NCBI RefSeq assembly: GCF_029962835.1
Contig: NC_080582.1
Span: 23,320,032-23,384,031 of the forward strand
Direction of reading: 5' to 3'
From: Magnolia sinica
Taxonomy: Eukaryota > Streptophyta > Magnoliopsida > Magnoliales > Magnoliaceae
DNA: 64,000 nt
The notes beneath the pieces were generated by a model. It saw nothing but the letters and a program-made list of their open reading frames with translations, was not told the DNA's origin and searched no databases. Shown one piece after another: positions 1-64,000 of this stretch. The position numbers and the translations under genes were made by a program. The stretch's first letter is position 1. Every line of letters starts with the position of its first letter.

Positions 1-48
1 AGCGCAGGATGAGAACTCGAGGACGAGTTCTTTTGAAGTGGAGGGGAC
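1..48 (+). mobile_element. Ty3/gypsy internal 3' tail and polypurine tract
   Basis: The frame reading DENSRTSSFEVEGTD resembles the C-terminal tail of plant Ty3/gypsy polyproteins. It is followed by a purine-rich stretch (about 36-47) immediately before the LTR at 49, in the position of the polypurine tract that primes plus-strand synthesis. The rest of the element lies left of the window, so its state cannot be judged. Confidence 0.7.
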
Positions 49-770
49 TGATGTAGAGCGGGTCGCGGACAGTTTCATGGCCAAGATGGATCAGAAAAGG
101 CCCAGTCGACGACAAAAGTGATCGGGACCATCGAACCTTAGATCGGGCGTATCTCGCAATCCGGAATGAGTTATCTGACGTAAAATATATGATTTGGGAT
201 AGAACGAGCTACTTTAGCCAACCAACCCCGCTACGCCGAGTTGCACAGCCCGGAATTGCGAAAAAATCCTTGACCAATGGTCATTTCCCTGTTTTAATTT
301 CGTTTTTACTATAAATAGTAAGTTTTAGTTTTATTATAACTCTTCATCCGTCGGGCTTTAGGAGTTGCGCCCAACGTGAAAAGAGCTTAGAATAATTAGG
401 AGAACGGTTTGGTGAAGCCAAATAGGACACTTACTATTTTTGGCCGAAAACCTTGCGCACTAGTAGACATCACGACCGTCTATAAATAGTAAGTTTACTA
501 TTTATAGTAAGTCGCAGATTTTAGGAGTTTGAGTTGTAGTTTGATTCTGATTTCTTTCTCATTGCTTGGTACCTTATTTAAAGGGTTGTAAACTCGTTTT
601 TAATTATTCATCAATCAATTTCAAATTTATTAGAATTTATTTCTATTTTCTGCTTTCTTTCCTCGTGGATTCGAGAAGTCTCTGTGAGGAGTCCAGAGAA
701 GTTCCGTGGATTCGGAATAGTTATCCTCTTGAGGAAGATGGTGCTCGACCTCACGTCCTCCCCTACATCA
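49..770 (+). mobile_element. 3' LTR of a Ty3/gypsy element
   Basis: The 722-bp LTR starts TGATGTAG and ends CTACATCA, a perfect 8-bp terminal inverted repeat. A TATA-like ctataaatagtaag occurs twice (309 and 480). It is preceded by a polypurine tract and gypsy tail, which makes it the 3' LTR of a plus-strand element. It interrupts the LTR of the minus-strand copia (771-797 is copia LTR). The possible 5-bp duplication right of it, tgtac, cannot be verified because the left side is outside the window. Confidence 0.75.
480..507. repeat. TATA-containing perfect palindrome in LTR
   Basis: Two 13-bp arms, ctataaatagtaa and ttactatttatag, are separated by gt. The left arm plus gttt repeats at 309-325. 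The palindrome places TATA-like boxes on both strands of the LTR. Confidence 0.8.
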
Positions 771-970
771 TGTACAGATTGAAGTCATCTGACAACAGTC
801 TCCATCTTAGCTTCAATCATCATGAACTATTGTTCCAAGCTCCATCTCTAATTGTCTCTATCATAACTTCACCATTGTTGTCGCTTTTCGTGCACACTCC
901 ATATTTATCAACCTTTTGTCAGCCCAAAGAAGTTGAATAGAATCAGAACTTCAATATGGGAACCACCTTA
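771..970 (-). mobile_element. Ty1/copia fossil, 3' tail and start of its 3' LTR
   Basis: On the minus strand this stretch begins at 970 with the last residues of a copia RNase H region. It then has an untranslated stretch, a purine tract (around 798-812) and a TGTTG-starting LTR that begins at 797 and is cut off at 771 by the gypsy LTR. It is the other side of the same copia found right of 17318; the CACTA element separates them. Broken, old. Confidence 0.7.
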
Positions 971-1039
971 CACTACAAGAAAGTGGGGCATATCCGGGGC
1001 GTTTTTAGCGGCGGCCATCACCAACTACTAGATCTCAGT

Positions 1040-1300
1040 TGACTTTAAAAAAAAAAAAAAAAAAAAACCCTATCTCTCTGTCTCTCTTTACCTCTCACTG
1101 TCTCTCTCTCCCTCTCCGTCTCCATCCCCACCATCTCGTCTCTCCCTCTCCTATCCTTGATCTCTCTCCCTTATACTATCTCGATCTCTCTCCCTCTCCT
1201 GTCCTCGATCTCTCTCCCTTATACTATCTCGATCTCTCTCCCTCTCCTATCCTCGATCTCTCTCCCTTCCTCTCCCTCCCTCTCTCTCGATCTCTCTTTC
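1040..1300. repeat. Poly-A run and 48-bp CT-rich minisatellite
   Basis: After a run of about 21 A (about 1048-1069) the sequence becomes almost pure pyrimidine. A 48-bp unit starting ccctctcct recurs at 1144, 1192 and 1240 with few differences. Open frames here (for example 1039-1518) are low-complexity Ser/Leu/Pro translations and I do not regard them as genes. It could be a captured 5' leader, since CT-rich leaders are common in plant genes. Confidence 0.75.
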
Positions 1301-2497
1301 CCTTGTTTTCTTCGACGTGGTGTTCCTTCTTCTATCTCTCTCCAACAATTGAAGAAAGTATAAGAAAGAAGAGAAAATCAAAGGTACTCTCTCTCGATCT
1401 CTCTCCCTTCATCTCTGTCAAACTCACTTCCTATTTTGATTATCAAAATTTGGGCAGCAGCCATCGCAACGGTAGCCATATCCGCCGTTGTCCATGGCTG
1501 TTAACATCTGCATGTTAGTTGTTTGAAGAAATGCTTCAACCAATAATGTGTACCGCTATTGTACATTTAATATCTCTATTTCTTTCATACTTTTTTGGCC
1601 CATCCATGAGTGGACTAGCCTGATATTTGGGAGGGGAATAATCAACATAGATCCACCTTATGAGAGGCAGTGATCCCACACATATACCACTTTAGACCAT
1701 GTATTAAAATGGAATTTCTCACTCCATTTTTAGTGTATGATTGATTTTGTTAGTTTTTTAGGGCAACTCAATTCTAAGGGAAGGATTTGTTATGGATAAA
1801 GAGCCGTTTAGAAGGAGAAATTTCACTTTCCATTCCTTTCCTCACTTGTGAAACTCGCCGAATTGACAGTTGCTGAAAAACTCAAACTGAGTTAATAAGA
1901 ATTGAAACCTTGCACTCTGTTGCAGGGAAGAACTTAAACTAACCATTGATTAGTTTGATGACATTATTTATATTTTATATTACTTATCTAAGCAATATTA
2001 AATATTTAATAATCCTAATGTAATTATTAAATATTGAGTCAGGTTGAGTCTTTAAGTCAACACGAACCTTCTTAACATGGTGTTGAGTTTTCCAACCCTC
2101 AATCCTGCGATGAATCAGTGGCTCTCATGGCAGATGACTAGTTTTATCTTCACAACATTCATGCGAATGCATGTCTGATTAGGTTAGCTGTGGAGCAGAG
2201 AACATGCCGAATAATGCCTAGCCCCACTGATTCAATTGAAAATGACATAGTTTGCCTATTGATTCTTAATACCTATTAGAACTAATTTCCTCCTAATTTT
2301 AATTAAGAAGGCCATTTTTGTAACCAAATGGATGACATTGATTCGGACCTACTATTGGTAAATGAAGGATGAGAAGCTCATCTCGGAAGAATTCGAAGAG
2401 ATCTTGTTTGCATACATGCCTAGGGATAAGAATCGGTATGTTAATAATGCATTGGGGCAGGCAGTTTTTGGGTACGGATTTGGAGGTAAGAGATGCT
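1301..2497. other. Left arm of outer CACTA, no recognised gene
   Basis: This is AT-rich filler between the outer and inner CACTA left ends. A short frame at 2362-2544 contains FAYMPRDKNRY, which faintly resembles the linker after RNase H in some gypsy polyproteins, but the match is too short to call. Nothing else was recognised. Confidence 0.4.
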
Positions 2498-2625
2498 CAC
2501 TACCAAAAAATTGGGCAAAGGATGCAGCCTATGGCGGATTTTAGCTACAGTTTAAAGCTGTAGCTATATAGCTATGAGTTTAATCCGTAGCTAAATTCCA
2601 TTTAACCGTAGCTAAATCGATTAAA
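2498..2625. repeat. Left TIR and subterminal repeats of inner CACTA
   Basis: CACTACCAAAAAA at 2498 is followed by several tagctacag, tccgtagcta and ccgtagcta words up to about 2613. The same words occur near 13500-13680, 17080-17140 and 37850-38065, which marks a family-specific subterminal motif. Confidence 0.7.
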
Positions 2626-2741
2626 AAAAAAAAGCCACGCAGGTCCTTTCTATTTCATTAACGCATGTATATTTTTTCATTCCCTCTCAAACATCCCTCT
2701 CACGCCTCCACCTCACCCCCGTGCCCTAGCCACACCTCCAC

Positions 2742-2765
2742 CTCTCTCTCTCTCTCTCTCTCTCT
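2742..2765 (+). promoter_or_regulatory. (CT)n tract in thioredoxin 5' leader
   Basis: About twelve CT dinucleotides lie 115-138 bp upstream of the thioredoxin ATG in an otherwise pyrimidine-rich leader. CT tracts in this position are common around plant transcription starts and 5' UTRs. No clear TATA box was seen between the CACTA subterminal repeats and the tract, so promoter assignment is inference. Confidence 0.4.
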
Positions 2766-2879
2766 GATTTTTCCAAAATTTCTCCTTTCAAGTGCCCTCT
2801 CTCTCCCACATCCTTCCATATCAGTGGCAATCCTGTAATTCTTTGCATCTCCGAGCCCAATCTTTCGTCTTCCTTTCCC

Positions 2880-3434
2880 ATGGCTGTTGTCCTCGAATCG
2901 CTTCTCGTTCCCCGCGTTTCGGCTCACTGTGCATCTCCTTCGTCGCCGGTGGACTCCGCCATCTCGGTCGCCCGCCAGAAGACGGCAGGTCTGTTGCCGG
3001 AGTTCAGGGGGTTGAAGATCCAGATGCATGCACCCCGGATTACATTAGCATCGAGCAGGAGGGGCCAGAGGATCGCTCATCGTTCGATCATCTGCGAGAT
3101 GCAGGAGACAGCCGTCGATGTGCCTGCTGTAACTGATGCCACATGGCAGTCGCTTGTCCTTGGGGCTGACCTTCCTATGCTTGTCGAGTTCTGGGCTCCA
3201 TGGTGTGGTCCCTGCCGCATGATCCATCCCATAATAGATGAATTGTCAAGGGACTATGCTGGGAAGCTGAAATGCTTCAAGGTGAACACTGATGAGAGCC
3301 CATCAATTGCAACCCAATACGGAATCCACAGCATCCCGACTGTCATCATCTTCAAAAATGGCGAGAAGAAAGATGCAATCATTGGCACAGTCCCCAAAAC
3401 TACACTAACTGCGAGCATCGATAAATTCTTGTAG
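2880..3434 (+). CDS. TRXM: Thioredoxin m-type, chloroplast precursor
   Basis: An intact 184-residue frame. Residues 1 to about 74 are rich in Ser, Ala and Arg with few acidic residues, fitting a plastid transit peptide. The mature domain follows, with active site WCGPC at 108-112 and the cis-proline in SIPT (Pro153), and ends in TASIDKFL, as in m-type thioredoxins. The enzyme reduces disulfides of stromal targets using electrons from ferredoxin-thioredoxin reductase. The start at 2880 is the first ATG of the frame and gives a normal precursor length. No intron interrupts it, unlike the neighbouring captured fragments. It begins only about 250 bp inside the subterminal repeats of the inner CACTA, so it is either a captured or retrocopied gene carried by the transposon, or a resident gene that the transposon ends happen to bracket. 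All residues needed for activity are present. Confidence 0.9.
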   Translation: MAVVLESLLVPRVSAHCASPSSPVDSAISVARQKTAGLLPEFRGLKIQMHAPRITLASSRRGQRIAHRSIICEMQETAVDVPAVTDATWQSLVLGADLPMLVEFWAPWCGPCRMIHPIIDELSRDYAGKLKCFKVNTDESPSIATQYGIHSIPTVIIFKNGEKKDAIIGTVPKTTLTASIDKFL

Positions 3435-3557
3435 AGGTAAGTAAGCATCTATGCAAGAAATAGTAGTGTTCATTCTCTTTAAGGATATTAAATGTTGTGA
3501 GTTTAGACTCTGCCACCACGATCTTTCTATATGCTTTGATGTATATATAGACACAAA
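3435..3557 (+). other. Thioredoxin 3' untranslated region
   Basis: AT-rich sequence directly after the TAG stop, interrupted at 3558 by a MITE. A gtaagt donor-like word lies at 3437, just after the stop. I saw no convincing poly-A signal before the MITE. Confidence 0.4.
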
Positions 3558-4765
3558 GGGCCTGTTTGGATGCCTGTAAGTTCTTTTAAGTTGTAAGTGA
3601 CTTACCTGTAAGTAACTTACAGGTGAAAGTTACTTATAGGTAACCTGTTTGGATGTAAGTTGTAAGTCACTTACTGGTAAGTTACTTTTTCTGTTTGGAT
3701 AACCTGTAAGTTACTTATAGGTAGAAAGCTGTATATTCACATCGAGCATATCTTAGATTGGGGAATCATTCTAAAATGTTATAATCATATAAAAAAACAT
3801 GGAATCAAATATGTTATTTTGTTAAGCCCATCAAGATGAATATTTGAGATAATTATTAAGCTAAAACAATCATCAAGTGGGCTATAAAAGTGGGCCCACG
3901 AATTCAAAAAATCTATAATATGGAGTAATAACTCAATTTAAGCATTGAGAATAAATTTAAAAACATTAATAGAAAATCTAGTAATTAAATTACTTGCATT
4001 CCAACTTTGCAATCTGATGTAATTTCCAAGGGCCAGCGCATCATCATTCCCACTCTATCATCAAAGTTTTTCTCATTCTCTAATGAGGAGTTTGATGCTC
4101 AGGATCTAAGAGATTCACAAACACTGATGTAGATCGTTAAATTACTTGCATTCTAACTGTGCAATCTAAGAGATTCACCAACACTGTGAGTACATCACAG
4201 GATCACCAACCACAGGCTACAGTGAGACCAACCAGATAAACGATCTACGGGATCACCAACCACAGGCCACAGTCCTTGACGGTTTCATGGGATGCTGCAT
4301 CACATAGTCCGTTCGGATTAGAGGCCCATGACACGTGTGAAAAAATACGCATGTGCGTATAAGTGACTGTTTGGATGCCAGCGTGCCTTATAGAGTAACG
4401 TCAAACCACTCCCATTTTCAAAGGAGAAAAAAAGGATAGATGAAACCCTACCGTTTTAGGAGGAGAAGAGACGGAAGGCAGTAACTGCAGCGAGATATTG
4501 CAGAGATGGAGAGAGATTTGGTGGGTTGGTGCATTTCTCCCTCTTCCCCTCTTTTTAAAAATCTAACCATTGAGCCTGTAAGTGACTTACAGGGAAGTGA
4601 CTTCCCACCCCCATCCCCCTGCAGTTTTTTGGTAGATTTGCCTGTAAGTGACTTATAGGTTGTAAGTTACTTACAAGTGATTTTTCTCCCCCAAACACCA
4701 CCTGTAAGTGACTTCCCTGTAAGTAACTTCCCACTTACCCAACTTACGGGCATCCAAACAGGCCC
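3558..4765. mobile_element. Tourist/PIF-like element, 1.2 kb
   Basis: The ends are GGGCCTGTTTGGATGCC and its reverse complement GGCATCCAAACAGGCCC, flanked by aaa on both sides (3555-3557, 4766-4768). The GGGCCTGTTTGG terminus is typical of PIF/Harbinger-Tourist elements, whose 3-bp duplications are usually TWA; here it is AAA. The ends are studded with cctgtaagtgacttacagg palindromic words. The middle has short duplications (ggatcaccaaccacaggc at about 4200 and 4250). No transposase. Confidence 0.7.
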
Positions 4766-5640
4766 AAAGGCTACAATTTTGATCTTGTGGGTCTGGTGCT
4801 CTCTTGTATCTTTGTTACTTTTGAAGTTTCCTTACTATAAAGATGTCCTTTGCAGTTTTTTTTTTTTTTAAGTTGCCCTCTCTCGTTCCCATTTCTTTTC
4901 CCCTTTTCTCTCCTTCTAAATTTCTAAATCATCCCCTTTTCTTATTCTAGGGCTAGGATTTTTATTTTCCATTTCTGATCTTTTCTCCCCCTCTCTTCTA
5001 CGCAAGAGGGAAAGCATCGGTGTTTGACAATGATTCCATCAATGGGGGTGATTCGAGTGTCAGCAGCAAGTTTGTAGAGGTAAGTAACTACATTGTGTTG
5101 TGGTTATTGTAATCGTATATCAATCATCCCTATTGTGGCTGCTACTTGGGTTTGGTCAACCCGAAAATTGATTGACCTGAATCAAGTTTAGGACAGGTGT
5201 CAAGGCCCTTGGCTCACATTCAAGTTAGAAAACACAGACCCAATTTGAAATCAGGTTTGTTTCAAGAATAATCATGTGTATTTGGGTCGAGTTGGTTCAA
5301 TATAGAGGATTTTTCATTAGCTTCAACCCCCGTGACCACAATCTTCGTCCGCAGCCACTGCCCCTGTAATCCATTGTTGCAACCTCTGTACTTCACCAGC
5401 GCAGCCACCTCCACCAATCAGCACCAACATTTGCCATATCACCTTGTGGTTTGAAGGTTAGTAGTTTCTTTTTTATTTTCCAGAGACACCATTTTATAAT
5501 TTATTGCTCTACACATATTGAGTTCTGTATAATTTTTGTTTATGCATAATTTCCTTAAGAAGTGTTCTAAAACTAGGGAGATGGTTTCTCAAGTGGACCA
5601 TGATCTTGAATCTTGATGGAGAATGGACTATTGCTACAAA
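4766..5640. other. CACTA interior with one possible exon
   Basis: Mostly AT- or CT-rich. Around 4995-5080 an open stretch (SVFDNDSINGGDSSVSSKFVE) ends in a good splice donor (ag|gtaagt at 5080), so it may be an exon of another captured gene, but I do not recognise it. The rest shows nothing. Confidence 0.3.
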
Positions 5641-5790
5641 AAAACTTACCAATATGGCTTTAATGGTAACACTAGGAAGTGTTAGCTCTCTTTTGGCTAC
5701 TGGAAGGTAGCCATATTTTCAGATGCTCTAAAACATGCATCAATCATTGATGGTATTCATCTTACTAAGCGGCAACAGGAAGCTGGCTTT
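5641..5790 (+). pseudogene. BIOF: Captured BIOF (KAPA synthase) fragment, part 1
   Basis: Translations NMALMVTLGSVSSLLATGR and, in a shifted frame, DALKHASIIDGIHLTKRQQ correspond to consecutive parts of 8-amino-7-oxononanoate synthase (KAPA synthase). This PLP enzyme joins pimeloyl thioester and alanine in biotin synthesis. The frame changes near 5707-5712, so the copy is not translatable as it stands. The transit peptide, N-terminal part and PLP lysine are absent. Plus strand, same direction as the thioredoxin gene. Confidence 0.75.
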
Positions 5791-6061
5791 TCAATCATTG
5801 ACATTTTCTTAGTTGAATGTGGACTGTTACTACACTTGTTTTCTTAATTGTCTTCATAGGTGACCAGTGGAATTGTACTGTAAGGGAGATTTTGAGCCAT
5901 GGTCCATCCACTGGGCCATATGGTCTGGATGACCAAAACATGGGTTGCATTTGTACGAAGCACCTGAGGATGGTATGGAAGTTCCTAGCTCATAAAATAC
6001 ATCTTTGAAGGGGTATATTGTATTTTTGTTACATAAGCAACTATGGTTTATCTTATTTTGT

Positions 6062-6151
6062 AGCTTGTTTAGTATGGATGGAGATTTTACACCTGTAATT
6101 GAACTTGTGGAGCTTCGGAAGAAGCATGGATTTTTATTGGTCATTGATGAT
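6062..6151 (+). pseudogene. BIOF: Captured BIOF fragment, part 2 (exon)
   Basis: Reads SLFSMDGDFTPVIELVELRK then KHGFLLVIDD, a conserved stretch of KAPA synthase and related alpha-oxoamine synthases; the VIDD aspartate contacts the PLP ring. It ends exactly at a splice donor (gatgat|gtaagt), so an original exon border has been kept. The spacing from part 1 (about 275 bp) is taken up by an intron-like region. Confidence 0.8.
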
Positions 6152-6249
6152 GTAAGTATGGCTTCTAATTCCAATTAGAGTTGCATGATTGTGTCATACA
6201 AAACAGTGATTGATTTGATGCACTGGCATTTACTTGGAGTTTCTTCCGG

Positions 6250-6381
6250 CCCTTGGGACACTTATTTGTGGCAAGCATGGTGGTGGAGTGGCAAAGCAGT
6301 TTGATTGTGAGAATGATGTGGATATATGCATCAGAACTTTGAGCGAGCTACAGGTTGCCACGATGGTTTCATTAGATGCAG
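6250..6381 (+). pseudogene. BIOF: Captured BIOF fragment, part 3 (exon)
   Basis: GTLICGKHGGGVAKQFDCEN and DVDICIRTLSELQ match the segment that follows VIDDAHGT in KAPA synthase, but downstream residues deviate from the family around the lysine-proximal region. The exon ends in cag|gtaatc at 6382. The acceptor side is degraded (no AG exactly at the expected border). With parts 1 and 2 this gives about one third of the enzyme in the correct order with introns between, so it was captured as genomic DNA. Confidence 0.75.
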
Positions 6382-6734
6382 GTAATCCAATCTGTGTTTC
6401 CATAGAAAATATGATTGCCAGATGGAGTGATTTTTGTTTTAAATGTTTTTTTATGTCCGAATTATGTTGTTTATGCTTTTTAGTGTTCATAATAAGAAGC
6501 AGCCTCAAATAGTAGTTATGCTTCATTGAAGTCAAATTTGAAATAATGTGGTAGCAATTTGTAGCTCAATTCCTCAATACGAATGCCAAGAAAGTTACTT
6601 GCAATTTGGTTATCACTTTATTCAACAAATTATTTCAATTCATTTTAATATGCATCCAATAGCACATTACGTAGGATTTGTAATATCTGAAAAGATGCCT
6701 ATTAACTGTTTATGTCTCTTTTGACCTCTTTCAG

Positions 6735-6794
6735 ATTTCATGCATGCTAACTGTTTGATGAAATGGCTCAAGGTCTTTTGCCTGGGAAATGAAG
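6735..6794 (+). other. Exon-like segment, unidentified
   Basis: A 60-bp segment bordered by tttcag and gtgagt. One frame reads LFDEMAQGLLPGK after a stop. It is probably an exon of a captured gene, but I cannot name it. A second candidate border pair lies at about 6953-7016, ending ctg|gtatgt, with the in-frame phrase EQMVEIKTLKAL. Confidence 0.3.
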
Positions 6795-7185
6795 GTGAGT
6801 ACATAGTAATTTAGCCTTCTTCTTTTTTCTTATCGCCTTTTATTTTGTTGCAAACTCCAAAATACGTATGATAATCTTATTTCTCTACTTCGTAACTTAT
6901 ATCTTCAGAGACATGCAATATTTATTTATTTTTCATTGCTGGTAGATGAGTGAACACAAGAGCATCGAATACGTGTGTTGAACAAATGGTAGAGATCAAG
7001 ACTCTTAAAGCACTGGTATGTTCATGATCTGGGACAATCTTCATTCTGTATTTAGCTCCTGCTTATCATCTAATTTCACTGTCATCTATCTTTACATTTT
7101 CCTTGGAATTAGATGGAGCTACAGATCTTTCAAGAATACTTTTAGGGATTACTATCTCTAAATGAGAAGGTATTTATAACTGTAG

Positions 7186-7278
7186 GAAATGAAATTTGCA
7201 AATTGAAAACCTGCAGAAGCAAAAGCAGGAGCTCCAAATCTTTTTGGATATGTATGGACAAAATTGCTTTGAAAAGAG
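7186..7278 (+). pseudogene. HUB2: Captured HUB/BRE1 exon A
   Basis: Between acceptor tgtag (7181-7185) and donor gag|gtatgc (7279), one frame reads LQKQKQELQIFLDMYGQNCF. This is a coiled-coil segment of plant BRE1-like E3 ligases (HUB1/HUB2), which monoubiquitinate histone H2B during transcription. The family assignment rests on my memory of the family; paralogue HUB2 over HUB1 is a guess. The frame runs on into exon B if the intron 7279-7518 is removed. Confidence 0.7.
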
Positions 7279-7518
7279 GTATGCTATGAATTTGTGAAAA
7301 TTTCAGCCTCTGCACTTCTGTTATTGTCTGAATTGGCAAATTAAGAAGGAATAGGAGTGTAAACTTTCAGAATTTAAAATCTGATAAGTTCATTGGACTG
7401 AAATTGCATTTTTCTTTGCACCTCTTTTTGCATGATTGGTTTCATTATAGATATGTTTTTAAGTTGTACAATTTTCCTGATATTGTGTATGGTTATATAA
7501 TGCATTCTAATGTTATAG

Positions 7519-7734
7519 GCTTTCTACTATGAATACCAGAGATGTGATAGAAATCAAGGAATCAGAACGTAGAGCTCAGGTGCAAGCTAAAATCTTGAAA
7601 AGTGCTTTGGATGAACACAGTCTAGAGTTGCGAGTGAAGGCTGCGAATGAGGCTGAGGCAGCTTGCCAACAAAGGCTTTCTGTCGCTGAAGCTGAAATTG
7701 TTGATTTAAGGGCAAAATTAGATGCTTCTGAGAG
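7519..7734 (+). pseudogene. HUB2: Captured HUB/BRE1 exon B
   Basis: Between gttatag and agag|gttagc the frame is fully open for 72 codons. It reads TRDVIEIKESERRAQVQAK, then SALDEHSLELRVKAANEAEA and LSVAEAEIVDLRAKLDASER, a heptad-rich coiled coil characteristic of HUB/BRE1. The C-terminal RING finger and the rest of the protein are not present: about 150 bp downstream the gypsy element (7885) begins. It is open and correctly bordered, so it could be an exon in a chimeric transcript. Confidence 0.8.
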
Positions 7735-7884
7735 GTTAGCTTTGTATATGTATTTACTTAGTACTTCTATGTGTATATGGAGATTACTTTTACATCATTT
7801 CATAAGTAGGTTATATGGAATATGTGAAATAAGGTAAATTTACTGTTATGTGTAATTATTTTTGACTTTTTACAATAGAGTCTT

Positions 7885-10800
7885 TGATGCAGGACATGAA
7901 ATTTAAGTATGAGATGCAAGAACTCAGGCTTAGATCATACCAATTCGGAAATAATTACACAAATTCCACATCCCACATGACAGTCCAAATCATTCAATTA
8001 AAAGGGGAACCTATGCGGGTCCAGGCCGACACAGGCTAGAACTGGACCAATAAAAATTATAAACCAAACGATGTCAAAGGGAAATAGAAATCAACCACAC
8101 ATGCATAAAAATCAGTCCCTAATCCAAGGGATTCCCCAATTTCAATTCAAGGAACCCTAGGGTGATGAAAACGACAAACAAATTAGGGAAAACGCAATCT
8201 AGGTTTAGGGTTTATGAATAAAACATGTATAAGGAGGCAAAAGAGGATAAAAACGTAAACCAAAGACGATTCCCGCGTGTGGACATCGGGCCTAGGGCAC
8301 TCGCACGTGCGCAGGTGTTTGGCGGTACGTGCAAGGGGGCGTTGGTTTCAAGAAAGCCCTCCTTGACACTGGTCAGCTAGGGGTAGGCTCCAAAACCCCC
8401 TAAGTTTCAGGTCAATCCAAGCGGCGGCTTGTGCGTAGTACTCCGTCGAAGTTTCTAACCTCCTATAGGGCCGAAATCTGGAAATTTGTTGTAATGAAGA
8501 AAACTGATGCTACAAAGGACGAATTCGAAATGCAACTAGATCCTTCACATTGAATGTGGAACTAATTCCCATGGAGGGTGGAAGATTTACCGCATACACA
8601 TTGAGACCGTTTCATTTTATAATTTTGAAGGGTTTAGCGCTACGCGCGCTTAACTTACGAACGGTCCCCAAAAGATACCGCTCGGGCATGATGCGGACCA
8701 TCACAGAGTCCCTTACATCGAATTCGTTAAAACATTTATATTAGTCTGCAGAAAATTTGTAATGTTCATTACTAGTAGTGATCTTCTACCTGAATTCTTG
8801 ATGCCATGAATGAATGTTATGCGCAAAAGACTCTGTAGACTCTAACGGCCTATGGAACAATGACATAGGGATAAGATCAATAGGTTTCTCAGGTTTATAA
8901 CCAGTAACGATTTCATAAGGATTGAGACCAGTGGACCTATCAATAGAACTATTAAACGCAAACTCGGTTGTAAGTATTACGGTGTTCTAATTAAACGCAA
9001 ACTCGGCTGTAAGTATTACGGTGTTCTAAGTTCTTGTGTGCTCTATATCCCTCCTAGGGGGAGACTCATCCGGTAGATCATCAGGAAAGAAATCACGAAA
9101 CTCATCCACTACTAAAATGGCCTCAATGGGTAACTCTACACTAGCCTTTGGTGTACTCTATCTAGCCACGAGGCCACACATGTTGTACCCCTCAAAATAA
9201 TGGTCTTGATGTCCCTTATGGGGTGGGAGTATGGGTGCACGCCCATGACTAATTCCTTGGCCACCTCTATTCATTAGTCAATCCTCCTGACCACCTGCCT
9301 GAGATTGGCTATCTTCCCTAATGGTGGGGTTTGTCCTGAGGGAGGCCTCTATTTGGTGAAGGCGTTGATCTATGCTTTGTTCCAAGCACTTACCCTACGA
9401 CTCAATTTATTGGGACAACTTGTTTAGTGACTCTAGCAGTTGTTCCATGTTTAGTGTAGGATGCTAGCCAAAACCATGACCCGTACGTGTGAGCGTACAA
9501 CTTGCTAACTCCACTTAAGGACTTTCTACGATGACTATATGTGACTAAATGATCCTATGAGACTCTATATGAGGGAAACTACGCAGTGCTACTAAAATCC
9601 AGCAATATAGTTGTCAAATTAAAGGAATAACAGAGAGTTACAGCAATGTAAATTGCTAACTTCATGCTAACAAAAATTTCAACAACTAATATCAGGGACT
9701 ATGGACTCCTAAAAGCTACATGTGATGGACTAGATACATGAAGGACTTAAACAAACTAACCCTAAACAAGTAATGTATTCCCCTATAAGAACCCTAAGCT
9801 TTGATACCAAATTTGATGCAGGACATGAAATTTAAGTATGAGATGCAAGAATTTAGGCTTAGATCATACCAATTCAGAAACAGTTACCCAAATTCCACAT
9901 CCCACATGACAGTCTAAATCATTCAATTAAAAGGGGAATCTATGCGGGTCTAGGCCGACACAGTATAGAACTGGACCAATAAAAATTATAAACCAAATGA
10001 TGTCAAAGGGAAATAGAAATCAACAACACATGCATAAAAATCAGTCCATAATCCAAAGGATTCCCCAATTTCAATTCAAGGAACCCCAAGGTAATGAAAA
10101 CGGCAAACAAATTAGGAAAAACGCAATCTAAGTTTAGGGTTTATGAATAAAACATGTATGAAGAGGCAAAAGAGGATAAAAACCTGAACCAAAGACGATT
10201 CCCGCGTGTGGATAGCGGGCATGGGGCACTCGCACATACGCAGGTGCCTGGTCGCACGTGTGAGGCACCTGCGAGGGGGCGTCGATTTCAAGAAAGCCCT
10301 CCTTGACACTGGTCGGCTGGGGGTAGGCTCTAAAACCTCGAAGTTTCGAGTCAATCCGAAGGGCCGCTTGTGCGTAGTACTCCGTCGAAGTTTCTGACCT
10401 CCCGCAGGGCCAAAATCTGAAAATCTGCTGTAATGAAGAAAATTGATGCAACAAAAGACGAATTTGAAACACGGATGGTGGTAGAAGATGGAAAAAAAAG
10501 AGATGATGAAAGATGGGGTGAATTGGGATAGATGTGGCTTCGCACCACGGTAGTTAGCCCTTCGAAAAGGGAGGGCTTCGCATCCACTTTTGAATTCTTC
10601 CACAACTCACAAAGAGAGAAGAAAAATAAAGCAGAAATTTTTATTAAATTTGAATGAATGAAAAGAACTACAAGGGGTACCTTTTTATAGGGAAAACCAT
10701 ATACCCCAAAAACTCACACCATGTGCGCAACCTATTACTTGGCGATGAAGTAAACTAAAATAAAAACCAAACAAAGAAATCTAAAGCATTCACGATGTTC

Positions 10801-11045
10801 AAAATAATAACAATAAGCAAAACCTAAAATAAGAAATCAATCCGACGAGTGGGCCACGATCATGAGATCCCATGATGGGCTTTTCTTGACTATCGGGCTC
10901 ACCTTTTGAACCAAACTTCGTCTTCTAGCTAGAAGGCCCTCCATGGATTTCGTCATTAAGCCAAATCGATGGGGCCCTCCTTCTGCGTACATACGTGCGT
11001 AGGGGGGGTGGTGTGTGTACAAGTGTACACGTGATGTCCCCATTA
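7885..11045 (-). mobile_element. Reduced Ty3/gypsy element with TSD gtctt
   Basis: Flanked by gtctt at 7880-7884 and 11046-11050. The right LTR (9814-11045, 1232 bp; its 5' LTR) starts TGATGCAGGACAT on the plus strand and ends near ATGTCCCCATTA. A shorter left LTR spans 7885 to about 8525. Just inside the right LTR is a primer-binding site complementary to initiator Met tRNA (9798-9809). Minus-strand remnants of gag, the start of reverse transcriptase and the end of integrase lie between. It is broken and far shorter inside than a complete gypsy. The two LTRs differ at about 13 of the first 215 positions (around 6%), so the insertion is probably a few million years old. Confidence 0.9.
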
Positions 11046-11050
11046 GTCTT

Positions 11051-12018
11051 GATCTTATCAGATACTATAGAACTATCATCATTCTTTATGACCACATCAT
11101 CACTACACTAAGCTGATTTTCCCTGAGATTTTTATATTAATTCTTCAACAATATTGCATCCAAATGGGCCGTTACCAATTAATTCCTGTGCTTGTAGCTT
11201 AAATTGCATGGTTTTACAGAAAACAATTTGTTTATTTTTGCGCTGATGAATATGCAGCAGATAATGTCTTCACTCTTTTGAGAATACATGTTTGGGTGAT
11301 TTCTGTTCGTCTTAAATCAGATTGCACGTGTCCTTTGCTAGGTAGAACCATAACATAAGCTCCCTGTCCATTTTGGGGATTAGGAGCTGTTGTTATTCTT
11401 TCCCTAAACTATTCTAATGCATAAAATTTTGAATCAGGCAGATTCAGTTTGAACTTACTGAATAACGATGAGAACAAATAATTTTCATTAATCATACCTC
11501 TATAATGTAAAGTGTATCAAACCCATATGTGACCACTCTGAATGCAGGATTGCCTTTTCAATTAATGAGTTTCTTGAGACAAGTAAACGACAGGTGATTA
11601 TCGTTGCATGTTCTTTGAGGAACGAAAATCTGACATTGGATTTTGCATACAGGATGACATGCTCGTTGAGATTGTAATAACCATTAGCACGCTTTTTTGT
11701 TCTTCTTTTTTGCCGGGAATGGCAGTGGTTGCTCTTTTAAGGCATTTTGGATGCCCTTGCTGGTAAGGTTGGAAGCTTACATTGATTAAATGCTTTTTTT
11801 TTTTCATGAGGATTTGCTATTCATTTTGAAAAGCAGGATATATTTCTGACATGTCTTCCTTCAACCATTTTATTTTTATTTTTATTTTTATTTTTATTTT
11901 TTAAGCTGGGAACTTGCTTCAACATTGAATACACGTAAATCTCTCATGCATTTGATTTTCATTGGATTTTGGTACATGACAGGCAATTCAAATAAGTTGA
12001 ACTTGATCCATGGTGCAG
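11051..12018. other. CACTA interior, intron-like AT-rich DNA
   Basis: AT-rich spacer right of the gypsy element, with a (tttttatttt)n tract at about 11869-11900. No gene was recognised before the RLP4 exon at 12019. Short open frames lack any recognisable motif. Confidence 0.4.
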
Positions 12019-12105
12019 GGATCTTAATGGAAACTCTCTATCTGGAAGAGTCCCTGCGAAACTCAAGAGGACGGCCTCTCCATAGAGCTAGCTTCAAGCA
12101 AGCTG
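12019..12105 (+). pseudogene. RLP4: Captured RLP4-like LRR exon
   Basis: After acceptor tgcag (12014-12018) the frame reads RDLNGNSLSGRVPAKL, a leucine-rich repeat, and then GRPLHRASF in another frame. The phrase order matches the last LRR and the following segment of receptor-like protein 4, a malectin-plus-LRR membrane protein. One frameshift separates the two phrases. Confidence 0.65.
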
Positions 12106-12669
12106 TCATTTATAAGGATGATTACTAACTTATGAGGCCGTATTTATGTTTCCTTTCAATTAGTGAAAATATAATGCCTGTGAAAATATAATGCCTGAGG
12201 TAGTCCATGACAATTGATAACTACTATTTAAGAGTCAGACTAGTGTTATTAGTTTGGCATCACTTTCAAAATGGTGGTGACTCATCCATTGGGCATGTGG
12301 CATCCTTGTAAGTCCATAATGACTAAGTCATCATGCCATTGTGGACGGAGCATAGAGGCCGAAAGTCACACTGATCAGAAGATCATAGCCATCCAATGAT
12401 CAATGGCTCAAGTGAGTTGTTCAAACGATGATGGTTAAGATTGTCAAATACGCTTATTCTCAACCTTATACTCCATCCATGATCATGGTGGGTTGTGACA
12501 GTTTGACGATCGGGTTTCAGTAGCATATTTTCCATGTGTACACTGGATGTGAGTCAGCATCATTTTGATACTGATGAACTATTTTTGTAGTGTAGCCTAA
12601 TTTTTAATAGCTTATGTTGTGTATTATTAAAATCACTGTTTGACATGTATAGTTTTACCAACAATGCAG

Positions 12670-12771
12670 GCATTGCGTTGGGGGCATTTATAGCACTTGC
12701 ACTTATTTTCATTTGTTCCATATGCTGGTGGAAAAGATGGCAGAATATTCTTCGAGCTCAGAAGCTTGTTG
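12670..12771 (+). pseudogene. RLP4: Captured RLP4-like transmembrane exon
   Basis: Bordered by tgcag and gttg|gtatgt, the exon reads IALGAFIALALIFICSICWW and then KRWQNILRAQKLV: a hydrophobic membrane helix followed by a basic stop-transfer stretch. This is the expected C-terminal membrane anchor of RLP4-type proteins, which lack a kinase domain. Both splice borders look usable. Confidence 0.75.
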
Positions 12772-12870
12772 GTATGTCATGCATGTGCATATGGATGTGT
12801 CCATGAATGGAGTTTGTATTCTTTCTTTTATGATGATGATGTGGCACGTTGTCATTCTTTTTGCATCAAG

Positions 12871-12988
12871 AGATGCTCTGTATGCAAAAGCGAGGACTCA
12901 CTTCATGCGTGACGTGCAAATGACCAGGCCCTGCATTCAGGACCAAGCTCGAGTGGTTGCTGAGATAGGGCCCCGCTTACTCTCTTAG
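12871..12988 (+). pseudogene. RLP4: Captured RLP4-like last exon with native stop
   Basis: Reads YAKARTHFMRDVQMTR and ends VVAEIGPRLLS before a TAG at 12986-12988, resembling the short cytoplasmic tail and terminus of RLP4. It lies about 100 bp after the membrane exon, as expected for a small intron, although the acceptor before 12871 is weak (tcaag). Sequence after the stop may be captured 3' UTR. Confidence 0.75.
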
Positions 12989-13489
12989 CTGAACTGCCAT
13001 TTGCTTTTGGTTCCATCCATGTCAATCCCTATTCCATTCGTTTACAACCCGTCGATTGAGGTTTTGCAAGTCACATTCCACTAGTTCTGTCTCTATGCAG
13101 AGCTTCCTCTTTTGACGGGAAAATAGTTCTGAAAATCCCCCTGGCAGAATTGATTTCTTCCTCTATCATGTATGTCATTCTCATGTAGTTTTTGTGGTTG
13201 TAAGGTGTAGATCAGGAGTTAATGTATATTCTGCATTCTTTCAGGGATTCCTTAGAACATCATGTTTTCATGTGTGCTAGGAACTAAAGCCTTCTTGCCT
13301 CTTTGTAAGTACAATGGAAATCACCACAAGGGTGTCTGCACACGATTTGATTGCTATTTGTAATATGAATGCATTGTTTTCTTTCCTGATTCATTTTATG
13401 TACTATTCCTAGCAGCATTAACTGCATTAGCTTAGATGAGTTGATCAATCACAATAGGTACTTGCAATGGTAACAGACACCATTATTAT
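12989..13489. other. Possible captured RLP4 3' UTR and spacer
   Basis: Non-coding, T-rich, with no repeats. Its position directly after the RLP4 stop suggests a captured 3' UTR; no motif proves it. Confidence 0.35.
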
Positions 13490-13499
13490 AATATTTTTT

Positions 13500-13748
13500 T
13501 AAATAGAAATCAGCTACGGATATTATCCGTAACTATTGTTTTAGAAAACCGTAGCTAATACTAACTTCAGCAATGTGCTACAGATTTCATTCTACTTTTA
13601 GCTACAAATATTATCTGTAGCTGTATGTACATGGTACCTATTGCTACGGATTTAATTCGTAGCCATAGCTTTTTAACCGTTAGTTGCACCACCGATTGTT
13701 ATGGCCATGCTATGGACTCCCTAGCCTTTACCCCTTTTTCTGGTAGTG
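13500..13748. repeat. Right subterminal repeats and TIR of inner CACTA
   Basis: Contains at least six copies of gctacgga / tccgtagc-like words in both orientations and ends ctttttctggtagtg at 13748. It mirrors the left end at 2498. Confidence 0.7.
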
Positions 13749-13974
13749 GCCGCTTATTTGCATATGGGGCTAGATGATTCAAGGATATGCATTGTTCTCA
13801 ACCTTGATCTGTACAAGTGGAATGGGCAATGCCCCAAAAGTCTCATCGCACGAGAATCGTACAACCCCTAGACCTGTGATGTCAGGTGACTTGTCAATTG
13901 TCATTTATATTCTACAGAACTAAAACTAAATTATGTCAGGAGAGGTTAGTTCCAATGCCTCACCCACTGCTCTC

Positions 13975-14093
13975 TTTTCTTTTCTTTTTTTCTTTTTTTA
14001 ACCACACACCACAGTGTATACTTGAACCCATGACCTTAGCGTTGAAACTCTAGTGAGTCTACCACTAAGCCATGAGTAGAGACCCTTATTTCC
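13975..14093 (-). mobile_element. tRNA-derived SINE
   Basis: Read on the minus strand from about 14093, the sequence has an A-box-like tggcttagtggtaga (plus 14058-14072) and a B-box-like gggttcaagtata (plus 14017-14029). It then ends in an A-rich tail (T-rich on plus, 13975-13999). This order is that of a Pol III-transcribed tRNA-like SINE head plus tail. A related split copy is at 29117-29690. Confidence 0.65.
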
Positions 14094-14851
14094 CTTGTTT
14101 GCTCCTCATCCCTTGCATAAGGATTCTAACACAATTTTCCAATCAATGGTGTATAACTCTTCGAAGAGTGGGACTTTTCTTTTTAGCTTTCAGATGCTAA
14201 GGTAACCCATGTATGTCCTAATTTTTCTTCTTGGTTTGTTCTATTAAAAAGCAGCATGTTTTTGGTAAATAGAACATATAATACCTAAGTCTACAACTGC
14301 TTTTATAAGCTCCTCAACTTTTACTTCCTCTGTTTTTGCATAGGTCTCTAAATGACATGCCATGGTTAGTTGAACCTAGAAAAATCTTGGTCAGTTAGAT
14401 TAAGCATGACACTGATAGAACTAGATGAAATTGATGTTTACAGGAGGTTCAACATTGGCTGATCTTCAACAGGCTCTTAAAGTTACTTGCCACTTCTGTT
14501 GGGATTAATAAAAAATGGAGTCCCAGAATGTAGGCCATCAAAAGGCACTGTGCAAAGCTTGAACGTGTAGGATCTACGCAGTTGGCTAGTTTGCTTATAT
14601 TTGCAGGGCTAATGATCATGCTCTTTGTCAAGCTTTAATAACTTGAAAATTCACATAAAACTGATTGTTCATTGCATATGCATATTATCAGTTGATGGTT
14701 GACATACAATTGTTATTTGGAATACATGGTATTTCAATGAATTGGGGGTGAAGCAAAGGCCTTTTTTGTTGTAGTGACAGATCACACTGTCCACTAAAGT
14801 TGCTCTTCACAACGATATATACTGAATTGTCGCTTCTTACTGTTTTTATAG
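14094..14851. other. CACTA interior, no recognised gene
   Basis: AT-rich. The stretch 14445-14630 has a few open codons (for example SVGINKKWSPRM) but no recognisable domain; it may be another gene fragment or an intron. Confidence 0.3.
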
Positions 14852-15008
14852 GGAATATGCCCCTTCAATCATCTTCATGGATGAGATCGACAGTATTGGA
14901 TCTGCTCATATGGAATCGGGGACTGGCTATGGTGATAGTGAAGTTCAGCGTACTATGCTTGAGCTTCTCAATCAACTTGATGGATTTAGAGATCCAACAA
15001 GATCAAAA
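14852..15008 (+). pseudogene. RPT6: Captured RPT6 exon 1 (26S proteasome ATPase)
   Basis: After acceptor tttttatag the frame reads [20 protein letters not shown] and then [27 protein letters not shown] is the Walker B motif of AAA ATPases, and the surrounding residues identify RPT6, a subunit of the ATPase ring that unfolds substrates at the 26S proteasome. Walker A, upstream, is not present. The 3' border is blurred because the expected donor is missing. Confidence 0.85.
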
Positions 15009-15104
15009 TATTTATATTTATTTTTTTCTTGTGAATTACTTGAAACCATCAAAGTTCTATTTTATCTCTATATCATAGTCATACAGAATTTATCTTCTAT
15101 CCAG

Positions 15105-15203
15105 GTTTTGATGGCTACCAACTGTATAAATATTCTGGATCAAGCCCTCCTCAGGCCTGACTAGATTGATTGGAAGATTTAATTCCCAAATCCCAACGAA
15201 GAG
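15105..15203 (+). pseudogene. RPT6: Captured RPT6 exon 2
   Basis: Between atccag and gaag ag|gtataag it reads [19 protein letters not shown] and then FPNPNEE. The family has RPGRIDRKIEFPNPNEE here, so this copy has an in-frame stop (TAG at 15162-15164) and altered arginine-finger region. Non-functional as an ATPase. Confidence 0.85.
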
Positions 15204-15381
15204 GTATAAGCTACATTTTAGTTCTTCCCAGGAACATGAAGCTTAATAGTTGAATCTTCTATCATCATTTGGATCTCTCCTAATAATTCCACCAATGCCA
15301 GCTTTAATTTCGCTAGCTACTGTGTGAAATTCTGCTCAATACATATGACGTCCTGATCTCATTTGTTTGATTGTTTTTCAG

Positions 15382-15497
15382 TCCTGCTTCAATATCTTGA
15401 AAATAAACTCGAGGAAGATGGACTTGATGCGTGGGATTGATCTGAAGAAGATCACAGAGAAGATGAATGGTGCATCTGGTGCAGAACTTAATCAGAT
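15382..15497 (+). pseudogene. RPT6: Captured RPT6 exon 3
   Basis: After acceptor tttttcag it reads [20 protein letters not shown] and [16 protein letters not shown], the AAA lid region of RPT6. The order and spacing of the three exons are collinear with the real gene, showing genomic capture with introns. Confidence 0.85.
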
Positions 15498-15779
15498 GGG
15501 CCACACACTTAAATCAATTGGCATCTTATGATCAGAGCAAAGGTACAATTGAGGCACACCTGGTGAATGGATTGATTTAATTTTCATCCAAGGGGAACTT
15601 CATGATGGGCCTCACCTTTTGCATGGCTTAGATGTTCTCCACACGCCCCATGTTGGTAATGTTACTTGTGCCTTTCAAGAAATTCTAAGGTCTGCATTTC
15701 TTTATGTTGATAATGTTACTCATGCCTTTCAATGAGCATTCATCTACTATTACGTATCTAATATTTTTCATTTTTTCAG

Positions 15780-15927
15780 TGGTGAATTTGTTGCTGTGAA
15801 CAAACACCTTCATGATTTAACTGAGATGGGTCTTTGGTCTCCTGCTCTCAAGAACAAGATAATTTATGATGATGGGTCTGTTCTTAAGATTCCAGAAATC
15901 CCAGATGATCTTAAAGCTATATACAAG
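15780..15927 (+). pseudogene. RNR1: Captured RNR1 exon (ribonucleotide reductase large subunit)
   Basis: After acceptor tttttcag the frame reads SGEFVAVNKHLHDLTEMGLW then SPALKNKIIYDDGSVLKIP and EIPDDLKAIYK, a conserved part of the R1 subunit that makes deoxyribonucleotides. It is open over its whole length, then meets TAG where the family continues. It lies only about 280 bp after the RPT6 fragment on the same strand, so the two are artificial neighbours. The rest of the 800-residue protein is absent. Confidence 0.85.
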
Positions 15928-17040
15928 TAGGGATATACTATTCCACATATGATGATCGCCTAAAATTGGCAGGTGTCCATTCTATCATGTCCATGTTATC
16001 AATAATAATAAACACATGGGGCCGTCTGTCCCGCTGGAAATTTAATTTCCATTAGATGGGTTAGGTGTTTTGTGCTTGTGACCTCTTGCTGTTCGGATGG
16101 CGACCCGTTTTATAAAGTCCAAAAGCTGATAACCCACAACCCATGAAATAAAATAATCCATTTGTCTTCACGAAAAGGACTGAGGTGTGAGAAAACTGAA
16201 GCTCAGATCCAGCATCATCATTCTTCTCCTTGTAGCCCACCCAAATTCTTCAACATTTCATGGTTTGAAACTCTTATTATTATTATCTTTTTAATCTTCT
16301 CCTTTTATTGTGTTTAGTTGTACCAAAAATAATTAAATTTCTTGATATCTAGTGCAACCAAATGCACCTTTTATTGCTTTTTATATTTGTCTACCAAGCT
16401 AAAATGCTTCAAATTGAATGGAATCACCTTATGAAGGGCATGCTACTACCACTGCCTAAGAGGGCACATTAATTCCATCTAACCAGCAGGATCCACACAA
16501 ACAGAGAGCAGACAGTATCTCAAATATACAGCTGCTAGCACAGCATGGTTGAGTCAAATGATCCAGCAACTGAAGTACATAAGCCTCAGATGAACTAGCT
16601 CTTACTACCAACATCACCCAGCCAACTAGTACAGAAGATAGACTCTGTTGCAAGTTCTCTTATCAGTATTATTTCTACCTTTTAAGTTCTGAACATGAAG
16701 AACATCTTTGTTGTTATTTACTGCAATGTTATTTATTTATTTATTTTATATTTGTGGATCTTTTTTTGACTGGATTAAGTGGGCCTGGGTTGTATTATTA
16801 GAGTGGTTCTTTCACCTGTAACATTGTAAATAAGGTGGTGTAGAGAGATCTTTCTACACTTTTTCTTTTGCTTTAACACACTAGGTTCTTGTAGTTCATC
16901 TGATGAAAACTAAGTATTGCTTACAATTATTCTATACAAAAAAAGATTTTGAATTAAGTTCTTTTGTGCTTTATACATTTATATTTGTACACATTACTGA
17001 TTTACCTGCATTCTTTTCTTTTTTTTTCCCAGTGGTGAAC
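15928..17040. other. CACTA right arm spacer
   Basis: AT-rich non-coding DNA with no recognised gene. A (ttat)n stretch occurs at 16727-16750. Confidence 0.4.
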
Positions 17041-17069
17041 GTGGGCAGGAAAAACTAAAACAGCAAAAA

Positions 17070-17318
17070 TTACAATAGCTATGGATTATCGATAACCATT
17101 GGTTCTATAGCTACGGATTTTATTTGTAGCCTTTTATTGTTTTCAGCCATCGCAATAAATAACTGACGATATAGGGTCATCCTGCAAAACCGCCGGTAAA
17201 AGCTGATGGCCGTTGGTGAAACCTTTACCGATGGAGCCTTTACCGGCAGTTGCCTGACCGCCAGTAAAACTTTTACCGGCAGTTTTGACCGCCGGGAAAG
17301 GCCAACTTTGTTGTAGTG
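17070..17318. repeat. Right subterminal zone and TIR of outer CACTA
   Basis: Contains the tagctacgga-type word (about 17099-17130) shared with the inner unit, then five accgccggtaaa / ttaccggc words (17189-17300) specific to the outer element, ending ttgttgtagtg at 17318. Confidence 0.7.
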
Positions 17319-17321
17319 TTA

Positions 17322-18829
17322 GTAAGCATGTCTGTCGAATTCACACTCATGTGAATCTTCTTAAGAGTGATGGCCTTCCTCAAGCAATTGTCAGATAAAA
17401 TGATGACAAATATTAATATGTTTAGTTTTATAATAGTAAATCAAACTTTTTACCAAATTGATCACGCTTTTACTGTCATAATTAACCGGCATGGCCTCCT
17501 GCTGAAGCCCGAGTTCATTTATCATTCCATGCAACCAAACACCTTCCCTAAATACCTCTGTCACTATCATATACTCAACTTTTGTTATGGAAAAAGAAAC
17601 AATAGACTGAAGGTTCGACATCTAATTGATTGCTCCACCTGCTAATACAAATGAGCAACTAGAAGTTAACCTTCTTTTATTCACATTCCCTACGTCATAT
17701 AAATCCACATAGCCTACTAACTTTCCCGCTGATTTCTAAAATGTCAAGATGTAGTCCATTTGTACCTTGTAGATAACGAAGTAGCCATTTCCTTGCCTCA
17801 TAACCTTACTTGTTAAGGTTTGACATGTATCTGATCACAACACCAATTACATATGAAATATTCGGTTTTATAAAGTCTATGGCACATATTTAACTGTCAA
17901 CCGCACTTAAATAGGCCACAGATGACATAACCTACTTTTTTCTTCATCTATAAAGGGACATCGCTTCGAAAAAAGCCTAAAGTGAGAGGCATGGGTGTGT
18001 TAACTGGTTTAGCTTTGTTCATCCTAAACTTTACCAATACCTTCTCAAAGTACTCCGCCCGAGATAATTGGAACATTCTCCTCTCCCTATCTTTGTCTAT
18101 GTCTATGCCGAGAATCCTCTTTACAGCCCCTAGATCTTTTATTTTGAATGTCCCTGATAATTGAGTCTTTATTATGTTGATTTCGGATATGCTTTTATTG
18201 ACGAAAAGAATATCATCAACGTACAATACCGACAAAATGAATCCTCCATCAGTTAATGTCTTAAAGTAGACACAATGATCATATTCACTCCTACTAAATC
18301 GTTGACTCATCATGAAAGTATCAAACTTCTTATACCACTGCCCAATAAATGTTTCAAGACGTACAACGACCTTTTCAACCTACAAACCTTATTATCTAAA
18401 CCCTTTTCTTTGAAGCCCTCTGGCTGCTTCATGTAAATCTGCTATTTCAACCCCCATGTACGAAAGCATTCTTTACATCCATCTATTCCAATCAAAGGTT
18501 GTATTGGGCAACTAACGCTAACACAAGCATGATAGATACATGCTTGACAACAGGTATGAAAATCTCATTGAAGTCGACGCATTCTTTCTGAGCATACCCC
18601 TTCACAACCAATCTTGTCCTGTATTTGTCCTATTTTTTCCTATAAATCCACTTGGACCGATTGCTTTACGCCCAACAAGAAGCTCCACCAACTCCCACAT
18701 CTCATTCTTGCATAAAGAGTTTATCTCGTCTTTCATTGCTATCATCCACTTCTCGGTATACAGGTCATTCAATGCTTTCTGGAAGGTAGATGGATCCCCC
18801 TCATTCATAATGAGGGCGAATGCAATATT
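17322..18829 (-). mobile_element. Ty1/copia fossil, RNase H and reverse transcriptase part
   Basis: Minus-strand translations at 17391-17621 resemble copia RNase H; 17948-18313 resembles reverse transcriptase including VLYVDDILF and LGIDID; 18602-18808 resembles the start of the RT region. It is broken by many interruptions and is old. It belongs with 21566-23728 and 771-970; the CACTA (right edge 17318) and the hAT (left edge 18830) were inserted into it. Confidence 0.85.
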
Positions 18830-21565
18830 TAGGGGTGTACGTCAAGTCGAATCAAGTCGAGCTGGCCTAAGCTCGACTCGGCTCGGCCACTAGCTGACCA
18901 CAGCTCAAACTTGGCTCAGCTCGATCCTTGAGCCTGACTATCCAGCTCAGGTCGGTTCGATCAGCAGCTCGGGCCAGTTCAAGCCGAGTTCGAGCCAAGA
19001 TTGAGCTAAGTTCTCCATTACAGCATTTTCACAAACACATGCACTGCACCTTCAAAATCTCACTGTATTTGAGATGGCAGCAATGGTTTTACAGGTATTT
19101 TATCAAACACCTTCTAAGCAACATAAAAATTATGAAAAAAAAGGGTGTTGGTTTCATATACATACCTTCCTTGCCACCAGCTATTGAGGGTCGAATATTA
19201 CATATCAGACCCCAGTTATTGCCAGGATTTACAAACATAGTACTGTTTATCGGCCTGATTTAATCATGTTTGTGATGCAGGGCGTATTCACGAGCCTGGA
19301 CTAGGAAAGGGTACTAAAAGCATAGATTTAATGGTCTGAAGTCACCAAGGCAAGAGACGGACCCTAGGAGACCAAGATTGGTGGAATTACACACCAGGGA
19401 TCCGAGGAAATAAAGCCGTTCACGTCAAAGAGGCCCGAAACTGGCGCAGAACGCAAGATCACAGGGTCCTCGCCATCCGATTGGCGTGAAAATTTATACA
19501 TGGTTCAAGGACCAAAAACTAACCGTACACGTCAAATTTCAGCCAGTGGATCCCTCCGAAAGTGGCCCAATGGACAGATCAGCCCATAAATCAGTGATTT
19601 GGGGCCCACCTGATATTTGGATACGCTTCAAATTTGGTCTCAACCCCTTAAATTAGGTGTCAAAACGGATGGACGAAGCGGATTTCTCGTATACATCACG
19701 AGGGGACCCCGCGTGCAGTGTAAGCACACCAACAGTGAGGCACCAGCTGTGCACTGGGCTCCTATTCAAATTAGGAGATATCCCTCCCATATCCACAGCC
19801 GCGCACAGCAACCCTGTTTCGCAGCCGCATATAGCAGACGCACAACGTCTGTTTGATGGACGTTGTGGGCCGTCACTGTCATCCGTTCAGATGATCCAGA
19901 CCATCTAATGTGATTAGGGGCCACATTTGAGCGGACCCTAGGTGATCGTTCGTGGACATCTATAAGTGAATATACGTCTTTCTCAGTAGAAAACCCCGGC
20001 GTTGATGGACAGGGCCTGTTTGCAAGATGGTGGGACCTCACGGATGATGCAGATCGTCCATCAAGTTATAGGATCTGTAGGGAATGGGCCACGCATGGAG
20101 AAGGTTGGAAAGAAAAAGAAAACGGAAAGTAATTTCGTAGGAAATCCCGGAATCAATGGGATTTCCCGTTGCGCACGTGAACAGGCAGCCTCGCCATTGC
20201 GACTTGATGTGGCCCACCCCTGCGATCGAACTGGGTAATCCAATCCGTCTATCACATTCATAGGACAGGTTCGGCCCCAACCTAACTGGTTTCGCATCTA
20301 GAAGATACTTCATGTGCACGTAAATTAGTCTGCAATCAGATCCGCGGCACTGTTGCTGTGAAAATTCTCCACCGCCTCTGGCTTTGGCCACTAACGCATC
20401 TCCACCGCCTTCCCTGCATTGTCTATAAGAAAGAAAGAGAGGGAACGTGAGGAGGGGGGAGAAGCGAGAGAAAACAGAAGAAAAGAAGAAAAAGCCGTGG
20501 AGCACGCTGGAGGAGGGAGATTGACTGGACGTGGAGCAAGGAGAGAGATAGAGAGGAAAAGGTTTTTTTTTCCTTTTTGTTTAAGGTTAGTCACATCATG
20601 ACGGGCTAAACCTCTTAGCTAAGGCTAAGAGGTGAAGCTTGTAGTGAGATGGGAGACCCTATTTGTTGATTTAATTATTTAATTGTGAATTGAGCTTGAT
20701 TGTGGTTTAATTATTAAGGGATGTTTGTAGTTTTTAATGGTCTATTGTAACTGAAATTACAATGGGTCTGTGATAGCTTTGAGCATGTTCCTTTTCTTTT
20801 ATGTTTATGACGTCAGGAAGCTCTATTGTTCACCATCATCTCATGGGCATGGTCGGATGACGGTACCCTTCCTAACTTTTATGCACTATTGATTGGTTGA
20901 TAATTAGTTTAATCCTGTTGTTTGCTTTGTCTCCTGGGCATGGTTAGATGATGGAATCCATTCTAATTCATATACCTTTCATCTCTTGAAAACCAGATCA
21001 AGTAAGTTCAGCTTAAATTCAATAATTCTTGATGCAAGCATAAGATCTCCCAGATCTCTACAAGTGGATCCTCTGAATCCCTAGTTTCCTTCCTCTGAAT
21101 TCCTTAAGTTTTCGATAATTATTCCACAATTATTCATTAAATTCCATTTGATTTAGATTACGTCTTAGTCCAATTCTAGTTCTACTTAGTTTCAGATAAC
21201 GCACAGGTATCAGTCCTCTGGGATTCGACCTCGGTCTTACCGAGTTTATTACTACTTCACAACCCTATACTTGGGGAGTGAACACCAGCCACACTTCTTG
21301 GAGTCATTTCATCAAATACTTGGTGAGCAACATCAATATCAAAGTAACTGAGTCACCAAATTAGTTAGATTCGAGTTTGATTCGAGCTAGGTTCGATCCG
21401 AGTCAAGTCGAGCTGGGGCCAACTCGAACTTGGTTCGAACTCATTTTTGAGCTCAAAAAATCAGCTCGACTCGGTTCGAACTCAGCTTTGAACCGAGTCA
21501 AATCAAGCTTTTTTTAGTTGAGTCAAGCGAGCTAACCAAGCTAGCTTGGTTCGTGTACACTTTTA
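18830..21565. mobile_element. hAT-type element, 2.7 kb, with 8-bp TSD
   Basis: Starts TAGGGGTGTACG and ends CGTGTACACTTTTA, flanked by gcaatatt on both sides (18822-18829 and 21566-21573); the 8-bp duplication is diagnostic for hAT. The subterminal zones (18840-19015 and 21370-21540) are dense in agctcgactcg / cgagtcgagct words. Much of its length is an inserted gypsy LTR (19182-21284). No transposase. A shorter relative in opposite orientation is at 45871-46543. Confidence 0.9.
19182..21284. mobile_element. Solo LTR of a Ty3/gypsy element, 2.1 kb
   Basis: Bounded by ccagc on both sides (19177-19181 and 21285-21289). It starts TATTGAGGGTCG and ends GAGTGAACA, an LTR-like TGTT...AACA pair with one change. 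The shorter hAT copy at 45871 lacks this segment at the matching place, confirming it as an insertion. It contains no coding sequence. Solo LTRs form by recombination between the two LTRs of one element. Orientation is not certain. Confidence 0.75.
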
Positions 21566-23728
21566 GCAATATTCAAGTCATCTTTATATCTAATCGGTAA
21601 TTTGTGATCTCTAAGTGGATTTCTCTTCATAGGTGGTTGCTTCACTTGCTCCTGTACCTCTGTCTATTGCTTGTCTTCAACCTCTGTCTCACATTTTTCA
21701 ATTTCAACATCAATTACCTTTGATTTTTCCATTTCTTTATGTTCGTTCTTACTAAACAATGAGTCCTCTTCAAATTCGATGTTACAACTAATCATGATTT
21801 TCCATGTGACCCGATCATACAGCCTATACCCCTTCACACCATCATTTTAGCCAACAGAGATACATGTTTTCACCCTTTGGTCTTATTTCTCTCAACTGAT
21901 GGTACATGAGACTACGTATCACAACTAAATACTTGCATCTCTAAGTAGTTTATATCACGACCACTTCACTTTTTCTCTGAAATTTTACAACCAATAAACA
22001 TAGACGAAGACCGATTCACTAAGTAACTAGTCGTATTAATGACTGTGGTCCATATCTCCTTGCTTAACTTAGCGTTGCTCAACATGCTTCAGGCTCTTTC
22101 CAAGAGATTCTGATTCATCCGTTGCACCACATCATTCTACTCTGGTGTGTGCCTAACTGTGTTATGTCATACAATTCCCTTATCTTTATAAAACTAGTTA
22201 AATTCATTTAAAGTGAATTATCTACTGTTGTTTATCCTCAACATTTTCAATTTTTGCCCTGAGTATTTTTCTACTTTCGCTTTCCACACTTTAAAGGTGG
22301 GGAAAACATCTGATTTATACTTCGTGAAGTATACCCACACCTTTCTATAGTATTAATCTATGAATAATACAAAAAAAGGATAACCCCCTCTAGAAATTAC
22401 TCACGACGGCCCACATATATAAGAATGAACATAATTAAGCACCCCCCAAATATAAAAGATAATCGTGATTGTTTACCATATATACAATGCTCGCATATAT
22501 TTAAATCAACACTTTTAAAAGCAGAAGTTAAGCATCGATCAGAAAGTACCTTAATGTTGCGCTCGCTCATGTAACTTAGACGTGCATGCCACGAATATAC
22601 CAATGTGGAATTGTTTACAGACATTACAACTCTACCTAATACAGTATTCTTAATCAACATGTAAATGTTACTGCTCCACTGTGCTTTCATCACTATAAGT
22701 TTTCCTTTTAAAACTTTTAGAACACGATTAAACCTGGTGAACTTGTATCCAAGTGCATAGAGAGCTCCCAGGGATATCATATTCTTCCTCAACTTAGGAA
22801 GGTGTATAACATCTATCAAAATGAGCTCTATTCCATCAATCATCTTGATGTGCACCATTTCGATTCCAACAACTTTATAGGCAATGTCATTGCCCATAAA
22901 CACCTATCCACCATTGCACTAATTGAACTAGTAAACCAATCTCATTGAAAAGCTATGTGGTATGAGGCCCCCAAATTCAAAATCCACTCATCACTAAGAT
23001 ACTCAGATTTGGATGCGGTCAAAACATCACCACCATCCACCTCTTCACTAATTCCATAGTATTGGCCTCCTTTGGCGCTTCATCTATTTTCCCCATTATG
23101 AACTTTACGATTTCGACAATCCTTCTTCTTATGCCTATATCTCCCACAGTTCTAGTACTTCATCTTCCCCTTGTTCTTAGACATGGACCATGATCATGAG
23201 TTTCTCTTCTCCCATTGAGAATTCATTCCCCTAGCTACCAACGCATTAGAAGAGGACCCTACGCCACTGTCTTTCTTTCTTAATATATTCAACTGAATGG
23301 TTGAGATGATAGTTTCGACATCAATGGTCTCTCTAGCATGACACATAATGTTTATGAAGCTATGATAAGACTCCAAAAGAGAGTTCAATATAATTAGGGC
23401 TTCATCTTTCTTGTCAATTTTCACTTCTACACTCATTAATTTGCAAAGTATTTGATTAAACTTGTTGATGTGATCATTTAGATCCAACCTTTTCACCATC
23501 TTTAGATTATAGAATTACTTTTTTAGATACAAATGATTTAATAATGATTTCATCATGTACAAGGTATCTAACTTCTTTTAAAATCCTATGGTGGTTTTTT
23601 GATTAAGGACATTGTAAATAACGTCATCTTCCAAGCATAATTGGACCGAGGATTTTGCCCTCTCATCCAATTCTCCATACTCTTCATCGCTCATAGATGT
23701 TGGATGTTTCTCTACACTAAGGAGTGCA
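21566..23728 (-). mobile_element. Ty1/copia fossil, integrase to gag part
   Basis: Minus strand, right to left: gag-like sequence (23194-23730), a gag-pre-integrase zone (22397-22903) and an integrase core zone (about 21950-22200). The domain order gag-protease-integrase-RT identifies Ty1/copia. Broken by many interruptions, old. It ends at 23728 against an LTR-like sequence. Confidence 0.8.
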
Positions 23729-25736
23729 TGTTACAACCCTTATTGAACTAGAAGGTGAAATTGCACGTGACGGACCCACGGCCTATACGTGAGGAAGCTT
23801 GATGGAACTATAAAATGAAGGTTATGTCTTAGAGGGAGGTAATTAGGACTAAATAATTTTTTTCAATTAAAGACACAATTACTTATATAAATTAATATGC
23901 CTATTTAAACTAAGTAGACCAATTTAACACTGAGGCTTCTTTTAGAGCTCAAAAATTAATATCCACGCAAGATAGTTGTGTTGTGCCATCACACAACAGA
24001 GATGGATTGCGCAAACATGCAACTAGAGGAAGTTTTGTATGATGTAGACAAAGCACAAGTCAGACCAAGTCACGTGAAAGGAGTGATTCCGCGACCACGC
24101 AATAGAGATATGTTGTGTGACCGTGCAACAACACCTAGATGCACAGACCTGAGGTTTCACACCTGTGAAGGCCTATAAATATCCCCATCTCCCTCATTTG
24201 GGAGATGAGAGAAAAAGGGAAAGAAGGATCAGAGAGATCATAGAGAGAAACATTTGGAAGCTTTTGAAATCAAGAGGTTCAGAGTCTAGGTATCCCACGG
24301 ATTAAAGCACGAGAGAAGGTTAGAAGGAAGATGCAGGGTGTAGGGAGTCAGCCTGTTGTGCGACCGCGCAACAAAGGTCCCAAGTGACCTATGTGTTATA
24401 CAGTTTTCACATATTTATCATGGATTATGAATTCTATCCACGTTTTTTTGCATGCAGCATGAAGAAAATATTCTGAACCCACACAACTATTTTGTCATTG
24501 TGACAGATTCTTTACAAGCCAAAATGTTGTCAAAATCTCCTGATGAATTACTTTCCATTACATTAATCAAATGTATTTTGTTTTAGAACTAAGAGTAATA
24601 TGAGAGATGTAACAACAATTCAGATTAATGAAATAAAATGATGATAATTATTCTTTGATTGAATTTCTTTCGTTATTATTGAATATAGATATTCCAATAC
24701 ATCTCGCATTTTGTGTGACATGATCACTTCGCGCCCTAGCGACATCAGGGCTATGGACTCCATAAGCATACCATGGATGGTCAGATTGGATACCAAAAAT
24801 ATTTGGTTCTAGCACTGTGGGCGCTTAGGATGTCCTTGGGTGAAAATTTCAAAACTCTTTTGGTACCAGGAGATACTCCAGCGTCTAGACCGAGTGGATA
24901 CATGAGCACACGAGTGCCGAATACCAGTAGGCCATGTCTCCCACTATATCATAGTCGGTTGTGAAGGGGGTGTGGCCTTATCCGCCCAAGTGATGGAGCT
25001 ATAAGCTAGGCTGAGTCTGACTAGCTCATAAATGAGTCTGCTATCAATAAGCCAGGTAGGTACTGGCAGACTACTAGCCAGGCGGGTAATAAAGTCTTTT
25101 CCACTCGCTGGTTGTGTTGCTGGGAGGCGGCAGCCACTGTGGAGTGTACTATACCCCGGTGATGTTCTAGAGATGAACCGTATTGACATGTGGACTCGAT
25201 AAAGACTCGCACACTTGCGTTGCATCTTGCATATGACATTTGGCTACGTAGGCCTTGCATTGCATAGCCTTAGTATGGTTGATAGTATTCATGAACTTAT
25301 CAGTATTTTCACTTACTCTGATATCGTATGCTTGGTACATGCATTGCGCGCGCACGCACATACCATCTAAGCTTCGTTGTAAGCTTATGCACCACCGTTG
25401 CATGCAGGTGATGCTAGGACATAGCAGCACTAAGGCAGGAGTGTGCAGCGATCTTTCTAAAGTTTCATTATACCTGTATATTCCCTTTCCGCATTATACT
25501 CAATGGTTTATTATAGTGGATATGTGGTGATGTTGTTTTGTGACTCGGTTATGCTTGTGGTTATGCTCCTTTATAATTAAAAAAAATCATATTGAAAATC
25601 CTCCTTGTAGGATTCCAGGATCAGAATCTGGCATATAGGTACCGAGAGTCAAGAATGGGGTACTACAAAGGCTGCCAGCGTCGGATTCAGCGATTGGAAA
25701 TTCTGTGAGTCCGGTTTTTGAGTTTGGGGTATGACA
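23729..25736 (+). mobile_element. Probable gypsy LTR, 2.0 kb
   Basis: Copia coding similarity stops where TGTTACAACCC begins. A TATA-like cctataaatatcccc lies at 24171-24185, and the block ends GGGGTATGACA, approximately the inverse of its start. I found no matching 5-bp duplication (gtgca versus cgaat), so the right boundary is uncertain. Open frames here have no domain. Confidence 0.4.
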
Positions 25737-27601
25737 CGAATAGGCCACACTATGAACTTAGTTAATCCAAACCCTAATCATTGCGCATAAGAAATCCTGC
25801 CACCCGATTCATTTCAGAAATGTCTTGATTATTTGAACAAGCTCTAAATCATTCGTTAGTGGGCCACTAATCTAAGACTATAGAAAGACATTCTTGTTAG
25901 TGAGCTTAATGTCCATCATGAGACATCTAGTCAAGATCGCGTGTCGAATCGCTTAACTTGGACTCGTAAGATGAGTATTTGGATTGTGCGAATACCTTAG
26001 ATGAAAATTTGGAACTAAAGTGAAACTAGCCACTTTATTCTTTTATGAAATTGTAGCTTTCGAATTGTCGATTCATGGCTAAAGTCGAGATACCAACTAA
26101 AGATATTTCTCCACACATATCCATATAGCTATGCCCACCCTATGCTTATTCGATTGACCTGGGTTGAATACGGATGACCGACAATAGTTGGACTACATGG
26201 GAAGCTCGCACCCAATGCCAGTTGCACCGAAGTTCTTTCGGGTCAATCAAATTAGTCTACTAACTGATTGATCATGTATGTTCAAAACGTGTGATATGAC
26301 CAAATAGAATATAGAGTACTTCAATCCTAATGGATGAATCCATTCATAACAGTTAGTACGATACAATCTCACTAAGACTCATGAGCCGAGCATGGTGGTT
26401 TGGGATACCGTGTCCAAGCTGTCGACCTATGCTAGGGTGACAAGCCTCCCCATAGTAACCAATGAGCACAAATGGAGGTGATAGATCATTGTTCGAATGA
26501 CCCCCGTTAAAATACCTAGCCGATGGTTCCGTGCTAGAGTACCGTTCGAATGACCCGGGTGTGAATGGAATTGAGTGACGAGTTATTTTCCTTTATAGTA
26601 ATTTGATTTTATATGACAAGCTCGCGCCTCGGAATTGAGTGATCATACTCGGTGCTTGGGTGATGACTCATACCGATTTGATCCTCATACATTTGTGTAT
26701 CATGTCATACCCTGTACTCGCTAAGTTATGAGATAAATGGGTGATACCTAAATTTGGATCAATGGACACTGGTAAGGAGCTGCTACGTGCAGTAACGAGC
26801 CACGTAATTCGGATAAGGACTCGTGATATAACGTTGGTATCTTGGCTTCGTCAATCAACTATATGAATTGGAATTAATAATCACTCGGCTAATCGTGTAT
26901 ACCCTAGGATAGGTTGTGATTTGGCGTTAAAGTCTCTTGTAAGGGAGTGTTGGCATTTGCGAAATAGGTGTTGAAGTCGCTTGCGAGGGAGTGTTGGATT
27001 GTAAGGCGTATGCATCATTTCATAATCTCAATTATACATTTAACAATAGTATTTAGGATATGTTTGATTGGTTGTTTATCATTAATTGTACTAATTGAGT
27101 CGATAACATGTGTAACTTAGAACTAATGGAACCACTGAGTTAACTACTTACTCCCACTATGGACAATGTTTTAAAACACCAGCCCGGCATTGTTGTTGAT
27201 GCAGGTTCTATTGAGGCCTCCAGCAGGTAAGCTTGGATTCGCTTGCTCGTGATACCTTAGGAGCGTCGGGCGAAGCTAGAAGACTTTGCTTTTATTCTTG
27301 TTTTGTACATATATATGGTAGAGTCCCCAATGGGGCATGCTTTATTTGTAAATTTTATTTTATGTTTACTGTGGCTTGTATAATCTCCATTTTAGACAAT
27401 CACTACTATTGGAATTGTATTTTGTCTCTTAGCCCTATATTTATAAATTTTCATTATCTCTACCTCGCTTTAGATTTGATAAGTTAAATTGTGATATTTT
27501 GATTATTTATGTGTGGAATAAATAGGAATGTGAATGAGGACATATGTATATTTTATTAAGTCAACATCTGGAAACACGGGTGCCGATTTTCAAGATGTTA
27601 C
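25737..27601. other. LTR-like non-coding DNA ending atgttaca
   Basis: Long non-coding stretch with the texture of a large gypsy LTR, ending gattttcaagatgttaca at 27601, a typical LTR terminus. No left partner was found. No gene was recognised. Confidence 0.3.
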
Positions 27602-28645
27602 AATTATCCTTTTTATTCTCTTTTTTCATCCGATTTTAGTTAGACATAATAATATTATTGATTTTGGCCTCATTTTGCTTTTAATAAATATTGTGTTATT
27701 GTTAACCGTGTAAACTATCACCCGCTTAATTGAAACTTCTTTCTTCAAAGGCGTAAAGAACTCATTAGAAAGATAAGCCTTCCCTTTCATCAACCGCCTG
27801 ATTCTTCATAATCGATGATCAGATAAATGGCCCATTTTCACAGATTCAATCTTAATCAATCTATCCCACCACCTAGGGTCACAAGGTATTCAATACTTCA
27901 ATTCAAACCTCATTTGACTCTGACATGCACGGCACGTACAGATGACCGAATGTGAGACAAACAAATATAAGGGTTATCACCTGATTGCGGGAGTGGAGTA
28001 CCATATACAACATGGTGGGCCCAAAGAGCTTGGGTGTTGTCCGCGCGGCATAAATCAGTGGTTGTCAACTATTCCAGGCTAGTTCAGGTGGGGTTGTTGT
28101 TCGTCCAGCCTTTGATAGACTATATGAGTGGACCCGGTCTTTAAATTGATTCTGCTCCGTTTACTTCAATGAACTTCGTTTTCTATCTGGAGTCTACGGC
28201 CGCTAGGCTTCCCATGGCCCTAACCTGGCTTAAAAGCAGGTCAAGCTGGGTGACCCACACGCAGATCAGCTGATCTGAACCATTGTTACCGAAGCCCATC
28301 ATTCGTGATAACCTCGGATGTGTATGGAATATTGACTACATAAAAATGAAGTTGGTTCGCTCATCAAGAATGGAAATCTATATGAAAAATAATGGACGGT
28401 TTAAAGAAACTTGGCAAAGGCCCACAATCAACGTAGATGTGTGGCCTATCTGATCAATGGACCAGATTGACTTTGCACGTGATCTTTATGATAAGGACCA
28501 TCATTTATGCGGCTCTGAAGTTTCACCCACTTCACTTGATTACCACGTTTGCCATGTGTAAATACGAGAGGAAATGAGGTGTGGTGGAAAAAAAATTACC
28601 GCCTTTTGTGAGGCTTTATAAACAAGATCGACCCCTTGTTTATTG
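27602..28645. other. Intergenic spacer
   Basis: Contains short words such as catggtgggccc that recur in the MITEs of this window, but no complete element and no gene. Confidence 0.4.
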
Positions 28646-29077
28646 TAGGGCTGCCAATGGTCTGGCCTAGCCCATCACTTAAGACCCAAGGCTGTAGCCC
28701 AACTCAGAAATTTTGGTTAGGTCCTGGGCCCATCAGGCCCAAAAATTGGTAAAATGCATTACCCACTTAAAATTTCTTAATCTATCCATTTATGAAGTGG
28801 ACCGCGTATGTACAAAGAAAAAAAAAATTAGGAATTTTACATTTAAAATAGTTGGTTGCCGAAGGATTAGAATAACATATTTGTAAAATTTTATGCATGT
28901 ACATATAAAGTCAGGTCAAGCCGAACTAAGTCAAGCTAAACTAACTTGAGTCCAAGGCTAACCCAAAAATTGATCAGACCATGCATGTGAGGCACAAGCT
29001 TGGTCCATTGGCCAGGTAGGTCTAAGCTGGGCCTGAAGCCAGGTTGAACGGCCTCGGCCAACCCAGCCATTTCCTAT
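28646..29077. mobile_element. hAT-like MITE, weak ends
   Basis: Starts TAGGGCTGCCAATGG and is rich in ggcccagccc / gggctgggcc words, as in plant hAT MITEs. The proposed right end (ccagccatttccta) matches poorly and no 8-bp duplication was seen. Confidence 0.35.
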
Positions 29078-29116
29078 AAAGAGAAATGCCCTAATTTTTT
29101 CACAGCAGTTGCAAGT

Positions 29117-29690
29117 TTTTATTTATTTATTTATACACGCACACACACACACCCCACACGCACACGCCGTAGTGGGATTTCACCTCCTATGGATACCTGA
29201 ACCCTTGACCGGGTGTTGAAACTCCTTAGGGCCCGTTTGGCCAGGCCGATTGGAAGGGATTGGATGGTATTCAAAGGGATTTGAAGTTAAATCCTGGGAT
29301 TGGCCTGACGTGCCAAACAGATTGGGTGATCTGATCCCAAGATATAGCAATCTCACGGATCTTAAGACAATCCATTGACAACACCATCATTACCTTTAAA
29401 TCCCATTTAATCCACCCTAATCCTTTCAAATTTGCGTGGGACGAGTTTGGTTCGAGGGATTGGAAGGGATGGGAAGGTTTAATCTCAGGATTGGCCAGGC
29501 GTGCCAAACAGACTCTATATAACAATCTGAGGATATAGCAATCCCATAGATCTTAAGACAATCCACTGACAACACCATCATTGCCTTGAAATTCATGCCA
29601 TCTACCCTAATACCATTCAATCCCTTCCAATCCACCCGTCCAAACGGGCCCTTGGAGTCCTCCACTGGTGCAAGTTATAATGCTCCTAGT
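29117..29690 (-). mobile_element. SINE split by a MITE
   Basis: The left part (29117-29228) has a (ttta)n and (ca)n tail and words tacctgaaccc and gttgaaactcc as in the SINE at 13975-14093. The right part resumes at 29652 with gagtcctccact, where the intact SINE has gagtctaccact. The MITE 29229-29651 lies exactly between. Confidence 0.55.
29229..29651. mobile_element. Tourist-like MITE, 423 bp
   Basis: Termini GGGCCCGTTTGG and CCAAACGGGCCC are perfect inverted repeats. The flanking triplets are tta and ttg, close to the TWA duplication of PIF/Harbinger elements. Inside, a block around ccgattggaagggattgga is nearly repeated at 29450-29560. Confidence 0.75.
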
Positions 29691-30799
29691 TGCATCAATT
29701 CAATTACATGATTTGATTGATTTGAACTGTCATTCAATTCCAAGACACATTTTTTAACCTACCATGCAAAAATTCCACTAATATGACAATTCAATCCATC
29801 ATTGATTTGACCTTATTTTCCATAACCATCCTTTTATAAGCTATGCATGGGATGGCTATGATTGCCTTACAAAAGTCATTCTTTGGAATTATAAGCAATC
29901 TATGATGGTCGTTAACAAATAAACGGTTCAAATTGTTGATTGGATCTTTTTTGTGTAAGTCATTTTGACCCTCTATATTAAAGACCATTGATCATACCGT
30001 TAATATTTGTCGAATTGGTACAGTGCTTTTATGGTTGCCCATGAAATGTCTGTTGGACTTGATGAACAGTCTAGATTAATGGATTGGACGGTCCAATTGC
30101 CATGATGCAATGGGAAGCACTATAACCTATAGTGCTCTGGGAGCACTTCCCCCAGTGAAAACCATTTTGATTGATAAAATTTCTGTAGTCGTCTAATTAT
30201 TTCATGATTTTATTTTTTTTTCATGTCCCTCTCATGAGAGTTTAAAAGTTTTTCAGGATAATTTTTATTAGTGATATTTGTGCCATGTGGGACATCTGTA
30301 ATGGGACTTTCTTGATAAATGGTAGGAATGATCTTGTGGCGGAAGAGAAGGGGAAAGCAACTCTTTAGGGCCAATTTGGATGCACCCTCAAAAGGAGAGT
30401 TTGAACTCAAATGCATTTTGAGATAAACTTCCATTTGTATTGTGCAATCAAATAGACTTTTACAAACCCGCCTGATTTCTCACCCGTCTAAATAGGGTTT
30501 AAAAAGCCACCTGCTAAAATTCAATTGAATTGATTTTGATGTATGACAAAGCAAGGACAATTACATAGATGATTATAGTCAAAAGAAATTAGATGAGAGA
30601 GTTCCATCAACGGTCGGGCACCATTATAACTTGTAATGTACTATTGAAAAACTATTGACAAGTGGATACACATTTGACAATACTTAAGGCTATTAGCTCT
30701 TAAACAATTTTCAAAAAATAGGTTTTAGGGATTAGTTTTGAGTTTCGAGATAAAATTTATTTATAATAATTTATAAGCTTTACTATTTTTAGAGTAATT
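29691..30799. other. Spacer with degraded MITE end
   Basis: No gene. At 30361 tagggccaatttggatgc looks like a Tourist-type terminus without a clear partner. Confidence 0.35.
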
Positions 30800-32775
30800 T
30801 AGTTTGGAGAGTTCTTGGAAAATTTAAAATCCTTATTTCAAGCGGGCAGGTGCACGCTTATCAATTATATCCTTTGCGGTATTCCGATCCATTCTATGTC
30901 AGCAGCAGTGATCCCATCCCAAATCCTTCATCGGATGGAATCGTATTTTTCTAATTTTCTGTGGGGCTGGTATGAAGGAAATTTCAAATGTCACTGGATC
31001 AAATGGGACAAAATCTCTATGCCTAAAGAGGAGGATGGCCTGGGGATCTAAAAACTTAGCGAGGTTATGGCTGCGCTTAGATTGAAGATGGCTTGGACTG
31101 CAAAAGTTGGGTCGAACAGTAGCTTATGGGCTATTTTCACGGCTTCAAGATATGGCTCCATTACGGATGCGAATGCTGGCGCTCCCAGATCCTCCATCTC
31201 CCTCATGTGGAAACACATAGTGTCGTTCTCTCCTGTTCTTGACAGCCATCTAATTTGGAAGGTTGGGCGCAGTTCAATGAACATCTGGCATGAGAACTGG
31301 ACAATGCTAGGTCGGTTAGCGGACGTGATCGATCAGCCAATCCCCAATCATCTGCTCCATTTGCCAGTTTGCGAACTGCTCTCCCAGGATGGTATCAACC
31401 ATCGGTCGCCTGCAGCGGACCTTCTCCCTGCGGGTGTGAAGGAACACATCACCCTCGCGGGGCTCTGCATATCGGACCAACTAGACCATCAAATCTAGCC
31501 CCACGATCGATCCGGCAGTTTTTCAGTCAAAACCGGGTGGACGGTGTGCCGCACTGAAGGGCCGGCAATCGACTGGGCCAAGCGAATTTGGCATCAAAAA
31601 ATCCCCAACAAGGTCTCCATCTTCCTCTGGAGGCTCTTCCATCAGGCTGTCCCCACTGATGACAAGATCCAATCGCGAGGTATCTCCCTAGCCTCCAGGT
31701 GTATATGTTGTGACAGTCGGCAGAATTTCTCCCCCCACATTGAAACGTTGGATCATCTTTTCTGTCGGGGTGCTCTAGCGTCCACTGTATGGAACGAATT
31801 CAATGAAATATTCGATATCCACTCCACGACAGCTTCCACTATTGCCAGGCTTTTCTCTCTCTGGTGGAACCACCCTCGCTCAGGAAGAGAATCATCTCTG
31901 TTGTGCCGCATTACTCCGTGTCTCATCGTTTGGGAGATCCGGAAAGAGAGGAATTCAAGCAGGTATGATGGAACTAGACTTGCTAGCAACAAGGTCATTA
32001 GAAAGGTCAAATAGCTTATTGTGAAGCTTCTTCAACGTTCCCAGGCTGAATACGTTCGCCCTCCGCCTCGGCTTCTCTCAAAGCCCTCACTTATCTCGAT
32101 CCTGTCAGCTCATAAAATGGTCCAGACCGCCAATGGGCATGGTAAAAATGAATATTGATGGGGCAGCATCTGGAAACCCCGGCCCATCCGGCGATGGCGG
32201 CATTTGTAGAAATGTCAATGGTGATCTGATTTTCGCTTTCTACCTAGGTTATGGTCACGCCTCGAATAACAGCGCAGAACTTCGAGTCCTTCACGATGCG
32301 ATGAAACTCAGCATAGAGCGGGGGTTGTATGATGTGCTAATTGAATCGGACTCCTCCTTTGTCGTGGGCGCATTCAAGGGGCTGACGCACCTTCATTGGA
32401 AATGGGATTACTAGATACCGAGGATTAAAAATCTTCAAAAGAGAGAAAATTTTCTCATTTCTCTTATTCCTCGTGAACCAAATGGGCTGACGGATGGCCT
32501 CGCCCGCTTCGAAGCGGCCAATCAGGATTCCTTTTGGGCTAACACGATGGTCACTCTCCCTAGGCTGATTAGGGGCCTTTGCTTTCTCGACAAAGTGGGC
32601 ATGGGTGCACTAAGGGAATCATAATTCATTTTCATTCTCATTTTCTTTCATTGTATAGCCACATGATAGGCGGTTCGAGCATCCTTTTGTCAGCCCGTGT
32701 GCGCCCGAATAATGTTCCTTTGTAGTTTTCTTGTTGATAATGAATGGAATCTCTGTTTTTGAAAAAAAAAAAAAA
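30800..32775 (+). mobile_element. L1-type LINE, 5'-truncated, with RNase H domain
   Basis: ORF2 C-terminal part. 30815-31051 carries QAGRCTLINYILCGIPIH, the RT tail of plant L1 elements. A zf-RVT region is at 31544-31900 (IFLWRLFHQAVPTDDKIQSR). An RNase H domain lies at 32139-32560, with IDGAASGNPGPSGDGGI, NNSAELR, IESDSSF and LTDGLARF supplying the acidic residues. An A-tail is at 32762-32775. Breaks: in-frame stops at 31049-31051, 31496-31498 and 32412-32414 and one frameshift between about 32105 and 32135. No clear target duplication. Dead, but only moderately old. Confidence 0.9.
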
Positions 32776-33952
32776 GTATTATTTTAATGGTTGATGCAAA
32801 AAAAAAAAAAAAAATTTAAAAATTAAAAATTAAAATCCTTATTTAAATCATGGAAAAAAATTAAGTTACTCTTTCTATTAAACTTTTACTATTTTATAAA
32901 CCTACTATTTTAAGAAAATTATTATTTCGGAAGATTTATGAATTTAAAATTTAAGGTCATATAAGTCATGTGAAACAGTGAAAGGATTGGGTTATGCCCA
33001 TCTGCTCTAGATATCAGTTTCCTGCAAAAGCCTTTTGCAGAACTTCTTGTGACGAGAACCCATGTAGGCCCACCGCAATGTTTTCGGGAAATCAACCGGT
33101 CCATCCATTTTCCTAAACCATGTTAAGACGTGAGCCTAAAAATAATACAAATACACAATTAAAGTGAGCTGCATGGCAAGAAAATGCAAGTAGGTAAATG
33201 CCTACCTTCCAAACCTCCCTAGGTCTACATGATGTTTATATGCCATCTATACCGTTCATTAGGTCATTTCTACTTGGATGAACTACAAACACAAAATATC
33301 GCATGATCCAAAACTTCTTTGCCCCACAAATATTTCAACAGTGGATGTTCAATCCTCTATCGTGCCACCCACTTGATTTTGGATTTGCATCAGTTTTCGG
33401 CCCATGTCCTAACACGATCAGGTAAAAATGGACGGGCGGAGTGAATTTCTCAAACATCACGCTGGGCCTCACCTAGCTTCCCGGAAGTTCCGCATGTATG
33501 TGCATGGCAGGTAAAATATCACTGACTCATGATAAAGACCCTTTACCATGTCTTAATCATGACGTTTAGCCAACGTGCATCAGTAAAAAGGACAATTGAA
33601 TATTTTTAATTCCATTCCTCCGGTAAGTTTCCACCTATAAACAAATGGGTGTGATTTTTGATCCATCGTACGTTGAAACTGGGACCTATAATTTTACCAG
33701 TTCAATTTGGATTAGTTGTATGCCACATGTACAACTTCTCCGTGCCTGCATATCATCCATAACTGCCTACCAGCGTATCAAATATTTCCTCAACCCTTTA
33801 TATAGGATAATAACCATCATTTTGATAGGATTCGGTGACAAGACCTGTCCATGATTCAATCAACAATGCTTTTTTGAAAAATAGGAATCCATCCACAACG
33901 TTTTGACCATGAAATGGACAAGATTGGGTGCTGACGCAAACATCACCTAGCT
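32776..33952. other. Spacer with a MITE half-copy
   Basis: An A/T-rich start, then non-coding. 33340-33490 resembles the right half of the long-armed MITE described at 33953. No gene. Confidence 0.4.
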
Positions 33953-34406
33953 AGGTGGTGTTTGGCGCTGTGGGGTCCTCCTTGATGTATTTGTTTTATA
34001 TCCACACTTTCCATCGGTTTTGCCAGCTCATTTTAGAGAATGAGTCCAAACAGAAAGTGGATCTGACTCTCAAGTGGACCACACCGAGGGAAACAGTGGG
34101 GATGATGACACCCACCGATGAAACCTTCTCAGGGCATACCGTAATGGTTTTTGTTTTTTTTTTTTTTTTTTTCCATCCAACCTGTTGATAAGATCACACA
34201 AATATCAACTTGATCTAAAATTTTGTGGCCCTCGAGAAGGTTTTAATGGAAGGTGTTCAATCTCCACTGTTTCATGGAGTGTGGTCCAGTTGAGCTTTTG
34301 ATCCGCTTATTTTTTAGCTCTTGCCCTAACATGATCTGGAAAAACGGATGGACGGTGTGGATAAAACACATACATCATGTTGGGCCCACAGTGCTCAACA
34401 CCACCT
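33953..34406. mobile_element. Long-armed MITE, copy A
   Basis: Starts AGGTGGTGTTTGGCGCTGTG and ends CACAGTGCTCAACACCACCT. Arms of well over 100 bp are imperfect reverse complements (gatgtatttgttttatatcc against ggataaaacacatacatc). The four bases agct lie on both sides. Copies B (38120) and C (40529) share the layout. Superfamily not determined. Confidence 0.65.
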
Positions 34407-34593
34407 AGCTGAGTGGTGTTGGGGTCAACACCCAATCCTCTTCCATGAAGGGTGTCCTGATGTCCCATCCACACCAGTAAGTCTATGTCCTGATCTACGA
34501 TCAATCGCGGATCCCATGATTCTATCGCAAGTCGTTGTCCCGATCGGCGATCAATCGTGGAATCCTCTTTTATTATTTTTTTCGGTGCTTTAT

Positions 34594-34595
<2 letters not shown>

Positions 34596-34624
<29 letters not shown>
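34596..34624. repeat. Poly-A tract
   Basis: About 28 consecutive A. It could be the tail of a retroposed fragment on the plus strand, but no element was recognised upstream apart from MITE-like words. Confidence 0.6.
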
Positions 34625-34627
<3 letters not shown>

Positions 34628-34870
34628 TCCAACTAGACAATAATACTGGTAAGCAAACTGGTAAGTGATTATATATAAGGCTAACCTACACGGGACTATA
34701 TATATAACCTTCAAACATGACAAGCTTAATGTGTGGTGTGTGGTGTGTATATGAGCTTTATTGCACAACTGTGTGGATTGGCTCATCATCATTACCTATT
34801 TCAAGCCAACTGAAGCCCATTCATCCATTGTTGTTCTTTTAACTTATAATTTCTAATACTAATAACTTAG

Positions 34871-35000
34871 GTATTAGTGAATCGAAGATGGACTGGCCTC
34901 GTACACTGAAAGTAGCACTTGGAGCAATGAGGGGCCTTGCATATCTATACTCGAATCCAGCACTCGGCATCTAACAAAGATATGTCTAGGATGATTTTGC
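34871..35000 (+). pseudogene. Receptor-like kinase exon fragment
   Basis: MDWPRTLKVALGAMRGLAYL and YSNPALGI match the helix E region that precedes the catalytic loop in plant receptor-like kinases. The catalytic HRD loop expected next is not readable (a TAA follows at 34972-34974). An acceptor-like cttag lies before 34871. Isolated fragment; the parent gene is not in the window. Confidence 0.65.
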
Positions 35001-35440
35001 TAACATCGATTCAGGAAATTTTTAATGATTTGTATGCCATTGTAGCCTTCTTAAATGGGAGTCAGAAAATTATGTGAATGATATAGACAAAACTTTAATT
35101 TACGAGTGGAAACAAAAATATGCCTTGTCAGTATCATCTGCCTACTGATTGTCAGTTGTCATGGGCTAGGTTTTGGGAAGTTTACTTTGTCAGGTTATGG
35201 GTCTTAGGTCAGAAGATGTTACCATAAATGAATAGGTCAGGCTCGACTTGAGCTTGTCCCAATCCTACTCAGCCATATAGCTTGCACACATGCACATATA
35301 AGTGCATATACATACATATATGCATAGATATACATATATCCATGCGCACACACATGCATGGGTTTTGCTAACGCCCCCAACATTCTACAAGGTTTTAAAT
35401 GACACATGGTGCGACCTATCGTCAATATAAACAATTCAGT

Positions 35441-36262
35441 CATGAAATTGAGCGGGGCAAACATGAAATTGCGTAGGGCAAACATGAGATTCAGTGGGGC
35501 AAACATGAACTTCAGTGGGGCAAACTAGAAATTGAGCAGGGCAAACATGAAATAGAGGACCGAGTACTCACGTTCCATAATAGATGAGAATGATACAGGA
35601 ATTAAGGAAATAAAGAGTAAGCAATGCGTTCATTTTTTAAATAAACAACTAAAGAGAGTAAGCTTATATGGATTAGGGCTTCAAAGATATGAATGACTTC
35701 ATGTGGTACTTATTACATTCAGCGACGCTATCTATCATGGAATTGAGTGAGGCAAGTATGAAAATTAAGCGAGACAAGCATAAAAATTTAGTGAAGCAAG
35801 CTAGAAATAAAATGAGGCAATCATGAAAATTGAGCGAGGCAAACTAGAAATGGAGCGAGGGAAGCATGAAAATTCAGCAAGGCAAGCAATAATTTGAGGG
35901 AGGAAAACATGAAATTAAGCAGGGCAAACATGAAATTGAGCAGGGCAAACTAGAAATTGAGCGGGGCAAACATGAAATTGAGCGGGGCAAACATTAAATT
36001 GAGCGGGGCAAACTAGAAATTGAGCGGGGCAAACATGAAATTCAACGGGGCAAACTAGAAATTCAGTGGGGCAAACATGAAATTGAGCGGGGTAAACTAA
36101 AAATTCAGCAGGGTAAACATGAAATTCAGCAAGGCAAACATGAAATTGAGTGGGGCAAACTAGAAATTCAGCGGGGCTAGAAATTCAATGGGGCAAACAT
36201 GAAATTGAGCGGGGCAAACTAAAAATTTAACGGGGCAAACCAAAAATTAAGCGGGGCAAACA
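35441..36262. repeat. 21-bp minisatellite, direct blocks
   Basis: Unit gaaattgagcggggcaaaca with variants (tagaaattcagtggggcaa). Two blocks, about 35441-35552 and 35737-36262, give roughly 30 units. The period is a multiple of 3 and two of three frames stay mostly open, so short open frames here are artefacts of the repeat. Confidence 0.9.
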
Positions 36263-37000
36263 TGTATGTTAAACAAATACCTTTTTTCTCTCTTCTTTTT
36301 TTTTTTTTAGTTTTTATGCTACTTAGAAGGTGTTTAATAAAACACCTGTAACACCATTGTAGTTCAGGTGTTTATGAAAATGCCTCATGGTAAGGGCTGC
36401 ATCACTCTGGGTGAGGCTGGGGTGCACTTAATATACTCTTGAAAATTAGGTGGCTTTTCACTTATAGGACAAGACGTAGCAAATCGTTTGCATTCTCTCT
36501 GCTTGTGCAATTGTTTGCATTCAGCGGGGCAAACTGCCATTATTAGCAAGGAATGAATGTTTAATTGACCTATAAGTGAGGGAATAGAAACTTTACAGAC
36601 ATCATTTTTCGATGGTCAATGGAAGAACCAATTTTATGAACTAAACATCTCTCTTACGTTGAAAAGTTATCAGATGTGAGACAAACAAATTGTTTCCTTT
36701 TAGTGTTCAAATTGAAGGGAAAAAGTGAAATAGCATGGAGCTATAAGAAATCAAAGCAATAATAAAGAAACCTAAATTAACAAAGAAGAGAGGGAGACCC
36801 TCAGGGCATCTGTAAGGTCTTGACCTCAACACGGGTTGTCGCAGCCACTTCCGGCTCTGCAACTTGGATCTGGATCTCGGCCTTAGCTATCTCGAGCCTC
36901 CGACCTACCTGCTCGACGTGACCCCTCATCTTAAGGAAAGCTTGGTGGGAGGCAAGAACTCCAATGACACCCTGCAATATTCTGGTATGTATCTTATTCT
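36263..37000. other. Unique spacer between minisatellite blocks
   Basis: One stray unit (cagcggggcaaactgcc) occurs near 36520. A minus-strand frame at 36801-37004 (EVGRRLEIAKAEIQ-like) is short and unrecognised. No gene called. Confidence 0.4.
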
Positions 37001-37316
37001 TCAATTTTCGGTTTGCCCCACTAAATTTCTAGTTTGCCCCGCTCAATTTTCAGTTTACCCCACTCAATTTCTAGTTTGCCCCACTCAATTTTCAGTTTGC
37101 CCAGCTCAAACTGAAAATTGAGCGAGCCAAACTAGAAATTGAGCGGGGTAAACTAGAAATTGAGCAGGGAAACATGAAATTCAGCGAGGCAAACATGAAA
37201 TTCAGTAGTGCAAACTAGAAATTCAGCGGGGCAAACTTGAAATTAAGCGGGGCAAACTAGAAATTGAGCGGGACAAACATGAAATTCAGCGGGGGAAACA
37301 TGAAATTCAGCAGAGT
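37001..37316. repeat. 21-bp minisatellite with direction reversal
   Basis: 37001-37108 runs as the reverse complement (gtttgccccactcaattt) and 37109-37316 runs forward (gaaattgagcggggtaaac), meeting head to head near 37108. The single strand could fold into a hairpin about 100 bp long. Confidence 0.85.
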
Positions 37317-37333
37317 AAGGTATTTGGCTTTTA

Positions 37334-37549
37334 AGGCCTATTTGGATACCCCGAAATAAGTTACTTTGTATACCTACATAAGTAGATAAGTAGCTTATTC
37401 AAGATAAGTAAGCTCGGTTTAAGATCAATTATAAGTAACTTTTTTACTTAAAGTTACTTAATCACTTCAGCTTAAGAAGTAGAAACCAAGATAAGCTACT
37501 TAATGCATAGGTAGCTTATATCAAGTTACTTACAATCCACACTCCTCTG
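37334..37549. mobile_element. Tourist-like MITE, decayed
   Basis: Starts aggcctatttggatacc after tta. It shares aaataagttactt and agtagataagt words with the copy at 46993-47283. The right end (aatccacactcc) is degraded. Confidence 0.45.
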
Positions 37550-37837
37550 TATCGACACTATTTTCCCAACTTTTATCTCATGTTAAGGCTAAAGTAATCA
37601 AGTTGGTTGGCTAAAGTAGCTTCTCCTACCCCAAAATCATATATGGTACGTCAAGTAACTAATTTTGGTTTAGAAGATATTCTTGTTAAATGAATAAAGA
37701 AAGAAATGAAAAAAAGAGAGAGAAAAAAAATTTATATGCTTATATATACATATTTATATAAATATGTATTAGAGAAAATTGTAGGTAGAATAACGTTCTC
37801 CATGTAAAAAAAAAAAAACTCATAGACTTTTACGGAC

Positions 37838-38070
37838 TACAATTATTGCTACGGCTATAATCCGTAGCTATAGCTTTGATACATATCAAAAACACTTCGA
37901 TATGTATCGAAAATTGCAGGATTTTTTAGGCAAATTCGCAGGTCAGTTCTGAACCTTTTTCGATCATATTGAAAGACCTTCGATATATCGAAGTACATAT
38001 CGAAAGACCTTCGATACATAGCAAAGGGCATATCCAAAAAGCATGGGCTACGGTTATAATCCGTAGCCAT
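37838..38070. repeat. CACTA subterminal-motif fragment
   Basis: ctataatccgtagctatag (37852) and ttataatccgtagccatatg (38050) bracket repeated cttcgatatgtatcgaaa palindromic words. It is related to the inner CACTA subterminal repeats, but no CACTA terminus is nearby. Confidence 0.5.
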
Positions 38071-38119
38071 ATGTTCCTGGTTTTTTTTTTTTTTTTTTTT
38101 AATGTTTTTCTGTTATAAT

Positions 38120-38576
38120 CCCCACCGCTTTTTGTGGGTCCTGTTATGAGGTATGTGTTATATCCAAACCATCCATCTATTTGGCAAACTCATATTAAGG
38201 CTTGAGACGAAAAATAAGATAGATCTAACTATCAAGTGGACCACACTATAAAAGGCAGTGGGGAATTGAACGTCTACCATTGAAACCCTTTTAGGGGTTA
38301 CAGAAGTTTTGGATTATTATGAAATTTGTTTTTCCTCTTCATCTAGGTTTTGTGACCCTATGAATGAACTTAGACGGGGAGGATTTCTCACAAACATCAC
38401 AGTGGGCCCCCGAAAAGCTTTAATGGTCGACGCTTATTCAACACTGTTTCCTGTAATGTGGTACACTTGAGATTTGGATATACCTCATTTTTGGTCTCAT
38501 ACCATAAAATGATCTGGAAAAATATATGAACAGCATGGATGAAAAGCATACATCATGGTGGGGCCCACAGACCACT
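38120..38576. mobile_element. Long-armed MITE, copy B
   Basis: Same layout as copies A and C: ttttgtgggtcctgttatga at the left, catcatggtggggcccacag at the right, and a middle with aaccctttaggggtt-like words. The terminal bases are degraded. Confidence 0.6.
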
Positions 38577-39780
38577 AACCATCCACCATTGGCGAGTGGC
38601 AGGGCGAGTACCCAATCTGTTTCCGTGAAAGGAGGGGTGTTTTTGTCCTCAAATTCGCTGTCCGTACGAGCAGGTCTAAGTTCCCAAACAAAGTTTGTAT
38701 TGCTTCATAAAACCTGCTGGATAAAAGGTGGGGTCCACAGTCACAAATTCCTCATATTTTATCACCAGATTAGATGGGGCATGACAACGCAAGCATGCAT
38801 TGAGCAACTCCCCACAGCTAGAATTACTCATTTGCTCTCACTTTTGCCTAAAATTACACTCTTTGTCACTCCCATCCAACCATCCATATTGTGTCTTGTG
38901 GTGCTCACATTCCTACAACCAATTTTAGCCTTTAAAGGCCTTTTTGCCCCTAAACTTTCTAAAAATAACTATAAAACCATTTCAAAACCTTATAAATACC
39001 TTCATCATTCACCATTCACCAAGAAAGCTTAAGGGATAGAAAATTGAGAGAATGAGAGTGAAATCTAGCTCATCCATCCACAAAGGAGAAGAAGAGCGCA
39101 AGAGAGGAAGTCCTTCTAACATTAAGTCAACTTAGTCAAAACCCTTACCTTCATCACCCAAGCCATCAAAAAGTTGATCTAGTCCACCCACGTCAAACAT
39201 TGCAACAAACCCATTCACCCACTCGCCCTACTGACATTCGCATTGGCATCCTTATCTCTACTCTCAACCCACCTACTCGTCTAGTCGGCCTAAGTGTATG
39301 CTCCATGGCTCGCCAATATTTTGTATCTTGCTTATCAAAAACTTACATCGACTAAGTTTTAACTACTTCTCCAAGTGAGTTAGGGTAGACTTGTCTAACC
39401 CGATCCATCATTTACGGTAGGCACTGCATTGCCACACTGTATTCCACACTCATTAGCATCATTTGTGTATCCTTATCTTAAGGTTTATGCAGGGGTCTAA
39501 CTGACCATGAAAATCTGAGTAATTAATTAGTGGCGACTCCAAGTCAAATATATAATAACCCAAGTCATAAATACACACGAAAGCCTTTAGATTTTATTTA
39601 TATGATAGATTTCGAAGTTAAATTTGAAGTTTTAATTTTTAATTGAAAGTTTTAAACATTAATTAAGGCATATAATTAACATGTCACATCTAGTTTACAT
39701 ATAAAAATGTGAGTTTGATACTAAATTGTTAACTTGATGATGATTGAGAATGATATAAACTAAACTTAAAAAATTTTATC
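38577..39780. other. Spacer, possible promoter-like or LTR-like zone
   Basis: A TATA-like cttataaatacc at 38989 is followed by sequence of 5'-leader texture, which could be an LTR or a lost promoter. No coding sequence follows. The 168-codon frame at 38526-39032 starts inside a MITE and has no domain. Confidence 0.3.
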
Positions 39781-39803
39781 CATCATTTTAAAAAAAAAAG
39801 CGT

Positions 39804-39804
<1 letters not shown>

Positions 39805-39843
<39 letters not shown>

Positions 39844-40181
39844 TCACCTGCCAACCAATTCTCATGAGAACTTGTGAAATTTTTTTGAGAACTCATCTAG
39901 TATGATATCAGCCTAAAATCTAAACCAACCACCTGATGCAACACCCCATGAAACCGTAGTGCCCAACTTTTACCCTGATTCAAAACTTTGGTGGGCCATG
40001 AAAAAAGAGAGGCAAATCAAGGGAGGAAACTACTTCATTTTGACATGGCCCACCAAAGTTTTGGATCAAGGTAAAAGTTAGGCCCTGAGGTTCTCATGGG
40101 GTGATGCATCACATGGTAAAAATACTTAGAGAGAGAGAGAGTGTGAGAGTGTGTCACTAGTATTGTTGAGGTGTTACAATC

Positions 40182-40241
<60 letters not shown>
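39805..40241. repeat. Microsatellite pair flanking a fold-back unit
   Basis: (CA)n at 39805-39836 and (GT)n(GA)n at 40182-40241 bracket a fold-back: arms 39934-40000 and 40044-40111 (tgatgcaacaccccatga against tcatggggtgatgcatca) with a 43-bp spacer. This looks like a small MITE. Confidence 0.7.
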
Positions 40242-40244
<3 letters not shown>

Positions 40245-40528
40245 AATTCTCACCATTTCTAGTGCCCCTCTGATAACTCCATTTGTAGTTTGATCCCAAA
40301 TAATAGGCTTTTAAATTTCCTAATCCCAATCCGATACAAATGCAAGAATCCACCAAATTCATGAATTTGAAAAGAACTGAAGTTAGATGGGCCACCACAA
40401 TGGAAACAATGGGGAGAAGGCCCACCATGAGTCAATATCAACTTTTTTTTTTTTTTTTTTTTAATTTTGAAAGCTTGGTTATGAGAAGTATTTGCTAAGC
40501 ACAGCCTCATCTAAGTGGTTACCTAATG
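40242..40528. other. Spacer with poly-T
   Basis: A T-run at 40443-40462; no gene or element recognised. Confidence 0.4.
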
Positions 40529-40969
40529 GTGTTTTGTGGGTGCCACCATGATGTATGTGTTTTATCCACACCGTTCATCTATTTTTCTAGATCATTTTAG
40601 GACATGAGCCCAAAAATGAGTCAGATCCAACTCTCAGGTAGACCACACCGTAGGAAAACTATAGTGATTAAATGCCAATAATTAAAGACTTCCTATGGCC
40701 CACTGTAATATTTATTTCCAATCAAACCTGTTGATTAGGTCACATAGACCTGGATGAAGGGGGAAAGTACAAATATCATCTTCATCCAAAACTTTTGTAA
40801 CCCCCAAGAAGTTTTTAATGGTGGACATTCAATCACCCTTGTTTCCTATGGTGTGGTCCACATGGATTTAGATCTACCTCATTTTTGGGCCCATGCCTTA
40901 AAATGATCTGGAAAATGGATGGACGGAGTGCATAAAACACATACATCTTGGTGGTCCCCACAAAGCACC
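40529..40969. mobile_element. Long-armed MITE, copy C
   Basis: The best-preserved copy. The left ggtgttttgtgggtgccacc and the right ggtggtccccacaaagcacc are inverted, and the arms continue through gatgtatgtgttttat / ataaaacacatacatc and cctacggtgtggtc-type words. Confidence 0.7.
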
Positions 40970-41704
40970 GTCCAGTAGCTTCTGGCTATTGGCAGCAGCA
41001 TCAGTAGGCTATCCATATCCCAAAGGCAGAGCACGTGCTTCCATAGAATGGCACACGTGCATTGGCCATCTATGCCATTCATCAAGTATAATTGTAAAGC
41101 CTCGTGTTTTCAGGACCCGAGTATACAACCCGTTTCCCAAAACTCAAGTGTTAGCTTATAAAGGGCCAAAGTCCACATATATTTTTTCTCTTTCATCAGA
41201 GTAAGCAGATGAGCGTAGTGTGGACAAATTAGACATTAAGAAAAGTTGTATTATCATTTAAATATTCAAGAAGCTGCCCATAATGACTTATACAAACTAA
41301 TGTCTACATTCTTACAATACAAAATGAAATAATATTACATGTGAAATAAAGTAAATTTCAACAATCTTGGGATGTGAAATCCTGTAGCAACCCTGTGAAC
41401 AGCATCGGCTTACTCTACACCTGCATCGATTATTACGATTTGATAATGTCAATGGCTATCGCAGTGAGGAGCACCCTCTAAGATTGCACACTCATCATTC
41501 ATAATCCAATACAGCACGCAAGTCATGGAAATGGATATATTAAACAGGACATTTCATAATCATGATCATACACTCAAAAATCAAGTTAGTCAACAGAATC
41601 TCATCGTAAGCAAAACACAATAGCAATTGCAATATAAGGAAATATGTTCAAGTAAGCAAATAATCAACCATACGACTTTCTATTACACTTAAAAATTACA
41701 TTGT

Positions 41705-42215
41705 ACATGAACTCCACAAGATGGCTATAAAATCGATAAGCGAACTTCAGCTCCACCAGGAAATCATGGTACAAGTGAAATCCATGAGATGAATAGAAAA
41801 TCAACCTTCAAACCTCTTCTTCATCCGGAAATCATGTCGTACGTCAACTCTGCAAGATAGCTAGAAAATCGATAAGCAAACTTCAGCTCCACCTGGAAAT
41901 CATGGTACGATTGAACACCGCAGATGAAGAGACAAATAACATATAAACCCTACACCACCTGAAAATCATGTCGTACGTGAACACCGCAAAATGTCTAGAA
42001 AATCGATAAGCAAACTTCAGCTCCACCTAAAAATCATGGTATGACTGAACACTGCAAGATGGCTAAGAAAACAAACATATAACTCTAAACCACCCGAAAA
42101 TTATATTGTACGTGAACACCGCAAGATGGCTAGAAAATCGATGAACGAACTTCAGCTCCACCCCGAAATCATGGTACGACTGAACACCACGAGATGGCTA
42201 GGAAATAACAGGTTA
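41705..42215. repeat. 135-bp tandem repeat, four copies
   Basis: The marker aatcgataagcgaacttcag recurs at 41731, 41867, 42001 and 42136 (periods 136, 134, 135). Each unit has two half-units with related words (aaatcatggtacga and aaatcatgtcgtacgtgaac), suggesting an older dimer. Confidence 0.85.
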
Positions 42216-45073
42216 TACAAACATAACTAACAAGCCACAAAAGGACACTAATAGACTATCAAAGCCATGAGGGAAAATATACAACCCAAGCTGTAGGGCA
42301 GATATGCGGTCTGAGCCACGTAAGGCAAGGTGGGATCTAATCCGCGTAAGTCAACCATGGACTGCAAGATGGTGAGTTCATGATAGGTTTCATTCATTAC
42401 ATCATTCAATCGCAGACGACAAACGTATAATGTACAACTAAAGATAGCATGTTATCACCAAATCGTTTATGCATGTTATGATTAAAAAGATATTTTCGTT
42501 ATCTACCACAAGAATCAGGTGCAACACATTATCATATTCACATGTTCACATGATAAGTTAAGTAACAAAATCAAGTAACTCAGGAGATACTGAATGGAAA
42601 GTATTAAGGCATCATCTATTGGTTAATGAATTTAAGTGGGAAGCTCAAAGGATGAGTCCTCACCTTACGTGTCGAGTCGCCCATTAGTGTCGCGAGGAAA
42701 CGTATGTGTCATTAGAACCAAATCCTACCATACATTTTAAAGTTATATAATTAGATCCAAGCTTTACACGCTATTCATGGTCAAGGTCTTAACCTAGGGT
42801 TTGGATTACCTAAGTTTAGGGTTTTATCCATTAATCAAATCTTAGACTTTGGTTTAGGGTTTGAAACCTAACTCATATAATTCAATTTATAATAATATTA
42901 GAATAAGGTAAAGATAATTAATAATTGTCTATTAACAACACTAATCTTATAATCAATATCCTACTAATGACAAAATAAAAATAGCATTAATAATGATAAT
43001 TGTTAATATCAAGTATCTATAATAACTAATACTAGTCAAATTAACATACTAATGGTTAACCATATTTAAGAATTGCAATAATTATAGTAATGCTAATGAT
43101 GATGATAATTAATAATAAAATTATAATTGATGATAATAGTTACCATAATACTAATTAATACATCATAATATTAATTATAATTTCTAGTCAATAGCATCAA
43201 AATAACATTAATTATTACAACAGCTAGAAAATAATAATGATATTATTAATGACAAGTAACTAATGACAAATCTAATTGGTGAAAGGAAATGAAGATTCTC
43301 ACCTTGTCGACTCATTTCGAGTCGAGTTGGCTCGTTTCAACACAACTGCCAACACCTCACCTTCTCTCTTGGTTCTCTATCTTTTCTCTCTTTTTCCTTA
43401 TCTTTCTACGGGATGACCAGTGAGGTTACCAGGCCCATAACTTAGCCAACAACTTGCCCTGATTCAAGTAAAATGAGTCAACAGCGAGTTAACTCGGTCC
43501 CAACCCGAGTCAACTCAGCGACTCACCTTCTCTTCTTCTTCCTTTTTCTTTTCTACCCACTCAGGCCCACATGTCCAGCAGCGTTGCTGGACTGAACCAG
43601 CCCAACTCGTCGGACAGCAGCCCTGACTCACACGACTCAGCCTGGCCCGCAACTCACCTCTCTCTCTCTCTTCCCTCTCGTTTTCTGTGTTTTTTTTTTT
43701 CTTCCTTTCATTCTCTCTGTGATCCTTGTTCCTCTTCTATCTTCTCTTTTTCTTTTGTTTCTTCCTCTTTCCTTATAACTCTAGTCAGCAAGAACACCAA
43801 CCCAGACCGAACTAGGTCGGGTCAGTGCAGTGCGACAGCCAGCAACTCGGTGCGGTGTAACAGCCGCAGCCTCCTTCCTCTTTCTCCCTCATTTCACCTC
43901 ATATTCACCCTATTTCCTTCTTCTTCTTCACTCTCTCCCTTTGGCCAGCAGCAGAAAGTCCAAACTCAGGACCAAACCTGACTGAACTCGTCCGGAACTC
44001 GTACCGAGTTCGGGTGTGGTGCGGCGGCAGCGGGCAGCAGCTGTCTGCACCATCTTTTTATTTTTCTTTTTCTTTTTCTTTCTTCTCTCTCTTCTTTCTT
44101 TCTCTACTTCCCCCTGCTGAAGATCTACTAAGGCTCAGGCTCGACTTGGAATCGGACCGAACCAGGGCAGCTCGGCGAAGAAGACGGTCTGGCCGTCAAT
44201 GGCAGATTGCCAATCAATGCGTCTTTCTTCATTCCGTTTTCACTGGGAATTTTGCATTGGTCCACAGGAGCTCGTGGAGGCTGGAGAACGAATTTTCAAT
44301 GGAGTTTGGGTGGTGGGTTCAAGGGAAAGAGGAAATGGTTGGTTTTCTCGAAAAACAGGGGAGAACGGTCGGTTTGGTTTTGTTGTGGGAGAAAACCCTA
44401 AACCACGGATTGGATTGCTGAGATCTCCCCTAAAGGAAGGTTGGGATAGAAGGAGAGGAAGCCACGCTGATCGCCAAGCTGGCAGCCGCGGAGACAGTTC
44501 TTTTTTTAGAAACATGGTTTTTCACAGTCCGTGTGCGGTTGGATTTGTGCCCTCAAGAGTACACCTCTTCATGTGAGATACCTGGGTTTCATTCCGAATT
44601 GACCTATCTACAAGATGGGCGGATCAGATCAAGTTTCAGGGTCGGTTGGTGGGCCACTGATGCAAGAAAACAGGGTCAGTTCGTTTGAAACGAACACTGG
44701 CGGGAGATCCTCCCATTTTTGGAAACAATCGGGTCAATCCCGATTTGACTGAAGGTGGAGTCCGGTGCACCGCTGGTGCTCTCGCACTGGTGTACGTGCA
44801 CACTAAGGTGGGGTCCACCGTGGTGGTTGCGACCAATCCACACCGTCCATTTGTTCCTAGGAGTTTACTTGGGCCTTAGGCAAATTTTCAGGTAGATCTA
44901 AATTTTCAGGTGGGCTCCACAGATGGATTCGGGTTTGCTGATTCCCATCAATCTGATGGTCGGATGTTTCCAAAACTGAACGCCAATGGTTAAAAAGGTC
45001 CAAGGATCCATTTTGATGGCTGGGACACCTGTTCTATGAATTTAGAATACTAAATGCTATTATTAGAATAATT

Positions 45074-45113
45074 CTATTATTATTATTATTATTGTTATTG
45101 TTGCTGTTGTTAC

Positions 45114-45174
<61 letters not shown>
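45074..45174. repeat. (ATT)n microsatellite
   Basis: About 33 ATT or near-ATT units, the last roughly 20 perfect. Confidence 0.95.
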
Positions 45175-45176
<2 letters not shown>

Positions 45177-45870
45177 TATATTCTGTCATATATACTTTAT
45201 ATTATCGCACATCGTTAACATATATAAATTATATGAATATTAGTAAATGAAGATTAATATATATTATATGTATGTTATTTGTTTGGTTATACATGTGTTA
45301 TGCTTTAAATTTTATATAAGTCGTTAAATTGCTTGAAGTATGTTATTAACTGATGCTTTTAAGTGTCCTCATGCAATCATGGATGGACCCTAACCGTCTC
45401 TTTTAGAGTTGGGTAGTTATACCGTGTAGGTAAGCGTCAAATCATCTCGCAGGAAGTTGCGGGCTTGACAAAAGGGTGGATCTTGTGGTCCTTGGATTTA
45501 AATCTACAATGTGTGGTTAGATCTGTTTATCAATGAATTTAGAATCCTAAGGATAGGTTATTCGACGACGTGATGGTCTGTCTCGAAGAATAGTGGATGG
45601 ATAGCATGATATATGGATGGGAACCGTTTTCAACAGTTGGATTTTTTTAACCGGAATGCATGTCAACATTCACTTGAGCTTGGTTTGTACTTACACTATG
45701 TAGGGTTACTCGGTAGCACCCGAGTTCTGAAAGTACGGGGTGTTACATTGATTCACTCCGCAGGCATGGTCCAATGCACGCGTGCCACACTTGATCAGTG
45801 TACTACCATACTTTTTAGTATATGTTCACTATCCCCAACCTGACGAATGGCCAGGAACTCCATGTACCAC

Positions 45871-46543
45871 TAGAGGGGTACACGAACCGAGCTAGCTTGG
45901 TTAGCTCCCTCGACTTGACTCAAAAAAGCTCGATTGGACTAGGTTCGAAACTGAGTTAGAGCCGAGTCGAGCTGATTTTTTGAGCTCAAAAGTTCGAGCT
46001 TGCCCAAGCTCGACTTGACTCAGATCAAACCCCAGCTCGAATCGAACTCAGATCGAACCAGTTCGGTGACTCGGTTACTTTGATATTGATGTTGCTCACC
46101 AAGTGTTTGATGAAATGACTCAAAGAAGTGTGGCTATTTGCAAGAAAGGTATGTATATGAAACCAACACCCTTTTTTTCTTGATTTTTATGTTTCTTAGA
46201 AGGTGTTTGATAAATTACTTGGAAAACCATTGTTGTTGTCTCAAATACAGTAAATTTTTGAAGGTGCGGTCCAAGTGTTTGTAAAAATGTTGCAATGGCG
46301 AACTCGGCTCAATCTTGGCTCGAACTCAGCTCAAATTGGCCCAAACTGTTGACCAAACTAAGTCGAGCTGGCCAGTCAAGCTCGAGGACCGAGCCAAGTT
46401 CGACCTGAGGTAAACTAGTGGCCGAGCTGAGTCAAGTTGAGGCCAGATCGACTCAGAACGACTCAATGTACACCCCTATGAACCACCCACGCCGAGTCAA
46501 ACTGAGGCCAAATCGACTCGGAACGACTCGATGTACACCCCTA
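45871..46543. mobile_element. hAT MITE with 8-bp TSD and duplicated end
   Basis: Starts TAGAGGGGTACACG and ends GTACACCCCTA, flanked by tgtaccac on both sides (45863-45870 and 46544-46551). It is the short relative, inverted, of the hAT at 18830-21565. Its last 65 bp, including a version of the flanking 8 bases (tgaaccac at 46479-46486), are tandemly duplicated. Confidence 0.9.
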
Positions 46544-46551
46544 TGTACCAC

Positions 46552-46992
46552 CCATCCACATCTCTAACTTTGTCTTCTACCCACTCACATGAGGAGCTTC
46601 TCGTCAAGTCATAACCATATGGTCAAAAGACTCACAACTCGAATCGACTTGTTCAACCCTAAACCAAACCTGGGCTCACTCGAGTCAAGGTAGACTGGAG
46701 AGCTCGTGGTATTGAAGTCTATTGAGCGGTTGACTTGTAAAAGTCTCTTAAAATGGTGATCAAGAACCTTAAGGCTTATTTGAGAGCATGGATTCCTAGA
46801 TTTTCTATAATGATATGCAGTTTGGATTTTTAAAATCTTTAATTTAAAAAATTGAATTTGTTTATTGATTCTTAAAAATTATTATATATTATATTCACAA
46901 GACAATGAATATGATAAATTAAATACTTCTATTTTCAAACCATAATTTTAGATCGGCCCCATTTGATGTTCTAACATGAGTTGTCACGATAA
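46552..46992. other. Spacer
   Basis: No gene or element recognised. Confidence 0.4.
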
Positions 46993-47283
46993 AGGCTGGT
47001 TTGGATACCATAAAATAAGTTACTTTTTCTACTTACAATAGTAGATAAGTTTGGTTTATGATTAGTTATAAGTAACTTATTTACTTAAAATTACTTAATT
47101 ACTTCAGCTAATTATTACAGCCTTTTTACTTTTTATGAGACGCTAAAAAGAGGCATAGGAAAGATGAAAGAGGAGACACTGATAAATAAATTATTTACCA
47201 AACATACTTATTTACTTAATAAGTAAAAACTAAAATAAGCTACTTCAAGCATAAGTAGCTTAACTTACTATCCAAACACCCCC
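46993..47283. mobile_element. Tourist-like MITE, about 290 bp
   Basis: Left aggctggtttggatacc and right tatccaaacaccccc form inverted ends; the interior has agttacttt / aaaataagctact words in both orientations. A flanking duplication of the taa/tta type is possible but not exact. Confidence 0.6.
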
Positions 47284-48880
47284 TTACATATGTGAAATTC
47301 AATGAATTTCACGCAGTCATCATGGTTAGCTCCACAGAGCCTTTCCCACGCTAGCTCTAACAATGCAACGCCAACTAGGGCTATATACAACCAATATGGA
47401 AGCCATATACAAAGACAAACATAGGAAGATATATGGATGGATTGAATTGACAAAAATGCCATTAAAGCTGCACACATCCCATTTGCAAGGGTAAAATTAG
47501 AGCTGTACATGAGCCGAATTGAGCTTGGCCCAGCTTGGCTCAGCTCGGCTAGCAGGCTAACCCAAAATTCAGCCCGATAGCTCATCAAATGGGCACGCGC
47601 CTGTGTGAGAGATGCCGTCAGAAAAATGGCACACGTCCATGTTCAACACTAAAAACAGACCTGATTACTCAAGCAGCCTGATTTTCAGGCCATTTGTGAT
47701 GGGTCCACAATCATTTGGGATCTCAAACGTACTCCATGGGCACCTGTGCACCAATCATCTTGAAATTTCCCACTTATAATAGGCTCACATGCACAAGTCA
47801 CTCCTATGCTTCCATCACAGAGGTACTTATAATAGAAAACAGAGAGAAATGCATGATGAGTTGGCCAGCCTAACATTTTTTAGCCTGGTATATACACATC
47901 ACGGACCACCTGATGAACAGCTAAGATCTTGCACATGTGCACTGCACTGGCATGTGACCCCAAGTAACCTCTGCATTCCTCCACAACAGATTTCTTGAGA
48001 GGAATGGAAGATTTAAAAGAATAAATACATGAGCATGGAAATTCAATGTCTTAAAAAGTCCATATATATCTTCCTGGGTACAGACAATATTTACAGCTGC
48101 ATCTCCTGATGCCAAAGCCTTGTAATTAACAAAAATAGCCATATAGCTCTGGCCCATCCACATCAGGTTTGCACATAACATCTTCAGTTTCACTTCTCCA
48201 AAATAGCTGAGAATTCATTCTAGTGGTAGTCTAAAGATATTTAGGTGCATTTTTTTCAGTCTCCCAGAACCAACACTCATGTGAAAACTCTGTAAATAAA
48301 GTCATTCTCGTGGTATGTGGGAAGCTAAAGCCCAGACATGGGCAGTTGGAGAGAGCTACCAGCACACCGGATGAATCGTCTGGTCCACATGATCAATGGC
48401 TCAATCTCGTCTTGATGAAAATATCCTCAGCAGTAGCATGTTTTGTTCAGGTAGACCAATCTGTGGGCCAAAGTGCTATGTATCAATATCGTACCATGCA
48501 TCGCATAACGAACTGTAGTCAGAGGGAAGGATAGGGGAAATGTTAAGAAAATTGTGGAATTTTTCAATGCAACTTGAGAGATGTTAAAAGACATTGATTA
48601 CACACTTAAAACATAAAGAAAAATAAACTAAGGTGTAGTAGTTTTCCATTTTTTTTAAGGGACAAAACTCGGCGTTATCTGCCATAAGTGATGCAATTAC
48701 ATCAAAATAATTAATATTTTTAATAACACAAATATGTAATGGTCTCCCCATTACATATTTATTGTATTAATGAGCATTATTAATATTCTCAATTTTTTTC
48801 AAAAATATTTTTAATTAATAAATATGTGCACTATTTTTTTAAAAATAAAAATATTCAATTATTTAAGATAATGATATGAC
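47284..48880. other. Spacer with a hAT end fragment
   Basis: 47498-47580 (tagagctgtacatgagccg and following gctcggct words) looks like one end of a hAT MITE without partner. Short frames at 47268-47588 (minus) and 48310-48534 (plus) show no domain. No gene called. Confidence 0.35.
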
Positions 48881-48892
48881 TGCATCATTGTC

Positions 48893-49000
48893 ATCATCAT
48901 CGTCTAAAGCCTTATCCCAACTAATTGGGGTTGCAAAAAACTTGTTCATTCCACTCTATCAAGGACCATGTCCTTGGCAAAACCATTGGCCAGTCATCAA
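48893..49000. repeat. Dispersed plant repeat, 'ttatcccaactaattgggg' type
   Basis: The phrase aagccttatcccaactaatt with a following ggggttg is one I recognise as widely dispersed in plant genomes. The class (SINE or other) is not decided from this copy. Confidence 0.4.
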
Positions 49001-49142
49001 GTCTTTTCTTACTACCTCCCCCTAGACTTTTCTTAATAATTTATTCACTACATATATCTATTTAAGTATAAAAATATTTTAAATACATTTTAATTGAAAG
49101 ATAATTTATTTTTTTTTCCAAAAAAGAGAGTAGTGAACATGA

Positions 49143-49458
49143 TATGCCCCGTTACAAGGTCGTAAAGGCCATTACGTAAAGGCAACAGCGGCAACCGTTA
49201 CATGCTATGGGGTTGTAATGGCCATAACAATCATTTTGGAGAAAAAAAAAAGGGGGGGACCCGTAACAACCTGTTACGCCCTCCATAAAGGCCGTAACGG
49301 CCCCATAACAGTCCGTTACGGAACCGGTGTAGGTTTTTTGGATTTTTTTCTTTAAAAAAGAAAAAAAGAAAAACTGTAATGGCCCGTTACAAGCCGTATC
49401 GTAAAGGTAATGGTGGTGGCCATTACGGCCGCCATTACCATTATGGAATACCTTGGTA
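49143..49458. mobile_element. MITE rich in ccgttac / gtaacgg inverted words, copy 1
   Basis: Many gttacggcc-type words in both orientations, ending accattatggaataccttgg. That terminus inverted (ccaaggcattc) begins copy 2 at 53046. A TA-rich insertion-free core is interrupted only by A-runs. Confidence 0.55.
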
Positions 49459-50950
49459 ATGAATCTGTATGACTCATCAACATATATCTTTTCTACACCA
49501 ATATTATAATTTAAAGAATGAAAAGGGAGGAAATTCAGATTTCCCCAATTCCTCCATTTTCCTTATTCAAAATTGAAATTTCTTGCTTCAAATCCATGTC
49601 AATGCATGAAACTCATGCATATATATGGATTTACACTTCTTTTTTTCTTAATATATATTCAAAAAATGAATTTAAACAACTAAAATAAAATAAAAAAATC
49701 ACCTATTGGGTTCTGACCAGATTCTGCTCTCGGATCATGATTTCTCCACCAAAATCATGTTATGATGAAAAACAACTCACCTGAGTGGAGTTCTCAAGAC
49801 ATGCCCAGAAACAATTTCCACCAAAAAATCTGACATTTTTCTTCAATTTCCCACAATATAAGTGTGTATCAGTTTGGACTTTTATAAAGGTGAGATGAAC
49901 AATACATATGTTACATGCAATACGTGTGAGAAAGCATGTGATGCATGCAATACATTGACCAACTTGGGGGACTTCTGTGAATATACCTGAGTTTTGAATC
50001 ACACCTGATATTGATAACATCAGTGGATATATCAGCCAATGTCATTGAAACATTGATCATGGGTTGACCATGCATGTAGTAGGGCTTAGCATTCTCTGCG
50101 AGTGTCACTTTTAGCCTTACAGGAGAAAGGTAGATGTTCCACCAAGGCATCCAAAACTAGGTCCACCCAATCTCCAGCATCCATGAGAGAACAGAATCCA
50201 TTGTGGATTGACTGATTGGATCACCCTTTCAATCTGACCCATTGCACTACAAATGATGGTTGAAAGAAAAGAAACCTGGTTGGTTGCATGATACCACCGA
50301 GGTTAGGATCATTCAACTAGTATGAATTTTGCAATGTGACCAATTGACAGTGAGGCACACCAGATGGGAAAGTAGATAATTGGGCCATTCACCCACATGC
50401 AATGCTGATGGACAAACAGAATTTGCTGTCTTACTGGGATGGTAGATATAAAGAAGAGGAATTATAGGATCCTTGCAAATCTAAATGGGAATGGTGTCAA
50501 AATGACATTCCCCAAAAATCTCCCTAATCAAAGGTTCTAGGAAAATGGCCAAGGATTGGAGGTCATCATCCATTTGCTGCAGGTCCCACAAGACCCGCAG
50601 CCCGAATCGCTAAACCATGAAAATTGCTTGGCACAAAACGAGTGCACCATGAAATTATTCACTTTTTCATGCATCCACAGTATAAAATCCCTCTAAAAAA
50701 CTTATCCAAGAATCCTGTTAACTATCTCAGTCAGTTAAGCTGTAGAGTATCCATGACTCAAGAGCCTTAATTTTGCAAACTGCCCCCAGCTCATTGATAT
50801 AAAATGTTAATAGTGTTTTCTGTTACAGTTTTCGAAATGTAGCGTAATTTAAATAATTTTCAAAATTTCCAGATTTTAATTAATCCTAATTCTACGAATC
50901 CCCATCTAGATATCATCTAGTTTCTATAAAGAAAAAACCAAAATAAAGGC
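49459..50950. other. Spacer with one exon-like frame on minus
   Basis: On the minus strand 50150-50003 reads LSPVRLKVTLAENAKPYYMH then GQPMINVSMTLADISTDVI, which has the look of real protein and ends near a possible donor; I cannot name it. The rest shows nothing. Confidence 0.3.
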
Positions 50951-52560
50951 TACAATTTGGTTGTAGATTGCCGTCAGTCACTTTTGTGTAAATTGTTGCA
51001 GTCGATCCTTTAATCAAGAAGGCTTTCACCCAGATCTATCCTAGACAAGAGAGAAGAAGAGCCAACACCCCACTCCCTAGAGCAGGGCTAGGGCAGCACG
51101 CGAGAGCCGTCCAAAATGGACCCTGTGCGTGGATGTGTGGATGGAATCAAAGTAGAGAGAACATTGATTCTCTCTCTTCACTTTCTCTTTCTCGCTTTTC
51201 ACTCTCAGTGCTCTATACCATGAGGTTGGAACATCAAGAGCTCTCTCTCCAATCCCCTCTAGCATAGGATCTGTTTATAAGAAGGAATTTGACTTACAGG
51301 GAGAGACACCAGTACAGTTCTCCACCACCATGTAGACTTTGGAATGCCCTATGCCCTATTGCATATAAAGTTTATAATCTTGCCTAACAATGTACCTAAA
51401 TTGACCCAATCCCTCCACTTATCATCACCATCCACCCTTGATCTAATACCCATGCAAACCAAGTGGTGGACCATAAGATCTCAACTGTAGGAATTACCAT
51501 AAAGTGCGATTAAACTTTTTAGTAGTTAAAACAAAATATCAATGGTTAAAAACATTTTAAAAACCATTTAAAACCTTTTTGAGTGCTGGCACCAATGAAA
51601 AACCACTCCATGGATGGTCCGATCTACCAAATCTTAGTCATAAGAATGTTCCTAGGTACAATGGATCCCTTATTGGATAATATGGTCATTAACCGTATCC
51701 TAATGCATGAACCCCACAACACCCACAAATGAGCCACTACAATTGACTCCCTAAGGTGGGCCAAAGTACATTACATCAGGAACTTGAACTCCAAATACGT
51801 CCTTACGTCTAAGGATTAGCCAAAGCTAGTACATACATGAGTCAATCTAGACCAAGCATAATGCGTCTCCCCAATCCAGAGACTTGAAGTGATCCTCCAA
51901 TGCAACTATCCAACAGGTCTAATAACAAGATCCCATATCCAAGAATACTAACACTCCCAAGTGGGATAGGACAAAGACACCGACTCATCGTTAAACCCGA
52001 TGGTAGAGACCTTCCATCCTGATTGACATTGGTTACCTCACACAGGATGACTGCATAAAACAACCATAGGTTCGTCCTAAAACGTGCTAGGTAGTTACGG
52101 AACACATCTCTCCCTTGACCAATGGTCGTCGTGCCCAAACTGAAGTTGCAAAGTATAATAGAAGAAACCCACTCCATTAACCCATCCATATACACATGAT
52201 TAGGATGTACCCACACATTAGCTATGAAATTAATACCACGTCCACATAGGAACCATGGTCACCATGATCTATGATCAAGATCATCAATTCAATGGATAAG
52301 ATCATCAAATTGGCTTTTCAAGGCACAACAAACATTTTCCTTGCATCCGACTCTGGTTCATCAACATGATGATGTCGGTATGAGTTTGATCCACTTCAAT
52401 TGTCTCATTTACAGTTTCATGAAATGTATGCTCTTTACATCATAGTTCAAAACCCAAAAAACTCGACTCGACTCAATATTTAATAATTATGATCTACAAA
52501 TATTAGTAATAGTAACATATATTTAACATAGATTAGAATTTCTACTTATAATATAAAATA
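50951..52560. other. Non-coding, possibly LTR-derived on minus
   Basis: A TATA-like ttataaacagatcc on the minus strand (about 51277-51264) is followed by a GA-rich leader-like stretch (51260-51140 minus), a layout seen in LTRs. No ends or duplications were found. The 124-codon minus frame (51842-52216) lacks a domain. Confidence 0.3.
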
Positions 52561-52576
52561 GAAAAATTGCTTGCTT

Positions 52577-52648
52577 GAAGATGCACTGATTAAGTGCGTC
52601 TCTTCCTTTACGTAAGGTTGAGGGTTTGATTCCATCCCTCGCATCTTC
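52577..52648 (+). repeat. tRNA-like 72-nt structure
   Basis: gaagatgc and gcatcttc close a 72-nt segment with a B-box-like ggtttgattcc (52623-52633). The T-arm loop would be 11 nt instead of 7, so it is not a proper tRNA; it may be a tRNA relic or SINE head. Confidence 0.35.
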
Positions 52649-53045
52649 ACATTTTATTACACGGACTCACTAAGTAACTCGATTTGAGTCACCACGAGTG
52701 ATGTTGATTTAACGAAGTGGTTGAGTCGACTCAACAAATCTTCTCGAGTCCCGATTGAGTCCAATATAATTCTAACTTTCCCAACGATTTGACTCAAAAT
52801 CTCGCTAGTTCGAGTTGACTCAGCCAAGTTTCATGTCAACCTAGCGAGTCCTACAATAATGTCACTCATAGCTACACCATTAACGATCAATGCATTTGTG
52901 AAGTATGAATGTATTATGAGACATTATTTTAGGAGGCAATATATCATGCTCCCTGCGTCAACATTACAGCGAGTTTTCAGCAATCCAAGACTTTGATGTA
53001 ATTGGCCCCACAGTGGATGGAAATCTCATTGATGGAAAAATCCTA

Positions 53046-53295
53046 ACCAAGGCATTCAATAACAGTAATGGAGGACATAACAGCCAGCCTTATGGTTGTA
53101 ACGGTACCTAACGTAACGGCCATTATGGCCCTGTAACAATCAACATTTTTAAAGAAAGAAAATGCATCGACCCCATATGAGCCCTTCATGGTCTTGTAAT
53201 GGTGTTATTGGGCCTTCAGAATGGCCATTACAGCCCCATATCGCATAATGGCTCCCACCATTCCCATTACATAATGGCCTTTTACTACCATAATC
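53046..53295. mobile_element. MITE rich in inverted gtaacgg words, copy 2
   Basis: Begins ccaaggcattcaataacag, the inverse of the end of copy 1 (49143-49458), and contains taacggccattatggcc-like palindromes. The right end near ataatggccttttac is degraded. Confidence 0.5.
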
Positions 53296-53679
53296 CTAAC
53301 CCTTCAATAGGTGGCCGACAAATCAATTAGTGAAAAAATACAACAACGGTTCAAAACAAACAAAAGAAAAGGCCAAAGATTCAATCACTAGGAACTTATG
53401 ATTTTAGTGTCTGGGTGATCATCCATGTTGGCACCATGATATCAACAGCATGGATCATTGAACCATGGTTTCCACTGGTACAAACTTAAATCATGAGCAT
53501 ACTACAGAAACTCACAGGCCGAGCATTATATAATAGCTCGTGTATGACTTTTAAGATAGATTTGTCATTTGAAGAGACTAGAACCATAGAAATCCTCTTC
53601 TATAAAAAGATCTAGAGATCTCATACTTGTGTAGCACTTCATGAGCAGATCAGCCTAACTCTGGGGCAAGAGCATCTAC
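53296..53679. other. Spacer
   Basis: No gene or element recognised. Confidence 0.4.
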
Positions 53680-54884
53680 TGATACAGGACATGAAAATTA
53701 AATATGATATGCAAGATTTTAAATATGATATGCAAGATTTCAGGCTTTAGATCATACTAATTTAGAAACAATCACATAAAAATTTCACATCCCACACAAA
53801 AGTTCCAGCACTCAAAAAACAAAGGGAATCTTATGCGGATCCAAGCCTACACATGCTAGGGCCGGCTCAATCAAAATTATAGACCAAATGAGAATCAAAG
53901 GAAAGTAAATTCATCCACACATGCACAGAAATAATTCCCCCAATCCAAGGGATTCAGAAATTTCAATTCGGGGAACCCTAAGGTAAGAAATGGCATAAAA
54001 TTGGGGATTTGAATAATTTAGGGTTAGGTTTAGGGATTTTGGGTGAAAGAGGAGTGAAAGAGAGGAGAAAGACGAACCAGAGAAGTACCGCACGTGTGGA
54101 CAGCAGCAACGGCCCAAAAGCACGTGCGTGTGATCCCTGTCGCACATGTGTGGGGCCCACTATTTACAAAAAGGTCACCTTGGCCCCAGTCATACAGGGA
54201 TGGACTCCAAAACTCCCAAATATCAACTCGATCCGACGCATGATTTGTGCATGGTGCTCCGCCGAAGTTTCAGCCCTCTTGCAAGGCCATATTTTGGAAA
54301 TCTACTGTAGAAAGAAAAACGCCGGCAAATATTGATGGATTTGCACATGGAATGCTTTTAGGAGGAGAAATATGGATGGAAGAAGATGAGGGCGAATCGG
54401 GATAGGTGTGGCTTCGCACCACGGTAGTCAGCCCTTCGAGGAAGGGAGGGTTTCACACCCAATTGAATCTCCAGAACTCAGAAATTTAAAGGAGAAGAAA
54501 AATGCAGTAATTTTATTAATCTTCATTGATTTAAAAAGACTACAAGGGGTGCCTATTTATAATAAAACCTTATATCCCAATGCGTAACCTATTACTTGGC
54601 GACGAAGTAATAATCAAAGCAATCTAAACCGTCCATGATACTCCTAATAACAATAATAAGCAAAATCCAAAGTACTAAATTAATTGAAATAGTGGGCAAT
54701 GATCATGAGAACCCATGGTGGGATTCATATGACTATCAGGTCCACTCCAATTAACCAAAATGCAGCCCTCTAACTAGGAGGCCCTCCCTGGACGTCGTCA
54801 TTGATCCAGATCGATGGTGGGGCCCTCCTCCTCCTTGCATACGTGCGTAGGGGGGGCATGCGTGTGCACGTGATGTCCCCATCA
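53680..54884. mobile_element. Solo LTR of the 7885-11045 gypsy family, TSD tctac
   Basis: A 1205-bp LTR starting TGATACAGGACATG and ending GATGTCCCCATCA, with tctac at 53675-53679 and 54885-54889. It matches the LTR at 9814-11045 along its length (for example gtggcttcgcaccacggtag at 54407-54426). No internal sequence remains, so it is a solo LTR. It carries a short internal direct duplication (ttaaatatgatatgcaagat). Confidence 0.92.
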
Positions 54885-55080
54885 TCTACACAATGAGGTC
54901 CATCGTATAGACAGATTGAATCTCACGCATGAGTCACATTAGCACGTAAGGTGTGTGGATATCCACCATTGAATTGGATTGCAATAACTGCTCTCATGAA
55001 GTGGAAATTACCGAAAAGTAATGACTTCTCACACACAGAACTAGGCTCCAAGTTGGAGACGAAAGTAATGCTACTACAAT

Positions 55081-55604
55081 TAGGGGTGCAACTCAGGCAG
55101 GTTAGGTGACCTAGAAGCCAAGCCAAGCCCAACCTCAAGAGGACCGAACCCGCAACCCAACCCGACCGAAATTCCAACCGAGCATCCGCAACCCAAAGTC
55201 CTCCATACTTGACCTATAGCTGCACAAAGCGTGAGGCAAAGCAACAACGAATTCAAATGCAGGAGTGGGGAAGCGTCTCTTTCAAAATGTAAACAAATAA
55301 AATAGGTGGAAGCAGGAACAACAACGAGAGTCCAGAATGGGGATTTGAAGCGCGAGTGAGTGGCACCTAATCAGAAGGATCATGCAACTAAGACCTGACC
55401 CAAACCAATCGGTTTCAAACCAACCTGACCAAAATGACCAAACCTGAACTGAATTTGCTTAATCGAACCCAACCTGAATTTGAATCAGGTTAGAGATTTC
55501 CAACCCTAACCCAACCAAGAACCTTAACAACACAACAAGACCCGACCCAAACTCGAATTGCATCAATCATGTTCAGGTTGACCCAAACTCAAGTTGCAGG
55601 CCTA
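55081..55604. mobile_element. hAT MITE with near-perfect 8-bp TSD
   Basis: Starts TAGGGGTGCAACT and ends AGTTGCAGGCCTA. The flanks are actacaat (55073-55080) and actgcaat (55605-55612), 7 of 8 identical. The interior is rich in aacccgacc / caacctgac words. Confidence 0.8.
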
Positions 55605-55612
55605 ACTGCAAT

Positions 55613-56490
55613 TTGAGAGCTACTAATAAATTTGTAATGAATACTCGGGGATATCACTAATTTTGGTTACTACCTCTTACTAAACCAAGCGATCGCAATT
55701 GAATTCACTTGTTCATCCAAAGGCAACCTTAAGTGAATTCTCGAATGAAGATGGTCAGGCAATTCAAATGTAACAATAAAATCATATGCAAAAAACACTA
55801 TGAATAAGAATCAAGAAATACCTGTAGTCAGAATTGGTTGCACATACAAAAATAAGATCTCAGGACTTCTTTCACCACTCCCACTGATCTCTAGGCTGAT
55901 TGCAAGATCTTTCTCTCTTCCAGTGTGAGTCTTTTGTGGAGGCCCTGTAGATGCTGACAGAACTCCATGAACAATTCACTTAACTGCTTCCCCTTCTCAT
56001 ACTCAATAGTTCCCTTATGCACAACCTTTATTTTGTCAGCATGGTCTTCATTTTTGTTCTGTGGTTTCTTCTGCATGTACCACACAAGATTTAGTCATGA
56101 TTTCATCAATAGTAGACCATTAATGCTGACCAGTCAAAGGTTCCAAGTCTGACTAATCATAAGTGGACTTCGGGCCTTAATTTTTAGGGCCTTGGGTGGG
56201 GGCTAGTCCTGAATTTCATGCCTAATTGGCAGATGTGTGGATCCAGGCCAAATTTTGAAAACCATTTTCAATTGACGCCCACTCTAGTCCAGGCCCACGC
56301 CTACTTATGATAGATTTAGGTCAGCCAAGGCCCTAAATTCAGGTCCAGTTAATAGTGGGCATGGCCCAAATTTGACTCTTAGGCCTGATTAGTAAATTAT
56401 TTGATCTAGCTTCGCATTACAAATCCGAGGATAGACCAACAATATTGTGCTTTAATTTCAATTAGAGGATGGACAGTTGAGATAAAAGCT
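55613..56490. other. Spacer, one short frame on minus
   Basis: The minus frame 55891-56085 reads EYEKGKQLSELFMEFCQHLQ then GLHKRLTLEERKI, protein-like and rich in charged residues, possibly an exon of an unknown gene. 56170-56400 contains gggcctta / taaggccc words of a degraded hAT-like MITE. Confidence 0.3.
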
Positions 56491-56493
56491 CAT

Positions 56494-56640
56494 ATGCTGA
56501 CACCAGGCAGGGATCAAAAGCATGTCTAACTCCGACTCCACTCACCTCAAAAGAGTAGAAGAAGAAGAAGAATAAGAATGCTGACACCAGGCAGGGATCA
56601 AAAGCATGTCTAACTCCAACTCCAACTCCACTCACCTCAA
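56494..56640. repeat. 84-bp tandem duplication
   Basis: atgctgacaccaggcaggga at 56494 repeats at 56578, ending in ctcacctcaaa in both copies. The two copies differ by a few bases and a length-variable caactc motif, so the duplication is recent. It ends where the plastid-derived segment begins. Confidence 0.85.
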
Positions 56641-56814
56641 AGAAGAGGGGGGGCATGAACTAACCACAGTTGTAGCATTGGATGGACACCAAGTGGTTGA
56701 TATTATACCTCTAGGACCAGAACTAATTGTTTCAGAGGGTGAATCTATCAAGCTTGATCAACCATTAATGTGTAATCCCAATGTGGGTAGATTTGATCAG
56801 GGAGATGCAGAAAG
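56641..56814 (+). pseudogene. petA: Nuclear insert of plastid petA (cytochrome f)
   Basis: The frame reads [20 protein letters not shown] then [20 protein letters not shown] and GDAE, the part of cytochrome f just before its membrane anchor. In plastids this haem protein passes electrons to plastocyanin. Only about 58 codons are present, without haem-binding CXXCH or the anchor, embedded in repeats. It is therefore a nuclear plastid-DNA insert (NUPT). A few substitutions against my recollection of petA suggest moderate age. Confidence 0.85.
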
Positions 56815-58170
56815 TTTTTTTTTTTTTTTTTCCTTTTGGTTTTGTTTTTTATACCTACAAATAGTTTTATATCAGAATGCAACCATGAAAACTAACCTTG
56901 GGTTGGTGCATCAAGCCTTCAAATTTGCCTAGTCTCCATTCCTTCTCAACTATCACCCATGGTCTACAAACAATGAAAACAAGTTGTTTTTACAATCAAA
57001 ATATGAACATTAAAAACTTGTAAACATTTTTTTAAGGCACTTGTAGTTGCCAAATTGCAAATGAGATACAAAACGCTACTTAATGTTACAGGTACATTTG
57101 GAAATTGATGGGAATTTTCAAAACCAAACACAGTTTTGGGATTATCTATCAAAATATGGACCTACCTTCAAAGTTGTTTTCAAACTACTACTTTTTATAA
57201 ATTGAAAAAGCATTTCTGACCAAAACTTTACGATTGGCATAGTGGCTAAGAAAGGGGTTTTTACTACCAAAGATCATTCAGGTCTTAGACTCTCAATGGG
57301 TTATAGTGCTGCTCGGGAACCTTTGGCGCACTTTGCACTTGGTTTACAAATTCCAACAACCTTTCTCTCATTGAAAGTTTTGTTTTCAAATGCCCCAATT
57401 TTGCTCACATTTCCTGATGCCATTTTCATTGTTTTGAGGCTCTTCTTTTGTCCATGTAGAAATATAATAGTCATATCATTTTCTAATCTCGTTCGTTGTT
57501 AGAAGTGTTTGGGTCAATTAACCAACACTGCTTGCTAAAGATCAATGACCAAGATGGGCTCTAGCGTTTCATGGGTATGAATTTCTAGTGACCCAAATTG
57601 CGTACTCGAAATTTCACCCACGGTGGAGGCTAACAGCGTGGGAACCAATGGTAGTGGGAATATTTTCCATCAAACTAATATTTCATTTCCATTGCAAATA
57701 CTAGTCATGTAAGCTAGGGTGTGGGACCACATTTGAGCTGAAAGTTTAGGGGTTTGATAGATCTTGATTTTAGACGATTTGTCATTATTTTTTGAAAATT
57801 TTTAAGACCTTTTTTATGGTGTTTTGGCCAAAATAGAGAGATTCGACAACCGGGCCCCAATCAGATTTTCTTCGATTTATCTCAAATCGGTTAGTTTTTC
57901 TCCAGTTTATTTTCTCAAGATGGATTGAAATCTTCCTCCCAAGCTAATCTGGAGGAGGTTTTAGTTAGGATTGATGTTTGAGTGGGTTTTACCCCCAAAT
58001 AGACATGCGGCCATGCCGTTTTTGGCTTGTTTGAGTCAAATCTGACTGCATTGTGTGTTGGTTTAGAGGATTGTTTTTTGTTTGGGGTTTGTTTTCCATT
58101 TCCTTAAAGGATTGAGTGAGACGGAGTTAGTTAAAGAGTTTTTAAAAAAAATAAAATTTGGAGCCCTCCT
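56815..58170. other. Spacer left of the copia element
   Basis: A poly-T run (56815-56832) follows the petA piece. The frame 57242-57502 has no recognisable domain. The copia element's 5' LTR would be expected in 57.5-58.1 kb, but no copy of the LTR at 62316 was found there. Confidence 0.35.
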
Positions 58171-61100
58171 ATGGATGACAATGAGCTCTCGTCTTTTGGC
58201 ATGGGCTCTCCTAAATCCAACCCCCTGCAGATCACTTCCATTAAGTTGAATGGTGACAACTATCTTCAATGGCCGCAATCTGTAAAAGTGTTCTTGGGAG
58301 CCCGTGAGAAACTGTCGTATATTTTGGATGATCCTCCAAGCTCTACAGATGCCACCTACAAGTATTGGACAAATGAGAACAATAAAGTTATTGCATGTTT
58401 GTTGAATAGTATGGATTCTTCAGTTAGTCACTCAGTGAAGTTTTTATACTCAGCTAAAGACATTTGCGATACACTTCATGATTTGTTCTCCGAGTCTCAA
58501 AAATTTTCACAGGTATTCCAACTTATTCAAGAAATTGGTCGATTCCAACGAGACTCAAAATCATTAAAAGATTATTATTCGACACTTCGAGGCATGTGGG
58601 ATGACCTGGAACTGTATCAACCTCTTCCTTCCAAATGTAAATGCGGTCATGAACATGCACGTAAGTAGCGGGATGACACTCGCATCATGCAGTTCCTAGT
58701 CGGGTTGAACTCTGATTACCTCAATGTTCGAAGTCCGGTTGTTGTGAAGGATCCTCTTCTCCCGTTGACGACATTCTATGCCATGTGTCAGCGCTCTACT
58801 ATCTCCGCTCTTCCTTCACATCATTTATGCCACCAGAGCGTTTGGTGCACCTTGTTAGTGATCAATCTTCTCTTCTTCCTGGCCTTCGGTCATCATCTTT
58901 GAGTTCGTGGTTGAGGCTACGAGGGAGATCACAGTAGAGGCGGTTGTAATCTTCATGGTTGTGATGGACATGAATGAGGAGGTGATGGTTCCTGCATTTA
59001 TTCACATCATAGTGGAACCAATCACACTATTGACTATTGTTGACAGCTCCATGGTCGTCCAATGTGTACCGCCACTTCTGTTACTATCATAACTGCTCCT
59101 GAGGGACAACCTTCCACCCTTGCATTTGAGTAGCCTTCCTCAGGGGAGTTTCTTATCATTTCTCGAGCTACATATGATGCACTGATGTGGCTTCATGTTC
59201 ATGCTGTTGTTGAGCCTTCTCATGCAGCTTCAGCTCAGTCAAGTACCACTCTTCTTGCATCTTCCTCTCCTACCTCTTGGGCCATAAACTCTAGAGCATA
59301 CTCCCACATGACCGGTGAGTCACAACTTTTTTCCTCTTATTCTCCTTCTCACCACTCTCAGTATGTCATTATTGCAAATGGAACCCAAACTCCCATTTGT
59401 GGAATTGGTTCCATCTCTCTATCCTTCCTTACCATTGTCCCCAATCTTGCATGTGCCTCATTTTCCATTAAACTTATTATATGTTAGCTCTCTTAGTAAA
59501 TCATTGAATTGTTCCATTACCTTCTTCCATTCTCATTGTCTTTTTTAGGATCTACAGACGAAGAGAATGATTGGTGGGGGCATGAGTGAGGAGGCGTTTA
59601 TCATCTCAATAATACACCTGTTATCGCTTCTACTACCCTTTCTCTAGATCGAGAGTCCATAACACGATGGTACTATCACTTAAGCCATCCATCATTAGCT
59701 AGATTGAGACTTTTATTTCCCTCCTTTGTCACTAAACCTTTATGTTGTGATATTTGTGAATTGTCTAAACATCATCGCACTATGTTTTCTCATAGCTCTC
59801 CTGAGAGGAAACCTCACCCTTTTGAACTGGTACACTCGGATGTCTTGGGACCAGCCCTAGTTACTTCCACTTTTGGATTTAAATATTTTGCCATCTTTAT
59901 TGATGATTATTCACGCATGACTTGGGTTTATCTTTTAAAACCTAAGAGTTAAGTGTCTGATGAGTTTAATGTGTTTTATCATGAAGTGTGCACTCAATTT
60001 CAAAGCTCAATCAAAACCCTCCATTCTGATACATGTCCACTGCTTTTGTGTCCTTCTTGCAAGAGCATGATATTTTCTCTCAGACATCGTGTGTTCGCAC
60101 ACCTCAACAAAATAATATCACAGAACGAAAGAATTGTCATCTTCTTGAAGTTGCTCGTACTCTTCTACTTGGTATGCATTTACCTAAACATTTTTTGGGT
60201 GATGCTCTTCTAACTGCCACTTTCCTTATTAATCGTATACCCTCACGTATCTTGTCTTATAAATCTTCATTTACTATATTGTATTCTCATAACAATCCAT
60301 TTCCTCTACCTCCTAAAGTTTTGTTACATATGCTTCGTTCAAATTATGGATGGTAGTAATGATAAGCTTAGCCTTAGGGCAACTACATGTATCTTCTTAG
60401 GGTACACTCTTTGTCGGAAAGGATATAAGTGTTATGACCCCTCGACTCATAAGAAATATGTCTCTACTGATGTTCTTTGAGGATGTTTCATTTTTCTCAG
60501 CTCAAGGTCGATCCCTCTGTGATCCCCTTGCGAGTCAGGTGGAACATAACAGTTATTCTCTTCCTCTTACCACTAGTGATTATGGGGAGACATCTCCCCA
60601 CCGTTCCACATCCTATAGGTGATTTGAGTGACCCTAAGCCTCTGCAAGTGCATCATCGTTAAGATAAATCTTCACACACTCAGTCGTCCACCCTTCCACC
60701 CACTTTGGATGTTGGCTCAAGTGATTCTCCTACCTTGAGTCTGGATCTCCCCATTGCCTTGCGCAAAGGGTCAAGATATTATACTCGGCACCCCATTAGC
60801 AATTTCATTTCATATGTTCATTTTTCACCGTCCTTTCAATCATTTGCAGCTTCCATTTCGTCACAGACTATTCCTCAATCTTTCTCGCATGCTCTTCCAA
60901 GTCCTGACTGGACAAAGGCGATGATGGAAAAAATGTCTGCTCTTGAGAAGATTCATACTTGGGAGCTAGTTTCTCTTCCTCCGGGGCACGAACATGTTGG
61001 ATGTCGATGGGCTTACAAGAACAAGTTCCTTCCAAATGGCTCCATTGATCATTATAAAGCCTGGCTTGTTGCTAGGGGCTACACGCAGACTCATGGCATG

Positions 61101-62315
61101 GATTACTTCAAGACATTCTCTCCGGTGGCTAAGCTTAACTCTATTCATATTATGATCTCCTTGACCGTCAATCGATCATGGCCCTTGTTTCAACTCGATG
61201 TTAAGAATGCATTTCTTCATGGGGATCTCGCAGAGGAAGTTTACATGCATCAACCCCCTGGTTTTGTTGCTTCTCACAATCTTACACTTGTACGTCAGTT
61301 GAAGAATGCTCTTTATGGACTCAAACCGTCCCCGCGTGCATGGTTTGTAAAATTTAATCAGGCTCTAATAAAATTTGGCTTTATTTATAGTCATGACGAC
61401 CATTCCTCTTTATATGTCATCGATCGACAGGCATCATGGTTCTCGTTGTGTATGTGGATGATATTTTACTGTCCAGCAGTGATTCGATTGGAATGGGGGA
61501 TGTCAAAGAATTTTTAAAGACCAAGTTTGAGGGTCCTCTTCACTACTTCCTAGGAATTAAGGTTGGTCGCTCCACATCTAGGGTAGTCTTGTCATAACGA
61601 AAATATGCTCTTGATCTTCTCAAGGAGATGAGCATGTTAGGATGCAAACTTGCTACCACCCCTATGGATACTTCACAGAAGCTTCAGCCAGATGATGGTA
61701 CTCTCCTTTCTAATCCTGGGATGTATCGACACCTTATAGGTTGGCTCATTTACTTGACTATTACTCAACCAAATCTTTCCTTTGCGGTGGGCGTTGTTAG
61801 CCGATTCATGAAAGCTGCCCGTTCTTCGCAACTCATGACTATTCTACTGCATACTCTGGAATCTTAAATCAGCCTCAGGTCTTGGCCTCCGCTTTCAGTC
61901 TCATGGTCATCTTCATCTTTCTGGCTATTTCGATGCCGATTGTTCAGGTAGTATCTATAATCATCGCTCTATGTTCGGCTTATGTACCTTCTTAGGTGGC
62001 AATCTTGTCACATGGAAGAGTAAAAAGCAACCGGTTGTTGCTCGGTCCTCGATTGAAGCAGAATATTGTGATATGGCTCATGCGACGTGTGAGCTCATAA
62101 CCCTGTTTTCCATGAGCACACCAAACATAGAGGTTGACTGTCACTTTATTCGGGAGAAAGTTGCCTCTAAGGAAATATCACCCCTTTTGTTCGATCCAGG
62201 GATCAACTTGTTGATGTTCTTACAAAGTGTTTAAGTCGAGATGCTCTTCATTGTGTTCGTGACAAGTTGGGCATGATCAACATCTATGTTCCAACTTGAG
62301 GGGGAGTCTAAAGAG
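58171..62315 (+). mobile_element. Ty1/copia (Ale/Retrofit-type) internal region, broken
   Basis: Domains in order on the plus strand: gag (58171-58668, with ITSIKLNGDNYLQW), protease zone (about 59270-59400), gag-pre-integrase (59660-59790), integrase core (59815-60130), reverse transcriptase (60880-61520, KTFSPVAK, LDVKNAFLHGDL) and RNase H (61960-62230, RSSIEAEY). A polypurine tract ttgagggggag precedes the LTR. Order and gag type indicate the Ale/Retrofit lineage. It is broken at roughly ten or more places and lacks a recognisable 5' LTR; old. Confidence 0.9.
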
Positions 62316-62325
62316 TGTTAGTGTA

Positions 62326-62365
<40 letters not shown>

Positions 62366-62539
62366 TAAGTGGCTCATTTAATGGTAAGTGCATGTGCACA
62401 ACATTTTCCCAAAACTCCCTTCTCTTCTTCTCTCTCACTCTTCTCCACACCCTAGTCATCAAATCATCTCCTACTTTCATACTCTCTCTCTGGACATCAT
62501 GAAGAATGCTCCTTTGCCGACAGGCAACAGGTACTAACA
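62316..62539 (+). mobile_element. 3' LTR of the copia element, 224 bp
   Basis: Starts TGTTAGTG and ends GTACTAACA (inverted TGTTAGT / ACTAACA), directly after the polypurine tract. Contains a (TG)n run at 62328-62363. The following 5 bases are gtgtt; the partner duplication was not found. Confidence 0.8.
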
Positions 62540-64000
62540 GTGTTCTTACTCGTTTGCCTACTTATACTAATCCATATTTAGACTCTTCCTTAGATGTACC
62601 TATTACTGATAAAAAATTGAAAAGACTGTGTACTTTCTCATCACATTCAATGTTTTCTCTCCCATCACTCTGTCTCCTCAACACAGGTCATTTGTTTCTA
62701 CTCTTGAGTGTTCTTCCTCCACTTCCTAAAGATATTAAGGAAATTCTTATTTCTCCTCTACGGCAACATGCTATGAAGGAAAATATGGTAGGTTTTGAAA
62801 AAGAATAAAAATCATGCATGTGAGATAACTGAGTTACCAGTTGGGAAGAATCTTGTGACTTGTCGTTGGGTATATACTCTAAGGTAAAATCCTAATGGCA
62901 GTAAAGCTCGACATAAAGCCTGCGTTATAGCTAAGAGATTTATACAACTTTAGATGAGGATTACTCTGAGACATTTACTCATGTTGCTAAGATGAACTTT
63001 GCATGTGTGATCATTTCTCTTCCTAACAATCTACATTGGCCCCCATATCAGTTAGATATTAAGAATGTTATTTTAAATTGTTATTTTACTAAAGAGATCT
63101 ATATGCTTCCTTCTCTTGGATTTGCTCGAAAGCGAAAGTAAATAACGGTATGTCATCTTAAAAAGGTAATATATGGATTGAAGCAGGCCCCTCGAACTTA
63201 GTTTGAGAAGTTTAATGGGGCCTTGATTCGCGTTGGATACATTCGTATTCACTCTGATCATTTTGTTTTTTGAAGTATGTGCAAAGGACCATTTTTAAGA
63301 GGCATGTGTAGATGATATCTTTGTTATAGGATATGTTGATGTATTTCTAAGGTAAAATTATATCTGAGCAAGGTGTTTGACATCAAAGATTTAAAACCAC
63401 TCAAATCTTTTCTTAGAAATGAAGTCTTTCATTCTAAGAAGGGCATTAGTTTTGTTTTAATGAAAATATGCAATTGATTTGTTAACTTCAACTGGTAATC
63501 TTGGTGTCAAACCTATTAATTCCCCATTGAAAGTTAATAAGAAGCTCAGAACAAATTATGGGAACTTCTTGATGATCCTCGCATGTACCAGCGGTTGGTT
63601 GAAAGATTGATATATTTGACGATTACTCGCTCAGATCTATCTCATGTAGTGAGTTTGATTAGTTAGTTCATGCAAGCTCCCCGTTATGGTCACCTTGAAG
63701 CAGTTCATTGCATTATGCACTTCATTAAAACATCTCCGACACGTGGCATCTTATTTAGTTGTCATAATAATCTTGATATTGAAGGATACTCTTATGTAGA
63801 TTGGGCAAGTTCACAAGATGATTGACGATCTACAATAGGCTATTATACTTTTTTCCTCGGTAATTTAGTTACCTAGAACACTAAGAAGCAAATAGTTGTT
63901 GTTTGATTTAGTGTTAAGGCAAAGTACCGTGCTATAGCAAATATGTTACATGAAATTATGTGGTTGAAAAGCTTTGTTATTGAAATGGGATTTCCTATGG
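62540..64000 (+). mobile_element. Second Ty1/copia fossil, runs off the window
   Basis: Reverse transcriptase-like phrases (ELPVGKNLVTCRWVY near 62830-62880, LDIKNVI near 63053) and RNase H-like phrases (63700-63960) lie in copia order. It is broken by many interruptions and is older than its neighbour. It starts right after the first copia's LTR, so the first may have inserted into it; its left half was not recognised. Confidence 0.75.

Follow-up and report, generated by a model that had tools for sequence, protein, structure and literature searches.

The window we analyzed, 64,000 nucleotides of Magnolia sinica DNA (contig NC_080582.1), holds a CACTA-type transposon at 971..17318 (element A, 16,348 bp), a probable second CACTA at 2498..13748 (element B), and a series of host-gene pieces. 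The termini of element A (CACTACAAGAAAG and CACTACAACAAAG) agree at 16 of 23 positions past the CACTA, and TTA at 968-970 and 17319-17321 forms an exact 3-bp target-site duplication (TSD); its terminal inverted repeats (TIRs) and TSD are both those of the CACTA superfamily. We scanned the window for convergent CACTA/TAGTG pairs and found 1778, with an exact 3-bp flank match in 31. Among these 31, the pair 971/17318 ranked first with its 16 identities, the runner-up having 9, and at least 16 identities arose in 4 of 200,000 random 23-mer pairs. Motifs resembling CCGGCGGT form a cluster at 17189-17299, with one in the 5′ arm and a window total of 27 that 19 of 100 shuffles equalled. Translated in all six frames, 971 to about 17600 gave no transposase domain in Pfam (E ≤ 1), a search that strongly decayed relics could escape. 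Transposase-free in this sense, and carrying coding DNA that search tools assign to four host genes, element A is a Pack-CACTA, the class that the earlier note had rightly named. This is a known kind of element, here in a rich example with an informative anatomy. Rfam gave no match over the window at gathering scores. An exon-like piece at 2362-2485 lies in element A, upstream of 2498, and had no relative in the PDB (best E 0.64).

Element A was likely inserted in a copia retrotransposon gene. The copia pol that it splits continues on the minus strand at 17319..18900 (right limit approximate) with an RVT_2 domain (2e-21). Joining the two flanks of element A yields an open frame of 48 codons, which we take to be the RNase H end of copia. 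The copia frame just upstream of this joined stretch is a different one, and this reading therefore assumes a frameshift. A self-search of the window returned no second copy of the putative RNase H tail for comparison. A literature search on the tail motif also gave no match. A short copia remainder was read to the left of 971.

The inner element B spans 11,251 bp. Its ends also agree at 16 of 23 positions past the CACTA, as CACTA TIRs do, and 13748 was the best-scoring partner of 2498 in the end-pair scan. The flanks, GCT and GCC, match at two of three positions; because this is not an exact TSD, we grade element B as a probable member rather than a proven one. Subterminal repeats are present in both arms, as palindromes of the TAGCTACGG type at 2542..2614 (at 2544 and 2571) and, from a motif scan, at 13511..13665 (at 13513, 13601, and 13643), with none in 100 shuffles. 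The palindrome 21-mer had 14 matches in the window at up to three mismatches, against a mean of 0.00 in 100 shuffles, and in the motif scan the 3′ arm of element A also had subterminal motifs of the B type (17076..17130, plus strand). These sequence features strongly suggest that 2498-13748 is probably a second CACTA nested in element A.

The cargo of element B consists of TRX m, BIOF, and two putative pieces, HUB and RLP4; RPT6 and RNR1 belong to element A, outside element B. The thioredoxin m (TRX m) frame at 2880..3434 (plus strand) has 184 codons, a start, a stop, and the WCGPC motif; it matches Pfam Thioredoxin at 1.6e-27, and its top PDB match is chloroplast thioredoxin M (7.1e-49). A description of the captured genes as truncated thus does not apply to this one. 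A BIOF-family fragment follows at about 5651..6381 (plus strand), in several frameshifted exons. Joined, its pieces match 8-amino-7-oxononanoate synthase in the PDB (9.6e-13) and BioF/Kbl in NCBIfam (1.3e-17, under the model's curated cut-off). Two of the exons alone match serine palmitoyltransferase best (4.9e-8), and Pfam gave no match to the pieces, so by sequence comparison the family is secure and the exact member less so. The open exon at 7511..7735 (plus strand) is a putative HUB/BRE1 coiled coil, and the fragment at approximately 12023..12780 (plus strand) is the putative leucine-rich-repeat end and transmembrane segment of RLP4. The former had no match above chance in PDB, NCBIfam, or Pfam, and the latter had none in NCBIfam and none above chance in Pfam.

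The RPT6 fragment occupies 14852..15492 (plus strand), with exons at about 14852-15007, 15105-15203, and 15382-15492 and introns between them. The second exon has two in-frame stops; exon limits and stops were read by eye. The exons match Pfam AAA at 6.6e-10 and, in the PDB, residues 237-359 of the 404 in chain 8amz_J (1.1e-49), which is listed as an AAA domain-containing protein and which we take to be spinach RPT6. The PDB rows that follow it are 26S proteasome subunit 8. Because RPT6 keeps its introns, it was captured as DNA, and the earlier note's claim of DNA-level capture is borne out for this gene. The RNR1 exon at 15778..15927 (plus strand), with 50 amino acids matched, is preceded by AG and ends at GT (by eye); it scored 1.5e-12 against the PDB and 1.9e-4 against Pfam, slightly short of the curated cut-off. 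We reject an ordinary gene cluster for RPT6, which matches over 123 of 404 residues and has two stops, and for RNR1, of which there is a single exon, though not for TRX m alone.

A truncated Ty3-type (gypsy) LTR retrotransposon is inserted in element B at 7885..11045 (minus strand), flanked by GTCTT at 7880-7884 and 11046-11050 (by eye). Its LTR-like repeats are identical at 589 of 646 positions, it carries a Tf2-1-like SH3 domain (Pfam 1.1e-11, minus), and a relative lies at 53718-54856.

A relic of a third CACTA 3′ end lies at 14755..14776. It scores 15 of 23, a value that alone is not rare (at least 15 in 5 of 6441 CACTA-site pairs), and aligns at 86% over 22 nt. It has the 12-mer CACTACAACAAA in common with the end at 17318, and these two sites are the only ones in the window. 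No 5′ partner of the relic was identified. The first RPT6 exon begins 75 bases beyond it.

The reading that we consider likely, at a probability of about 0.7, is as follows: 971-17318 is a transposon of the CACTA type, lacking any detectable transposase; it lies in a likely copia gene, holds a probable CACTA inside it, and likely gained its host pieces by way of a skipped inner end. The observed elements of this reading are the outer ends, the TTA duplication, the open joined frame beside the copia reverse transcriptase, the four plus-strand pieces, and the RPT6 introns. The inner element is strongly suggested, and the capture steps are proposed. When two CACTAs insert near each other and the outermost ends mobilize the pair, the host DNA between them would be enclosed; a transposase that takes the outer end and bypasses the inner one would thereby add pieces of host genes. 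The relic end at 14776 would then mark an earlier element that once lay within an RPT6 intron, and with use of the end at 17318, the RPT6 and RNR1 DNA beyond 14776 would have become internal. Element B may have acquired TRX m, BIOF, and the putative HUB and RLP4 pieces likewise. The position of the relic end, 75 bases before an RPT6 exon, fits the published model of trapping by outer ends, with the step itself inferred. Because an internal end is kept before a captured exon and the copia-like site is readable, the skipped-end model becomes directly predictive here: 14777-14851 should resemble an RPT6 intron. The way in which CACTAs acquire host genes has been inferred from few cases.

Both a model of capture between neighboring insertions and multi-locus capture by Pack-CACTAs have been published (PMC8903248, PMC13317346), and bigger Pack-TYPE elements contain more loci (PMC8903248). 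Element A resembles those Pack-CACTA and Pack-TYPE elements in its CACTA ends, 3-bp TSD, absence of transposase, multi-locus coding DNA, and proposed capture between neighboring insertions; it differs from them in its two nested CACTAs, its visible relic internal end, and its one complete cargo frame (PMC8903248). The soybean CACTA Tgm-Express1 likewise carries several gene fragments with introns retained, namely five unrelated fragments whose working introns allow them to be spliced into host-gene transcripts. It is 5.7 kb long and lies in the intron of a gene, whereas element A is 16.3 kb long, lies in a retrotransposon, and carries other genes (PMC1947982). Chenopodium CACTA elements also have host gene fragments aboard, but those in the accessible text retain domains from the transposase side, and their fragments number one or few (PMC8978399). 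Among the titles and abstract openings compared, none named this gene set, and no matching literature was found for a CACTA that captured a thioredoxin gene.

The earlier note had placed all six segments on the plus strand. All six do lie there; the identities of TRX m, BIOF, RPT6, and RNR1 are supported by tools, and those of HUB and RLP4 are putative. A Pfam search of the minus strand, with each of its three frames taken in two halves (971-9372 and 9201-17602, E ≤ 1), gave two rows, the Tf2-1-like SH3 of the retrotransposon (1.1e-11) and one at 0.029 under its cut-off. A PDB search of the three minus frames of 2498-17317 (E ≤ 0.01) found no match and missed the retrotransposon piece too. One rival explanation, possible but rather improbable in our judgment, is that selection or directional capture kept the pieces on one strand: a 5′ promoter reading sense exons would yield spliced chimeric transcripts, and pieces in antisense would disappear or fall silent. 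The four supported and two putative plus-strand pieces agree with it, as does the absence of any minus-strand host domain in these searches. The fragments of Tgm-Express1 are spliced as exons (PMC1947982); that they share a strand would be our inference, since fragment orientation is unstated in the available portion of that paper. Outside the gypsy piece, donor-like splice sites number nine on plus and four on minus and acceptor-like sites seven and four, compared with 18/18 and 16/12 in the rest of the window. Against selection, this excess is small and is gone at a stricter donor threshold (1/1), so the asymmetry is weak. A shared strand is also weak evidence: its chance probability is 1 in 32 for six pieces, or 1 in 8 with just the four that tools support, and it was picked post hoc. 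Calling the orientation striking therefore leaned on it beyond what 1 in 32 allows. Chance is the simplest account of the uniform strand, perhaps aided by local insertions tending to land in the same orientation.

We regard it as somewhat less probable still that the pieces are ordinary degenerate duplicates of host genes in a transposon-rich gap, with CACTAs merely inserted around them. The lack of an exact TSD at element B would suit this explanation. However, the flanks of element A read as one copia gene, which means that everything within 971-17318 arrived, or was later inserted, in that unit, and unrelated loci would have to come side by side by other means. A single CACTA from 2498 to about 15927 that captured all six genes is very improbable. 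A CACTA end does stand at 2498, and all six segments fall within those coordinates, but the TAGTG sites nearest 15927 (14940 and 16354) are not among the best-scoring partners of 2498. That end pairs best with 13748, and it is 971/17318 that has the exact TSD. We reject the single-element reading on this end-pair evidence; proposing it had merged two nested elements and missed the outer ends. Helitrons have neither TIRs nor a TSD, and Helitron-type capture is equally improbable and was rejected, as the unit at 971/17318 is bounded by both and Pfam found no Rep/helicase domain in six frames (E ≤ 1). Like element A, Helitrons often carry several gene fragments, including maize Helitrons with stepwise capture (PMC3288121), but those have other ends and another transposition mechanism.

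Returning to our preferred reading of a nested CACTA with a skipped inner end, the complete TRX m frame is either a pitfall for gene annotators or a mobile copy of the gene. We simulated the decay of an unconstrained frame of the same length under LTR-calibrated substitutions and indels, assuming that TRX m is older than the gypsy insertion. The frame stayed intact in 374 of 5000 runs, in 1282 of 5000 at half the LTR-calibrated age, and in 2453 of 5000 at a quarter of it. In this model, the intact frame would point suggestively, but not significantly, to selection. A bolder version, in which the nested CACTAs act as a one-way collector of sense exons that bypasses internal ends and TRX m is a complete mobile gene, possibly expressed and selected, seems to us a long shot. 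For CpG, the TRX m frame has an observed/expected ratio of 0.79 versus 0.00-0.43 in the other gene pieces; the frame could be a first exon rich in GC, or it could have been captured more recently. Downstream of TRX m, at 3558..4765, lies an unclassified terminal-inverted-repeat element (GGGCCTGTTTGGATGCC) whose 25-nt arms are 96% complementary and whose flank duplication is AAA or CAAAG.

The window was read from 1 to 22000, and all 61 CACTA and 53 TAGTG sites in it were compared, giving 1778 convergent pairs spaced by more than 100 bases. Among these, the pair 971/17318 had 16/23 identities beyond CACTA and was flanked on both sides by exactly TTA; within the 31 flank-matched pairs, the second best reached only 9/23. 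Random 23-mer pairs from the window score 16 in 4 of 200,000 draws and 15 in 22 of 200,000. The highest identity overall belonged to 18888/46420 (18/23), whose flanks do not match, and neither 16879/41220 (15/23) nor 971/13748 (14/23) had matching flanks. Site 18888 adjoins a GTCGAGCT-type repeat.

Excising 971-17318 with one TTA left a single minus-strand frame, open for 48 codons over the join and reading ...LKKIHMSVNSTDML up to it and TKVVPILKF beyond. Because this frame is open across the joined flanks and the TTA is duplicated, 971-17318 (the outer element, A) is the unit that moved. The earlier note had described one Pack-CACTA at 2498-15927; these bounds give way to those of A, and 2498 pairs best with 13748. 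The right flank of A holds a copia reverse transcriptase (RVT_2, 2e-21), and the open segment resembles a copia RNase H end. Its motif found no match in the literature, self-search of the window yielded no second copy for comparison, and the copia frame just upstream lies in a different reading frame. The copia retrotransposon hosting A (17319-22000, minus strand) carries RVT_2 and SH3_retrovirus domains, and appears to be split by a further insertion at roughly 19000-21550.

Nested in A is a second element, B (2498-13748), which on its sequence is probably also a CACTA element. Among the 1778 convergent pairs its ends share 16/23 identities, and its flanks, GCT and GCC, form no exact target site duplication. 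Palindromes of the type GCTACGGATTTAATCCGTAGC are common to both of its arms; at up to three mismatches, this type gave 14 match rows in the window and none in 100 shuffles, with 10 of the 14 in the arms of B or in the 3' arm of A at 17110. The remaining four rows come from a pair of palindromes, each read on both strands: near-perfect GCTACGG...CCGTAGC sequences at 37848-37868 and 38047-38067, separated by some 200 bp and perhaps marking a short relative of B. Two later insertions lie in B, a terminal-repeat element (3558-4765) and a truncated Ty3-type LTR retrotransposon (the gypsy piece, ~7885-11045; LTRs 589/646 identical, K2P 0.095), which landed in B DNA that was already there. In the window, the gypsy piece has a relative at 53718-54856 (71%).

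A third CACTA 3' end, a relic at 14755-14776, lies inside A, and exon 1 of the captured RPT6 piece starts 76 bases past 14776. Across the window the 12-mer CACTACAACAAA is present at two places, ends 17318 and 14776. Judged by overall identity alone, this pair is an unexceptional 15/23, with 5 of 6441 pairs scoring at least 15. Two papers propose that Pack elements inserted close together can move as one unit, using their outermost ends and taking the intervening DNA along, once internal ends are deleted or mutated (PMC8903248; PMC13317346). Outer ends at 971/17318 with inner ends at 2498, 13748, and 14776 fit this model, under which host DNA would have been captured by outermost-end mobilisation.

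Cargo was searched with Pfam over 971-17600, split into two halves, in all three frames of each strand. Of the six plus-strand host-gene pieces claimed earlier, TRX m, a BIOF-family gene, RPT6, and RNR1 have tool support; HUB and RLP4 are putative identities that our own reading shares, with no match above chance in NCBIfam or Pfam (both) or PDB (HUB). TRX m (2880-3434) is a complete frame of 184 codons, closest to chloroplast thioredoxin M; its CpG observed/expected is 0.79 vs 0.00-0.43 in the other gene pieces. The BIOF-family piece comprises several frameshifted exons with no Pfam match; joined, they best match 8-amino-7-oxononanoate synthase in PDB and the BioF/Kbl model in NCBIfam, and two exons taken alone best match serine palmitoyltransferase. 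RPT6 has three exons with introns and 2 in-frame stops; it aligns with 8amz_J, presumably a spinach proteasome chain, over residues 237-359 of 404. The best matches of TRX m and RPT6 suggest that the DNA comes from a plant. RNR1 is a single exon (Pfam 1.9e-4, slightly under the curated cut-off). Four plus-strand Pfam rows for families other than AAA and RNR, and one minus-strand row, were dismissed as sub-threshold. On the minus strand, the only above-threshold Pfam match was a retrotransposon SH3 domain; a PDB search of the three minus frames of 2498-17317 returned no matches and also missed the retrotransposon piece. Just outside the 5' end of B, an open exon-like stretch (2362-2485) with no PDB relative ends in a strong donor (GGAGGTAAGAG) and is possibly an additional captured piece of A.

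Published orientation data concern whole elements, not cargo: local pairs share orientation in 12/15 hAT and 12/13 PIF cases, and Arabidopsis local Pack-CACTA insertions are cited as conserving orientation (PMC8903248). In Tgm-Express1, five fragments are spliced into the host transcript as exons (PMC1947982). Here, the plus-strand lean of splice-like sites is not decisive for orientation: outside the gypsy piece, plus:minus ratios are 9:4 for donor-like and 7:4 for acceptor-like sites; elsewhere in the window they are 18:18 and 16:12. The chance of all pieces falling on one strand is 1 in 32 for six independent pieces and 1 in 8 for the four with tool support.
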